Part shown: positions 1 to 64,000 of the stretch, piece after piece | Layout: each line of letters opens with the position of its first letter | Position numbering within the stretch: position 1 is the first letter of the stretch | From: Gymnopilus junonius | Lineage: Eukaryota; Basidiomycota; Agaricomycetes; Agaricales; Galerinaceae | Assembly: GCA_015501075.1 (NCBI GenBank) | Contig: JADNYJ010000023.1 | Location: forward strand, 124,001 to 188,000 | Direction of reading: 5' to 3' | DNA: 64,000 nt | Translations under genes and position numbers: made by a program | The notes under the pieces: model-generated | The model's database searches: none | What the model was told of the DNA's origin: nothing | What the model saw: the letters and a program-made list of their open reading frames with translations, nothing else

Positions 1-813
1 ACTGGAACTCTTGCATGCCAGTGTCACCAAAGTGCTTGGAGAAAACATAAACTTGAACATAGCTGGTCAAGCTATGCTGGTATGCGACGGTTACTACAAA
101 GGCCTGAGGAAAATTTGCCATGGCAGCCTAGAACAGAAAGGTCCAACCAACCACATGATAATGATGATGATGATGAACCACCTCCTAGATCACACTATTT
201 CAATTCTTCAAGATTTTACTGTGTTGAAACTATTTGTGCACCATGTGGAGTGGTCATTGCATGGACCAAGTTTGATAAATCTGAATCACCAACTAAAATA
301 TTGAACTTCTTGAAATCTGTATATCCTACTCAAGATTCATGTCCAAATTATATTTGCATTGACAAGGCCTGCAAAGTACTTCAGACAAGTATTGCAAATC
401 GATCCTGGGATACATGGCAGCAAACTAGTTGCTTTATTGTTGATTCATACCACTATATCAACCACTGCACTACAGACTATTTGTGTTGCAAATGGTGTAA
501 TCCTGCTCCATTAGATGGATCAGCACCTAATTTGGTGAAAGTAGCCAAGAATAAAGAAGGGAATGACTATCTACAAAGAGCTTTTAATACTCAGGCATGT
601 GAGCAGCTAAATTCCTGGCTTGGTGGATTTGAAGGAATTTTAAAGCAGATGATGATTGGAAACTTCGATTGGCTTTTGCATACAATGCTTCTATATCACA
701 CTCAGCAAGTTATTAAAAAGCAAGCCAAGAAACAAAAACCAGTTCAGATCGAAGATCCAGATGAAGATGATGATGATAATGATGATAATCCAATTCAGTA
801 TTGGGATGACTGA
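1..813 (+). CDS. KDZ-transposon-associated cysteine-cluster protein, 3' part
   Basis: The frame is open from the left edge to a TGA at 811-813, so the start lies outside the window. It encodes about 270 residues. The N-terminal part visible here has CxC (ACQC). Later there is a spaced Cys/His cluster (ICAPC, then ICID, then SYHYINHCTTDYLCCKWC), followed by a segment FNTQACEQLNSWLGGFEG and an acidic tail. This order (Cys/His cluster, then a QACEQLN..WLGG motif) is what I know from proteins that accompany Kyakuja-Dileera-Zisupton transposons in agaricomycete genomes (the CxC5/CxC6-type families). Function is unknown; a role in DNA or zinc binding is inferred. No stop or frameshift is visible in this part. 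The family call is from memory of motifs, not from a search. Confidence 0.6.
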   Translation, partial: TGTLACQCHQSAWRKHKLEHSWSSYAGMRRLLQRPEENLPWQPRTERSNQPHDNDDDDEPPPRSHYFNSSRFYCVETICAPCGVVIAWTKFDKSESPTKILNFLKSVYPTQDSCPNYICIDKACKVLQTSIANRSWDTWQQTSCFIVDSYHYINHCTTDYLCCKWCNPAPLDGSAPNLVKVAKNKEGNDYLQRAFNTQACEQLNSWLGGFEGILKQMMIGNFDWLLHTMLLYHTQQVIKKQAKKQKPVQIEDPDEDDDDNDDNPIQYWDD

Positions 814-936
814 TAAATATTCAGCAAAAGAAGTATACCATAGTGTAATTTTAGGTGTTTGAAAGTCTAGGAAAAGAAGTGTACCATAGTGTAATTTGAT
901 ATGTTGTATTGTCAAATATAGTCTATGATATTCTAT

Positions 937-1135
937 TGGAGTCCAGGTGGAATCCACCTGGACTCCAGTCTGACCCATGGCTGATCTCTAGCCTTGAAGC
1001 AATATTAGTGGAGTCCACCGGAGTCTGGTGGACTCCAGGAGTTAGATAGCAAAATACTAACTGTGGTGTCATGAGCCAGCTGGACTCCAGTGGGATCCAT
1101 TGGAGTCAGTGGAGTCCACCCAGACTCTGTGGACC
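937..1135. repeat. Cluster of GGAGTCCA/TGGACTCC palindromes
   Basis: Two perfect hairpins stand close together. TGGAGTCCAGGTGG at 937-950 pairs with its complement at 954-967 around a 3-nt loop. TGGAGTCCACC at 1009-1019 pairs with 1027-1037. Further TGGACTCCA and GGAGTCCA copies follow to 1135. They lie between the KDZ-associated gene and the next gene and may be ends of a miniature element. Confidence 0.7.
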
Positions 1136-1248
1136 AGTGTAAAGTACTGTAAATTTGCTTGACTTTCTTATCCCACTCCTGCTCTGTGACATTTCCTGTC
1201 AGCCTTTTGCTTCCCCTGTTCTCTGCATTATTTTATTTTCCTGCTCCT

Positions 1249-3293
1249 ATGGCTTCTTGCTCTACCTCTGTTTCCTCGCAGGCTCCTGCAGAGTCTTTTT
1301 CAAACTTTGCAAATTGCCTTGACTGCTACGAATTCCTGCATCCAGCCTGGGAACAGCTATGTCTCATCATGGAAAACCCAGAGGCCATCACAGACCTGTC
1401 CTCAGCCCAGGCCTATGATGTTTTGGTGGAGCAATGTGCTCTAATGGTAAGGGTTATTGTTTAATTATTTGAATTGCATGCTAAACTGATATTGTTCCTA
1501 GGTTTATGCCCATGCCATACTTGTCTTAATCCCCCCTTTACTGGTTCTGATGACATCAAGGCATTCCGGCAATATCACCACCTCATATATCAGAGGTTGA
1601 ACACTTTTGCATACAATTGGCTGGGCGATCCAGATTGGATTACCAACTTTGGAGTGGTACATTTTTCTTTTAGCTTGCCAATTTTGGCTTTAGATTTTTA
1701 TCTTATTTTGTTAACTTAATAGTTACCCCTGGATATGTCCTATGAATTTCCTCCTGCAGACCCCAACAGCATCCCTTTGACTGATGAGATTTTGGCCAAG
1801 GCACAGGCCCTTTGTGCTGTGGAGCTGGCCAGGGAAGAGGCCAACCGCCTAGGTAAGTAGTCTTTATTTGGCCCCAGGGTTCCTTCACGCTAATGCAGCT
1901 GTTTTATTTTTAGCCATGGAAGCACCTCCATCACCTCCAGTGGCATCTCAAACTCGAAGGTCTGCTCAGCCCTCCTCATCAACACCTGCACCTCTGCTTG
2001 CTGACTTAGATGGTAAGTCTTTACTTTATCATGCATCCTCTTTCATCATATAGTTGTATTTGTTTCTTGAGCTTACCAGTTCATGGTCTTTTTGTTCATT
2101 TATTATTTAGCACTCAATGATGCTAACTTGCTTACAATAGCATCAACTCCTTCCCGGGACCCATCTCCTTTTTGTCCAGTGCACACAGCCAAATGCAATG
2201 CAATTGCTACCTCATGTGAGGGCTCAAAGGCGAAAAAAGCCAAGGTGGTTCATACTAACACTAAGGCCAAGACTCCAGCCTTACTTTTAGAGGCTATGGA
2301 GTCTATCCACCACCATCTTCCTCCTGAAATTTGTAGCCAGGAAGTAGTACCATGGATCACCACTAAGCAGGCCTCTATATGGTGTGCTGAAGTTGCTGGG
2401 CCCATACATCCCTTCCTTTTCACACTATTATTTTACTGACCTGACTTCTTTTTATTTTATTAGGTAGGTACCATTTGCATTCAGTGCTGGTTTGCCATGA
2501 CTGTGCACAAGTGCTCTTTTGAGTCTTTTGACAAGCCCTGTGGGCCTTGTGATCATTGCTGCAGAGCCCATTGCTCCTTTATTTCTCTTCCTGAGGAGCA
2601 TGCTAATCTCAGGGAGATCAGCCATTCAGTGGGCTGACACTCCTTATCAGGTGCATGGACTTCTTGTTTTAATTTATTTTATCTTTTTACTAATAACCTT
2701 CTTTCCTAGCCCTTCAAGGAATGCTGGACCAGGTCCAGTTTTTGTCACATAACCACTTCCTACTGGCTCTCCAGGCTGAGGAAGTAGGTAATCATGCACA
2801 GTCTATTGCTGACCAGGCCCTTGCCCTGGTCAAGGACATCATGGAGGAAGATTTCAAGGGATCAGCCATCCACGCTATTCTCTCCTCAGAAGAGTGCCTG
2901 GCTTTGGTGAAGGAACATTTTAGCATGCTACAGCTGCCCCTGACACCTCAGTCTCAGCTTACTTGTTTGGACCAGCTGATTTTTCAGCTTGAGCCCAAAT
3001 TTACCATGGTAATTTCAACAGCTGGGCTCAACTTTGCCCACCTTTCCTCTTTTGATCTTGAGTCCTTACTGATGGATCTGCTGGCCAACACCTCTTTGCT
3101 GATCAATGATGAGGCTGAAGAAACCAAGGGCTCTGGGAGCTATAGTGAAGAAACTGAGTCTACTGGTAGTGAGGACAGTTCTTCTGATGAGGATGACCCC
3201 ATCCAGTGGTTTATCAAGTCTGGAGTCAAATGCCAGCTCGCTCATCAAGATCTGGATGCTCAGGATGAAGAAATGGAAACTGATGAGGACTGA
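1249..3293 (+). CDS. Multi-exon protein of unknown function with a cysteine cluster
   Basis: I do not recognise this gene by name. The first exon starts at ATG 1249 and ends at a GTAAGG donor (1447). Later exons hold, in order, a segment with NPPFTGSDDIKAF and WLGDPDWITNFGV, a segment with PNSIPLTDEILAKAQAL, a Ser/Pro-rich segment from about 1914, a Lys-rich basic segment (about 2150-2400), a cysteine cluster near 2470-2600 (CIQCW..KCSF..KPCGPCDHCCRAHC), and a last exon from about 2711 ending in a long acidic tail with stop TGA at 3291. Introns have GT..AG ends. The second exon reads cleanly only in a frame one base off from the first, and there is another frame break near 2625, so the gene is broken or the assembly has indels. 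The position among transposons suggests a transposon-linked family. Function is not inferred beyond possible zinc binding. Confidence 0.5.
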
Positions 3294-4078
3294 GCATCCT
3301 TTCCATGCTAAACACCATGGGCCCTCATTTCATTGGTATGTGTATTTTATTATCTTACTGAGTCCTGTTATTGACTTGTTGCTTTATTGTTTTTCAGTCT
3401 ATATTTTTATCACACTGTTTTATTCTGGGGACAAGAGATATTTGCTTTTTAATATCTCATCATCATCTCTTGTCCCCATACTTAATATCTTGTAGCCCTA
3501 CTCTATGTATGTAGTAGTGGCTGTTTTTGTTATTTAATTGACTTTGCCTGAGCTTCAACAGCTCAGGCACATTATCTTGTGCCATTTTATTGATTCTTGC
3601 ACCCCATTGTTTTTAAGTACCTAAGCCAGGTTACTGCACTAAGAATAGCATGCATATATTATTAGACCTCATCTTCTTAGTAGGTGTTTAAGTCTTTTAT
3701 TTTTATGGGCTTAGTTTCATCTTGTCCGAGTTTTGTGTCTAACTGGTTATTTCTTGGGCTTTTTCTTTTTGTTCAAGTCCCCCTCCCCCACACTTGAAAT
3801 ATTGACTGTCCCCAGTCAATTTCATGTAATAGAGCAGCAGGGTGGTCAGGAACAAAAATAGCATGCAAAATGCAAAGGTGATCAATTTAGTCAAATCTGC
3901 TTTGGTCACACCAGTTTTTTCCACAGTGAAAATTTCTAGCTCATGGATGGAGCAAGCCAGAGAATAAAAGGTAGGGACCTTTCCTCTGGGACCCTGCCTT
4001 CACACCTGTTGGCATTTTTGACTACTCCACCCAAGGACTCCAGCCATATCCCTCCTCCTTCAACTGCATTCCATTCAC
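3294..4078. other. Gene-free spacer with two strong hairpins
   Basis: No supported gene is seen. A 13-bp perfect inverted repeat (GGGGACAAGAGAT at 3427-3439, complement at 3465-3477) is followed by a 10-bp one (TGCCTGAGCT at 3545-3554, complement at 3560-3569). The rest is T-rich and C/T-rich. Confidence 0.6.
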
Positions 4079-5445
4079 ATGTCTACATCTCTTATGTTGC
4101 TGCCCTCCATGGCCAATGTAGAGCACTATTCTGATGCTGTTACAGGCCTCCATGAAATAGAGAGTGCCATAGCCATGGTGCCAGATTTTTGCATGCCAGC
4201 TCAGGTCCTGATGAAGTTAGATGCTGTCCTAGGGATTGTAGTATGTGGTATTTAATGTTGCATTGGATAGTGTGCTAAATTGAGCCCACTAGCTTCCCTG
4301 GAAGTGTGAGTTTCCTCAGCTTTGTCAGGAAGAAGGGGCTGTATGAGTTTTGCATCTTGTGTAGTCCTTATTTCACAAATTGTGTGAGTGAGTGCCTACT
4401 TAGACCCTGCAATTTCCTCCAGTGTATAAGGACCTGTCTACCCTTATCAAATGGGTTGAAGACCACAAGAAGGCTCCCGCTACCAGGACAGCCACCCCTC
4501 TTAAAGAGAAAGCTCCCTCAGTCAAGTGTAAAGTGGTAAGTTATTGTATCATATTTTTCCATGCCAATTTAATTGACTCCATAGAAACCTCATTCTTATA
4601 AATCTAAGGAGACTATCTCTGACAGTGATGAGCCTGAGGTTAGCCACAAAAAGCAAGCTCCTGCCATAGAGTCTGATGACAATGGCATGGTTGTGGCTAC
4701 TAAGGAGTTGTCCCTCTCCTCGTCTGACAGCATGGTCAGTGGGCCTAGCACTGTGAGCTGACTATTATTCTTATGGCTCTAGCATGGTAAAGTCACTGAT
4801 TCCCATGTATCAGGTGAGTGCTGCTTTGAATTCTGGTGCCCCCAGTGCTGCAGTTGTCAAGTTGCCTCCCACAGGTCCATGCAGCAACACCATCATATTG
4901 GCTTCCAAGAAGGATAAGTCACTCAGAGACAAAGGCAAAGACAAGCACAAAAAGGAGAAACTGGAGAAGCCTAGATGATCATCCAGTACCACGGTATGGC
5001 TTCCACCTTTTTGCATGCTAAATTCCATTGTCTGATGCTGGGTATCATTATCTTACAGCTATCCTGAGTTGAGGTACACTTTTTACCCTATGCTGAGGTA
5101 GAGCACATGGATGTTAATTCTCCCCAATATCTAAAGGTACTTGAGCTCAATGGTAAACATGAAGCCAAAGGTGTGCCCTGCACATCCTGCACTGGGATAC
5201 TGATAACTCATGAGCTTATCTCCTGCCAAGCTTCTGAGGCTAGCATGGCTCATGCCCATGCTTAGAGTCTTGACCTGCCAAGGAATCAATTCTCCAGTCG
5301 ACTCATGGTCTTTTGCGTGAGTGCCATCATCTCATTGACAAGATTGAGGATCATGACTTGAACATGCTGTACCATTACCATGCTTACAAGGCTGCCACTG
5401 CTGCTCTCCACTATTGGGAAGCCAGGCATGACTTTGGTACATTTT
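4079..5445 (+). pseudogene. Second multi-exon unknown protein, similar style to the 1249-3293 gene
   Basis: A start ATG at 4079 opens an exon with VEHYSDAVTGLHEIESA that ends at a GTATGT donor near 4246. Further coding pieces follow: KDLSTLIKWVEDHKKAPATR near 4430-4530 with a GTAAGT donor at 4536, an acidic/basic exon at about 4586-4761, a Lys-rich piece to 4977, then a piece with a GVPCTSCTGILITHE Cys pair near 5100-5265, and HLIDKIEDHDLNMLYHYHAY to about 5445. The pieces lie in different frames, with stops that I cannot bridge with confidence by introns, so the locus is probably decayed. The layout (short N-terminal exon, Ser/Lys-rich middle, Cys motif, helical end) resembles its left neighbour. 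I do not recognise a function. Confidence 0.4.
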
Positions 5446-5689
5446 GATGGCCATTTTATTAAAGTCCAGTTGTCACTTGTACTGACTAGATATCTTTATT
5501 GGTTATGACAGAGCTGCTTTCTGCTTCTATCACATAGAGTGCTCCTAAACCTTTCAAAACACCTGAGTGTCAATGAGGTTTTTTGGTAGACAGGGACTTC
5601 ATTACTTGTGGTTCATCATAGTGTAGTGTAGCATTATTCCATACTATGCCCCTGCCCTACTTTTCCTTGAATCGAGCTTTATTATTGGT

Positions 5690-7373
5690 GCGCTAATTGC
5701 TTAGTCTGGTTCTAAATCAGAATTGTCCTCCAACTGAGGCTGAATAGGCACTTTGTCAAACCAGATATCTTTTCCTAAGGCCACCTCTGTATCTTGTGGG
5801 TCCTCAGAGTCCAAGACCTTTCATAGTCCTTCTGAAGTTATTCCCAAAAGCTCCAGAATGTTATCAGGTAGATCTATCTTTTTGCACACAAAATAGGGTA
5901 CTACTTGAAAAAATGCTGCAATTTTATTTTGTAGCAGTGACCCATCCATTTTGGTGACTACATATGAACCCCCTTTTGTTCATCTAATGACAATCATGGG
6001 TCCTGAATAGTGAGCTTTCATTTTGCAGCCAAGACTTGATTCTACTGAGCTATTTCAGATTAATATCAGACTACCTGGCTTGAAATCATAGTCTTTAATG
6101 ACTGCTTTATGGTCTTGCTCATATTTCAATAGGCAAGCTAACTTATCTTTGCTGACCCATGTTTGCATGTCATCAATGTATTGAGCATGCTTAGACAATG
6201 CTTTAGCACAGAATCCAATCAGTTCTTCTCTAGTGAGAATTATCATAGTGCTTTCCATATTTTCTGCAGTGATCTTCTGGGTAGGGCAACTCCTTACTTT
6301 CCCCAGTTAAGGCACCCACTACTGGATTTAATAATATGCTGATGGTCCTGATGGTCTCTGGAGGGATGTCTTTTGTTGACAGGACATTCCATGCACAGCA
6401 TACCTTGGTGTTGGTGTCCATCCATGCTATTTCCAATTCATCTCAGAAATCATCCAAGGACATGGCTTTTACACTTTTATAGTACCCACCTCTCATGTCA
6501 ATGATGTTAACAAATTTACTGAGGAGTATTGGCTTCCAAGGAATATCTGGATCTGCCAGAATTAGCTCTGGGGCTCCCCCAGTTGCTTCATCACTTTCCT
6601 CGCAATCTTTGTATTCATCATCCCCAGGATAAACTGGTCTGTGCAATAATCCATCTGGTCCAAATGTCCTCCCTGCATAGTGGCATAGGGTGAAGTGGAA
6701 CATTTTGATATTTTCAATCCACTGGTTTATAGTCATGTTTGGCATGAGGTCAGGATTTCACAACATCCCAATAATATAGGATGCATCCATCTCGACTATC
6801 AGTTTTCTGCATCCTATTAACCAGTGTTTACTCACATCTAGCACTCTCATTAATCCAAATAATTCACACTTTGGCTGGGAGAACCATGCTTCATGCTCAT
6901 TGAGCAGGATAGAGGCAAAATGCACATAATACCTCTTCTTTGGGTCATCTTTATCTTCCTGATAGATGTAAAAGCCTACAGCTTTCCAGGAAGTGTCCAC
7001 TGCTAATAACATAGCTCCCTGAGTTTCATAATCTATTGGTCAGAGTGCATCTACACAGAAAAGACCATTTTTCAATTCCTGCATGCTCTGCTCTTGTTCA
7101 GGCCCCCACTCCCAAGGTGTATTATTTTTAAAGAGTTTATTTAAATGGAAGGCCCATATACTATAATTGGTTTAAAGGGCCATAAACCAGTGAAGGTTCC
7201 GAGAAAAGCACACAAATCACTAACATCTTTACATGGTCCCCAGTTGGTAATGACTTTAACTCACTCTGTGGCAGGCTTTCTCCCTTCATAAGTGCAGCGA
7301 TGCATACCACCATTATTTTACTTGCACAAAGGATAGATTTATGCCCAGACAAAGTACCTCCACAGTACTTCAT
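5690..7373 (-). mobile_element. Decayed Ty3-type pol fragment
   Basis: Read on the minus strand from 7373 downward, pieces of a retrotransposon polyprotein appear in the expected order. First comes the end of the reverse transcriptase (KYCGGTLSGHKSILCASK, then in another frame CKDVSDLCAFLGT). Next is the RNase H start LAVDTSWKAVGFYIYQED (about 7012-6758) with KCELFGLMRVL. A connector with DPDIPWKP follows, and then a piece with WVSKDKLACLLKYEQDHKAV and DFKPGSLILI (about 6258-6055) that looks like the integrase tail. Frames change at least three times and much of the integrase core is missing. No LTRs flank it. It is a different family from the two full-length elements to its right. Ty3 assignment rests on motif order known from fungal elements. 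Confidence 0.65.
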
Positions 7374-7379
7374 CCTTTG

Positions 7380-8389
7380 TAATATTCAATTAACGTTCTG
7401 GAAATGTTCCTATACAAAATGTCTAATTTTTGGGTTTTCTGGTATGGTCCAGTACTTTCCAGTCCCCCTGGGATTCCCTGGGACTCTAGAGACTCTGAGC
7501 TTCTTAATATATAAAAATATTCTCTATGTAGTTTTTAAAGCCAGATATGCGATATAGCATCATTTTGAATCATAAAAAGATTAAAAAACACAATTTTTTT
7601 TAATAACATATAATAACACCCATACACCATAGTATCTGTAGTATAGATTTAGCTTTCTATTGTGTATTAAAGGTGCTTTACTGCTGTCAATCCTATTTAA
7701 CTTGATGTTTTTGATTTTTTCTGCATTTTATAAAATTTCCTATACCAAGATATCTGATAATACAAAAAATTTGGATATAATTACTTAGAGCATTAGAAAC
7801 ATAGGAGGTTCATCCAAAAAAGGTGATAATTTCTCTTTTTGGATCACTTTATTACTTTTTTATACTTAGAATTATATATCACCTTAATTAAGACTGAAAA
7901 GACTATAATTTGATTAGAAGTTATAACATTCCCCCTCAGTCCCAGGGACCAGTCCCCAGGACTGATGTTGATCCCAGGGGAAATTGACCTAGGGAATAAG
8001 TAAATTTTTAGCAAAGCAATCTAAGCTCATTTTCTATGGTTTTAAAATGTACTTGTGTTTTTGAGAATCCCCAAAACTATAGGGGAATCCCCAGGAATCC
8101 CTAGGGAATCACAGGGGAATCGATAAGACCTCCTCTTGATAGTTAATACTCAAGTATATTATTAGATCCATTTAGATCTTTGGTAACCTTCATTATAGGC
8201 ACCTCTGAGCTTACTGAATAGACCTAGTCCCAGGTCATTACTCAGTTACTACCATCGCACTATTTGGTAGTAATTTCATAATAGACACTCTATCTTTAGT
8301 TGGCCAGTATGAGGTCATACTGCCTACCCTTAATACCCTTGCATTAAGTGTGTTATCTGGGATCATTAATGATATATTTAGCATGTAAA
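7380..8389. other. AT-rich gene-free stretch with CCCTGGGATTCC-type motifs
   Basis: No gene is supported. A CCCCCTGGGATTCCCTGGGACTC motif near 7464-7486 has a diverged inverted counterpart near 8070-8122 (GGGGAATCCCCAGGAATCC), and similar CCCAGGGACC motifs lie near 7932-7980. This could be a diverged foldback element of about 650 bp. The last five bases (GTAAA, 8385-8389) flank the LTR of E1. Confidence 0.4.
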
Positions 8390-8847
8390 TGTTATGACTC
8401 TCTTTTCTGTTATCTTATCACATGCCCCTCATTTTCTTTTCCTTATCATTTATTGAACGATTTACTATTTATAGTTTCTTCATGATCATCTTCGCTCGCG
8501 AGATGATCATTCTCTTTCTTACTTGTATGAGGACAATCTTTCTTTTCTGATCATCATCCCTTCTGCAGTACTCTATGATGATCATCCCCTTCTGATTCCC
8601 CTTGTTTCATCATTGTTTCATTATATTATTATCACACACAAATAAGTATATAAACAGTAGCTAGACTATGATGTACTTTAGCTTGTTCTTGAGAATATAC
8701 TCTCTTGTAACAACCGAGACAAACTTGAACCACTAAGGCAATCTTCTGTCGAAGACAATACCTTAGTGGACTTCATCGAACGACCTCTATGACTACTACG
8801 CCTGACCTTATCTTATCAGATTAGGTTCTGTCATCAATGTCATAACA
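8390..8847 (+). repeat. E1 5' LTR (subtype A)
   Basis: This is a 458-bp LTR whose ends form the inverted pair TGTTATGAC / GTCATAACA. It matches the LTR at 18737-19194 (reverse strand) almost base for base, but differs clearly from E1's own 3' LTR. Differences from its true sister are nearly all CpG transitions. Confidence 0.93.
8647..8690 (+). promoter_or_regulatory. LTR promoter: TATA box and inferred transcript start
   Basis: TATATAA stands at 8647-8653. AGCTTGTTCTT starts 33 nt downstream, at 8680. That 11-mer is the exact complement of the primer-binding site at 8849-8859, which suggests that the element RNA starts at or next to 8680. The same layout is present in the other LTRs. Confidence 0.6.
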
Positions 8848-8848
8848 A

Positions 8849-8859
8849 AAGAACAAGCT
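8849..8859 (+). other. Self-complementary primer-binding site
   Basis: AAGAACAAGCT starts one base after the LTR end. It does not begin with the TGG expected for a tRNA 3' CCA end. It is perfectly complementary to AGCTTGTTCTT inside the LTR (8680-8690), as in Tf1/sushi elements, where the 5' end of the mRNA folds back to prime reverse transcription. Confidence 0.7.
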
Positions 8860-8907
8860 CCCAACTCATTCAACACTTCTGCCTAGCAAGCATTATCCGC
8901 TGACATT

Positions 8908-10190
8908 ATGGCTCGAAGAAGAGGATGATTCGCTGCTAACTTTAGTGATGAAGAATTCTCTGACCCGAACACCGACTGAACCTCTGATGCAGGTGCATCT
9001 GACGAATATGAAACACCACCAGAAGGAGATGAATCTCCTTTAACCAGATCTACTTTCTTTGGATCTACCGTCCAAGAACCCGGTGTATTAAGACATGACT
9101 TTGAATCTTTGCTAGATACTCTACTCAGATCCCAACCCGTCTTTTACCCAACAAACGAACCCGAAATGCCAGAAGGAACTTCTGACACTGCCCCCATCAC
9201 TCCCACCTTCTCCAGAGACCGCTCCAAGGTCAAAACCTTCACCCAAGACTTGGGTGACTATTTCGAATTAAATGGCGACATTTACAACACCAATGCCAAG
9301 AAAATCGTTTCACCCTTGGACTTCTCAAAGGAGGAGAAGCAGAAGCCTGGAAGAAGGCTTGGAGAGAAGACCACACCGAAGAGGTAAAACGCTGCAGGCA
9401 TACCACCGGAGCATCACAAGAACTACAGTTCACCCTAGATTTCGAAAAGGCCTTTAATGAAGCCTTCAAACGACCAAGACAAAGGACAAGCATTCTTCGA
9501 ACTCCGAAACCTGAAGCAGGGAAAAGCTTCAGCTGCCGAACTGAACACCAAGTTCAATGAACTTGTCAAGACGCCAAGATTCCCACCAGGAATGAGAGCA
9601 TCTTGATGATTATTACATGAACACCTTAAACAATGGCTTCAAGAAAAATATGGGACTCGACATACTCCCAACCATGCTCACGCCTGGCAGGGAAGGCAGT
9701 CGAGTATGACACCCATCGAATAACCTAGCGCCCTCTTGGGTAAGACCACCACCCAGGCCCAAATGAATGAAAGACTTGGTGGGCTAATATAGCCAGAGGA
9801 AACCCCACCCCGCACTACCATGCCCGGTACCGAATGAACCACTGAGACCCAAATGCTATGGATGTTGACAAGATCGACGTCAAACCATGACCCAAGAAGA
9901 ACGAAGCGAGCTCATGAGAAAGGGGCTTTGCTTCCGATGCAAGAACCCGGGCACATCTCGAGAGATGCCCGAGAGGGCAAGAACAGGAGGAACCCTCCAC
10001 TGAAGAAGAATCCCCTCAAAGGGAAAGCCTCCATGTGCACATCAGGCCCTCATGCAGGACCTCACCAAGAAGAATGGAAGAAGTGTACGAAATGGGAGAC
10101 CAAGAGGGTTTTCAATAAGGAGATGCATGAGACCAACGTATGCAACTCCTTCCTTAGATATTTATTCTGTAGTCTCGGCTCGAATCGAAA
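8908..10190 (+). pseudogene. E1 gag remnant
   Basis: From ATG 8908 (MARRRG then TGA) a broken frame continues through segments such as FSDEEFSDPNTD, PGVLRHDFESLLDTLL and GDYFELNGDIYNTNAKKIV, then FTLDFEKAFNEAF. Near 9930-9975 is a zinc knuckle CFRCKNPG.., whose spacing is spoiled by single-base deletions relative to E2, where C-x2-C-x4-H-x4-C is intact. Several TGA codons and frame changes inactivate it. The expected role is the nucleocapsid/capsid protein that packages the element RNA. Compared with E2, this half of E1 is clearly diverged, in line with its subtype A origin. Confidence 0.7.
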
Positions 10191-13100
10191 ATAAATTGCT
10201 CCAATTGCCCTTTTCATTCGAGACTGAGAACAGAACGAAAATCATTGGAACCGCTCTGGGAGACACTGGAGCAAAAGGGAAGTTCATTGACCAGAACTTC
10301 ATGAAGAAACACAACTGGAAACAAAGGCATGGAAAAGGAAATTCGAGTCTTCAACGTAGATGGAACCCAAAAAAAAGGGAACATTAAGCGCTATGTTGAT
10401 CTAAAGCTCGACATGATGACAACCCGAATGGAAGCCTACTGGTCACCGCCTAGGAAAACAGAAGATCATTCTTGGTTTTCCCTGGTTCGAAGAAAACAAC
10501 CCAGACATCAACTGGAAAAAGGACACGTCAAACTCAACAGGGAGATTACTACTACTTCCCAAATAGAAGAAGTACCCGATGAGGAAATCCAACAGGTCAA
10601 TCAACTGGACACTCTTCGACTTAATCATTTCCTTTTTAGGTAACGAACCCCTTCCGGAAACGAAGGAGATTTGGAACATCCCAGAGGACACAATGAAATT
10701 TGGATCAATGGAAATTAACTTCCTCGCAAATCTTTGCTCAGAAACATGATGTGAAGAAGGAAGAGAAACCGCTCAAGGAAATGATCCCACCAGAATACCA
10801 TGAATACTTGGACATCTTCGATAAGGAACTGCCAACCGATTCCCGAATCTCGATCTTGGGACCATAAGATCAACTCAAGGAAGGTTTTCAACCAAAGGTC
10901 TTCAAGACATATCCCCTGATGCCCTCAGAGGATACGAACTGGACAAATTCTTGGAAGAAAACCTGAAGAAAGGATACATCTGACCATCCAAATCGCCCAT
11001 GGCTTCCCCCTTCTTTTTCATATCTAAAAAGGATGGGAAGCTTTGACCCTGCCAAGACTACCAGTACCTGAATGAATGGACTGTCAAGAATGCCTATCCC
11101 CTTCCTCTGATCCCGAACTCATGGATAAACTCAAAGGAGCCAAGTATTTCACAAACTTGACATCTGATGGGGTTACAATAACATTCAGATCAAGGACAGT
11201 GACCAATGGAAGGCAGCATTCAAGATGAATAAAGGACTATTCGAACCAACAGTCATGTTTTTGGCATGTGCAACTCTCCGGTGACCTTCCAGTTGATGAT
11301 GGACTCGATGTTCAAAGACGTCATCCATCAAGGTTTTTTATCATTTAATGGACGAATTCTATCTTTCATAAAGATAAGAAGAAACTGGAACAGATAATGA
11401 AAGAAGTCCTTCAAATACTTCAAGACAATGATTTGTATTTGAAACTGGAAAAATGCGCATTCGCCCAGATGAAAATCGATTATCTTGGAATGATTATCCA
11501 AGAAGGAACGATATTGATGGACCCTTCGAAACTCAGCGGTATAGCTGACTGGCTGGAACTGAAAAACGTAAAACAGGTCTGATCCTTTTTAGGATTCGGA
11601 AACTTTTACAGGCGATTTATCAGGAAATACTCGGAAATAGCTCGCGCACTTAATGAGCTGTTGAAAAAGACTGTAGCTTCGAATGGAATGAAGATGCCTA
11701 AGAAATCATTCGAACTACTAAAACAAAAATTCATGGAAGAACCCATCTTGACCATGCCGGACACTGCGAAACAATTCCAGATAGAATGCGACGCATCTAA
11801 ATATGCAACTGGAGCAGTCTTAACACAACTGGACAGCAACGGAGACGACACCCAGTGGTGTTTATCTCAAAGACGTTCTCTCCTACCGAGAGAAATTACG
11901 AGATTTATGACAGAGAACTATTGGCTATGATCCGATCCCTTAAAGAATGGAGACACTACATTCAAGGATCGACCTTCACTATGATCATCTATTCAGACCA
12001 CAAGAATCTGACGTACTTCAGAAGTACTCAGAAACTGAATAGACGCCAAGCAAGATGGTCACTATTCCTTTCGGAATATGACATCCAACTGGTTCACCTC
12101 CCAGAAGCAAAATGGTACAATCGGTCACCCTCTCACATAGACCGGACATGATCCCCGACGAGGATCACAACAATGAAGACAAGATTCTCCTTCTGGAGAA
12201 TCTATTTATAAATTTGATTGACGCTGATCTCCAAATAGAGATTGCCCAATCAAGGAAACAGGACAAGGACGTAGTCGATGCATTGAAACTCCTAACACAA
12301 GAAGGACCTCGAAGTCTCACAAAAGACTTAGATGACTGGGAGACAATGCAAATGGAAGGCATCGGCAAATTAGTCTTTTACAAGAAAAAGAACTGTATTC
12401 CCGATGATCAAGAACTATGAAGGAAAATCATCGCGATGTACCACGACTCGGCCACCGCAGGACACCCCGGAGAATTGGAAATGTACAATGCTGTATGACA
12501 GGTATACTGGTGGCCCGGAATGTGAACATTCATCAAAAATTACATCAAAGGGTGCGGACAATGTCAACAGTTTCAAGATCAACTGAAACCCAGTGAATCC
12601 CTCCTTACCCCTGATCGAAGGAGCCAAATCCATGAGACCATTCGCACAATGCTCTATGGATATGATCACAGACCTCCCTAGCATCGATGGATTTGATTCC
12701 TTATTGATCATGGTCAATCACGGACTTACAAAGGGGTAATCATCATGCCTTGCTCGAAAACTCTTTCACAAGAAGGAGCAGCACTACTCCTTCAGGACAA
12801 TCTATTCAAGCGATTTGGCCTACTGGACAGTATCATTTCTGATAGGGGACCCCAATTTGTGGCCAGAGCCTTCCAAGAACTGCTCAAACTTCTTGGAATC
12901 AAGTCAAAACTGTCAACAGCGTATCATCCTCAATCAGATGGTACCACTGAATGATTCAATCAGGAAATAGAAGCATATCTCACTATCTATTGCTCCTCTA
13001 ACCCGACTACCTGGAAACAACACATTGGCACCCTGGAATTCGTCCACAATGATCACAGACATGCAGATAGACAAAGGACCCCATTTGAACTCATGTTTGG

Positions 13101-13701
13101 AACTAATCCTGTTGTGATTCCCACCACGTTTGAAAACACAAAGTTTCCCTCAGTCAAGGAAAAACTGAAGAACCTCATCTCAGACAGAAAGGAAGCCCTT
13201 GCAGTGCATGAACTGGCAAGAGCAAGAATGGCTGATCAATGAAAATCTAACTTCGTACCATTCAAGGAAGGACAGAAGGTATGGCTTGACTCCAGGAACC
13301 TCAAAATGCGGTATAACAAGAAGCTGGCACCAAGAAGAGAAGGACCGTTCAAGATCAAATGTGTCCTAGGACCTCTCACATATCAACTACAACTGCCAAA
13401 AACATGGAAGATTCATGACATCTTCCATGCAATGTTGTTGATGCCATACACGGAAACACAGGTTCATGGCTGAAACTTCATACAACCACCCCCTGAAACG
13501 ATTGATGGAGAATCAGAATACAAAGTTGAAACCATTCTGAATCATCGAAAGTACAGAAACGGATGCTATCAATACCACGTCAAGTGGCTCAGCTATCCGA
13601 TAACCGAAGCAATGTGGGAACCTGGATCGAATCTTGCCAATGCATTGGAGAAACTCAAAGTTTACAAACAACTTCACTCTCTACCGCCATACCAATCATG
13701 A
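10191..13701 (+). pseudogene. E1 pol remnant (protease, RT, RNase H, integrase, chromodomain)
   Basis: The protease active-site DTGA lies at 10262-10273. The RT region has PSKSPMASPFFFISKKDGKL near 10985-11045; the YMDD region near 11340 is destroyed here but intact in E2. RNase H follows ([18 protein letters not shown] near 11785, then [12 protein letters not shown] and [10 protein letters not shown]). Integrase shows the GHPGELEMY / GCGQCQQF zinc-binding part (12460-12580) and the core with SDRGPQFVARAF and STAYHPQSDGTTE. The C-terminal chromodomain is at about 13516-13656 (VKWLSYPITEAMWEP). The frame ends at TGA 13699-13701. In-frame TGA codons stand where the family has Arg. From about 12101 on it is nearly identical to E2. 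Confidence 0.85.
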
Positions 13702-14024
13702 ACTCAAACACTGCATCCCCACTCTACATCGACAATACCTTCATGATCAACTTATTCACATTCCCAAAACCTCCGCCAACCCCAGAAGAAATGAAAATCA
13801 CATACTGGGAATGGAAGTTTGCCCACGAACCACCAGCCCCTCTACCCAAAAATATACCCTGGAACAACAAATACGAAAGGAAGGCTATCATTACAGTCTG
13901 GATGATCGACAGAGAGACCTCAAGATGGGAGACTGAAACCATCACCCCCATCAAGGAGAAGGCATCAAGATGCCTGATCAAGAAACTGAAAATGATCCTC
14001 GAGGAATACCTGGAACACCTATAA
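13698..14024 (+). CDS. E1 small downstream reading frame, ATGA overlap with pol stop
   Basis: The pol stop TGA (13699-13701) overlaps the ATG at 13698-13700. The new frame runs 108 codons to 14024 without a stop. The product starts MNSNTASPLYIDNTF, has a Pro-rich part (FPKPPPTPEEM), two Trp-rich segments (ITYWEWKF, NIPWNNKYERK) and a charged helical end (LIKKLKMILEEYLEHL). I do not recognise a domain. The E2 copy is identical over its length, which may reflect gene conversion rather than selection. It could be a separate protein made by reinitiation or a frameshifted tail of pol. Confidence 0.45.
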   Translation: MNSNTASPLYIDNTFMINLFTFPKPPPTPEEMKITYWEWKFAHEPPAPLPKNIPWNNKYERKAIITVWMIDRETSRWETETITPIKEKASRCLIKKLKMILEEYLEHL

Positions 14025-14079
14025 AACAGGTGAACCAACATCCCTCATTTCTTCAGTTCCTTCATCATCTTTCACAAAC

Positions 14080-15236
14080 ATGCCTCACCTTTCCACTTGA
14101 ACCCATGCTGCTGCCTCCACTCCCAACTTGTCCCCTTCTATGATACGCACTTGCCTCGCCCAAGCGAATGCACCTTCTCTTGAATCAACGCCCACCCCTT
14201 CGTCCTCCCACACTAGAAACGAAGTCCGTCTCTCTCAGACAGACTCCTCCTCTGATTCGCCCGACCCGAATGATGCCCCCTACTCCATGCATCCCCCTTG
14301 TATCCCCATGGTACATGCTCCCATCCATTCCATTGAGGACTTCCTCAACTTATTAGATTTCGTTGACTTCCAGCAGCTGACTCATAAGGAACTTGAACAG
14401 TTCCTTAGCCACCCCTGCCACTACTCCACTGCACTCGAAGTTCTCCAAACTGATCCCTTCCTTAGGGATACCCTTCGACAGTTCAAATATGAAACCGACC
14501 AGACTGCACGCCACCATGAAGTAATTAAGGTGTCTCGAACAAAATCCCTACAATTGTTCGAGACCCTTATGCGCTTCTGGCTCAAAAGAGCCATCAACCC
14601 ACTCCTCATCAGCAGCAGACGATGGGGAGAATGCCCTCCTGCTGCCACATCAGCTATTAGACCCACCCGGCCATTCCTCCTCATGACGAACGATTCGTCA
14701 ACACCATCTCAGTTGACAACCACTCCCCAAGACCCATTCCGACATGCTCCCTCGCACCACCTCCAACCACGCCGCCCACCACAGTTCCCCGAAGGTGCAC
14801 CCTCACCACCATGCAGATGACCTCTGCCCAGAACGCCACCCAAAACAACCCTCCTGCCTACGCCGTATCTTCTCCAATACCACCCCGACCCCAGACTCCC
14901 TTCCAACCCATCCGTACACCAACTAACCCCCGACCAAGTTCACAATGATGCTGCTTCATTTGCAGCAGCGCAAACCACTGGCAGGCAGACTGCTGCAGCT
15001 ACCGCTGCCGCCATTGCCACCAGTATCGCCCAGGACACAACTCGATCAACTGTAGTCGACGACCGATCCAACGAAGTGACGGGGAGTTCATAGGCTATGC
15101 CTATGAATTCACCGAAGAACAACTGGCACATGTCGACGACATTGACAACACACCGAATGATTGGTATGATACAGCGCATGACAGCTGGCAGGGAGAAGAG
15201 GTGGAGAACAACATGAGCAGTGACCCCTATTATTGA
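14080..15236 (+). pseudogene. E1 ORF3: extra protein with twin CCHC zinc knuckles
   Basis: ATG 14080 opens MPHLST, then an in-frame TGA, then a frame with a Ser/Thr/Pro-rich start, a helical block (FLNLLDFVDFQQLTHKELEQ .. LEVLQTDPFLRDTL) and a His/Pro-rich middle. A frame change near 14650-14800 leads to the C-terminal part with CFICSSANHWQADC (C-x2-C-x4-H-x4-C) and a second knuckle CRHCHQYRPGHNSINC (C-x2-C-x6-H-x4-C). It ends in an acidic region with TGA at 15234-15236, directly before the polypurine tract. A gene here, after the integrase and with its own knuckles, is unusual for chromoviruses. The E2 copy keeps both knuckles despite clear divergence, so the domain was probably functional. 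Confidence 0.6.
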
Positions 15237-15269
15237 AGCCAGGGGCTTCAATTCTTAGCAGGGGGGTAA

Positions 15270-15729
15270 TGTTATGACTCCCCATTTCTCTTATCTTATC
15301 GCGCACCCCATTTCCTTTCTTTTCTTGTTATCAATTATCGAACGATTTATTATTTATAGTTTCCTCATGATCATCTTTGCTCGCAAGATGATCATTCACT
15401 TTCTTACACGTATGCGGACAATCTTTCCTCTTGATCATCATCCCTCGTACTGCCCCGATGATGATCACCCCTTTCCGATTCCCCTGTTTCATTATCATTT
15501 CGTTTATATTATTATCAAACCCAAATAGTATATAAACAGTAGCTAGTCTACCATGTACATTAGCTTGTTCTTGAGAATATACTCTCTTGTAACAACTGAG
15601 ATGAACTTGAACCACTAAGGCAATCTTCTGTCGAAGACAATACCTTAGCGGACTTCATCGAATGACCTCTATGACTACTATGCCTGACCTTATCTTATCA
15701 GATTAGGTTCTGTCGTCAATGTCATAACA
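15270..15729 (+). repeat. E1 3' LTR (subtype B)
   Basis: This 460-bp LTR follows the polypurine tract GCAGGGGGGTAA. It starts TGTTATGACTCCCC and ends GTCATAACA. It matches the E2 LTR at 25709-26165 and differs from E1's 5' LTR in many positions and small indels. Confidence 0.93.
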
Positions 15730-16601
15730 TTAACCCTACTATTCATAGAGCAGCATTACTCTTCTTCCCTTCCACATTCTGTCTTTGTTTGGCAATGATA
15801 TACACCAAGCAAAATGCAGTCTTGGAGGAAGCGGAAGAGATGAGGATGGTGTGTGCCCCACCATGGTAGTTGGAGGAGTTCAACCAGTCTTCGCACCAGT
15901 AGGAAGTCCAGAAGAGGGGGCGGTAGAGCATGGTGAGGTCCTCGGCAGTGGAGGTGGGTGTGTACTGTGGGTCAGAGAGGCACAGCGCAGGATTTGATTG
16001 TATGGTCTGCAATCTAAGTAGTCAAAGGAAAAAAATGAAAGGTGTTAGTAATGGTACATTAGATATAAGAACATATGGACCTGCTGGCAAATGTGACCGG
16101 GGGATGTAAAATGCGACTTTATTCACATCGTTGGGAGATATAGGCAGCAAAAGGTACCTTGTTGGCACAAGGTAGCCATATATCCTTTTGCCTGCTTGAA
16201 TTTTGGGATGTGTCAACTTGAGAATGATACCGAATCCCCAAACTGGGATCAGGCTGTGTGTTTTTGACAAGCATTTGCCATCAGCAGAGGAGGGAGTGTG
16301 GTGGAAATCAAGATATCTAGAGATAAAACAACATAATGACATTAGCACTGCATCTCTGTAAGCTTGAAAAGAGAGGAATAACATACTGGAAATGAGGATG
16401 TTCACCAAGAGCTTGATAGGTCACATTATTCACTGAGAAGCCAAACTTGTCAATTTTGATGAGGACATGGTTTAGTGGCATGTCATCAGACCCATGATAG
16501 GGTGAGCTCGAGTAGATGAGGAGAGGAGCATTTGGATCCAATCCAGAAGAGGGCCGTGGTGAGCAGAGGGAGACATTAGTGTTGATGAATGAGTTGGACA
16601 T
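15730..16601 (-). pseudogene. DUF2855-family gene, 5' half
   Basis: The start is ATG 16601 (MSNSFINTNVSL). An exon ending near HFQ is followed by a GTATGT intron and an exon with FHHTPSSADGK, IPVWGFG, IYGYLVPTRYLLLPISPNDV and AFYIPRSHLPA. A second intron follows, then RPYNQILRCAS, and after a 2-base slip DPQYTPTSTAEDLTMLYRPL and ISSASSKTAFCLVYIIAK. These match, in order, the conserved blocks I know of the DUF2855 family (related to quinone-oxidoreductase folds; substrate unknown). The gene stops at the E1 3' LTR. Its continuation is at 26166 on the other strand. An in-frame TGA just before the break shows further decay. Confidence 0.8.
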
Positions 16602-17058
16602 GTTGATTGTCTTTCAAGTTGGAGCTATGTAACTGAAGAGAACAGAGTAAACAGGACCTTGGCAAGACAGGCAGTGGCTGGGACCATATTTATGTTGACT
16701 TCAAAGGGGGAGCAAAGGTGGCAAGTCCTCCAGCAACTACAAACCCAGAGATCATATGTCTGTGACAAGGTGCAACTGTGACTTGAAGCTCAGTGAAAAG
16801 GTGAGCTCGACTCTGCCAGTGAGCTCAAAACTGCCTTGGGAACTGCTTCTCCTTTTTCTCCTCATGAATGCAAATCAATCAGCTCCTCTCGATGTTTAGT
16901 ATGCATCTCATTTGTGTTTGAATGCATCTTGTTGTTACAAGGACCCTTTAGAGGCCACATTTTTATTCCCCCCTTCAAGCCTTTTGATTGCACATCAAAA
17001 CTGAGGGAATTTTCTTATCTTATCTACCAAGCTAAATGAGCTCTCCTTCACATGGTGG

Positions 17059-17544
17059 GCAAGCAGTTGTCCAATCGAGTTTTGACTGAGTATGTCCATT
17101 TATGGCACACTCATTTGTCATGTGGTTGTCCAATTGAATGTGCATTACATAGTGTCACAGGCCCAACTCTTGAGCCATGAGTGTCGGTGACACCCACTTG
17201 GAGCAACTTAACTTACCCAGCTCTGGACAAGGATGCAACTCCAAAGATCAAGTTTAAGAAGCTATTTTGGTGGTCAGAGGGGCCTATAAATATATTTTAT
17301 AAAATTTAATACTAAGAAATCTCCCTTGCAGACATCCAGTTTTGTCATTTTCGGACTTGTTTTTGGAGCCAGGAAAGCTTCAGCAGCCTGCTCGGCTCAA
17401 GCTGAACCCTGGCCAAACAGCAGCAACACTAAATAATTGGACAAGTCAGGCAGTTTGTGACACCAGCTGCGGTCCATTATTTGGACAGTCATATGCCCTA
17501 TAGATGGATATGCTTGGTCAAAACTCGATTGGACAACTGCTTGC
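17059..17544. repeat. 28-bp perfect inverted repeat with flanking direct repeat
   Basis: Positions 17059-17086 are the exact complement of 17517-17544. Just outside, CATCAAAACTGAGGGAATTT occurs at 16993-17012 and again at 17566-17585, each followed by TTCTTATCTTATCT. This suggests a non-autonomous element or a partly duplicated one. Confidence 0.65.
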
Positions 17545-17740
17545 CTGCCGTGTCAAGAATTTGTGCATCAAAACTGAGGGAATTTGTTCATGGCAATTTC
17601 CTTCTTATCTTATCTGTCCAATATTCACTTACAATTGATTAAATATTGATACTTAATGGTGCAATTCTTTTGATTTGATCATTTTCTATGTTCATCCACT
17701 TAAGAAAATCACAAAGAATGTCAATTTCCCCCTTCAATAT

Positions 17741-17931
17741 TGCTTACCTCACTGGTAATCAACAATATGCACAAAGTCATGGGTGCTGGCTCAACTTTTG
17801 CCATTTGGTTAAATTGTTTAGAATGTAAATTATATATATTTACATTCTAAACAATTAAACTGAATATCAATGTGTGAGCCATTTATGTGCCACAGACTTT
17901 GTGCATATTGTTGATTAGCAGTGAGGTAAGT
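17741..17931. repeat. Foldback element of about 190 bp
   Basis: The outer arms TGCTTACCTCACTG.. and ..CAGTGAGGTAAG, with the adjoining AATCAACAATATGCACAAAGTC block, are inverted copies. The inner arms (AAATTGTTTAGAATGTAAAT and complement) form a 20-bp near-perfect stem around a short AT centre near 17840. Confidence 0.75.
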
Positions 17932-18736
17932 AATACCCATTGCCAGGCAATAAGACAAATCCATAATGACTTATAGTATTATTGCCATTGAAAATTTAAT
18001 TATTCACTGCTAGCCTTGTACAAGAAACAGCATAAAGTACTACAACATGCCAAACATCTGGGTACTAAAGAATTTGTTAATCAGGTGTGCTACTTGATGT
18101 ATGGTCACACATGGGATTGTTGATGTATCATGTCACATTCATGTCTGACAGCTACCATGCTGATGTAATCAGCTCAAATATGAACCACAAGTTTTGCACA
18201 TGCTCCTGGCATTCATGTTTCTGCCTCACTCTGCCTTGTCCTTTTTTTTCCTTGTACATGTATTGAGCATTGATCTGAATTCACTTTTGTCACTGTATAT
18301 TGCTGCTCATTGTCATTTTTTTTGATAATATATATATTGCATGCTGCTGATTGCTATACATCCTATGCCTACATTCTGTTTTGCCTAAATATTAATCTAC
18401 ATTTTTTAAGACTCTCATCATCTTTCATTTTGGTTCTGGTCCTCATATTGCTGTGCATTGCATCAGCATCCTCCTCCAAGTTAAATTATGGTTACCAAAT
18501 GTAGCTATGAGTAGGGCTGTACACTGTCACTGTATTTACAGTTGTATGGCTACCATATATATGGTGCCATATCCATCCCCTTGGCATGTAGAAGCCCTTT
18601 CAAATGGTATGGTGGATGGTATGGTAGAGTACCATTGAGAACCATCAGAGATGGCCATATTCGGCCATAATACAGTGATACAGTGATAGGGTACCTACCC
18701 AGTTACCTATGAATTTTGCAATTTTACTATATTTAC

Positions 18737-19194
18737 TGTTACGACATTGACGACAGAACCTAATCTGATAAGATAAGGTCTGGCATAGTAGTCGTAGAGG
18801 TCATTCGATGAAGTCCACTAAGGTATTGTCTTCGACAGAAGATTGCCTTAGTGGTTCAAGTTCATCTCGGTTGTTACAAGAGAGTATATTCTCAAGAACA
18901 AGCTAAAGTACATCGTAGTCTAGCTACTGTTTATATACTTATTTGTGTGTGATAATAATATAATGAAACGATGATGAAACAAGGGGAATCAGAAGGGGAT
19001 GATCATCATAGAGTACTGCGGAAGGGATGATGATCAGAAAAGAAAGATTGTCCTCATACAAGTAAGAAAGAGAATGATCATCTCGCGAGTGAAGATGATC
19101 ATGAAGAAACTATAAATAGTAAATCGTTCGATAAATGATAAGGAAAAGAAAATGAGGGGCACGTGATAAGATAACAGAAAAGAGAGTCATAACA
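18737..19194 (-). repeat. E2 3' LTR (subtype A)
   Basis: This 458-bp LTR follows the polypurine tract (on minus, ..AGTAGGGGGGTAA). It pairs with E1's 5' LTR, not with E2's own 5' LTR. Differences from 8390-8847 are about eight single bases, all CG versus TG or CA. Confidence 0.93.
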
Positions 19195-19227
19195 TTACCC
19201 CCCTACTAAGAATTGAAGCCCCTGGCT

Positions 19228-20433
19228 TCAATAATAGGGCTCACTGCTCAAGTTGTTCTCCACCTCTTCTCCCTGCCAAGTGTCATGTGCTGTGTCGTGC
19301 CAATCGTTGGGCGAGTTGTCGATATCATCGACATTCGCCAATTGTTCTTCCGTAAATTCATAGGCATAGCCTATGAATTCTCTGTCACTACGTCTGATCA
19401 GTCGTCAACTACAGTCGATCGAGTTGTGGCCAGGACAATACTGGCAGCAGTGGCAGCAGCGGTAGTTGTGGCAGTCTGCCTGCCAGTGGTTTGCACTGCT
19501 GCAAATGAAGCAGCATCAACGTGGACTTGGTCGGGGGTTCGTCAGGGTACGAGCAGGTCAGAAAGGGGTCTGGGGTTGGGGAGGTATAGAAGGGGGTTCG
19601 GTGTAGGCAGGAGGGTTATTACGGGCGGCATTCTGGGCAGAGGTCATCTGCATGGTGGTGAGGGCATGCCTTCGGGGGACTGTGGTGGGTAGCGTGGTTG
19701 GGGGTGGTGCATGGGAGCATGTCGAAATGGGTCTTGGGGAGTGATCATCGATGGAGATGGTGTTGATGAACTGTTTGTCATGAGGAGGAATGGGCGGGTA
19801 GGTCTGTGAAGTGGTGTCATAAGAGGAGGGTGAGCGGTAAGGTTCCTCCTTGGACCTGATAGCAGAGGTGGCAGTAGGGCACCATTCTCCTCGTCGTCTG
19901 CTGCTAACGAGGAGGGGGTTGATGGCTCTTTCAAGCCAGAAGCGCATAAGGGTCTCGAACAATTGTAGGGATTTTGTTCGAGATGCCTTAATTACTTCGC
20001 GGTGGTGCTTGGTTCAGTCAATTTTGTGCTTGAACTGGTGGAGAGTGTCCCTAAGAAAGGGATCAGACTGGAGGACTTCGAGGGCCATGGAGTAACGGCA
20101 GGGGTGGTCAAGGAACTGTTCAAGTTCCTTATGAGTCAGCTGCTGGAAGTTGACGAAATCGAGTAAGTTGAGGAAATCCTTGATGGAGCGAACGGGGGCA
20201 TGTACCGTAGGAATGGGAGGTGGGTATCTAGTGGAGGGGGCGTCATTCAGATCAGGTGAATCGGAGGAGTCCGTCTGGGAGAGGCGGACTTCAGTTCTAG
20301 TGCAAGAGGAAGAGGGGGCTGGGGTCAGTTTGAGCGAAGGTGCATTCGCTTGGGCGAGGCAAGTGCGTATCATAGAAGGGGACAAGTTGGGAGTGGAGGC
20401 AGCAGCATGGGTTCAAGTGGAAAGGTGAGGCAT
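19228..20433 (-). pseudogene. E2 ORF3 with twin CCHC zinc knuckles
   Basis: Read on minus from ATG 20433, it has the same plan as E1 ORF3: Ser/Thr/Pro-rich start, helical block (FLNLLDFVNFQQLTHKELEQ), Pro-rich middle and two knuckles (CFICSSANHWQADC, then CCHCCQYCPGHNSIDC), ending at TGA 19230-19228. The protein is clearly diverged from the E1 copy outside the knuckles (for example VHAPVRSIKDF against VHAPIHSIEDF). Stops remain at several places, including a TGA after the second knuckle. Confidence 0.6.
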
Positions 20434-20488
20434 GTTTGTGAAAGATGATGAAGGAACTGAAGAAATGAGGGATGTTGGTTCACCTGTT

Positions 20489-20815
20489 TTATAGGTGTTC
20501 CAGGTATTCCTCGAGGATCATTTTCAGTTTCTTGATCAGGCATCTTGATGCCTTCTCCTTGATGGGGGTGATGGTTTCAGTCTCCCATCTTGAGGTCTCT
20601 CTGTCGATCATCCAGACTGTAATGATAGCCTTCCTTTCGTATTTGTTGTTCCAGGGTATATTTTTGGGTAGAGGGGCTGGTGGTTCGTGGGCAAACTTCC
20701 ATTCCCAGTATGTGATTTTCATTTCTTCTGGGGTTGGCGGAGGTTTTGGGAATGTGAATAAGTTGATCATGAAGGTATTGTCGATGTAGAGTGGGGATGC
20801 AGTGTTTGAGTTCAT
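20489..20815 (-). CDS. E2 small downstream reading frame, ATGA overlap with pol
   Basis: This 108-codon frame is the identical twin of E1 13698-14024, starting at the ATG that overlaps the pol TGA. It has no recognised domain. Identity to E1 is complete, as expected inside the shared recombination or conversion tract. Confidence 0.45.
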   Translation of the reverse strand: MNSNTASPLYIDNTFMINLFTFPKPPPTPEEMKITYWEWKFAHEPPAPLPKNIPWNNKYERKAIITVWMIDRETSRWETETITPIKEKASRCLIKKLKMILEEYLEHL

Positions 20816-23800
20816 GATTGGTATGGCGGTAGAGAGTGAAGTTGTTTGTAAACTTTGAGTTTCTCCAATGCATTGGCAAGATTCGATCCAGGTTCCCACA
20901 TTGCTTCGGTTATCGGATAGCTGAGCCACTTGACGTGGTATTGATAGCATCCGTTTCTGTACTTTCGATGATTCAGAATGGTTTCAACTTTGTATTCTGA
21001 TTCTCCATCAATCGTTTCAGGGGGTGGTTGTATGAAGTTTCAGCCATGAACCTGTGTTTCCGTGTATGGCATCAACAACATTGCATGGAAGATGTCATGA
21101 ATCTTCCATGTTTTTGGCAGTTGTAGTTGATATGTGAGAGGTCCTAGGACACATTTGATCTTGAACGGTCCTTCTCTTCTTGGTGCCAGCTTCTTGTTAT
21201 ACCGCATTTTGAGGTTCCTGGAGTCAAGCCATACCTTCTGTCCTTCCTTGAATGGTACGAAGTTAGATTTTCATTGATCAGCCATTCTTGCTCTTGCCAG
21301 TTCATGCACTGCAAGGGCTTCCTTTCTGTCTGAGATGAGGTTCTTCAGTTTTTCCTTGACTGAGGGAAACTTTGTGTTTTCAAACGTGGTGGGAATCACA
21401 ACAGGATTAGTTCCAAACATGAGTTCAAATGGGGTCCTTTGTCTATCTGCATGTCTGTGATCATTGTGGACGAATTCCAGGGTGCCAATGTGTTGTTTCC
21501 AGGTAGTCGGGTTAGAGGAGCAATAGATAGTGAGATATGCTTCTATTTCCTGATTGAATCATTCAGTGGTACCATCTGATTGAGGATGATACGCTGTTGA
21601 CAGTTTTGACTTGATTCCAAGAAGTTTGAGCAGTTCTTGGAAGGCTCTGGCCACAAATTGGGGTCCCCTATCAGAAATGATACTGTCCAGTAGGCCAAAT
21701 CGCTTGAATAGATTGTCCTGAAGGAGTAGTGCTGCTCCTTCTTGTGAAAGAGTTTTCGAGCAAGGCATGATGATTACCCCTTTGTAAGTCCGTGATTGAC
21801 CATGATCAATAAGGAATCAAATCCATCGATGCTAGGGAGGTCTGTGATCATATCCATAGAGCATTGTGCGAATGGTCTCATGGATTTGGCTCCTTCGATC
21901 AGGGGTAAGGAGGGATTCACTGGGTTTCAGTTGATCTTGAACTGTTGACATTGTCCGCACCCTTTGATGTAATTTTTGATGAATGTTCACATTCCGGGCC
22001 ACCAGTATACCTGTCATACAGCATTGTACATTTCCAATTCTCCGGGGTGTCCTGCGGTGGCCGAGTCGTGGTACATCGCGATGATTTTCCTTCATAGTTC
22101 TTGATCATCGGGAATACAGTTCTTTTTCTTGTAAAAGACTAATTTGCCGATGCCTTCCATTTGCATTGTCTCCCAGTCATCTAAGTCTTTTGTGAGACTT
22201 CGAGGTCCTTCTTGTGTTAGGAGTTTCAATGCATCGACTACGTCCTTGTCCTGTTTCCTTGATTGGGCAATCTCTATTTGGAGATCAGCGTCAATCAAAT
22301 TTATAAATAGATTCTCCAGAAGGAGAATCTTGTCTTCATTGTTGTGATCCTCGTCGGGGATCATGTCCGGTCTATGTGAGAGGGTGACCGATTGTACCAT
22401 TTTGCTTCTGGGGAGGTGAACCAGTTGGATGTCATATTCCGAAAGGAATAGTGACCATCTTGCTTGGCGTCTATTCAGTTTCTGAGTACTTCTGAAGTAC
22501 GTCAGATTCTTGTGGTCTGAATAGATGATCGTAGTGAAGGTCAATCCTTGAATGTAGTGTCTCCATTCTTTAAGGGATCGGATCATAGCCAATAGTTCTC
22601 TGTCATAAATCTCGTAATTTCTCTCGGTAGGAGAGAACGTCTTTGAGATAAACACCACTGGGTGTCGGTCTCCGTTGCTGTCCAGTTGTGTTAAGACTGC
22701 TCCAGTTGCATATTTAGATGCGTCGCATTCTATCTGGAATTGTTTCGCAGTGTCCGGCATGGTCAAGATGGGTTCTTCCATGAATTTTGTTTTAGTAGTT
22801 CGAATGATTTCTTAGTGTCTTCATTCCATTCGAAGCTATGGTCCTTTTTCAACAGCTCGTTAAGTGCGCGAGCTATTTCCGAGTATTTCCTGATAAATCA
22901 CCTGTAAAAGTTTCCGAATCCTAAAAAGGATCAGACCTGTTTTACGTTTTTCAGTTCCGGCCAGTCAGCTATACCGCTGAGTTTCGAAGGGTCCATCGAT
23001 ATCATTCCTTCTTGGATAATCATTCCAAGATAATCGATTTTCATCTGGGCGAATGCGCATTTTTCCAGTTTCAAATACAAATCATTGTCTTGAAGTATTT
23101 GAAGGACTTCTTTCATTATCTGTTCCAGTTTCTTCTTATCTTTATGAAAGATGAGAATGTCATCCATGTAAATGATAACAAACCTTGATGGACGACGTCT
23201 TTGAACATCGAGTCCATCATCAACTGGAAGGTCACCGGAGAGTTGCACATGCCGAAAAACATGACTGTTGGTTCGAATAGTCCTTTATTCATCTTGAATG
23301 CTGCCTTCCATTGGTCACTGTCCTTGATCTGAATGTTATTGTAACCCCATCAGATGTCAAGTTTTGTGAAATACTTGGCTCCTTTGAGTTTATCCATGAG
23401 TTCGGGGATCAGAGGAAGGGGATAGGCATTCTTGACAGTCCATTCATTCAGGTACTGGTAGTCTTGGCAGGGTCAAAGCTTCCCATCCTTTTTAGATATG
23501 AAAAAGAAGGGGGAAGCCATGGCGATTTGGATGGTCAGATGTATCCTTTCTTCAGGTTTTCTTCCAAGAATTTGTCCAGTTCAGTATCCTCTGAGGGCAT
23601 CAGGGGATACGTCTTAAAGACCTTTGGTTGAAAACCTTCCTTGAGTTCAATCTTATGGTCCCAAGATCGAGATTCGGGGAATCAGTTGGCAGTGTCTTTA
23701 TCGAAGATGTCCAAGTATTCATGGTATTCTGGGGGATCATTTCCTTAAGTGGTTTCTCTTCCTTCTTCACATTATGTTTCTGAGCGAAGATTTGCAGGAA

Positions 23801-24335
23801 GTTAATTTCACATTGATCCAAATTTCTTGTCGTCCTCGGGATGTTCCAAATCTCCTTCGTTTCTGGAAGGGGTTCGTTACCTAAAAGGAAATGATTAAGT
23901 CTGAAGAGTCTCCAGTTGATTGACCTGTTGGATTTCCTCATCGGGTACTTCTTCTATTTGGGAAGTAGTAGTAATCTCCCTGTTGAGTTTGACATGTCCA
24001 TTTTTCCAGTTGATGTCGGGTTGTTTTCTTCGAACCAGGGAAAACCAAGAATAATCTTCTGTTTTCCTAGGCCGGTGACCAGTAGGCGTTCCATTCGGGG
24101 TTGTCCATCTATGTGAGCTTCAGATCAACGTAGGCTTGATGGTTCCCTTTTTTTTGGGGTTCCGTCTACGTTGAAGACTCGGATTTCTTTTTCCAGTGCC
24201 TTTGTTTCCAGGTTGTGTTTCTTCATGAAGTTCTGGTCGATGAACTTCCCTTTTGCTCCAGTGTCCCCAGAGCGTTCCAATGATTTTCATTCTGTTCTAG
24301 TCTCGAATGAAAAGGGCAATTGGAGCAATTTATTT
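20812..24335 (-). pseudogene. E2 pol remnant
   Basis: Order on minus: protease region near 24260, RT with an intact FVIIYMDDILIF near 23170, then KKLEQIMKEVLQILQDND. A continuous 229-codon stretch (22781-22092) covers RNase H ([48 protein letters not shown]) and the start of the integrase connector. The integrase core is at about 21770-21560 and the chromodomain near 21000-20860. Compared with E1, the RNase H frame is intact here where E1 lost one base. The TGA codons at GYI-PSK, KL-PCQDY and TE-FNQE are shared with E1. Confidence 0.85.
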
Positions 24336-24339
24336 TCGA

Positions 24340-25649
24340 TTCAGCCGAGACTACAGAATAAATATCTAGGAAGGAGTTGCATACGTTGGTTTCATGCATC
24401 TCCTTATTGAAAACCCTCTTGGTCTCCTATTTCATAATTTCTTCTCATTCTTCTTTGGTGAGGTCCTGCATGAGGGCCCTGATGTGCACATGGAGTGCTT
24501 TCCCTTTGAGGGGATTCTTCTTCAGTGGAGGGTTCCTCCTGTTCTTGCTCCTCTCGGGCAATCTCTCGAGATGTGCCCGGGTTTCTTGCATCGGAAGCAA
24601 AGCCCCTTTCTCATGAGCTCGCTTCGTTCTTCTTGGGTCATGGTGTTGACATCGATCTTGTCAACATCCATAGCATTTGGGTCTCAGTGGTTCATTCGGT
24701 AGCCGGGGCATGGTAGTGTGGGGGGGGGTTCCTCTGGCTAAATTAGCCCACCAAGTCTTTCGTTCATTGGCGCCTGGGTATTGGTCTTGCCTAGGAGGCC
24801 ACTAAGTTCATTCGATGGGTGTCATATTCGACTGCTTCCTCTGCCAAGCGGCGAGTGTGGTAGGAAGTATGTCAGTCCCATTATTTTTCTTGAAGCCAAT
24901 TGTTTAAGGCATTCATATAGTAGTCGATCAGGATGCTCTCATTCCAGTGTGGGAATCTTGGCAGTTTTACAAGTTCATTGAACTTGGTGTTAGTTCGGCA
25001 GCTGAAGCTTTTCCCTGCTTCAGGTTTCGGAGTTCGAAGAATGCTTGGTCCTTCATCTCAGTCAGTTTAAAGGCTTCTTGAAAGGCTTTTCGAAATCTGC
25101 GTTGACCATAGTTCTTGGTGATGTCCCGGTGGGTATCCTGTGGCTTTCTATCTTCTTGTATGGTCTTCTCTCCAAGCCTTCTTCCAGGCTTCTGCTTCTC
25201 CTCCTTGAGAAGTCCAAGGGTAACACGATTTTCTTGGCATCAGTGTTGTAAATGTCCCATTTATTCAAAGTAGTCACCCAGGTCTTGGTGAAGTTTTGAC
25301 CTTGGAGCGGTCTCGGAGAAGGGCATAGGGATATTCCTATTCCTTTTCCATGGAGGAGGTGGGGAGTGGGGGCAGTGTCAGAAGTTCCTTCTGGCATTTC
25401 GGGTTCGTTGTTGGGTAAAAGACGGGTTGGGATCTGAGTAGAGTATCTAGCAAAGATTCAAAGTCATGTCTTAGTATGCCGGGTTCTTGGACAGTAGATC
25501 CAAAGAGAGTCGATCAGGTTAAAGGAGGTTCTTCTCCTTCTGGTGGTGTTTCATATTCATCAGAGCACCTGCATCAGAGGTTGGTCGTGTTCGGGTCAGA
25601 GAATTCTTGTCACTAAAGTTAGCGGCAATCGTCCTCTTCTTCGAGCCAT
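24340..25649 (-). pseudogene. E2 gag remnant
   Basis: The start ATG is 25649 (MARR). The zinc knuckle reads CFRCKKPGHISRDC (near 24605-24565) with correct C-x2-C-x4-H-x4-C spacing. The rest is broken by stops and frame changes but aligns with E1 gag (TPKPEAGKSFSCR and FEKAF blocks). It represents subtype B gag sequence. Confidence 0.7.
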
Positions 25650-25696
25650 AATGTCGTGGATAATGCTTGCTAGGCAGAAGCATTGAATGAGTTGGT

Positions 25697-25707
25697 AGCT
25701 TGTTCTT
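25697..25707 (-). other. E2 self-complementary primer-binding site
   Basis: On minus it reads AAGAACAAGCT and starts one base inside the 5' LTR edge (25709). The complementary 11-mer lies in the LTR at 25863-25873, downstream of a TATATAA box. The layout is the same as in E1. Confidence 0.7.
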
Positions 25708-25708
25708 T

Positions 25709-26165
25709 TGTTATGATTTGATGACAGAACCTAATCTGATAAGATAAGGTCTGGCTAGTAGTCATAGAGGTCATTCGATGAAGTCCGCTAAGGTATTGTC
25801 TTCGACAGAAGATTGCCTTAGTGGTTCAAGTTCATCTCAGTTGTTACAAGGAGTATATTCTCAAGAACAAGCTAATGTACATGGTAGACTAGCTATTGTT
25901 TATATACTATTTGGGTTTGATAATAATATAAATGAAACAATAATGAAACAGGGGAATCAGAAAGGGGTGATCATCATCGGGGCAGTACGAGGGATGATGA
26001 TCAAGAGGAAAGATTGTCCGCATATGTGTAAGAAAGTGAATGATCATCTTGCGAGCAAAGATGATCATGAGGAAACTATAAATAATAAATTGTTCGATAA
26101 TTGATAACAAGAAAAGAAAGGAAATGGGGTGCATGATAAGATAAGAGAAATGGGGAGTCATAACA
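25709..26165 (-). repeat. E2 5' LTR (subtype B)
   Basis: This 457-bp LTR is the near twin of E1's 3' LTR (15270-15729). It abuts GTTAA (26166-26170), the duplicated target inside the DUF2855 gene. Confidence 0.93.
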
Positions 26166-26862
26166 GTTAACATCAAAGAAGAACATTGGGTTTACAGAAA
26201 AACTGGGATTGTATGATGATGTTGTTTCATATGACTTGTTCAAGTCGACTTCCACCTCCGGATCTTCCTCCTTCTCATCCATGTTTGAGAAGACACAAGG
26301 GCAGAGGTGGATATATGTCAATGTTGCAGGGAACAAAGAGCTCAATAAGAAAATATACATGTACTTCACATCACCTTATACTGCAGGATTACTAGCAGCC
26401 ATCTCATTGGGTGTGACCAACTTGTCACCCTCCTCATCTCAGGGGTCGACAATGGAATGGAGCATGAAGACACTGTCTGATCTTTCCTCTTCCTCTTCCT
26501 CTTCCTCTCTTTCTTTCCCTTCCTCTGACCCCACCATCTTGTCAAACACCCCATCAACCCCAACCTCCCCCTTCCCACCCAAACTCGAGCAATTTTTCAT
26601 GCCCAAGTGGCTCTCCATCCACAAACACCAACTCCCCACACACACCATCCTCGCATGGCAGAATCAGGCATGGAAGGAGCTCATGTGAGATTGTCCTGCC
26701 TGGGTAGAATTGGAGAGGGTTTATGGACCTGAGAGTGTGCTAGCAGCATATAGGAGGCTGGCAAAGGATGGGTTAGGTCCTGAGAGGGGATTTGTTTGGA
26801 GTCTTTGGGATGAGGAGGAGGGAGTGAAGAAAGCAGGTCTATTGCAGAGGGCAAGATTGTGA
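26166..26862 (+). pseudogene. DUF2855-family gene, 3' half
   Basis: The frame starts at the LTR edge with TSKKNIGFTEKLGLYDDVV, then has WIYVNVAGNKELNKKIY, LGVTNLSPSSS, a Ser-rich insert, FFMPKWLSIH and QAWKEL, then an in-frame TGA, and ends YGPESVLAAYRRLAKDGLGP .. GFVWSLWD .. with TGA at 26860-26862. These are the C-terminal blocks of DUF2855 proteins. Joining the minus-strand half ending at 15735 to position 26166 restores IVGLTSKKN in frame across the target site. The gene was cut by subtype B element insertion and then separated by the inversion. Confidence 0.8.
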
Positions 26863-27081
26863 AGATGCAAGGTTTCATGGAAAAATGTGAATTTGGGGTG
26901 TTTTTTTCTCATCTAGCTTTGGTTTTATTATCCATAAATATAGTATTTTTTTTATCGGATGGAAGGAGTGCCAGTGTAAACTGTACAACATATGGAAGGA
27001 GAGGCAATAAATAAATTACCAATAAATTATTTATGTAACACATATCAGGAACTCCAACAAGACAAGTTCAGGAATCAGCAT

Positions 27082-27556
27082 TCAAGAGGCATTAGGGAAT
27101 CCATTCTCCCTGATGCACAGCAAGAGCCAAAAGAAGGGTGTTGCATATGTGATATCAGAGTGTGAGATCTGCATCTCATTCACTGCCAGTGAGGAGGCCA
27201 CCAATATGTCCATGACCATCAATGATGACAGAGCCTGATTCACTGGGGGGAGAGAAGACCTTGGACTGGCAGTCATATGGGAGTATGGCCTATTCCATCG
27301 ACATCTGGTGAGTGCCATTGGTGAAGTATTCCCGGATGTAGAAGACACCAGTAGCACAGCCTATGGTGATGCCGGTGGCTCTGTCACTTTTCTTGACTAA
27401 GAGGTGGGGTTCACCATCATAGTCCAGTGTATCCAGGTGATGCATCTGGTCTTCCTCAATGACTTCATGAAAGTTCAGGAGATGATCATATGGATACACA
27501 AAGGTCATAGTGGCATCAGTGAATTTCATTGCATATTCATAGTATGGAATCTTCAT
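27082..27556 (-). pseudogene. Serine-protease-like relic
   Basis: The minus frame gives FVYPYDHLLNFHEVI, KSDRATGITIGCATGVF, REYFTNGTHQMSME, then after a stop SPPSESGSVIIDGHGHIGGLLTG and, in another frame, ITYATPFFWLLLCIRENGFPNA. I know this block order from an agaricomycete family with a GDSGS-like motif and a trypsin-like fold prediction. Here the motif reads SESGS and stops interrupt the frame, so it is dead. The family has no firm name that I can give. Confidence 0.5.
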
Positions 27557-27623
27557 ACCTGGACATTAAGGCTTAGGCTTAGGCTAGATGGCCTTGGCAA
27601 TATAAATCTAAATGTACCAAAGT

Positions 27624-27833
27624 TCATCGCATTGCCCCTAAAGGCCTTGGATGGATGAGAAGATATGGAGTTGAGAGTGAGGGCGGAAAGACCAGCTGAT
27701 GAGTGCACACTGGTGCAGGTCCTCTCCAGATGAGCCTAAGGGTGAGGGAAGACCATGAATCACTGGCAACATGATCAATGATTTTACCAATGAGCTCCTG
27801 CAATAATTTCAAAATTGGAGGTTCGTGAGCCAT
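27624..27833 (-). pseudogene. F-box-like N-terminal fragment
   Basis: MAHEPPILKLLQELIGKIID followed by HVASDSWSSL resembles the start of agaricomycete F-box proteins (P-I-L-x-L-P-x-E-L-I-x-x-I-I-D-H). The usual LP is LL here, no leucine-rich repeats follow, and the frame ends at 27624. It is probably a relic. It could also be the start of the protease-like relic downstream. Confidence 0.35.
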
Positions 27834-27839
27834 TGAGGG

Positions 27840-28540
27840 CGCAAATAATCTCAGTTTGATGCATCCTTTATGAAGGAACCTTGTGGAGCATGCTTTAAGT
27901 TAAGGCTGCAATGTTTCCATCAATCAATTGAACAGCCTCATATTCTAATTGGAAATGGGACTGCATGATGCTTCCACTGTCAAAACCACGTGAAAAATGT
28001 AAACCAACTTGACGAATGGGTCATGCTCATCACAATGGTTTGAACATTTTCCTACAGCACTTTACCAGAGTATCGCCCATCTTATTCATTGAATGTGCAA
28101 ATTTGGCAAACAAATAAGTGTTCCTTTTCTCTTTTCTTTCCTTAGCAGGATAAAAGTGCAGACAGTACTTATGGCCTTGTTGAATGAGCATCACCAAGAC
28201 TGAATACATTGTATTGTCCTCATATGGCCTAATCTGAAGGCAGAAAAATGTTTATTACTTCATAGAGTAGCTCATGCTGTAACGGGTGGTGAGCATCTCA
28301 TACAAAGTGTGAGTTTCAATTGATAAAAGATTGGGATTACTTATCTTATCTTATCTGTGTGACAGTGCTATGACAAACATGACCTCTCACATGACATTTA
28401 GACCTCTGCACAATGCTTAGAACTTGCACGACATCCAGATGACAGCTTGTATACATTCCCAATCAATGAGACAGACGTATCTCCCTCACATTCTTGGCAG
28501 CATAACGGTACGTTGAACTCTGCCTGCTTATTTTGTTCTA
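27840..28540. other. Degenerate stretch, no resolved gene
   Basis: On minus, near 28210-28040, a piece reads YSVLVMLIQQGHKYCLHFYP then FAKFAHSMNKMGDTLVK without a recognised match. A CTTATCTTATCTTATCT tract is near 28340. I see nothing else supportable. Confidence 0.3.
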
Positions 28541-28554
28541 AAAACTTACTATTC

Positions 28555-29230
28555 ATACAGTTAGTTACTCATCAACCCAAGCTATAATTGACAACACCAA
28601 GGATTTCAGTTCATACACCATCAGCACATGTGGAGTCATCCTCTTCAACTGTGGCAGCACTGGCACTTCTACCTCTGCTTTCTCAATTCCAGGCATCTTG
28701 GGCATTATGTCACGAGGAGGACGGGCATGGTTTAAAGTTGAAAGGATTGAAGTAAGCCCATGTGTTACCCTATTGAGTCATCTGATTCAAGATTTATCCC
28801 TTCCTATTTACATCTCAGGAGCAAGTAAAGTACTTAGGTCCTCGTGTAATGCTTTCTAATGCATTCTCTGCACTCATAATGGTTCATGGAAATTACAGAG
28901 GAAGCACACTGTTGTAAGAGGGGCGTTGGTATGGTTATTCCTACTTTCGTGTTTCCTTTAATTCTCATATGTTCATTTTCAAGTTTTCCTTTGCCGGCTG
29001 GGGGATTCCCTCCGACTTGGACCAAGTCAAGGTGGGCGGGGCAGGTAAGTCTCTTTCCATAACTAATCATCATGCTACAGGTAGCTTATGAGGACTACTG
29101 CAGGCTACAATGTTTGGTGACATGAAGTTCAAGTTCAGATTGTCCTTGGGATGGGAGTACTCTTTCGTGGTCCATAAGGGTCGAACTGTTATGACGTCGT
29201 TCTTACTTCCTTCTTATATGGGTATATGAG
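28555..29230 (+). CDS. Unidentified spliced gene fragment
   Basis: An exon after an AG near 28560 reads SYSSTQAIIDNTKDFSSYTI then STCGVILFNCGSTG and RGGRAWFKVERIE, ending at a GTAAGC donor near 28752. A next exon from about 28820 gives YLGPRVMLSNAFSALIMVHG. A third has KFSFAGWGIPSDLDQVKVGG with a GTAAGT donor near 29045, and the last gives MFGDMKFKFRLSLGWEYSFV with a stop near 29228. The splice sites look genuine and residues look protein-like, but I do not recognise the family and the joins are not all in phase. Confidence 0.3.
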
Positions 29231-29796
29231 TATGTCTTCCTTTCATTGCTGGGTTCCTTTTCTGTATCTCACGTGTACATTACGTCAGTCTCTCCTCTTT
29301 GATGAAATCGTGTCTATATCACATTAAAAAAAAGGTCTACTTGTGGCTCATATCCAACAGAGGAGAGGACGATGGCACGGCCATGATATGTAAATGGTTC
29401 GAGCACCAATTCCCAGCTCGTTTCATACTCATTTCTCAAAGCTGAATGACTTGGTGCAGGTGTAAGCGTACCTGCAACTCCAGACCCTCCGACGCGACAA
29501 ATCAAAACAAGAAATTGACAGGAGATGGAAATGTTCCTGTGCAACAAATGTGGCATCCATTGACAATGGCTCCTCCTGAAATTACTTATGTAATGTAGTT
29601 GGCTGAACGTGAATAGGAAGTCTCATATTGAGACAGTTCACAGGTTACTTTTACCTCGTCAATCGTCATGGCTCTGGCACAGCGACTATGCCGGAACCTC
29701 GCCTGTTTGCTATGGCATGTCTTATCCAAATGTCAGCAAAAACAATTTCCTTTTTGACTACTTCCCACCAAGCTTCAACTTCACTGTTTCTCTTAC

Positions 29797-30661
29797 TTGA
29801 ACCTTGAGACCCTCATCGCATCGTGGGTGGTTTGCTCAGACTGGCATCAACTCGTCCCCTTGGCTGACATTTACCCTCCTCGTCGGTGCCTCTTCAACTT
29901 GTATCGGCACATGGTCAACAATCCGAAACCAGACAAAGAAGCCCAAGCATATTATCGAAAAAACCTCAATCACCGCTTTGACAGGGAAGCATACATCAAT
30001 TGTCTACTGAATCAGCACCCCATCATCCTGGAAGAGTTCCGCATCTGGGTCCTTGAATGGCCAGCGAGATGTGTGGTGAATGGCATATGGCCCAGCTTGC
30101 CTTTCACAGAGTGCTACCTCGACACGACAGCGACTGGGGCTCCTCTAGGAAATATGTGCAAACTATGTGGCAGAAATACAACCGGAGATTCATGATGGCA
30201 CTGTCACACATAGTGAAAAATGCCGATGTCATGCAAACGTGCCATCTCTGTGCATTTGGCAGATGCGTTGGCTCGAACTTTATGTTCCGGGTCAAATCCC
30301 TCCTGTCCAATATCGCGGTTTTGAGGACGATGTGACTTTAGTGAGTAAATTTATTCTATTCACTCATCAATCTTTTTTCTTCACTCTCTGACAAGCTGTC
30401 TCACTTTGTTAGTGGGACTGTAATATTTGGATGGTCTTTTCCAAAAAGTCTCCATTGTTTGGCAAAGTGCTGGAAGTTCGCAATGGTCTTTTCCCAACTA
30501 CAGATGAGAGGTTTGCACAACATAAAGTGAAGACGGCTGATGATTGTTTTGACTGGATTGAATATCTTGAACAGCATGGGATGGGACGCCACCTTGTGGG
30601 GGGAATTCTCGTGGTACTGTCATACCTTCCTTTACACTTGATGTTCCAGTTGTCAGGGTAG
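29797..30661 (+). CDS. Unidentified spliced gene or relic
   Basis: A 130-codon frame from about 29797 contains LYRHMVNNPKPDKEAQAYY, NHRFDREAYINCLLNQHPII and LEEFRIWVLEW. A neighbouring frame continues with WQKYNRRFMMALSHIVKNAD. An exon MRWLELYVPGQIPPVQYRGF ends at a GTGAGTAAA donor near 30341, and the next exon after TTGTTAG (30412) has VFSKKSPLFGKVLEVRNGLF and DDCFDWIEYLEQHGMG. The codons look real and one intron is convincing, yet the frame breaks near 30060. I do not recognise a domain. Confidence 0.35.
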
Positions 30662-30664
30662 ATC

Positions 30665-31626
30665 ATAGGGAAGACGATGGAAAGATAATGAGAAATGCAA
30701 GATGCGGATGGCTCTTTGATGTGTTTTCAAGAGATTCAATCCCTCAGAAAGCCAAGGTACATTTGAACTGCTCAGTGACCACCGCTTATTGAAGTTCTTT
30801 TCCAGCTTTCGATTGATATGAAGTAAATGACCTTAGCTGTTGGGTTCGCACTAGTCTTCGAGTGCAGTCCTGTATATTTTGTTTGCAGAAATGTGGAGTA
30901 CAGTAAATCCCAGGTGCTAGGCACCCAGCCGGGAGACTCATGGACTAGGAGGATGAATGACGTTCCCGACTGAATTGAGTATTTTAAATCTCAATGGCAG
31001 AGGCGGGTGGTGCTGATTTTGCATAGTCTTTAATACATCCACCTTTAAATACATAATTCCATTCAGGCCATTTCCAGGTAAAGCATTAGTTATTCGATTA
31101 AATTCAAGTAGTTTCTCAAGCACAATAGCCCACCCCAGTTTACCAATGTCCTGCTTCGAATTCCAGTCCACGAGAAAAAGTTATTGTGAAGGAACTTGTT
31201 TCGAAAGTATATCGAACTGCCTCTTTCCTATCACTGTTATGGTTTGAGTTACTGACAGGCTGCATGGGCTTAGAAGAAGACAACTTTGTCATCTACCGGA
31301 TCACACCAGGCTGTCAGTCTGTAGTGGTTAACTGAGGCTCAGAATAGGAAAAGGTGGGTGGGAGGGTTCACTCGATTTGACCGTACGCCTGTGGGAATAG
31401 CTGCAGTAATCGAGAATTAACTAACACGGGTTGAGCCCTGTATTGAAGATGGTTAAGAAGAGCCTACAGATGACAAGCACGGTGAATTAGCATTTTCATT
31501 TTAAATAGTGAGAGATCAAACATGGACTGACATGCTGGCCGAGGATAATGAATGTCACACTGTTGGGGAGCTCAGGACGGAAGTGAATGAACGAGCTTAT
31601 GGTTTAATTTACATTTGGGAACCTGG
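30665..31626. other. No supported gene
   Basis: Only short unrelated frames occur. A minus piece at 31171-30938 (LEFNRITNALPGNGLNGIMY) looks protein-like but has no splice support. I see no repeats or RNA genes here. Confidence 0.3.
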
Positions 31627-32334
31627 TTATACAATGAGCGAAAGCAGCGAGCAAGACATGAGCGGAAGAGCATCACACCTGATTTCCTTCACGGCATTGC
31701 CTTCGGTTTGATTGCCGGCATCGAGCTGACTGGTAGGAACAAAGGAGGTTTGTGCACCGGTGTCCTGGAGGTACCAGATGTTCTTGAAAACTGTCCGAGG
31801 TTGATTTTCGAACATGCATGGTGCGCTTGCCACCGCACTACTTGAGGCGCTAATGAAGGAAAGGTTATCGACTGCGACATCCCCCAATAAACCAAGCCAT
31901 GTTACTATGAATGGGTCTGGAACATTGTCATTGGGAAAGGCTTGTTTGGTGAGTTCAATGATACGATGGCGATGTTCCTTCACCAATGGATCGGGAATGG
32001 GAGGCTTCGGAGGGTTGGGCACAAACTCGGAGACGGTGGTGATGTTGAGGCTGATACCTGCCTTGGGTGGTTGAAGAGCAACTGGAAACATCAGATAGGG
32101 TTGTTGTCAGACAGTGAGCAAGAGATCAGGGGTTACCTTACACTTAGACAGTGCTGTTCGCCGTTGTTGGATTGCTCTATCATTCAATTCGGAGCACCTA
32201 GCTTCATCTTCGTCATGTATGGCCCTGAGCAGATCCTCGACTGGGACCTTAACGTCTAGTTTGGCGAGTGCGGCGATAAGGGAGGGGATATAAATGACCT
32301 GAAGAGAATTATCTGGGAGCGGCGGTGGCAACAT
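31627..32334 (-). CDS. Small protein of unknown function, two putative exons
   Basis: ATG 32334 opens MLPPPLPDNSLQVIYIPSLI, a helical stretch and RCSELNDRAIQQRRTALSKC, with a possible donor GTGTAAG/GTAACC near 32146. A second frame starts at ATG 32091 and runs 154 codons with PNPPKPPIPDPLVKEHRHRI, TWLGLLGDVAVDNLSFIS and KNIWYLQDTGAQTSFVPTSQ, ending TAG at 31627. Straight splicing of the first to the second does not keep phase, so either they are separate, or one base is missing. I do not recognise the family. Confidence 0.4.
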
Positions 32335-32339
32335 TGCAG

Positions 32340-33076
32340 GTTGAGGTCAGACAAGGTCACGAGCCGTCACATGCACACGTAACTCACTCACGGGTCCCCG
32401 CTGTGTATTGATTAGCTCCCTCTCTTAGGATCATTCTCTTCTGCCTTAAAAATGAGCGCTTAACACAGATAGTTCAGCACCTGGTATGCCTTGTTACTTT
32501 CTGTTTCATTCTGTGTGTCTGCTTACTCCATAATCAAGTTTTAGTCAGGGATTGTTCCTCAAGGAGTCGGTGATACATGGCAAGGACATGCACGTTTCTA
32601 TGGGTTCCCCAGGTCCTTTTTTCAAATATAAAGGCTCAGTATGATAGAAAAAAGGCTATAGGGTGTCGTAAGGTCGTAACCAGGACCTATTCGTACCAGC
32701 GCACCTTAAATGACTAGGTACCATCTGCCTCTTTCTCTCCAATTTCTCTCTCTTCTTTTTCAGCTTATTTTATGGACACATTGGCAGAATCTTCCGATTT
32801 TATCCATGTTTCGTCCTTGTTTCCCAACTCTCCTGTTAACATTATTTCCCCGTGTCCTGTCTTGCATCCAACAAAGCTGCTTAGGCTTAAACTCAGCCTT
32901 ATTGGTAAGTCCCTTTTTAAATCGCATAATTCGATTATAACACCATGTACATCCCATCCGATTTATAGATAAATGTACTCTTTATCAAAATCTCAATGGA
33001 AATGTGAGCCCTGTAAAGCGTGGTCATAAAATGGTGCGACAGTTGTTCAGTAAACATCTCACCAGATAATTACATC
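32340..33076. other. Intergenic; one possible short exon
   Basis: A plus-strand exon-like piece at 32772-32907 (MDTLAESSDFIHVSSLFPNS ..) ends at a GTAAGT donor, but nothing around it completes a gene. No other support is seen. Confidence 0.25.
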
Positions 33077-33442
33077 CTAGGCGCAGGTATCGCTTTTACC
33101 ATTCCCATTATCATTGCACAGTCCATTAGGGCATGCTTGAAGGTGTTTCACAACCGCAGAGCGACCACCAACACATGTGAAAAGGTCCCCATTCCACACA
33201 TTCCCATCGGTGCTGGTGACGGTGATGTCCAGCACGTCTTGGTAGAGCCGGTCCAGCTGGCCCTGGTAGTTTCCTAGGGAAAACATTCAGTTCTAAGGGT
33301 TCTTGGTGGTACAGGACATTATCGTACCTTTCGCGATGAGGGAGTGATCGCAGTAGTCGAGTCCCGAAGTGCAATTGTTGGCTTTGACAATACCGGCAGC
33401 GGCGAGAAGGACGGTTGTAGCAAAAGCAACGAATTTCATCAT
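33077..33442 (-). CDS. Small secreted six-cysteine protein
   Basis: Two exons, 33442-33328 and 33273-33077, are joined across a 54-nt GTACG..CTAG intron in phase 1. They give 103 residues. The first 21 or so residues (MMKFVAFATTVLLAAAGIVK) are a signal peptide, probably cut after KA. The mature part has six Cys in order: NNC, DYC, FTC, QAC, GLC and DTC, the last next to the C-terminus, which would form three disulfides. Similar small NNCTSGLDYC.. proteins occur in agaricomycetes as secreted proteins of unknown role; an effector or surface role is inference only. The start could also be the second Met at 33439. No frame errors are seen. Confidence 0.8.
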
Positions 33443-34099
33443 CTTGTGAGTTCTGCTAGTAGTTTGCTGAGAGCACGCTGTTGGATTGTCTTGCTGAAGA
33501 AGTTCACTACAGGATGGACCGTATTTATATCCTCTCGCATTGTGGTACTCACTCAACTTGGACCTCTGATAGATTTTGGGCAGCCGGTGATAAACTGACC
33601 ATCTTCTGCTGCCGCTGGTGATAGACTTCTCAGTCGGGCAGGAATTTTAAAATTAGAGAGCTGGAAGTCCCGACGTGTTCCCAATACTTAGGGCATGGTG
33701 TTCCACGGTACGTACGGATTAGGACTGACACTTCAACTTTGGTTTTCAATCCGGTCTGATCGTGAGGAGTTGTTAAAAATACTTACATTGCATTGTAAGA
33801 GGATGTCAATTCGACAGAGCTTTTTGAACTTCAAGCGTCACGCGTCAAGTCGAATCCACTGCAAGTGCTCTTCTGCACGGAATACAAAAAGTACATAACT
33901 TCATGTAAGTAGGTAAGAAAGAAATCCAGGTTATTTTTATCCCCATCGATCCAATGTCATGGAAGGGGTATTTCCATTGAGAATGGGCTGGTGCTTGTGA
34001 TCCAAAAAATTGTGACCGAAAGGAATGACAATAAAAATAATGGTGATAAAATGGCATGCGTAGGACGTTGCGTTAATCGATAGCGTTGCTTCTGTGCAT

Positions 34100-34795
34100 G
34101 GAATCCACTCGACCGGGTGTACACTGTAGACAGACTGCCGAACTCAATTTCGATGTCCGTGATGTCGAACTCCCTGAGAAGATCCAAGCAGCCTTGCGCT
34201 GCGGTGTGGACATCCTTGCCGCAGACAGTCTCAGGAGTGACACCAATCCAAATCACGACGGGACCAATGCTCTCTCCTTCTTTAATCCTGATAAAGCCAA
34301 CGACATCTATGGTTGTCCACAAGACCCCCACAGAATCCAAGATGTCGCAAACCTTCGGACCCACATCCTTCCAGACACTGTTGAGCTTGTAGCCAAAAAC
34401 TGGGTGGAGCTCCTTGAATACGCGGTAGGCCTCGAGTCCAGTGGGCTTCACCCATGGCATGGTTCCCACATGGTAAACTAAGCGAGGGTTAGAAGGCAGG
34501 CCCAAATAGTAAAACATTGCCTCTGGGTCAAAGACAATGTACTGATCACGAGGAAAAGATGATGAAGGACTGGACGCGGAGTCAGGGGGTCAGTAAGGTA
34601 AGTGTTGAAGGTGGAGACATGGCTGCCCTGGTGATGCTTCCTAGCAATGTCAATACACTGAGAGATAAAAGCCAAAGGAATCACTGAAGAAAAGAGGGAA
34701 AACCAAGAGGGTGAGTTGGAGAAGGTAGCAAAAAGCCAAACGACTTACTTGTTATAGTCCGGAAGATCAGTAATGGGCCTGAGGACGAGAGTCAT
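34100..34795 (-). pseudogene. Truncated member of an agaricomycete unknown-protein family
   Basis: ATG 34795 starts MTLVLRPITDLPDYN with a GTAAGT donor. The next exon has AFISQCIDIARKHHQGSHVS TFNTYLTDP, then after a one-base slip PSSSFPRDQYIVFDPEAMFY YLGLPSNPRLVYHVGT, and then a continuous stretch with PTGLEAYRVFKELHPVFGYK, DILDSVGVLWTTIDVVGFI and CLDLLREFDITDIEIEFG to VYTRSSG near 34105. I know this block order from longer (about 400-residue) hypothetical proteins of agaricomycetes that continue well past YTRSAG. Here the C-terminal half is absent. Function is unknown. Confidence 0.5.
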
Positions 34796-35606
34796 CACTG
34801 GTGTAGGCAATTAGGCCTTATATATCAGGCAAATTGTCTTAAGACTTCAGACTTCACTGCATGGAGTATGCTCTCTACCCCGAAGGTGACCCACATCTGG
34901 GAAGGAGTGCTGCACCTTTAGCACCTGTGAATGTTGATAAAATAGTTCAGAAGGGCAAAGACAAAACAGCTAACAATTTACCTGGAAGTTTCTTCTGTGC
35001 TTTGTTAATGCTTTGCTTTGCCTAATTGCCCGAAGGGCTGGTCCAGATGAGTTTGGAGGACAAGAGAAGAACTCGTTGATTTGATGCCGTGAATGGTGAA
35101 ATTCCCACGATATGTTCAAGCACTCAAGCTACTCAAGCACAAGCTATAGGGTGCTGTCATTCTGAGTTCATGGATAGGATGTAAATTATGACTTCTTTTG
35201 GTTTGAATCTATACAAATCTAGGTATACTATGCAATTTAACAGAAATGCAAGTATGTACAGTGAACAGTAGGAAATGTGCTAATGTGGATTAAAATATTA
35301 CAACAAATGCCGGGGACAGAAAATTGGAAGAGACGATAAAGATAAGTCGCATACTGACATGTAGTTGATAATGGTCCCTTGTGAAAAAACAGGCTGGGAC
35401 ATGGGGCAAGTAGAAAAATGAACCGTGGCCGAGTCCTGAAATCCGGAAGAGGAGGGTATCAAGGAATCCAACCAAAGAGATATCCAAGAAAAAGATGAAA
35501 TATATAGGACAATCAAATCGAACCGCGATATATCCAAGATACGTAATGGAACAAGCGAGAAGGATGTATAATGTACATCACATTATACATACATGGTTCG
35601 GCGGAT
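34796..35606. other. Intergenic, promoter-side of the 34795 gene
   Basis: TTATATATCAG near 34817 could serve as a TATA box for the minus-strand gene at 34795. No other coding or RNA feature is supported. Confidence 0.35.
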
Positions 35607-37002
35607 TCATGTCGCCTTGTGCTGCTTAGCTGGAGGTGCAGCGACATTTGTGGGAGAAGGAGGTCGTTTGGGTTTTGAGTTCGAGTTCGAGTTCGGTTTT
35701 AAAGGGGGTATTGTTAACTTTATTGAGGGCCTCGGGGGAGGCGGAGGTTCTGTAAGTTTCGTGTATTGGTTTAGTTGGTAGGTGAATATGTCCAGGATCT
35801 TGGAGGATGCTGATGCTGCTGACTGGGGGTGGAGTCGGAGGCTGGGGGATTGGTGGGCTGTGGGGTTGGGTTTGTGACGGATGGGTTGTTGCCTAAAGGT
35901 GAATGTCAGTTGATGGCGTGCGGGTATATCATTCAGGTACTAAGAACTTAAACCTTCTGTTATTGGAGACTCCGACGAAATTGAAGAGTCGCGAGTTGAA
36001 GTATCCCCACTATCAGCTGCCTCTGCCAAGGCCCGAGTCTGTATCTGAGCCAGAGCGCGTTCTCGACGACGCTGTTTCTCCAGCTCGCCAGCGAATTTAC
36101 GCCCGCGCTCCATGACGCCAGACAGGACGTCAAAGAATTCAGTAGGGCCGACGGGTTTGGACAATCTCTCGTCTTCAAATTCTAAAGAGGGGACGTTAGA
36201 GCCCAGGCGTGAGGAAGTCAGCGCTTTCTGCTGCATGCGCGCACCGCGCATGAAGTCATTCACAATGCGCTTGGTCCGGTCGGTAAATTCCAACGTCCCA
36301 TGTCCGATTCCGATTCCGACCCCAGTTCCAGCTTCCCCGGATTCATTTTCATTTTCATCGACATCAACATCGATAGCTTCAACCCCAGCTTCGTCCTTCG
36401 CAGCGGCGACAGACTTCGGATTCGGATATGGGTTTAAGTTCACAGGCCGGGTCCACACCAACCCCACCCTGCCCACGGCCTCCTTCAGCGCCTCATGCTC
36501 CTTCCTCAAGTTCTCGAGCTCCCTCTCCGCCTCGGACGCTCGTGCGCGGGCGCCTCGCAGCTTGGAGTTGAGTATTTCGATACTCTTCTCCTGGGTTTTC
36601 GTTCTGCGTTCGGTGGCTTGGAACCGGGCACGGTCGGCGGCGTGCGCGGTGTTCACGCTGGTTTCGATTTGGCGGATGGCTTGGTGGTAGAGTTTGGTGA
36701 GATGGGACTTTTCGGATTCGAGAAGCTCCATGAGGGCATCCGCGCCATCTTGGATTGCGATGGAGGAGCGGGAAGGCGCAGCAGGAGGTGCAGTAGTAGT
36801 GGAGGGCGAGTGGGGTTGAGGTTGGGATTGGGATTGGGATGGCCTGCAGATGTGGATGAGTAGGTGTAGAAAGTTGCTGGTGTTGGTGCTGCGCCACCTG
36901 CGACGGTGGTGATTTGAGTCCTTCATGTTTCTGCGGCGACGCAATGACTCTGAAGGACGCAGAGGCCGACGATGAACCTGATATTGGCGTCGTCGCTGAC
37001 AT
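35607..37002 (-). CDS. Coiled-coil protein of unknown function
   Basis: Exons are about 37002-35954, 35892-35824 and 35749-35607. The two introns (35953-35893 and 35823-35750) keep phase and the second has an ACTAAAC branch site and TTACAG end. The main exon has a Ser-rich start (MSATTPISGSSSASASFRVI), a Gln/Pro-rich segment, a long coiled coil (about ALMELLESEKSHLTKLYHQA through RELENLRKEHEALKEAVGRV), an acidic linker and a second helix with RRRERALAQIQTRALAEAA. The last exon is Pro/Asn/Lys-rich and ends KPKRPPSPTNVAAPPAKQHK plus two residues. One problem remains: the Ser-rich start and the coiled-coil frame differ by one base near 36840, in a CCCAAT repeat, with no good intron. An alternative start is ATG 37007 in the coiled-coil frame, but its residues look unnatural. 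No family is recognised. Confidence 0.65.
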
Positions 37003-37255
37003 GGCATTCCTTGTGCCTGTGGCGTTCAAGTGCTAATGCTAGTGCGGGTGCTGGTCGTACTGCTGATGATCATGCTATGACACCCACGGCAGCGAGTTTG
37101 GTTCGATTCCACAACGCAAACTGGCACAAGCGACGCTTTCTCCTGTTCTTTTTTTAGCGCGTCCCCTATCCAATCGGAGGAAGGCTGGGTTTCAATTCTC
37201 GGTTTCGGCCACAGTCCGTCGATAAAATGTGTGATAGGCGCCCAATGTCTCTTGC

Positions 37256-37262
37256 CTTTATA
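37256..37262 (+). promoter_or_regulatory. TATA-like box upstream of the RNA-unit transcript
   Basis: CTTTATAC lies about 90 nt before the first GTAAGTG donor (37344) and after the divergent coiled-coil gene. It is a plausible promoter of the transcript that would carry the four RNA-like units. No other promoter evidence is available. Confidence 0.3.
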
Positions 37263-37407
37263 CCCCCACCATGATAGTGGATCGACGAATCTTTACCTTT
37301 CTCTGGCTTGCTCCGACTAGTCTTTGACTGTGGAAGGAGACCTGTAAGTGTTTCTGCCTCCCTCACTTTCTCTTCCTCCCTCATTAGACCATCGTCATTC
37401 TCATCTT

Positions 37408-37872
37408 CCCCTATCGGTGCTACTGCGTCTTACGGACGTCAGAGGGGTTGACCTCTTTGGTACCTCTGTGTCGCATCTATACATGCGATAGCTCGAACTT
37501 TTCAAGGTACCATCGGCAATGTCAGGAGTCTTGGCCTGTGTGTCAGGAAACTAAAATGGTTGGGAGGTGTTTATCCCCTTGACGTCGAACTCGTGTACGT
37601 TGGGTAGCGAGTCTGGCGTTGTTGTTAAAGGAGAGCACCTTGTCTTTCTCCATATCCGTCACCGGAGCCCCACGTCTCATAATCTGGTTATCCGAAGGAG
37701 ACTGTCACCGCACTGCTGCCGGGTCCATGTTGCTTCTTCTGAAGGTGCGCCTACAGCGTATACCTAGGAAGGAGTGATTTAGCCTCAGAGTCTTGTTGTT
37801 TATGCGATCAGACATTGGTCAGTGGCGTGTGGATGAGAGGTTTATTTATAGAGCCGGCATACGAGGGGGTTT
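37408..37872 (+). ncRNA. Structured RNA-like unit, copy 1
   Basis: It begins CCCCTATCGGTGCTACTGCG and ends GCATACGAGGGGGTTT. The first and last bases can pair (CCCC with GGGG). A hairpin CGUC-UUACG-GACG is followed by CAGAGG..CCUCUG and by UCGCAU-cuauac-AUGCGA, a perfect 6-bp stem. TCAGGAGTCTT occurs near 37520. The unit lies inside a probable intron (GTAAGTG at 37344 to TACATAG at 38007, with TACTAAC at 37981). No reading frame is shared with the other copies. RNA identity is unknown; it matches no snRNA, 5S, SRP or RNase P feature that I know. Confidence 0.5.
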
Positions 37873-38100
37873 CGATGAGATTTTCTTGGATCCAAGCCCA
37901 GTGCAAAGGGCATGGGTTAGCTGATCTGGTCTCTTTTGTCCTGTTTTTATTTCCTCCTCACTATGACATTTTTACAACGTTACTAACATTTCTCTTTGTC
38001 TACATAGACCCGCCTTTTAATCGTGTTCTATGACAAACAAAGCAGTCCAGTAAGTGTTAACTTCTCTCTTCCTTCCTCCTTCACTTTCATTTCTTCACCT

Positions 38101-38600
38101 CCCCTATCGGTGCTACTGCGTCTTTCAGACGTCAGAGGTGTTAATATTTTGACGCTTCTATGCCGCATCTCTGTATGCGATGGCTCGAACCCTCCATATC
38201 TCCGTGACGATATCAGGAGTCTTTGCACATTGTAGAATATATCGGTTATGGAAGAAGAAGTCGTCCGCGCTGTGCCGTTATCGTTACCTTCCTTAGCGAA
38301 ACTGACGCAGTGCATGAAGGACGTCTTGCGCCATGTCCGTCTACACTATGCAATTACTCAAAATCTGTATATCCGAGGAGGCCGTAGAACACACTGTTTG
38401 CAAGACCACACTGTTCTGGGTGTGCACAAGCATACGCCTGTGGGTTGAGAGTGAGGGCTGCTCTCGGCCGTGGTCTTCAACTTTGGTGCTGCATTGTCTG
38501 AAGTTGCAATGTGTCACTCGGTAGATAGCTTGTCATCTTTCCCATGATGGTAGACGGCAATCTATCGGAAGGTTTTTGGGGCTGGCATACGAGGGGGTTT
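38101..38600 (+). ncRNA. Structured RNA-like unit, copy 2
   Basis: It has the same start (CCCCTATCGGTGCTACTGCG) and end (GGCATACGAGGGGGTTT) as copy 1. The first hairpin is CGUC-UUUCA-GACG. The second stem AGAGGUG/CGCUUCU is kept by wobble and changed pairs, and the third is CGCAU-cucugu-AUGCG with a different loop. ATCAGGAGTCTT is present. It lies in the next probable intron (GTAAGTG at 38050 to CACACAG at 38671). Confidence 0.5.
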
Positions 38601-39228
38601 TTGATAATTTTTTTCCTTTCTCACTATAATGTCTTTGTAACCTCACTGATAACCCTTTTATCGGCACACAGATCCCTCTGCATGATCTTGCGAATAGCAG
38701 TCCGTGACTGTCGAATTTAAAGTAGTTCGGTAAGCGCTGAGCGGACTTAACTCTTGTTCCGCCTCTTCCACCCTTTCCAAGGAAAGCGCATCCCTTATTT
38801 TTTTTCAATGTTGGCACGGTCTCTTTTTTCTCTTCTTATGAACGGGACGTCGACTCTTTCGGCTGCGTTTATTCAATCAAGTTCCTTTTCTTGTCTTTGG
38901 CGTTCTATATCCCTTCTACCCAGTACCTACTTATGTGGTACGGCAAATTTCTCTTGTCCAGGCATTTTAGTTGAAATTGCACATCATTCACGCCGTAGCT
39001 CACAGAGGCTCATGGGCAAGTTTATGGATGGTTAGGAATACTTTTTTCCTTTCGCATCTTCCTTCAAGTTTTCACGGCCTTCCATTTGTGTATGTAAAGC
39101 CTTTTGTTCAGCAAGAACGTTCCAAGGCAAATCTCCAAGTTCTGATATTTGTGTCGTGATGGTGAGCATCTTTCACTCAGTCCTGTTTATTCACCCTCCT
39201 TCTTTTCGTTGTCATCAAGTCTTATTGT

Positions 39229-39741
39229 CCCCTATCGGTGCACTTTCGTCTCCGGACGTCCGGGAGATTATGACCAACCATCATCTCGTGGTCCTGGTGT
39301 GCTCAGCGAATCTCTCCGATCTCGTGCCCTATATGCAGCGGTTAATACTGATCTGTCAAATGCGTGCGGCACAGGACTCTCGTCGCGTTACGGTCCCCCA
39401 AAAGTTGGGATATAGACGTTGCGCTCTTGCGGGTTTCCGAGTGTCGTAATGATCGGCGAATATTGGTTATCCTATGGGTGTATTCGGCACGGTGTCCCCA
39501 CAACAAGTCTGGCCGTCACGAAGCCGTCTAGGTCGTTCTCGATAGGTGCTGAAAGCCTGGAACCAGCCATGGAACAGCACTCTATTGAAACGCGTGGGTT
39601 ACCGAAACCCTCTAGATAGGCTTCGTGCGTCATTACCTTAGCGTTCGATGCAGCGGTACAGCGTCGTGGACGATTGCTGGTCTCTTTAGTAATTGAGGCC
39701 CTGCTGAAGAGAGGTTCACGAGCTTGCATACGAGGGGGTTT
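39229..39741 (+). ncRNA. Structured RNA-like unit, copy 3
   Basis: It begins CCCCTATCGGTGC and ends GCATACGAGGGGGTTTT. The first hairpin is CGUC-UCCG-GACG, an UNCG tetraloop. The rest is the most diverged of the four; ACAGGACTCTC may match the TCAGGAGTCTT of copies 1 and 2. It follows a GTGAGC donor at 39162. Confidence 0.45.
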
Positions 39742-40472
39742 TCGGGCGAGATGATGACTTTGAAGAGGGATTCTTCTTTTCTTTCCTCGTTGAGGTATTT
39801 CATTTGGGCCATAGGCTGATTTTTTGGATTTAGGGTTTTGACAGGTCGATTTTCATGAGGAAGTCTCTTTGCAAGCTTCCTAGCAAGAAGTCCATGACAC
39901 ATGTTGCCGCACCAATAGATTGGTGTGTTAACTTCCTACGTAAGTGAACAATGTATCCAAATAGTTTAGTACACCTGCATGTTTTAAGTACGTGGATGGC
40001 CGAAATCAAAGAGCAAAAAACTCCGTACTGTCTGGAATGGGGCCAAAAAGGATAGGGACCGGTGAAAGAAATTGTACTATGTGGAGCTCGAGCGGGGTCA
40101 TGGGTCGGGGATTCAGTGAAGTAATCCAGGCGCTTTCAAGTTCCAGGCTCTTGAGCTTTCTTTAGTAGTCCAATCGGAAAAAGAATAATAATGGATTTGA
40201 ATCACCAGCGTCTCGGCATGCTGCAGGGCTTAAAAGGTATGGGTTGTTTTCTTGGCTTGAGTTTGCATTATCATCAGACCTCCATTATCTTCCACCACGG
40301 TTTCGTTTCCCTTGCAAAATCTCAAAGCTCAACAAATTCCTGTTTTTTTGACTATGGAATGATTGTCGCAGTAATTCATATACAGATGTGGGTGTTCAAC
40401 GTTCGTCTTTTTCTTACTCCTCCAAGGCTTTAGTTTTTTTTTCTTATTTTCATGGGTCGTTATGTCTCATCT

Positions 40473-40899
40473 CCCCTATCGGTGTTACTGCGTCTTCGGA
40501 CGTCAGAGGTGTCGGCCCTTAATGGCACCTCTGTTTCGCATTTTTCCTCGCGATGCTCGATCTCTTACTCTGTTCGACGACATACTTGAGCATCTTTGGT
40601 CGTGCAGGGCGATACCTGACTTGTCACTTCGTCACGGACGTTTTGGACACGACTGGAAAGTTCTCGAATGTATTGGCAGGGGTTCGCTGCTGGAGCGCCC
40701 CAGTCCTTTGGGGCCATTTTGTTTGATTCTTCAATGGGTTAGTCCTCGGCAAACTGTCGCGGCTCCGTTAAGATTGGGGCGCTGTTTTCCCTGCAGATGG
40801 TTGAAGCACACCTTGGTACTCCTGCTTCTGATTGTGGCATGCCTCCAGCACATGGCGATGATGTTAAGAGTTTATAGAGCCAGCATACGAGGGGGTTTT
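40473..40899 (+). ncRNA. Structured RNA-like unit, copy 4
   Basis: It begins CCCCTATCGGTGTTACTGCG and ends AGCATACGAGGGGGTTTT. The first hairpin is CGUC-UUCG-GACG, a perfect cUUCGg tetraloop. The second stem CAGAGGUG/CACCUCUG is a perfect 8-bp pair, and the third is UCGC/GCGA. It is the shortest copy (427 bp). Its end shares TTTATAGAGCC-GCATACGAGG with copy 1. Confidence 0.5.
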
Positions 40900-42271
40900 G
40901 ACGGGATTTCAGACAGCATTTGTAAGACGAAGCTTCCGTGGTAGAGGAGGCTGAGTCCTGCTTTTCTATATCCAGTTCTCTTCTTTTTGGCTTCACTCTT
41001 TTTTATATATTCCTTTGAGAGGATTCTTTGAGCAGCATAACTCATTACTCTCTGGCTATCCTTTTGTTAACTGACTAGGCTGGTGAGTAGCTATTCTGCT
41101 AAAAAAAACGATGAGAAAATTCTTGCTTCATCTTTTTGACGATCTTTTTGACCTTGTTTTTTTTGTGCTCAAGGGGAGGTCTCTGACTATGTACTAGGTT
41201 ATAAGTACCTACGTTGATCACGGTGTAAGTACAGGGTCTATAAATAAATTACCAGTAGGCGGGCCCAGTTGCGGGAATGTCCGAATTCCACCACTGTTGC
41301 GTGTCGCCGCTCCTTGACCATATCTCAGGCAGTAGAAGGCCTTATAGAAGCTCTTTACCTAATATAACGCAATACTAATTCATGGTCCAACTTTGTGAAT
41401 CGTGTGGTTGATGCTTTTTATTCGTTAGCATTTGCAACTAGGGAGGCTGGTCGATGATTGAACACAATCTTATTACAGAAGTGTGGCTGCTTTAACGGTG
41501 CAGTTGAATACCGATTACATCCCTGCTATCGCGGGGTTATAATCACTGACGGTTCAATAAGTATTCCATGCACACAGAGACTAGATTCATCCGCCCTCAC
41601 AATCCCACGAATTTATACTTCAGCAAATTCCGACATACTTATCACCCTGTCAAACGTGAGTATATGGAGCGAACTCGCTATAAATCCAGAAGGTCCGCAT
41701 TAATATACTAAAATATCCGAAAATTCAGCATAGGATTAGTTCACTCCTCTCGAGCATTGACGAATGGATATCAATTCTGGTCTGTAAGTTGTGTTTCCTC
41801 ACCGTTAGCACGATCCTGTGCTCTGTCATAAATGAATATAATACTCTTCTCTTATTTATTATTCTATTTGAGGCCAGAATTCCTTCCGTAACTTGAGGCT
41901 TTAACGACAAATAGATTTTTACATGAACTCCATTAGCATCCTAAGTAGATAAAAAGCCCCAAAATCCCCAATGTAAAAGTAAAATTAGGTATACGATAGT
42001 CTATAATTGCTTATATGAGTGCAACAAGCCAATACGACACCCAACAAGCTGCAATGGTGCCAGCTAAGATTGGTTCAAAGAGACGATGAGTCACTGGTAA
42101 GTTGCAACTGGAAGGAAGCAGCGGAGGGCTTCATGACCCTGCCTGCAGGTATCGCCTGTATAATCCATGATCACTCCATTTGCCGACGATGGCTAGTGAT
42201 GCCGGCGGGCAAATCGGTTACGCTGAAGGAAAGGCACCGTGTTCCACGGGCTGAGAGTTCCACCGGGCGCT
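40900..42271. other. Gene-free interval
   Basis: Short frames only. A possible splice pair (TTAACTGACTAG .. GTGAGTAG near 41070-41095) might belong to the end of the RNA host transcript. Nothing else is supported. Confidence 0.35.
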
Positions 42272-43121
42272 CTATGCCCGGAACCTCATGTAGGCCATCA
42301 AGAGAGCAGAACAACCAGTGACTGGCAAGCGAATATAATCAGACAAGGATCATGTTTGAGATATCACACCAATACTCACCAAATCCGACCAAGTACTGCA
42401 ATGTCGTGGCCTGCAAGAATGTGATCAATGCAACGAAAGCATATTAATAAAATCGAGCAAACAAATCCTCACCTTTGAAGCCTGAATAGCAGTCCTCAAC
42501 CCTGCAATTTCCTGCTCAATCCTCGTGTCCACCTCCTTGATCTTCAACTCCTGCCCACTACTCTCCTCCCTCATCCTCCCTTTTTCCAAATTCAAATCAA
42601 GCCTCACGCCCGCTTGTGTCCGCATAATCTCTTCGCGTAACCGCTGCTTGAGCTTCTCGACGTCGTTCATAAGCCGGTCGTTCTCAGCTTTGATCATTGC
42701 GAGATCGTTCTTTTCCATGAGTTGGAGCTCGGATTGATTTGTGCAAAGTCGACCTGTTGGGTATAGTGGTGCTAGAATAGGTTTATGGTATAAAGTCAAA
42801 ATAGAGAAGAACAAAAACGAATAAGTAAGCGATCAGAGGAGCCTTGAGCAATCAGACGGTTACCTTCTCTTGGTCGGCCTTGGTCACCATATTACTCGTC
42901 ATATTGCGCACACTCTCATCGATGACCTCCGCCATGGCAGACATGATACCCTCAGCTTGGGCCCTGTTCAATCCCTCCCGCTCCAGCCTCTGCACAAAAT
43001 GGTGGGTGTCAAAGTGGAAGTCTGGTCGATGAACCGTGGCAGAGAAAGATCGGGAAGCATTGTAAACCTGCGCAGCATATATTATGGAATGAAACTTTAG
43101 ACGAGCGGTACCGAGAGGCAT
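42272..43121 (-). CDS. DUF1640/CCDC90 (FMP32-like) mitochondrial coiled-coil protein
   Basis: Exons are 43121-42864, 42771-42473, 42410-42380 and 42321-42272. The start ATG 43121 gives an Arg/Ser-containing presequence-like end (MPLGTARLKFHSIIYAAQVY NASRSFS). Then come the family blocks FDTHHFVQRLEREGLNRAQA, VIDESVRNMTSNMVTKADQE, QSELQLMEKNDLAMIKAEND, KLKQRLREEIMRTQAGVRLD and IKEVDTRIEQEIAGLRT. A single membrane segment at the very end (LQYLVGFVTGCSALLMAYMR) is made by the last two exons in perfect phase. Yeast FMP32 helps cytochrome oxidase assembly; the same role here is inferred. One oddity is that YTQQVDFAQI and QSELQL at the start of exon 2 are one base out of frame (near 42735), either an assembly indel or an inactivating mutation. 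Confidence 0.85.
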
Positions 43122-43519
43122 GGTGAACGGCAGGGTTATGAGGAGGTGGTCGAACTCTGAGCTCTGAGCTCTCGGAGTCGTTCCGTAGTTTATGGGGAGG
43201 ACATCAGTCATGTGATAAGTATTGAGCGCCGATTCGGCGATTCCCGAAAGTATATAAAGTCGACTGCCAGTCTCTGGGCAGTGGGTATGTTCCAAGCATA
43301 CGAGCTCGTCATTCGGATAACAAGATCTAGAATTTTCAATGGAAGTAAAACTCGGCGATTCACAAGTCATACATAGAAGCAAACGACCAGAGCTTCACAA
43401 TTGAGAATAACAAATTATTTTTTTTGGTTTTCTTGTAATAATCCCAACACCCTCAACTCTTTCTCAAATCCCCCTTTACCAAACAATTGTTCAAAACAAG
43501 GCCTTGAAACTGGGCAACT

Positions 43520-44063
43520 TTAAGCGCAGGTAACAGAGTCGACGAGCCAGTTGGCAGCGATACCGGTCTTGGTTTGACCGACCCATCCCTCAATGTCGGC
43601 GGCCGTCTGAGTGGCGGTCAAGCCATCAGCAGAGATGGTGTCGACGACGGCGTAGGTACCATCGGCGTTCGCGGTGAAGGAAGAACCATGTTGCTGCAAG
43701 ACGAAAACAAAAGGTACGTCAGCATCATATATGAGATGACTTCAAGAAGACTAGGAGGTAAGAATTCAGAACTTCAAGCAGATGCGTACGTTGATTGCAT
43801 CTCCAGTCTCCTCAGAAAGGGCTCTGCCGATGACTAGAGAGAGGAAACGTATTGGTTTACTTTTTTATACCTCTGGATAACAGTATGAAATACTCACCGA
43901 AGTTGAATTCAGCGACCAAGTTGGTGCTCGGGTCGACAGGGGCGTCGGGGGTGAGCACGAGGGTGCAAGTGGCGGCATCATCACGCTTGGCGACAATGGC
44001 AGAGGCAGAGACTACAGCGACAGCTGCGAGGGTGACGAAAATGCTGGAGAGCTTGAACTGCAT
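43520..44063 (-). CDS. Small secreted protein with Kex2-like site
   Basis: Three exons (44063-43898, 43833-43790, 43693-43520) join in phase and give 127 residues. The start MQFKLSSIFVTLAAVAVVSA is a signal peptide, followed by SAIVAKR, a likely Kex2 cut before DDAATC. The mature part has two Cys, one near its start (AATC) and one at the second-last residue (TCA), a likely single disulfide. It contains FTANADGTYAVVDTISADGL and GWVGQTKTGIAANWLVD. I know similar short proteins in agaricomycetes only as hypothetical secreted proteins. No errors are seen in the frame. Confidence 0.8.
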
Positions 44064-45572
44064 AGTGAATTTGAAAGTCGAGTTAGGAAGCTGGGTTTGC
44101 TTGAGTTGGATTGTATAGAACTGTGTGAGTGCTATGAGGACCTTGAGGGATCGAAGGCCTACCTTTTATACCTTTTTCGAGGCGGATATCTGAGCCCGTA
44201 AAGCGAGAGCACCAGTAATGTCTGTCTGACTTTACTCAATGATGCATGCGGTTCCGAAGACAAACAAGGTCTGTCCGACTCTCACGTTCGTACCGACTTC
44301 TTGAGGTTGAGTCAAGAAAAAAGGAATTGTTGTGGCTACATCTATGATCAGATGCGGTCTAGCTGATGGATTTGTTTCGTGTACATCTGTGGTCCGATAT
44401 GAATTACATAGTCTTTCTTGACTCCACCAAGTTTTTCCCTGAAGCTCACAGAAGCCAGCATCTAAAGCATCTGCTGATTGTGTCACAGTAGTTCAGATAC
44501 TTTAGTATAGATGGTTAGTACAAAGATGCAATTTCAAGCACTTTACAGCTGGATTCGTTATGGATTTCCAACTTTTCGAACCTTAAGACGCGTCTGTGCT
44601 ATTAATAACACTACCAACCAATTGATGACGAGACGCTGGGAATCCTGCGATCAAGCTTGCTTGGCACACCTGAAACGCCATTACAATTTGGTTGATCCCA
44701 TTTCGAGGCCTTCTCGGTCCCAAAATAGGTTCTCCCACTTGTGGCTCTGTCGATGCCCTTGTATTCTTTTTGGTAGGCATAGGGCATCACTGCCCCACTA
44801 CCCTCAAGAACGCTAAACGATCTGTTTCAACATTTTCATTCCATCAGATGCTCTTCTTACTCTCTGCCGTTCATCTGATAGTTTGATACCACACTCACAT
44901 TTTTCCTAGGAACCTTGAGAATGACTGTACTATTGGGAGATGTGTTCACGTCGTTGCATTATTTTCTTTTGGGCGCTTTGGCGGAGGGTTAAGTCACGAT
45001 GTTGTTGCTTGTCATTCGACTCTGTACAACACAATAACTCCTTGAAATTGTGGCAGAATTTGAAAAGGTTCATTACCACTGAGAACAGTCGAACAGTGCA
45101 CCAAGGCAAACAGTTTAATATGGCAAGTGTGGCGCACAACCTTAACTAGTTCATCCAAAACAATTTGTCCTGGATGAATGAGTACGTGCAGATTTCGTAA
45201 AATTCTAAAGTAAGGTGGATACGTTCCGAATGATGCACTGTCATTCCCTGCTGGTATGGTGAGGGGAGAACTGGTTAACGCACGAATCGGTCCTCGGAGC
45301 CAGTTGTACTTCCCACATGACTTTTGAGTTACCAAGCGAAATTACGTAAGTAAGTGATCTTATCTTATCGAAACAATCACTGATGGTATCGATGTATCGA
45401 TGACGCCACCGACTTTGGAGAAAAGCGCAGCAGATGGCGAAGATGATCCAGAATCCAGGGAAGTCCAGAGAAAGTCCGGTACGATACGAATTCAACGATT
45501 CAATGTTACAATTGTTCAATAAAATTCTTCTTCTTCTACTTCCAAACTTCACTATCATTACAAGAGGCGTGC
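44064..45572. other. Intergenic between secreted protein and cyclophilin
   Basis: Includes the upstream region of the 44063 gene and the downstream region of cyclophilin. The frames present (for example 44232-44486 minus, 44511-44816 plus) lack splice context and recognisable motifs. Confidence 0.4.
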
Positions 45573-46450
45573 TTAGACGGTTCCGGACTTGGCGATGGTG
45601 ACCTTTTTCGAGGTCTTGCCGGACGAGGAGCCGAGCTTTTCGATGGCCTTGACAACGTCCAAGCCCTCAACGACCTCGCCTGAAGAATTCGTCAGATTTG
45701 TGACCTCTTCATAAAATGGAGAGAATACTCACCGAAGACGACGTGGGCGCCATCCAACCAGGAAGTGACGACAGTGGTGATGAAGAATTGGGAGCCGTTG
45801 GTGTTCTTTCCGGCGTTAGCCATGGAGAGGAGACCGGGCTTGGTGTGCTTGAGCTGGAAGTTCTCATCTGTAACACCATCGAAAAATCAGTCTAGACATA
45901 ATTGAAACACATTCAAGACATACCGGCGAACTTCTCTCCGTAGATAGACTTGCCACCGGTGCCGTTGCCCTTGGTGAAGTCACCGCCCTGGAGCATGAAT
46001 TGAGGAATCACACGGTGGAAAGAGGATCCCTCATATCCGTAGCCGTTCTGGCCAGTAGCGAGCTCACGGAAGTTACGGGCGGTCTTGGGGACGACATCGT
46101 CGAAAAGTTTGAAGACGATGCGGCCAGCTGGCTGGTTGTCGACGGTGATGTCAAACTGTAAGCAAAAAAGGTTTTAGCCTCATCTAAGCCTAGACCTACT
46201 ATCGCAGGCAAAACGGAACTTTATTCCCAAGAGAGGCAGAAGAAAAGAAAGGTTCGCCTCGCGCTTGCATCGAGGCGTGCAGGGCGAGGCAATCAGGCGA
46301 TTTAATTAATCTCCTCTCAGGCCTGCTATTGCCCACGCCTCACCTTAGGGCTGATCAAACATCGAAGTATCGTATCGTGCTCGGGGGACGCGATCCGACG
46401 AAATCGAGGGGATGGGAAGGGAAATGAACACTCACGAATACGTTGGACAT
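45573..46450 (-). CDS. Cyclophilin A (peptidyl-prolyl cis-trans isomerase)
   Basis: Exons are 46450-46436, 46155-45924, 45867-45733 and 45679-45573, giving 162 residues, the usual length of cytosolic cyclophilins. It begins [20 protein letters not shown] and carries the active-site blocks [20 protein letters not shown], the Arg/Phe/Gln residues of the catalytic pocket, [18 protein letters not shown], then [12 protein letters not shown] with the Trp and His expected for cyclosporin-sensitive forms. It isomerises Xaa-Pro bonds and acts in folding and signalling. The first intron is long for this window (280 nt) and lies after codon 5, as is common in highly expressed fungal genes. The frame is intact through all exons. 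Fungal names such as CPR1 or cyp1 would fit, but no symbol is assigned. Confidence 0.97.
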
Positions 46451-46986
46451 GGTCGATCGATGTAGATGGTGGAGTGAAAGAGGAGAGATTGGATGTGTGT
46501 TGGGGTTTGCGGTGCAATCAGTTTTGCGCCTCTCGTTTATATCAGCCCCCCGGCAGTTACCGAGTGTGGTCCATTTCCAAATCGAGACGGCATGTCCATG
46601 TTGCACCCATCGGTCCATCGATCTAGATCGTTCATACAGTTTCTCACTATCTACCTTCGTAACAGGCGGATGCTTCTATACTGACGAAATTCAGTTACAG
46701 TTGCACACGCTTTGACCGCTGATTTCTACCGAATAGGGTTTAACACCCATACAAATCACGAGCCTCTCTGGTCCATTACGAATTTATGCAATCATTGTCA
46801 AGGACGGAATAATCGTTAACGCACGTGTTCCTGCAGCTCAGGGCAAATGCATTGATGGAGCAAGCACAGATCTTCAGCCTATAAATCAAGGTTGTCTATG
46901 GCACAAGTGGGGACCAGTCTTCATCAAATCATCACATGCCGACCTTGCTATACTTATCCACATCATCTTCTAACGCTCGGTCCTGA

Positions 46987-47328
46987 CTAAAGTGAGAAGA
47001 TTCCTGGAAAAAGGGTTCCACCTAGACATAGCATTGCGAATAGGGTTCTGTCATATGTAGTAAAAATAAATTTGATGGGTATGTAAAGTTTAACAGAATA
47101 AGCCTTACTTACCTTGGAGTCGGTATTTTGGTCGTAAACGAAATGATTTGAGATGCTCTGCGCACAGTAATAAAGGTCAGCTATATTCGAACGTACCATT
47201 GGTATAAAATGAAAGCGAGCAACAGAAGTTCCTCCAGTAGTTCTCGTTACGGCTGTGTTATGAGCCGCGTTACATAAACCAAGCATTGCAGCGGTACATA
47301 TTGATGTGAACATCCCGTACTGACACAT
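46987..47328 (-). CDS. Possible small spliced gene, unknown
   Basis: The frame from ATG 47328 reads MCQYGMFTSICTAAMLGLCN AAHNTAVTRTTGGTSVARFH FIPM, then meets a GTACGT donor near 47200. TGTGCGCAG ends a short intron and the next exon reads SISNHFVYDQNTDSK before GTAAGTAAG near 47112. The two splice sites are good. The 3' end is not resolved and the family is not recognised. Confidence 0.35.
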   Translation of the reverse strand: MCQYGMFTSICTAAMLGLCNAAHNTAVTRTTGGTSVARFHFIPMVRSNIADLYYCAQSISNHFVYDQNTDSKVSKAYSVKLYIPIKFIFTTYDRTLFAMLCLGGTLFPGIFSL

Positions 47329-47652
47329 GTTATACCCGCAGCATGACTATTCTATAGACATAGGTAAGACTGGGTGTGTTGGCTGACCGGACGTCCAGGC
47401 AATAAATGCATTGGCCAAGCTTGAACACGGATCGAGATTCTGAGGACGGTGCAACAATCAAAGGATTGATAAAGGACTAGGCAGGGTGATGATGAAAGAG
47501 CGATAAAGGACGAGGAGTGACACACGTGACTGTGTGAAAACGGCTTGCACGGTTGAGTTTGGTTGTAGGCTGATTGTTGTGGGAGGAAGGATAGTTTCTT
47601 TTGCAATTACGCGGAGGGCAGAAACTGACAAAGGGCCAAACCACTTCAGACT

Positions 47653-50600
47653 ATGGCAGCGTCTGGAGGAGCTGCGGCCCCCGTGCTGCCTCCAATGCCC
47701 GACTTTCTTTCTTCCTCTGCCGCCGACCCCCTCACCTTCTCCACCGCAGGCGACATGAAATTCTATCTCCAAAACCTCCTCGACAGCAAGGAGAGGCAGC
47801 TCCAACAGGCAGGCAGTCTTGGGCAGCGGGTTCTTGCCCAGCAGATGGAATTGGAGGAGCGCATCAGACAACTACAGGAGCTCGAGGCAGATAAGGGCGA
47901 GGACGACCAGATCGACCATGAGGCTAGGGAACGGTATCACGAGCTGGCAGAGACCGTCGTTGCTTGGGACCAGGAGAACGCGCAGCTTTCTAGTGCGTTT
48001 GGTGGGAGCTCAAAGGTGTGTCGTTTGCGCTGCGGTGCCACTTGTGCTGTTTATCTGACCACTTTCGGCTTACATAGCGCTTTATGAATGGCACATCACA
48101 TTCACCTGCAGTGCCCTATGCCGACCTCCCTAGAGAGGAGTCCGAACGCTCAAAATCCTCTGGGACTTCCGCCGCTCAATCAAGGCGCGCCAAAAACGCG
48201 GCCCATCGTGCTGATGATGTCGGTAAGTACTGATGATGGCCTACTGCTGCCCAAGAAACTCATGGCTTCTCAGAATTCGCCTTTGAAATCGGCAGTGGCT
48301 TGCTCACTGAAGTCCGACGACTCCAAAGCCTCCTCGGAGAACGCGATAAAGCCATTCAAGACATGAAAGAAGAGAAGGACGATATTGAAAAATCGGTCGA
48401 AGCCCTCAGGACTGCTCTCAGGCAACAGGAACAAAGTGCTGGTATGTTTATTATTTATTTATTCGGTATCTATTCAAAGTCATTCATTGTTTTTTTTACC
48501 GCAGACAAGTTCAAAGAAGAAAACTGGAATCTCGAAGTAAACCTCCAAGAACTGCGTGCCCAATACACCGACTCCCAGTCCTCCGTGCAACGGCTTGAAT
48601 CTGAACACAAACGACTAACCAAAGCCCTTTCCAATGCCCGCGATTCTGGAGATCAGCACAAGAACGAGTCTGAACGTCTGCAAAACGTTATTGAAGAGAT
48701 GAAGGCCAAACACGAGACAGATATCGCCCAGGCTCGCAAACACGCTGCTGGCCTCTCCCGGGATAAGTCTGATCTGCAACAAGCTATAGATACCCTCAAA
48801 GCAGAGGTTGCTCGTGCCGGACGACGCATCCCTCGGTTCGGGTCCCCACTTACACCAGGCCACGGGGAAACCAAAGACTTCCTCACCCCCGCAGGAGGAC
48901 TCCATGATGATGCCGACTCAGATGTATTCGGCACTGGTCGTCCCTCCATGAACCGTCGCAACTTGGACGTATCAGGCCTCTTTCCGCCAGACGATTTGGG
49001 AAGCGACTTTGGCGACAACTCTCCTGATCCGTCGCCGCTTCGCAAACCCTTCTTGGCAGCCAATCACCCTACGAATGAGATCGAGGCGCTGCAGCAGCGC
49101 TTGGCCCATGCGCAGCGGCAGATTAATACGCTGAAAGGGTCCTTGAACCGTGAGAAGCAGTTACGGATGCGGTTAGAGGGCGCCGCTGGCCATCGCCGGG
49201 TGGGATCTAATGGAATGGAAGTGGAAGATGATGAAGCTGAAGAGTTCGAAGAGTACCAGGATGAGAATACGGCTGTAGATGGTGGTAATGCCAAGCGCGT
49301 GGCGAAGAGGTCAACGACGCCGTTCAAAGTGGGTGGTGGACGAGGCGGACGGGGGAGGGGCAGAGGAAGGGGGGGTATTACTCTTATTCAGAGGCTTGGT
49401 CTGGCTGCTAGCAGCCCTGCTTCTGAATTCAATGATGAAGAGGACCTTCAACCTGATGCTGATAACAGCGCGGACGGCTCACCTGCCCCGCCTGTGCCTC
49501 CCATTCCCATTCACTTCAACCAAGCAGATGCAGAGGAAGACGAGGTCTCTCAGTTCTTCGGAAGCAGCCATGGTCATGAACAAGGAGACGTATCATTACA
49601 AGGAGAAGATCAAGGACGCGTCTCCCGCTCGCCCTCACCCCCCGCCTCCCCCATCCAGCTCAACTCGAACCGTACGTCCGTGGCAAGCGTAGATGGCATG
49701 GACCCTATCTTCGCGAATGTGCTCAAGCGCGTCCCATCCAATGGCTCTGCTTACCGTAGCCCACTCCGTCAAGCTGTCCTGGGACGCTCTGCAGGTCGCC
49801 GCCAACGCGGTGGTGTTCCATTCAAGGAGGCCAGACCGCCATCGATCGTGGACGCTCCCGAGGCTTTGTCGTCTGAACTTGGAGGCGATATGGAGTCCCC
49901 CATGAAGGCGTTCAATTCAAGTTTGCTGAATGAGGTCGAGATCCCTGAAGAAGAGGTCGACGAGGACGGCGTGGAGTATATTAGAGTGAGGAAAGTCGAG
50001 AAGATCGAGTTTGGATGCCAAACGGAGCCGGAGCTCGAGAAGTCGGTGGTGGAGGATGATAGGACGATCTTGCTCTCTGAGCAACCATCTGTTGTCCACG
50101 TTCCTGTTGAGGCTGAAGCTGTACCGGCGCCTGTGCCAACACCAGAACAAGAGCCAGAGCATGTTGAGATGGGTGTACAATCTGACCCTGAACCAGAACC
50201 CGAACCTGCTCCTTTACCGCCTCCGCCACCTCAAGTTATTACAGCAGAGATGGGTCTTCAGACCGAGCCTGAGCCTGTACCAGAACCAGAGCCTCCTGTA
50301 GTCGTGGAGAAAGCAGAGATGGGCATCCAGCACCATATACCAGAACCCGTGCCCGTGCTGATCGACAGTGGGATTGAGACTGATCCCCTGCCTGTGCTGG
50401 TTGACAGTGGGTCTGGGACTGATCCTCTGCCTGAGCCTGCGCCTGCTCCTGTTCCGCCCAAGAAGACCTACGCCAACGCCAATATTGGCAATGGTCTTCC
50501 ACCTCTTGTTATTAGGGACATTGGTGCAGGTCGCAGAGCTACGATCACCCAATCTGATATTTCTCGCGTAAGTTCTACCAGCGGCGGGGATACGACTATC

Positions 50601-53390
50601 ACGCGGACCTTCTTGGCTCATCCTCGTCTTGGGCAGGGGGATGAAGATGATAATGAGATTGATGAAGGCGAGGAGACGGAGACGGGCGCGGATGATACGG
50701 AAGACGATTATCATGATGCACGACAGAGCATTGTGATGACTACTCCCTCAGAGGATTTCCATTCCATCAGGACCATTACGGACAATGATTACTCTGATGT
50801 GGGCAGTGACGATGATGATGATGACGCGGAGAGCATCAAGGCGTCTCATTTCTCTGTCCATGACAGGTCACAGAGTTCGTTGGACCAGAGGCCGGCGACC
50901 TCCACCTCAGTGTATTACGAGGCGGAGGAGCCCGAGTCTGTTAGGCTTCGTCACGAAGAAGAGCGCGCGCAGGTGGTGATGATGAGCCTTTGCAGATGAA
51001 AAGGGAAGTGTCGTATGAAACTGTGGGCGTCAGTGCGGATTTGTACGAGCCCCCGTCGCCTGTGGTCATTGAGCGGATTAGGTCGCCGCCGCCTCCGCCA
51101 CCCAAGCCTGAAGTCAAGGAGATGTCCATACAAACAGACGAGTGGAAACCTCCTGTACCACCTCCTGCACCTACACCCGTTCCTTTGCTAGCACCAGCAC
51201 TAGCGCCTACACCTGTAGTTCAGGCCTCCTCTGTTCTTGTCCCGCTGTCACCTTCGCCTGCTTCCAAAGGGCTCTATCGTGTCGGGTCGACTGGGCAACA
51301 ATTCCAGTTCATACTTCCTCCACCTCCGCCTATCTCTGCCAATGCCAGTGCTGCTACTACCAATTCCACAGGACAGCAACACCAACCTCCTCACTCCGCG
51401 CCTATACCTGTCATGGGCGGTCCAGTGTTCACCGCTCCTTCTCCTATTTCCAGTGTATTCCGTGAATCGACCCTTGGGCGACGTACTGCAACGCCTTCGG
51501 TTAGACGACAATCCATTGAGTCGTTGGTCTCCCTGGCGCCGGCGCGGAAGATCAACCGCGTTCGAGAGTGCCTTCTTCATCTGGTAACGCCATTTTGACA
51601 TCTATTGACAAGTCAAGGCCGCCTGTAATGTCTCTGCCGCCTCCGCCAAAGTTGCCTCCTCCACCAGGTAGCATGGCCCCTCCCGCCTTCATCCCAGAGC
51701 GCAAGGCCTTGTCGATTTTGAACGGGGACGGGCCTCCACCTCGACCTTCCTCGCCACCGCCGCCTGAGCTTGTGCAGAGGGCGACAACGCCGCTAGGTTC
51801 GATTCTGTCCGTTCCTGGTAAGTATGGTTCACAGCGCTCGCATGGGTCGAGTCTGCCTCCTTCTCAGGCCAACTTGAGGCAGCCCCCATCGACGAGCAGC
51901 TTTAGGTCTTCCGGGGCCTTGAGTGGGGGTGGAAATACACTTGCCTCTGTTCCTCCTTCGCAGCATCTTCTTTCATATAGTGTTAGAGAGCGAGAGAGGA
52001 GGGAACGCTCTTCGACTTCGCTTACTTCTGACCATAGCATGGCTTCTCCCAGGTCTTCCATTTCCTCCGATCATCATGGGTATAATAGCTTAAACCAGTC
52101 CACACGCTCGGACACTGGTCCCCCCTCGACGCCCAATAAGACGGCTGATATCACGCCGAGGGCGAACAATGCTGGAGGTGCTGGTCCAGCTGGTGCTTCT
52201 ACGGATCCTGCGATTATCCATGCGATCACACAAACGATGATTGGCGAGTTTTTGTGGAAGTATACAAGGAAGGCGATTGGGAAGGGTGTTGGTGAGAGGA
52301 GGCACGAGAGGTTCTTTTGGGTGCATCCGTATACGAAGACGTTGTATTGGAGCTCGTCGGACCCTGGGTCTTCGAATGTTTCAGAGTCTAGTGCGAAGAG
52401 TGGTATGCCTTGCGTCTTTTAACCTTTTTTGATTCAGAGCTGACTTCTTTGCTTTTCATTCAGCTTACATTGAAGGAGTGCGCTCTGTGCTGGATCCAAA
52501 CCCTATGCCTCCTGGTCTGCATCAATACAGTGTCATTGTGTCTACTCCTCAGAGAGAGATGAAGATCACGTGCCCCACAAAAGACAGGCACGATATTTGG
52601 ATGAACGTATGTTGACATTTTCTTGACATATTGACTAAATCTGATACTTGATGATAGGCTCTCAAATACCTTTTAACGCGTCCGAGTGCGCCTGTTATGA
52701 CCTCTCCTGCTAACAACATCGTTCTGCCTGAAACTCCCGACCACACAGATCACGATCGCAGAGCACCTCTTCTCAGCCCTCAAAGTCAACGCAGCACAAG
52801 GAACGCGGTCCCTGGCGAACCCTGGAACACTACTCCCCGTGGACAACGCAGCAGATCACAGCTTTCCGTCCATGGGTCTGTTGGCAAACGTTCTGGCACG
52901 CCTGCACAGGAGTACCTCCGCTGGAACGCACCTGAGAGCCCTTTCACCCCTGACAAGTCTTTTGTGGACGTTCACCCTCATGATCCTGACGACCTTGACT
53001 TCGAGCTGCATGATGATATGATGTCGGATGAAGGCTATGAAGGGTTGGAGAATGTTCGTGCGTGCTGTGACGGGAAGCATACCGTTGGACATAATGGGAA
53101 GCACCATCATCACCACCATCACGACCAACATCAAAAGGTCAACCAAGGCACGCTTACTAGTAGGCGGAGTGTGGACAACCAGCATTTGGACGTGAACCCG
53201 CACTTGCAGGAACAGGCACGGCCTTCGTCCCCTGCTTGGTCGTTCCGCTCTCGGACGGGTAGCACCCAATCTCATGAAGGCGGTGGAGGTGGAATATTCT
53301 CTTGGGGGCGCGGGAGAAGATGGCAAACGTCGATTTGGATCCAGGCGGTCGACGACGACGAAAGCGTCCATTCCTGTACACGACTCGTAA
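47653..53390 (+). CDS. Num1/Mcp5-like cortical anchor with PH domain
   Basis: Exons are 47653-48015, 48078-48222, 48274-48441, 48505-52402, 52464-52606 and 52658-53390, all with GT..AG introns in phase. The N-terminal third is coiled coil (QLQQAGSLGQRVLAQQMELE; VRRLQSLLGERDKAIQDMKE; LESEHKRLTKALSNARDSG). A second coil (EIEALQQRLAHAQRQINTLK) precedes an RG-rich patch near 49330-49370, a long disordered Pro/Ser region with QT(E/D) motifs and PEPEP runs, and the C-terminal PH domain (IGEFLWKYTRKAIGKGVGER .. RFFWVHPYTKTLYWSSSDPG .. AYIEGVRSVLDPNPMP .. KDRHDIWMNALKYLLTRP), typical of Num1/ApsA/Mcp5. These proteins hold dynein and mitochondria at the cortex. Three one-base frame slips (near 50975, 51555 and 53306, the last in GGGGG) interrupt the long exons; they look like assembly errors. 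A His-rich run lies near 53100. Confidence 0.88.
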
Positions 53391-54358
53391 TACCCCAATG
53401 CTCCCTTCTCTACCTACCTCAACTCTGCACGCTGTACCTTCCATGTCGCAAACTAGACGTCTTTACCCCACCTTTCACCATTAAGGCATACATACCATAA
53501 TTCTGAATACACTCGTACGCTCTCTTTAGTATCTCTTTTCTTTCTTGCTCGTAGTTTGGTTCGTTTGCACTTTTTCGCTTCATCCTTCATCCGTTACCAT
53601 GTTACTCCAAATATTACCAATTCTGTGTCTTTTTGCTTGTCTGTTTCTTTTTATGCTTGTCTCCCTCCCACTCCAGCTAGTTATGATCCTTTGCCTAATG
53701 GTTCATTTCGTATCTACATTCCTTCATGTTTTTTTTCCTCTTTCCATTGATTAACTGCTACCAATTGTTGATATAACGTGTCCGACTCTCTTTTCTCTAT
53801 TCAATATTTCTCTTTCTCGTCTTTGGTGTAGCAACTCATTTCTTGTGCCACTATATATTACATATAACCAATACCACTCTTTTGGCTAATGCTCTATAAC
53901 CCCGTCTAAATCGTATTTTATGTCCTAAAAAGCCATTACGATGACGAGGAGAATCCCCGAGGGATTGAATACCATTCTGAGGATCTCAGGTTGGCCGTCT
54001 GGTGGACTGTACATAGCCAGAGCTCCGAATGCACAGAACTAGAACCCAGATCCATTTGGAAATGTTTGTTAGGTTGTACCTTTTGTTGACCCAGTTTAAA
54101 TGAGAGATAAAATGCTGAAAATTGTTATTGAAGATCCTGGCTTTTCATCTTTCAAACGTTGAGAATGTAAAGGAGTGGGTTCTCCACGATCCATATACTA
54201 TAGACTATGTCTAACTAGATACCGTACATTTACAACAGGTCAAGTACTTCCTAAAAATTTCTGCTTGGAAGAACGAGGAAAGGGCACGGGGGAAACGCGC
54301 CCAGTCAATAGTATTCATTCTTGAACCCATCCAGTGTAAAGCTAGACATTTGTAAGCA
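53391..54358. other. 3' region of the Num1-like gene and spacer
   Basis: T- and C/T-rich DNA with no supported gene. Probably 3' UTR in its first part. Confidence 0.4.
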
Positions 54359-54580
54359 CTAATAATTAAGTTCAAAGTGAAATAACCACACCACTTCTTT
54401 CGCTTCCTTAGCCATAGCGATATTCTTGGCATTAAAATCCAAATAACTCTGAAGATCCTCCTCTGTTGTCCAATACTCATTTACACCAGTGATAGCCAAG
54501 ATCTCGGCTGTGGTTGCTCCGACTGGCGCAAGCCACTGCATCCTGCGTTGCTTCAACTTGCTTGTCATTAGTGAAAACAA
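54359..54580 (-). CDS. Short unidentified reading frame
   Basis: MFSLMTSKLKQRRMQWLAPV then TTAEILAITGVNEYWTTEED and LQSYLDFNAKNIAMAKEAKE looks protein-like, but there is no flanking exon that I can join. It may be a single exon of a decayed gene. Confidence 0.25.
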   Translation of the reverse strand: MFSLMTSKLKQRRMQWLAPVGATTAEILAITGVNEYWTTEEDLQSYLDFNAKNIAMAKEAKEVVWLFHFELNY

Positions 54581-54599
54581 GTTCTATGGCCGTCTAAAT

Positions 54600-57228
54600 C
54601 TGAAGACTGCTCGGATATTATCCAATCTTCAGGAATGAACTTAGATCGTGGCTGTAATACCATTCATTAGCCTTGTAGTATCACGGTAATATCAATACTG
54701 TATTACTGTACAAGAGAAGAAAGCAAGAGGTAGGTCACTGCATTGAACCGCGACTGCGCGACGGAACATGGTGGTAGATGGTAGAGATATTACAATGCAG
54801 CTATTGTCTGACTCCTGAGACTCAGAGACTTAGCCTCGCCAGCCAGTCATCACACGATCCGGAAGTAGCGAGCTGACGTTCACGGATAGAGACAACGGTT
54901 GTTGGATCGCGAGAATTTCCGCGCGTTGATTGGCTGGCACGTGACCGAAGAAGTTCTGATCCGTCGTCGATATCTCTGCCTCTCGAGACGTTATTGTCGC
55001 TGCCGCTCCTCCACAGTACTACAGGCTGCGCGTCTGGTTTGGAGACATCTTAATCCGGGAACTCCTTGCTTCGTTCAACATGCTACTATTTAGCAGGCGA
55101 TTCGTCGATATACATTGCCTAAACTTGGTCGAAATTTCTATTTATGGCTCAGCTGCTAAAGCAAGCCATCAATCCAATCCTCGCTCTTCAGGCCAGTATC
55201 CAATCCCCTTATCCTTGTTTCATTTTCTGCTCCTTTCCACGGATCCTGGATTTATGTTATTTCGTTTTCCCATATTCCGATTCATCTATCTTTTCACCAT
55301 CCTTGACGTCGGACCCGTCATGTCGATGATACACCTTTTCTTCACTCTCTTTGCTATTCTACTCCTAATCACCTACCATGCCTTCATTATTATATCTCGA
55401 CTGATATTTTTCCTCCTCAGCAACCCAACGGCACTTACCTTCCTTGCCTCGCTCATTTATCTCCTTTTCCCGACCATGCGGTTGGTTCTTCCGGTTCTCC
55501 GGCGCCTTTACATCACCTACCGCTCAGCATTCCTCATTTCCTTTCGCATACTCAAGTTTTTCCACCGCATAATCCTCGCACTTGCAACATATTGCTTTTT
55601 CATTGCCCGACAACGTCTCGTGATGGACTGTCTGATACTCGGACTCAAGGGCGCGTTTTTGGTGTATTCACAGCGCTTCGCGATTTCCAGTCCGGCACCA
55701 AGCCTCATTGCCGCTCGCCGAATTCTCAGCCATTCACTCGCAAATTTCGTTCGCCAGCCACAGCAAATCTGCCTGACCAGTTGAATCGAATGATCTTTCC
55801 CGAGTTCCTTCTTCCCTTTTGCGCCTTTCACGGACATTGCGGACTTGTTACTTATGATTTTCAAATCGGACTCATTCTTTTTTATGTAAAATTTTCTCTC
55901 ATTTGCTCCTCCATCTATCTGCGAACCTACAATTCACCCTACTCCATAGTCACAGTCATTCCTTACTCTCCTTTACTCCCTTCCTATCCTATCAACCACC
56001 CACCCACCCACAAGTGCACATGCACACGCCCATCTAGTCCCGTAGGCTAGTAGAACATGGACAAGTCAGTCGCAGGCGCCGACCGCATGTAGTATAATAT
56101 GTATTTCAATCTTTGCCGGACATAGCATAGGTCGTACAACATGTACTGTATATTTTGTACCGCTTTACAGGATCTACTGTGAAAAAAAGTGAAATCACCC
56201 AAAATCAGTGGTATAATTACAATTTTTTTTTGAGTCGAGTACTACTAGGTGCGAAAGCAAAGCGAGTCAAGAGGGAAAAAGGGGAAAGGAAAAGAGAGAG
56301 AAGAGGAGACGACAACCGTAAATGATACACGGCAAACTCTCTCAACTATGAGGCGATAGTCAAGAGGAAGAGACGAGTACAACCAACGACAAAAAAAGAA
56401 AGAAAGTGAATTCGGAGAAAAGATGGGCAAGAAATCCGAAAGAGAGGTATCAAGATATCAAATCACGGGAAAGATACAACGCGGAAAAATCGAGATAAAA
56501 GGAGGTACATATAGGTCCATAAATCCATGGGCGGAGGTAGGGAGGGCTGGCAAGAATGCCAGCGAATATACGAGTGGCGAAGAGTTGGAGAAGAGGAATA
56601 TAGCGCAAGCAGGGGCTCGGATGCGCTTATGCGACGAGCCGCACAGAATGTAGATGGTTATAAAAGCTTGAAAGAAAAGAATGGTCAACGAGAAAAGAAT
56701 GTAGGATGTGAATCCGATGTGTACCAGTCGAGTATTGGAGATCGCTCTCTTTGGTCGGTCCTTCGTCAAATAGCTGTTCTCAAGCCAAGTGCGCACCTGC
56801 CTCTTCTCCTTCCAGCCTTCCAATCCTAAATATATAGCGGACTGACGCCGACGAAACGAAGCCCCAAAAGACCCCACTTACAATTGACAAGGGAAAGGCG
56901 AGAAAAGGCGCTGGAAGAACGGCAAATGACAATCAAACTCAGATCGAAGTCACAGTCAAAGGAAGGTAGAGTTCGTTTGGACGACGGACGGGCCGGAAGG
57001 CGAGGTGTGAGTAAGTGCTTACTAGGTTTTGTGGCTGGATAGACCAGGGTCCAGCCTTATCGTTGTGCATGTAACTGAGCTGCTCTATGGCGGGCGGTGC
57101 AAGAACAAGAATAAGGGAACAAGGTAGAGGGCAGGACGGTTTGTCCCAGGACCCATGTCAATTTAGGTGGGTGGTAGGGTTAGGGTTTGTTTGAGCTCGT
57201 AGGCTACACGTAGAGCAGACGTCTATGT
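54600..57228. other. No firmly supported gene; promoter-like motifs and GA-rich DNA
   Basis: ATTGGCTGGCACGTGACC near 54930-54947 combines an inverted CCAAT and a CACGTG box, so a plus-strand transcript may start near 55000-55080. The C/T-rich DNA after it opens a hydrophobic frame (55080-55784) that I do not trust. A GA-rich tract is at 56265-56450. A minus frame 56877-56458 with a hydrophobic segment (TSYILFSLTILFFQAFITIY) is unsupported by splice sites. Confidence 0.35.
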
Positions 57229-57400
57229 AGGGATGCGCAGCGTACCGTAACGGTAGTCGGCCATAGACACACGGCCGTATTTGTTGAGGTGTGAGATGTA
57301 GCCGTACCGTGGAGGGTCGAAAGCGTAGCCGTACCATATGCCGTAAAATACGGTTCGGCAGACCACTGATGGCGACGCGGAGCAATTAAATTGCAGCCAA
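57229..57400. repeat. ACGGCCGTA / CCGTACCG repeat block, left copy
   Basis: AGGGATGCGCAGCGTACCGTAACGG is followed by repeated CCGTACC, ACGGCCGTAT and GCCGTA motifs. The reverse form of the same start, GGCGCGCAGCCCT, ends a similar block at 59180-59292. Confidence 0.5.
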
Positions 57401-57454
57401 AAATTAATCTGAGCTTGGATTTAGGCTGGATACCGGTGTGTGTGGGTCCTTATG

Positions 57455-57510
57455 TAAAAAAGAAAAAAGAAAAGAAAAAAAGAAAAAGGAAAAGAAAAAG
57501 GAAGAAAGGA
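57455..57510. repeat. A/G low-complexity tract
   Basis: About 55 bases of A and G only (AAAAGAAAAAGG-like). It is bounded by normal sequence and probably has no function. Confidence 0.8.
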
Positions 57511-57982
57511 AAGCTGTCTCCTAGTCCCAACTACGTTGAAACCCCTTCCTGAGCTACCTAAGCAAAGCGCCCACTGTCTTACTATTCGGCACTGTGATTT
57601 TACGTACGCACACAGTATTTTTATCAAATTTCGCCTGCGGCACTGGATACTCGCGTAGATGATCAAAGTGACCCTTTTCTTACGTTTTTTCTCATTGGCT
57701 GCAGAATACCCGCTTAGATATGATGTGCCCAACAGCTCTAGATTGATAAGATGAATTCTAATTGATGAGTAAACTATTATAATTTGGCTGGCTCTGGCAC
57801 TGTTCCGTGCCATGCAACCCACTGCAAAATTCATTCTTTCAAAATGTACAGTTAGGTATCCCAATATTTTTATTTTACTTTACTTTATGCAATGCTAGCA
57901 TGAGTACCAATGTAGCTAATAATTTTTCCTGTTCCTCCTACCCAGAGGCGAGCACGATGCGGGGTGTGCGCACTGCGCAATA

Positions 57983-58269
57983 CTGTCCGTGCATGTAGGG
58001 AGGCAACTGGTCGAGGCACCGTGACAGAAAAAATAGGATCCAGGTTAGCAACTGGCCCACTGTGAGCCGTGACCATTGCCTAAATTAGCAACTTCAGATA
58101 TGAAATTTTCGGCGATTTTTTCCGATTAAATTAGCCTTTTTCGAGAATATTTACATGTCACGATTTCTATTAGCAACCGACCCTCCGTGAGCCGTGACGT
58201 CACGGCGAATTAACCACCCAACCGGGGGTCCGTGACCCGTGACGGTTGCCTCCATACATGCACGGACAG
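57983..58269. mobile_element. Miniature inverted-repeat element, TA-flanked (287 bp)
   Basis: The ends CTGTCCGTGCATGTA-GGAGGCAAC and its inverted form at 58245-58269 pair over about 28 bp with two or three mismatches. TA stands on both sides (57981-57982 and 58270-58271), as for Tc1/mariner target duplications. Inside are repeated CCGTGAGCCGTGAC motifs. It has no coding capacity. Confidence 0.75.
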
Positions 58270-58271
58270 TA

Positions 58272-58981
58272 CTATGATTCGTCGGGAGTTTGAAACGATG
58301 GCGAGTTTGAAACGACCCTGCTCCTGCCTCTCTACCTCACTCCTTTGCTCTAGAAAAAATCACATAAATACTAGACCTTTTGGCCTTTAAGATGGTGTAG
58401 AAATTTTCTCAGAGAATGCTGTGGATGAGAAAGATATCGGACAGATGAGAAGTTCATTACATCAAAGCAGTCAATGTAATGAGATCATTAGTTAGATCTA
58501 GCCAGATCCTAATGAGCGGTCATGCCAAAATTTTACAGGCAGTTTCAGTACCTTTAGGTGAGTATCCATGCCAAATTTCATGTCAATTCTCGCAGTATTG
58601 CATTCAGAAAACCTGGAGGACCATTCAGAGTCCAATCCAGAGTGACAGACGTGATGAGCATTCAAGCTCCGCTTAGACCTTCTATTTACTGTGGGCAGCA
58701 CTGATGCTACTGCCAGCATGCCGTCTATTCGGCTTGTCAGCAAAACTTCAAATCAACCGTGACTGCTATGTGACTCTCGTTTCAATCTCCCCATCCTTTC
58801 ACTTTTGAGACGCGGAAATACTCCTGTTGCTTGCACTTTCAACTTTTCATTAAAAACATTTTACGAATCCAAAGAGAATGTAAAGTTGTACATCTCTGTA
58901 AAATTTTAGCTCTCTAGAGCATGTGTAAAATTTGATATTGATTTTTCTATGTTTCTGTTTCAAACTCCCGACGAATCATAG
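58272..58981. mobile_element. Second TA-flanked non-autonomous element (710 bp)
   Basis: The ends CTATGATTCGTCGGGAGTTT (58272-58291) and its exact inverted copy (58962-58981), extending to GAAAC inside, form terminal inverted repeats of about 25 bp. TA flanks both ends (58270-58271 and 58982-58983). The left TA is the same TA that ends the neighbouring element. There is no transposase-like frame. Confidence 0.8.
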
Positions 58982-59179
58982 TAGTGCCGGCTTTTGTTGT
59001 GGCTGGAGTCTGGACCCGGTCTACCAGTCACGTTCTCGCTTACATTATATCTAATTTCAAACTCAGAATCCGGTATCAGTATTCCCCACAGCCATGAGTA
59101 ACCAGCCTGGATTTAGCTTCATTCAGCTGATCCGAGCCCAGCCATGCCACTGCCGTGGCGAATTTGATGGATCACTGTT

Positions 59180-59292
59180 ACGGCCGTGAAGTAACGGCCG
59201 TATTTTTGATGCTCCAAGCCCTTCACGGTACGGTGACGGTAGCCGTAATATACGGCCGTATCCGTAGGTACGGTGACGGCGCGCAGCCCTAA
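59180..59292. repeat. ACGGCCGTA / CGGTACGG repeat block, right copy
   Basis: The block holds TTACGGCCGTGAAGTAACGGCC, TACGGCCGTATCCG and GGTACGGTGACGGC and ends GCGCGCAGCCCTAAT. It mirrors the block at 57229-57400. Confidence 0.5.
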
Positions 59293-59757
59293 TCATGCAT
59301 TTTAAAGCAACTGCGAAGTAAGGGTTTCCTCGTTAGTATTTATGAAATAAGTCTACGAAGGTCTAGACCCCGAATCGCACTGCCACAGCTAATTTAAGGT
59401 CACTGTCAGTGTTAACGTGGACACTCACTTGACTTGCACTCTCCAAACTTTCAAATTCCTCCCAAGTTCAAATGTCATGAAATTCTCCTTGCTATAACAT
59501 TCAAGATCAATTGCAGTTAAGGACGACATATTTTACATATCAACATTCTATCCAACTCTGTGGCCTAGTCCTTTTTATTTCACCCTTTCTTTAACAGTTT
59601 CTGTCGTGAATTTAGAAACATTCCGGCACAAACAAAATACAAATAGCCTTACTGCCATGTCCTCTCTGTGACATTATCGCTCGGCGCGCGGTAGAAGTAA
59701 AGGCACGGGTTGTAAAATTCATTATCTGCATGGGATATAGAGACCAGAGGAAGACTC
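59293..59757. other. Spacer before the kinase relic
   Basis: I see no gene, RNA or clear repeat here. Confidence 0.4.
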
Positions 59758-60607
59758 TATCGTTTAAGCCACTCATGAGCAAGCAGTTCTTGACAGGATG
59801 CACGCTTCTTCGGGTCAAGCATAAGCATGTGCTGCAAGAAGTCAATAAATGCATCAGCATTCAAAGGGGGGCCATTGGAGTAGACCATCGACTTGAGCGA
59901 TGAGCGTTGCGGGAGCAATATTCTCAGTGAACCTTATTATGACAGGTCGGTAATAAAGCAAAATTATCAAATTGACAACCACAAACCTTCATTGTTGAAG
60001 AAAATTTTACTGTATTTTCCCTGCTTTATCATTTCAAGCGGGTAGTCACCAAATCGCAATGTGTGTAGGTATGGCACGCTTTCAGGGATAACATCTTCCT
60101 TGATCATAGATTGACCCATCACGAGTTCATAAATCTATGGGTGATTAATTGTTGGTCTGTTAAGGGAAGGGAAAGACGCGCACTGTACATCCAAGACTCC
60201 ATAAGTCAGCGGGCTTTCCCCATCCAGATCCAATACAGACTTCGGGAGCACGGAGTGCAGGGTTCTGAATGAGATCGGTAAAGTGTTCAGGAACCTTGTC
60301 AGCCCAGCATGCTTTCAAAAATAATAGACATTAACCAAGGGAGAAAACGGAAAGATATTCTTTTAAAGCGCACCAACACCCACATCAGCTAGCTTGACAG
60401 AAGTTTTTTCCCAAGCAATTTTGGAATTTGGATCGCAAGCCGGAAAAGGGTAAAGTAATGCTTGTGATCGAGCACGAACTATAGGCAGCCCTTCATTATT
60501 CCTTCCGATAGCCATTTCACCAGGAGCATCTCGTGAACTCGAAATCTGAGCAAAGAATAAGGCAGGATCACAAGGGGGGACTAGTAGAATATTAGATGGC
60601 TTGATAT
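59758..60607 (-). pseudogene. SRPK-type protein kinase, C-lobe only
   Basis: On minus, an exon begins at 60607 with (D)IKPSNILL, the catalytic-loop motif. It continues through WEKTSVKLADVGV, joined in phase by a short intron to ACWADKVPEHFTDLIQNPAL RAPEV, so the DFG position reads DVG and the APE motif is present. Then GWGKPADLWSLGCT, IYELVMGQSM, and the end DPKKRASCQELLAHEWLKR with stop at 59758. This is the C-lobe of SRPK-like kinases (SR-protein kinases). The N-lobe with the ATP-binding Gly loop and Lys is missing; the upstream 400 bases have none of it. A one-base slip lies at GGCCCCCCTTT near 59872. It is probably dead, truncated next to the transposon gene. Confidence 0.75.
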
Positions 60608-61073
60608 CTGAAAAATATTTCAAACACGAGTTATTTGAAGGCGACACTCTGTATACTAGTCATCAGTAAATCGAGGAAAAACCCGTGAGGCATTGTAGTT
60701 CTCACGAGGTTGATAATGCCGGATATTGGCTCACGGCGCCTCGTGAGGCAAAGTGAGTCGAATACAATGCTTGTATCGGGCTCACAAATGCAATAACGGA
60801 TCGTTACTACCTCATGCCTCGTGGTGAAAGGACGGCGGGGTTATGAATGGATCATCATCTATTGTGAGTCTAGTGACAGGGTATATTAAGGATGCGAGTT
60901 AGTTATGAGCGTACTTCAATATCGCGACTAATCGCGATCCTCTTAGCAGGTTTATAATAAAGCCTGATGAACCGTGACTAGCAAGTAATCTTACAGCTGC
61001 CTTACGATGAGTAGTGAGGGTAACTCGCAGTTACTTGGGCAAATCAAAGATGTCTAATTATAGGTCTACAAAA
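60608..61073. repeat. CCTCGTGAGG-rich segment
   Basis: Repeated CTCACGAGG, CCTCGTGAGGC and CATGCCTCGTGG motifs lie between 60685 and 60830, with paired GCGACTAATCGCGAT near 60923. It may be a miniature element at the truncation point of the kinase. Confidence 0.4.
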
Positions 61074-64000
61074 TTAAAGGCTTGCATAACCGTTGTCTTC
61101 GTCATCGCCGCTGTTATCGCCGCCACTGTCTTCCGAGCCCCCGCCTTCTTCCTCACTCAAACCTCCATCATCGCTGCCCTCTGCCGTGGTATCGTCAACA
61201 TCCATACCCTCCTCATCTTCCTCAGCTTCGTCACCATCTCCTTCCTCAGCCTCCTCTTCATCATCCGGCGGTCGATCCATTTCTCGATGTCTTGCAAATT
61301 CTCCGTGACCGACACCATGGCCAAAATGACGCATAAGGGTATCACGGTCAAGAAAGCTGGATGAAGGTGAGCGTAGAAAGCAGCGCGTTCCGAAGAGTTT
61401 TACTCACACATTGACATAGAAGTTCAGCCAGTCATCACTATCTTCCGGATCCTTGACTCTTGCAAGTGACCCGGCAGCAGGCAACAGGTTTGACGTGCGG
61501 CCTTCTGAGAAGGCAGGAATGATATGGGCTCCGCGAATGACATGCTGAGGGTCGAGGAATGTGAAGGCGTAGTCGTCCGTTGATTCAACGAAACCAATCT
61601 TTGGAAGACGCGCAGCCTTGAATCCATGCCGATAACGACCTGGCTCCATTCCGAACCATCTCACCCATAAAAAGTCCATGTGTTGCTTTGATTTGTCCTT
61701 GACACGAGGATGGGACGAGGAAACTGTGGCATGGAAGATACCAATCATGCGAGCATACCAATAGGGCTGCGCTTGAGGGCCAGTCTCCGGCGATTTGACC
61801 ATGATGTCAGGGTAAGAGGTTGGATTAATGGTGTCGCTGTCTCGTCTGACATCGTATGTCGTGTAGTTGATCCGAATTGTCTTGCTCTTGTAGATCCGCT
61901 CTCCTGCAATGCAAACGGTATTTCTCTCGTCATCCGTGAAGTCGCCATAGGTATCACCCTCATATTCCCGACCGAGCAAACGACCGAGAATGTGGTCCTG
62001 CAATTTTGGGATAAAGTGCTGCGGTGACAGGTCAGTGCCATTGGTCGAGTAACAGAGCAAGCATGGCTTACCTTGACTGCAGGGTCATCTTGATTTTCTT
62101 GGACAAAGGTGTAAATGTCGACAGGGTCATTTTTGGAGTTCGAGACCTGGTATCGTACGTCCAGGTTTCGTTCCATCACAGCATCTTTGCCACTGACAAG
62201 ACTACGCTTCAGGCGGTCCTTTCCTCGGTGTCGCTCTGCAGCAAGCTGGGCCCGCTCAAGGCGTCTGACTCGCTTGGCAATCTGCTTTGTTGCGTCTCTC
62301 TTGTTGGTCCTGCCGTAGAGCCGTTTGACTAGACGGTGAGCCAGCTCACCCTGGAAGTGATAATTAAACAATAATTAACTTATTCCAGAGGTTTTGACGT
62401 ACCAGTTTGAGTCGAAAAAGAATCAGTTCCTCCAAATAACCGAATCGTCTGTACATAATCTCCTAAGGCATGGAATTTCGGAGTTAGGAGATTCAAGATT
62501 TTGGGTTTGCGGCCTGTTGAACTCGGAGGGGCAGGGGCACTATTTTCAGAAGGAGCAGGTGGTTCAGATTCGGAATGACCTGGGGTATTTCCGCTGGAAG
62601 GAGTGCTTTCGTTGTTGTCAGGTGGGGCTTGCGCATTGATGCCGGACATTCTGGATGTAGGTGGATTGGTAGAAGACGTAGATGACGGCGGGTTTTGAGC
62701 GATCTCAGGCATTGATATTTGGGTACTACCTCCTGACCGTGGAATGAATAGCTGCCTACCCTGTGCGCGCTGTCGTTGGCGATTCCGGGCAGCAACCTCG
62801 CGCGGGAGCTCCATAGTCTGGAATTGTGAACAGCTCAGATCCCGGAATTGTCGTATAAGGAGACCAAACTCCTTTGTGAGCTCCGCTAGATGGTCTAGTG
62901 TGGTGTCACTGTGCATCCGCAGTTTAGCAAATCCGTGCCATTCAGCGGTTTTGTAAAGGAGCTTCATGAGTCGCTTGTTGTGAGGTTCTGGAAGGAGACC
63001 TTCAAAAGCGGGAATAGCGCACTGCATTCAATTGTTAGTGGCAGATCTGAGTGATCAACTGTGTAGCCAACCTGGAGCAGGTCCTCGTAATCTCGAGCTG
63101 CAAGTTTTTTCATTTCAGAGGCGTTGTTGGCGAAGCGGCGTATTGTTTGGCCGAACTGGGGAATATGTCGAAATCTGGCCATTGGTTAGGGCGGAAAGTC
63201 AAGTTTGCCGAAGTATGAGTCTTACCTCTCATCGAGAAGTGCAACAAGACTTCCGCCAGGAGCTGCAGCATACAGGATCCGGATTAGGTGCACAAAAAGT
63301 GCCTTCCAGACACCAAGCTCGAACTCATGCATGAAGTCGACAACCAGCATTCGAGATAGATCAAAATCTGAGCCCAGTCTCTCAATGAATGCATTCTGAG
63401 ATATCGGTAAGCAAAAGACATTTCAAATGCTTGGATCGAGACTTACTGAAGTCGGGACCAATGAGGTCGGTTTAAGAAGCCTTTGGACAGCAGCCCCGCC
63501 TATTGGCATGCCTAATTCATAGATAGCCTTTCGTGCTGAGTCAACGAGGTCCGCGGCATACTTCCGAGCTTTCTGGAGACGAGTTCTGGCATCTGCCATG
63601 AGACCGACCTTATCCAACTTTGATTTTGGGACAAGGCAACGAGGACAAGGACAGAGTCCTTGGTCACGAATGGTAGCAAGGAGAATTCTGAGGGATTGCC
63701 GCTCAGTCAGCAGAAAGCCTCATATGACAGAACAGAACAAAAGCTTACTTTTCAGGATAATCCGCGGAATAGGTGAAGATCCGGGGATAGATGCGGCGCT
63801 CAACACCGTCGTAACACCTTACAACCATTCCGTACTTATATGCATGAAGGAATTCGTCGTCAAGCAGGAATTTCCAGACACCATGCATCAGTTCCCGGCG
63901 ACAGTGGGCGAGGATATCTTTCTGTTGGGTGTCCCACTTCTGATGAAAAGACTTCAGCTGGTCCTGAAGAGAGTCGGGAAAGGGAGGGATATACGCGAGA
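61074..64000 (-). CDS. Transposon-encoded protein of the agaricomycete CPCPRC family, 3' part
   Basis: The gene runs off the right edge; its N-terminal part is not seen. On minus, exons give FHQKWDTQQKDILAHCRREL MHGVW .. VVRCYDGVERRIYPRIFTYS ADYPEK, then ATIRDQGLCPCPRCLVPKSK (a probable zinc pair), MLVVDFMHEFELGVWKALFV, RFANNASEMKKLAARDYEDL LQ, CAIPAFEGLLPEPHNKRLMK, a Ser/Pro-rich linker, LLTPKFHALGDYVQTIRLFG and GELAHRLVKRLYGRTNKRD. Then come HFIPKLQDHILGRLLGREYE and the last exon (61356-61074) with FLDRDTLMRHFGHGVGHG and an acidic tail. There are eight exons; all introns I could check keep phase (for example 61407-61357). I know this block order as a high-copy agaricomycete family linked to DNA transposons (possibly CMC/Plavaka-type). 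No stop or frameshift is seen, so it may be intact. Confidence 0.7.

Follow-up and report, generated by a model that had tools for sequence, protein, structure and literature searches.

Crosswise marks of a probable inversion between two opposed Ty3/Gypsy-type elements, and of later exchange between their arms

The window (the whole 64,000-nucleotide stretch of DNA analysed, which lies on contig C146) contains two LTR elements, E1 and E2, that form the two arms of an inverted repeat. Their target-site duplications and LTR partners are arranged crosswise, and a dispersed repeat and a DUF2855 gene lie in separated pieces beside them. This arrangement is very probably the product of two insertions (of elements P1 and P2), an inversion by crossover, and later gene conversion in both haplotypes. 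From one genome alone it is hard to prove a repeat-made inversion, as the breakpoints sit inside the repeats. The process itself is known, but at this locus it is legible from several independent marks: the duplications, the LTR partners, the split repeat and the split gene concur without an outside reference. The features, by position in the window, were as follows.

8132..8389, no strand: left piece of the dispersed repeat apparently hit by the left element (P1)
8385..8389, no strand: target-site duplication GTAAA, partner at 18732-18736
8390..15729, plus strand: E1, chimeric degenerate Ty3/Gypsy-type LTR element, left end from P1 and right end from P2
8390..8847, plus strand: LTR A, partner of LTR C of E2
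12100..14177, plus strand: conversion tract in E1, matching E2 in exact runs of 473 and 1606 bases, the lengths differing by one base near 12572
15270..15729, plus strand: LTR B, partner of LTR D of E2
15730..15734, no strand: target-site duplication TTAAC, partner at 26166-26170
15735..18731, no strand: inverted segment between the elements, 2997 bases, whole on both C146 and the second contig, C432
15735..16601, minus strand: first half of the cut DUF2855 gene (PF11017 positions 18-170, E 1.2e-34; profile match 15776-16318)
18680..18731, no strand: other piece of the dispersed repeat, reversed
18732..18736, no strand: target-site duplication TTTAC, partner at 8385-8389
18737..26165, minus strand: E2, chimeric Ty3/Gypsy-type LTR element, domain matches in separate broken frames
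18737..19194, minus strand: LTR C, partner of LTR A of E1
20336..22412, minus strand: E2 counterpart of the identical tract
25709..26165, minus strand: LTR D, partner of LTR B of E1
26166..26170, no strand: target-site duplication GTTAA, partner at 15730-15734
26166..26772, plus strand: second half of the cut DUF2855 gene (PF11017 positions 174-333, E 5.9e-23)

A preliminary description had proposed an inversion via recombination between opposed copies, and all four of the 5-mers on which it drew were confirmed at these places, adjoining the ends of E1 and E2. The target-site duplications are swapped between the two elements, which are same-family copies in opposed orientation, one at each end of the segment. 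The probability that both crosswise pairs are reverse complements by chance was 1.3e-6, given the window's own 5-mer frequencies, and both crosswise matches were present in 2 of 2,000,000 random quadruples. On the minus strand of E2, between its LTRs, matches to RVT_1, RT_RNaseH, rve, SH3_Tf2-1 and Chromo occur in that order; with reverse transcriptase, RNase H, integrase and chromodomain in this sequence, E2 has the domain order of a Ty3/Gypsy chromodomain LTR retrotransposon. A domain scan of two frames of E1 gave no match.

Comparison of the LTRs was consistent with the duplications. Identity was 96.9% for A and C (14 differences in 458 positions) and 97.4% for B and D (12 in 457), compared with 88-89% inside each element (53 in 454 for A and B). 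When alignment columns were sorted by grouping, gap columns included, 50 gave the pairs A-C and B-D, 4 joined A to D and 1 joined A to B. After A itself, the best of the matches listed for its first 211 bases (40 candidates scored) were C and the C432 counterpart of C; for B, likewise among the matches listed and with 40 candidates scored, they were the C432 copy of B, D and the C432 copy of D. In a tree of 16 LTRs, A, C and the C432 copy of C formed a separate group with support of 83, and B and D, with six relatives, lay beyond a branch with support of 100. Both E1 and E2 are thus chimeric, as their crosswise partners indicate. CpG transitions make up most of the differences that separate partners (11 of 14 between A and C, 7 of 12 between B and D), which inflates LTR age, and no dates in years are therefore given. 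Rearrangements of HERV-K have also been read via LTR trees and duplications. REANNOTATE is described as detecting inter-element recombination from LTRs that fail to cluster (PMC2672092), and here too the two LTRs within an element are each closer to another LTR than to one another. Unlike in those cases, the rearrangement at this locus is an inversion, and it is possible to say which LTRs are partners.

The flanking DNA carries the same pattern. The left piece of the dispersed repeat has at least 31 further copies in the genome, at 87-93% identity. Among the matches listed, the reverse complement of 18680-18731 adjoins the left-flank piece in 22 of 28 copies, and the expected spacing is exact in 21 of the 22 paired copies; elsewhere the repeat runs unbroken across the rejoined point in all six copies examined. 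These observations support the view that P1 inserted into a copy of the dispersed repeat, which is now separated into two pieces.

At the right insertion, the genome yielded four matches to PF11017, namely the two halves on opposite strands on each of C146 and C432; no DUF2855 copy outside these two contigs was found in the genome profile search. In homologues P0002-P0004 both parts lie within one chain, and by eye the reading frame and the homology are unbroken across the cut. The sequence evidence thus supports a right insertion that cut the DUF2855 gene, the halves of which now lie on opposite strands. Judged by the repeat spacing and, by eye, the DUF2855 frame, the breakpoints involve no deletion or duplication beyond the target-site duplications. 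The LTR partners and the split gene led to rejection of a reading in which E1 and E2 are each an intact, independent insertion. The start codon and introns of the first half are by-eye readings. Stops fall inside homologous coding sequence, the frames ending at 15743 (first half) and 26688 (second half). Two other stops were rejected as proof of gene death: that of the first half lies in a by-eye intron, and the TAA counted for the second half falls within LTR D.

Under the account that we favour, two related Ty3/Gypsy-type elements, P1 (with LTRs A and C) and P2 (with LTRs B and D), would have inserted in opposed orientation about 3 kb apart, P1 into the dispersed repeat and P2 into the DUF2855 gene. 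Homologous recombination between the internal parts of P1 and P2 would then have crossed over and inverted the DNA between the crossover points. Each element would thereby become part P1 and part P2, the duplications and LTR partners would stand crosswise, and both the repeat and the gene would come to lie in separate pieces of opposed orientation. The arms would also have exchanged sequence by gene conversion, separately in each haplotype. The proposal of recombination between opposed copies thereby gains the backing of the LTR partners, the split repeat and the split gene. The breakpoints first suggested, 15730 and 18736, need correction, as the physical breakpoints lie inside E1 and E2; the inverted segment consequently takes in the inner portions of E1 and E2, each of which is chimeric. 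The crosswise marks and the homogenisation of the arms are demonstrable at the level of sequence; for the event itself, we infer a crossover between arms.

Swapped duplications and chimeric elements are an established signature, as in the case of Galileo in Drosophila (PMC2775673). In that paper, inversion 2z3 of Drosophila buzzatii is described as the product of the transposon Galileo, with opposed copies, exchanged target-site duplications, both copies chimeric and breakpoints free of deletion or duplication, as at the present locus. Galileo is, however, a DNA transposon, and the comparison was made with non-inverted chromosomes; here the elements are LTR retrotransposons separated by about 3 kb, and the ancestral order was read from one genome by way of the split gene, the split repeat and the LTR partners. 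A literature search conducted without the species name, which says little, returned no paper recognised as dealing with this locus.

The second contig, C432, has an identical order: TTAAC, the middle segment, TTTAC, E2, GTTAA and the right flank. It starts within E1, and the left junction (GTAAA and LTR A) is visible on C146 only. The orientation is inverted on both contigs, so that the genome shows the inverted state only. C432 is probably the other haplotype, or allele, of the locus. The middle segment differs between the contigs at 13 of 2997 positions (0.43%) and the right flank by 1.56%; as the middle is the less diverged, a single history free of recombination fails to explain both. LTR D differs from its C432 counterpart at 16 of 453 positions, more than from B (12 of 457), and the C432 copy of E2 is therefore no simple allele at that end. 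No allelic contig for the left flank and no second contig for window positions 44000-46500 was found in the assembly, which means either that the second haplotype is partly assembled or that C432 is a recent duplicate.

Within the elements, the arms were nearer to each other than to their alleles, as in a flip/flop region. Exact runs shared from arm to arm were 1606 and 473 bases long on C146, and 1087 and 459 on C432. The arms differed at 0 of 2048 sites on C146 (W1 against W2) and at 15 of 2050 on C432 (C1 against C2); over the same region the contigs differed at 83-90 of 2044-2049 sites. At positions 12010-14058 of E1, 78 sites had the arms alike within each contig and different between contigs, and none had the alleles alike and the arms different. 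Beyond the tract the pattern was reversed, with 0 arm-with-arm and 158 allele-with-allele sites at 14178-15269, and 1 and 48, respectively, in the LTR at 15270-15729. These patterns give good support to gene conversion from arm to arm, taking place separately in each haplotype; the second contig shows that the two arms of this inverted repeat, itself made by transposons, kept converting each other.

On the 5' side, no P1/P2 signal was consistent across the five other copies compared. At 10357-12009 of E1, differences confined to a single copy numbered 28 in C2, 26 in W1, 15 in W2 and 6 in C1, and the shared patterns were 5 arm-with-arm, 4 allele-with-allele, 2 crosswise and 3 mixed. The left internal part of E1 is a mosaic whose parentage the relatives examined do not resolve, and the crossover could be placed only within about 9840-14177 of E1. 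When the direction of conversion was sought from four outside copies, all four were nearer to the window tract than to the C432 tract at 13500-14058, and hence do not tell the donor parent of each version. One outside copy, L039, was left out to the left of about 11370, a part that it does not reach and where the alignment was faulty (40-56% identity).

We infer a single inversion that predated the haplotype split. A variant in which the segment turns over repeatedly and C146 and C432 were inverted by separate flips, each with its own conversion tract, is unlikely. The arms were homogenised separately on the two contigs and, as reported for the yeast flip/flop (PMC9731477), some conversion events between inverted repeats are resolved as crossovers; both copies are in the same orientation, however, and one event before the split is simpler. 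In that report, the Saccharomyces chromosome XIV region likewise has homogenised inverted-repeat arms, with paralogues closer than orthologues, around an inverted segment. There the repeat consists of sporulation genes in two pairs and the segment occurs in both orientations, whereas here it is a degenerate retrotransposon pair and both contigs show the inverted state. It is conceivable, if somewhat doubtful, that the pair acts as a self-maintaining switch, in which conversion keeps the repeat recombinogenic, with continued flips of the 3-kb segment and both orientations segregating in the species. The locus offers a worked test by which such inversions can be detected, and how conversion relates to re-inversion could be measured there.

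The present orientation is probably assembled correctly. An assembly error, in which the true order is uninverted and the assembler switched arms in the 2.1-kb near-identical tract on both contigs alike, is improbable. Reads shorter than the exact runs (1606 and 473; 1087 and 459) cannot connect the two sides of the tract, and the marks of the ancestral order are equally expected under an assembler flip. The marks establish an uninverted ancestral order, but the earlier word "prove" was too strong for the present inversion, as such a flip would look alike. Against an error, two separately assembled contigs agree; lengths of 12,588 to 1,372,811 bases among 32 of 898 contigs suggest long reads; no N occurred in the 238,617 bases examined (overlaps included); and arm-specific differences border the tract, so that it would probably yield to reads of about 5 kb.

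It is very improbable that the inversion came from a hybrid element, with ends from two copies, transposing aberrantly rather than from homologous recombination: LTR retrotransposons, to which E1 and E2 belong, have no cut-and-paste step, and apart from the duplications neither gain nor loss of sequence was seen at the repeat or at the gene. That route is among those considered for DNA transposons in PMC2775673. Two independent insertions with accidental crosswise flanks and LTRs converted later can be practically dismissed: conversion between the elements is well supported and the family is mosaic, but the chance of the 5-mer pattern is 1.3e-6, and the split repeat and split gene, which are left unexplained, already exclude that reading.

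The four 5-mers that the preliminary description had placed around two LTR retrotransposons in opposite orientation, E1 (8390-15729, plus strand) and E2 (18737-26165, minus strand), were borne out, as were the element positions, when the window sequence was re-read. E1 is flanked by GTAAA (8385-8389) and TTAAC (15730-15734) and E2 by TTTAC (18732-18736) and GTTAA (26166-26170). The chance of both crosswise reverse-complement pairs matching among four random window 5-mers was 1.3e-6, and both matches were present in 2 of 2,000,000 5-mer quadruples drawn randomly from the window. Matches to RVT_1, RT_RNaseH, rve, SH3_Tf2-1 and the chromodomain, in separate broken frames, identified E2 as a Ty3/Gypsy type element; as judged from sequence, both E1 and E2 are of this type.

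The two LTRs of one insertion are copied from a single template and are therefore initially identical. Within-element comparisons revealed 53 differences in 454 positions between LTRs A (8390-8847) and B (15270-15729) of E1, and 51 in 451 between C (18737-19194) and D (25709-26165) of E2; crosswise, the differences were 14/458 for A and C and 12/457 for B and D. When columns that divided the four LTRs two and two were counted, gap columns included, 50 favoured the pairs A-C and B-D, four favoured A-D, and one favoured A-B. Whole-genome searches, with 40 candidates scored for each query, listed C and its counterpart (cC) on a second contig, C432, as the best matches to the initial 211 bases of A other than A; for B, self-match aside, the best listed were the C432 copy of B (cB), D, and D's own C432 counterpart (cD). 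In a tree of 16 LTRs, the group of A, C and cC was split off with a support of 83 and the branch holding B, D and six relatives had a support of 100; branching among B, D, cB and cD was weak (56-77). The differences between partner LTRs were mostly CpG transitions (11 of 14 for A-C, 7 of 12 for B-D), which suggests cytosine methylation of the elements in 8390-26165.

The left flank (8132-8389) was found to be a piece of a dispersed repeat with at least 31 copies among the matches listed, and the reversed sequence 18680-18731, comprising the final 48-52 bases of the segment between the elements (15735-18731), was the next piece of that same repeat. Of 28 second-piece matches listed, 22 adjoined a listed first-piece match, and in 21 of these the spacing was exactly as expected; the remaining six had no first-piece neighbour among the matches listed. 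All six repeat copies examined continued for 48 to 65 bases past the rejoined point; in a control with the opposite end of the segment, the match ended 7 bases past the flank in 6/6 copies. Since the repeat copies ran through the rejoined point and the control end did not, base 8389 and reversed base 18731 were formerly adjacent, with a single copy of the duplication. A further dispersed repeat (7470-8139; seven main partners listed, 83-93%) adjoins the left flank.

A DUF2855 (PF11017) gene was divided at the other junction, its later part being encoded by the right flank, beyond E2, beginning at the junction:

15776-16318, minus strand: DUF2855 first half, PF11017 positions 18-170 (profile match)
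26155-26772, plus strand: DUF2855 second half, PF11017 positions 174-333 (profile match)

The whole genome contained four PF11017 matches, these two halves and the same two on C432, and three homologous proteins had both parts in one chain. When reversed 15735 was joined through one GTTAA to 26171, frame and homology were unbroken (outputs compared by eye), which suggests that the right element sat in coding sequence. The frames were ended by stops inside homologous coding sequence, at 15743 and 26688, so the window's copy of the gene has decayed in addition to having been cut.

In the proposed order of steps, an original left element (P1, with LTRs A and C) and an original right element (P2, with LTRs B and D) would have inserted. 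A crossover within their internal parts would then have produced the inversion, and the resulting arms would have undergone conversion with each other; the first half of DUF2855 would have been carried round with the inverted segment after insertion of the right element. The crossover would lie somewhere in about 9840 to 14177 of E1, its precise position having been hidden by conversion.

C432 (23,134 bases) matched the window from 10357, inside E1, to 32402 in unchanged order, with the same flank 5-mers (TTAAC, TTTAC and GTTAA). The two contigs differed at 4/460 positions in LTR B, 4/457 in C and 16/453 in D. The segment between the elements was less diverged (13/2997, 0.43%) than the right flank (26171-32402; 97/6223, 1.56%), where divergence peaked at 5% in 31077-31576. 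Both ends of C432 broke off within homologous sequence, as would be expected of an alternative-haplotype fragment; it may otherwise be a recent duplication. The genome search found no second contig for the left flank or for window 44000-46500. Because both contigs carry the inverted state, a single inversion before the haplotypes separated is the simplest account, although the segment may have flipped repeatedly.

The inversion between opposed elements claimed in the preliminary description was supported by the LTR partners, the split repeat and the split gene. The main doubt is that an assembler may have flipped the segment at a near-identical tract, since the same marks of ancestral order would survive such a flip and the arms share perfectly identical stretches 1606 and 473 bases long. 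However, the same arrangement was present in two contigs, and arm-specific sites flank the near-identical tract on either side. Furthermore, the 32 of 898 contigs with a stated size ranged from 12.6 kb up to 1.37 Mb, and the 238,617 bases examined (overlaps counted) were free of N, which points to an assembly made from long reads.

Sites were compared among the E1 and E2 arms of the window (W1, W2) and of C432 (C1, C2). At 12010-14058 of E1, the arms within a contig agreed against the other contig at 78 sites and alleles agreed against the other arm at none; the 15 other sites comprised 10 particular to C1, four particular to C2 and one mixed. In contrast, arm-with-arm and allele-with-allele sites numbered 0 and 158 at 14178-15269, and 1 and 48 in the LTR (15270-15729). 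Within the conversion tract, W1 and W2 differed at 0/2048 positions, C1 and C2 at 15/2050, and arms from different contigs at 83 to 90 of 2044-2049; four outside family copies were approximately 7-14% different from these arms (four sub-windows). At 13500-14058 the contigs were 8-9% different, almost as far apart as unrelated copies, which opposite conversion directions in the two haplotypes would explain. The window's version was nearer to all four outside copies there, so parentage could not be assigned. At 10490 to 12009 the four arms were 95.6-99.2% alike and the outside copies aligning there 87-94%, suggesting an earlier exchange common to both haplotypes.

At 14078-14177, 18 sites were unique to C1 and one to C2, and the sequence suggests copying from E2 to E1 in the window haplotype; alternatively, the C1-only sites may have changed when an insert of approximately 1.07 kb, directly beside them, arrived in C1. 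This insert (C432 3722-4791) lay between matches to window 14059 and 14077 and was absent from the other three arms; it had no match among the other loci compared, and contained only short internal repeats.

Opposed chimeric copies with exchanged duplications, both present here, have been described as a signature of ectopic recombination (PMC2775673). A yeast study (PMC9731477) describes a segment that flips within homogenised inverted repeats, the flipping being attributed by its authors to occasional crossover during conversion. The present locus unites both known patterns: its inverted repeats are likewise homogenised, but here the arms are transposon-made and their homogenisation is visible in two contigs.

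Other repeats were also observed in the window. Sequence 17046-17557, with related copies on four contigs (C556, C269, C244 and C12), contains a 58-base inverted-repeat pair (17046-17103 and 17500-17557, 84%) and looks like a small terminal-inverted-repeat, MITE-like element. A 198-base fold-back sequence inside the inverted segment (17738-17935) matched its own reverse complement at approximately 81%. The window's right half also contains short direct repeats with 78-91% identity, at 37365-37498, 38060-38190 and 40457-40560.
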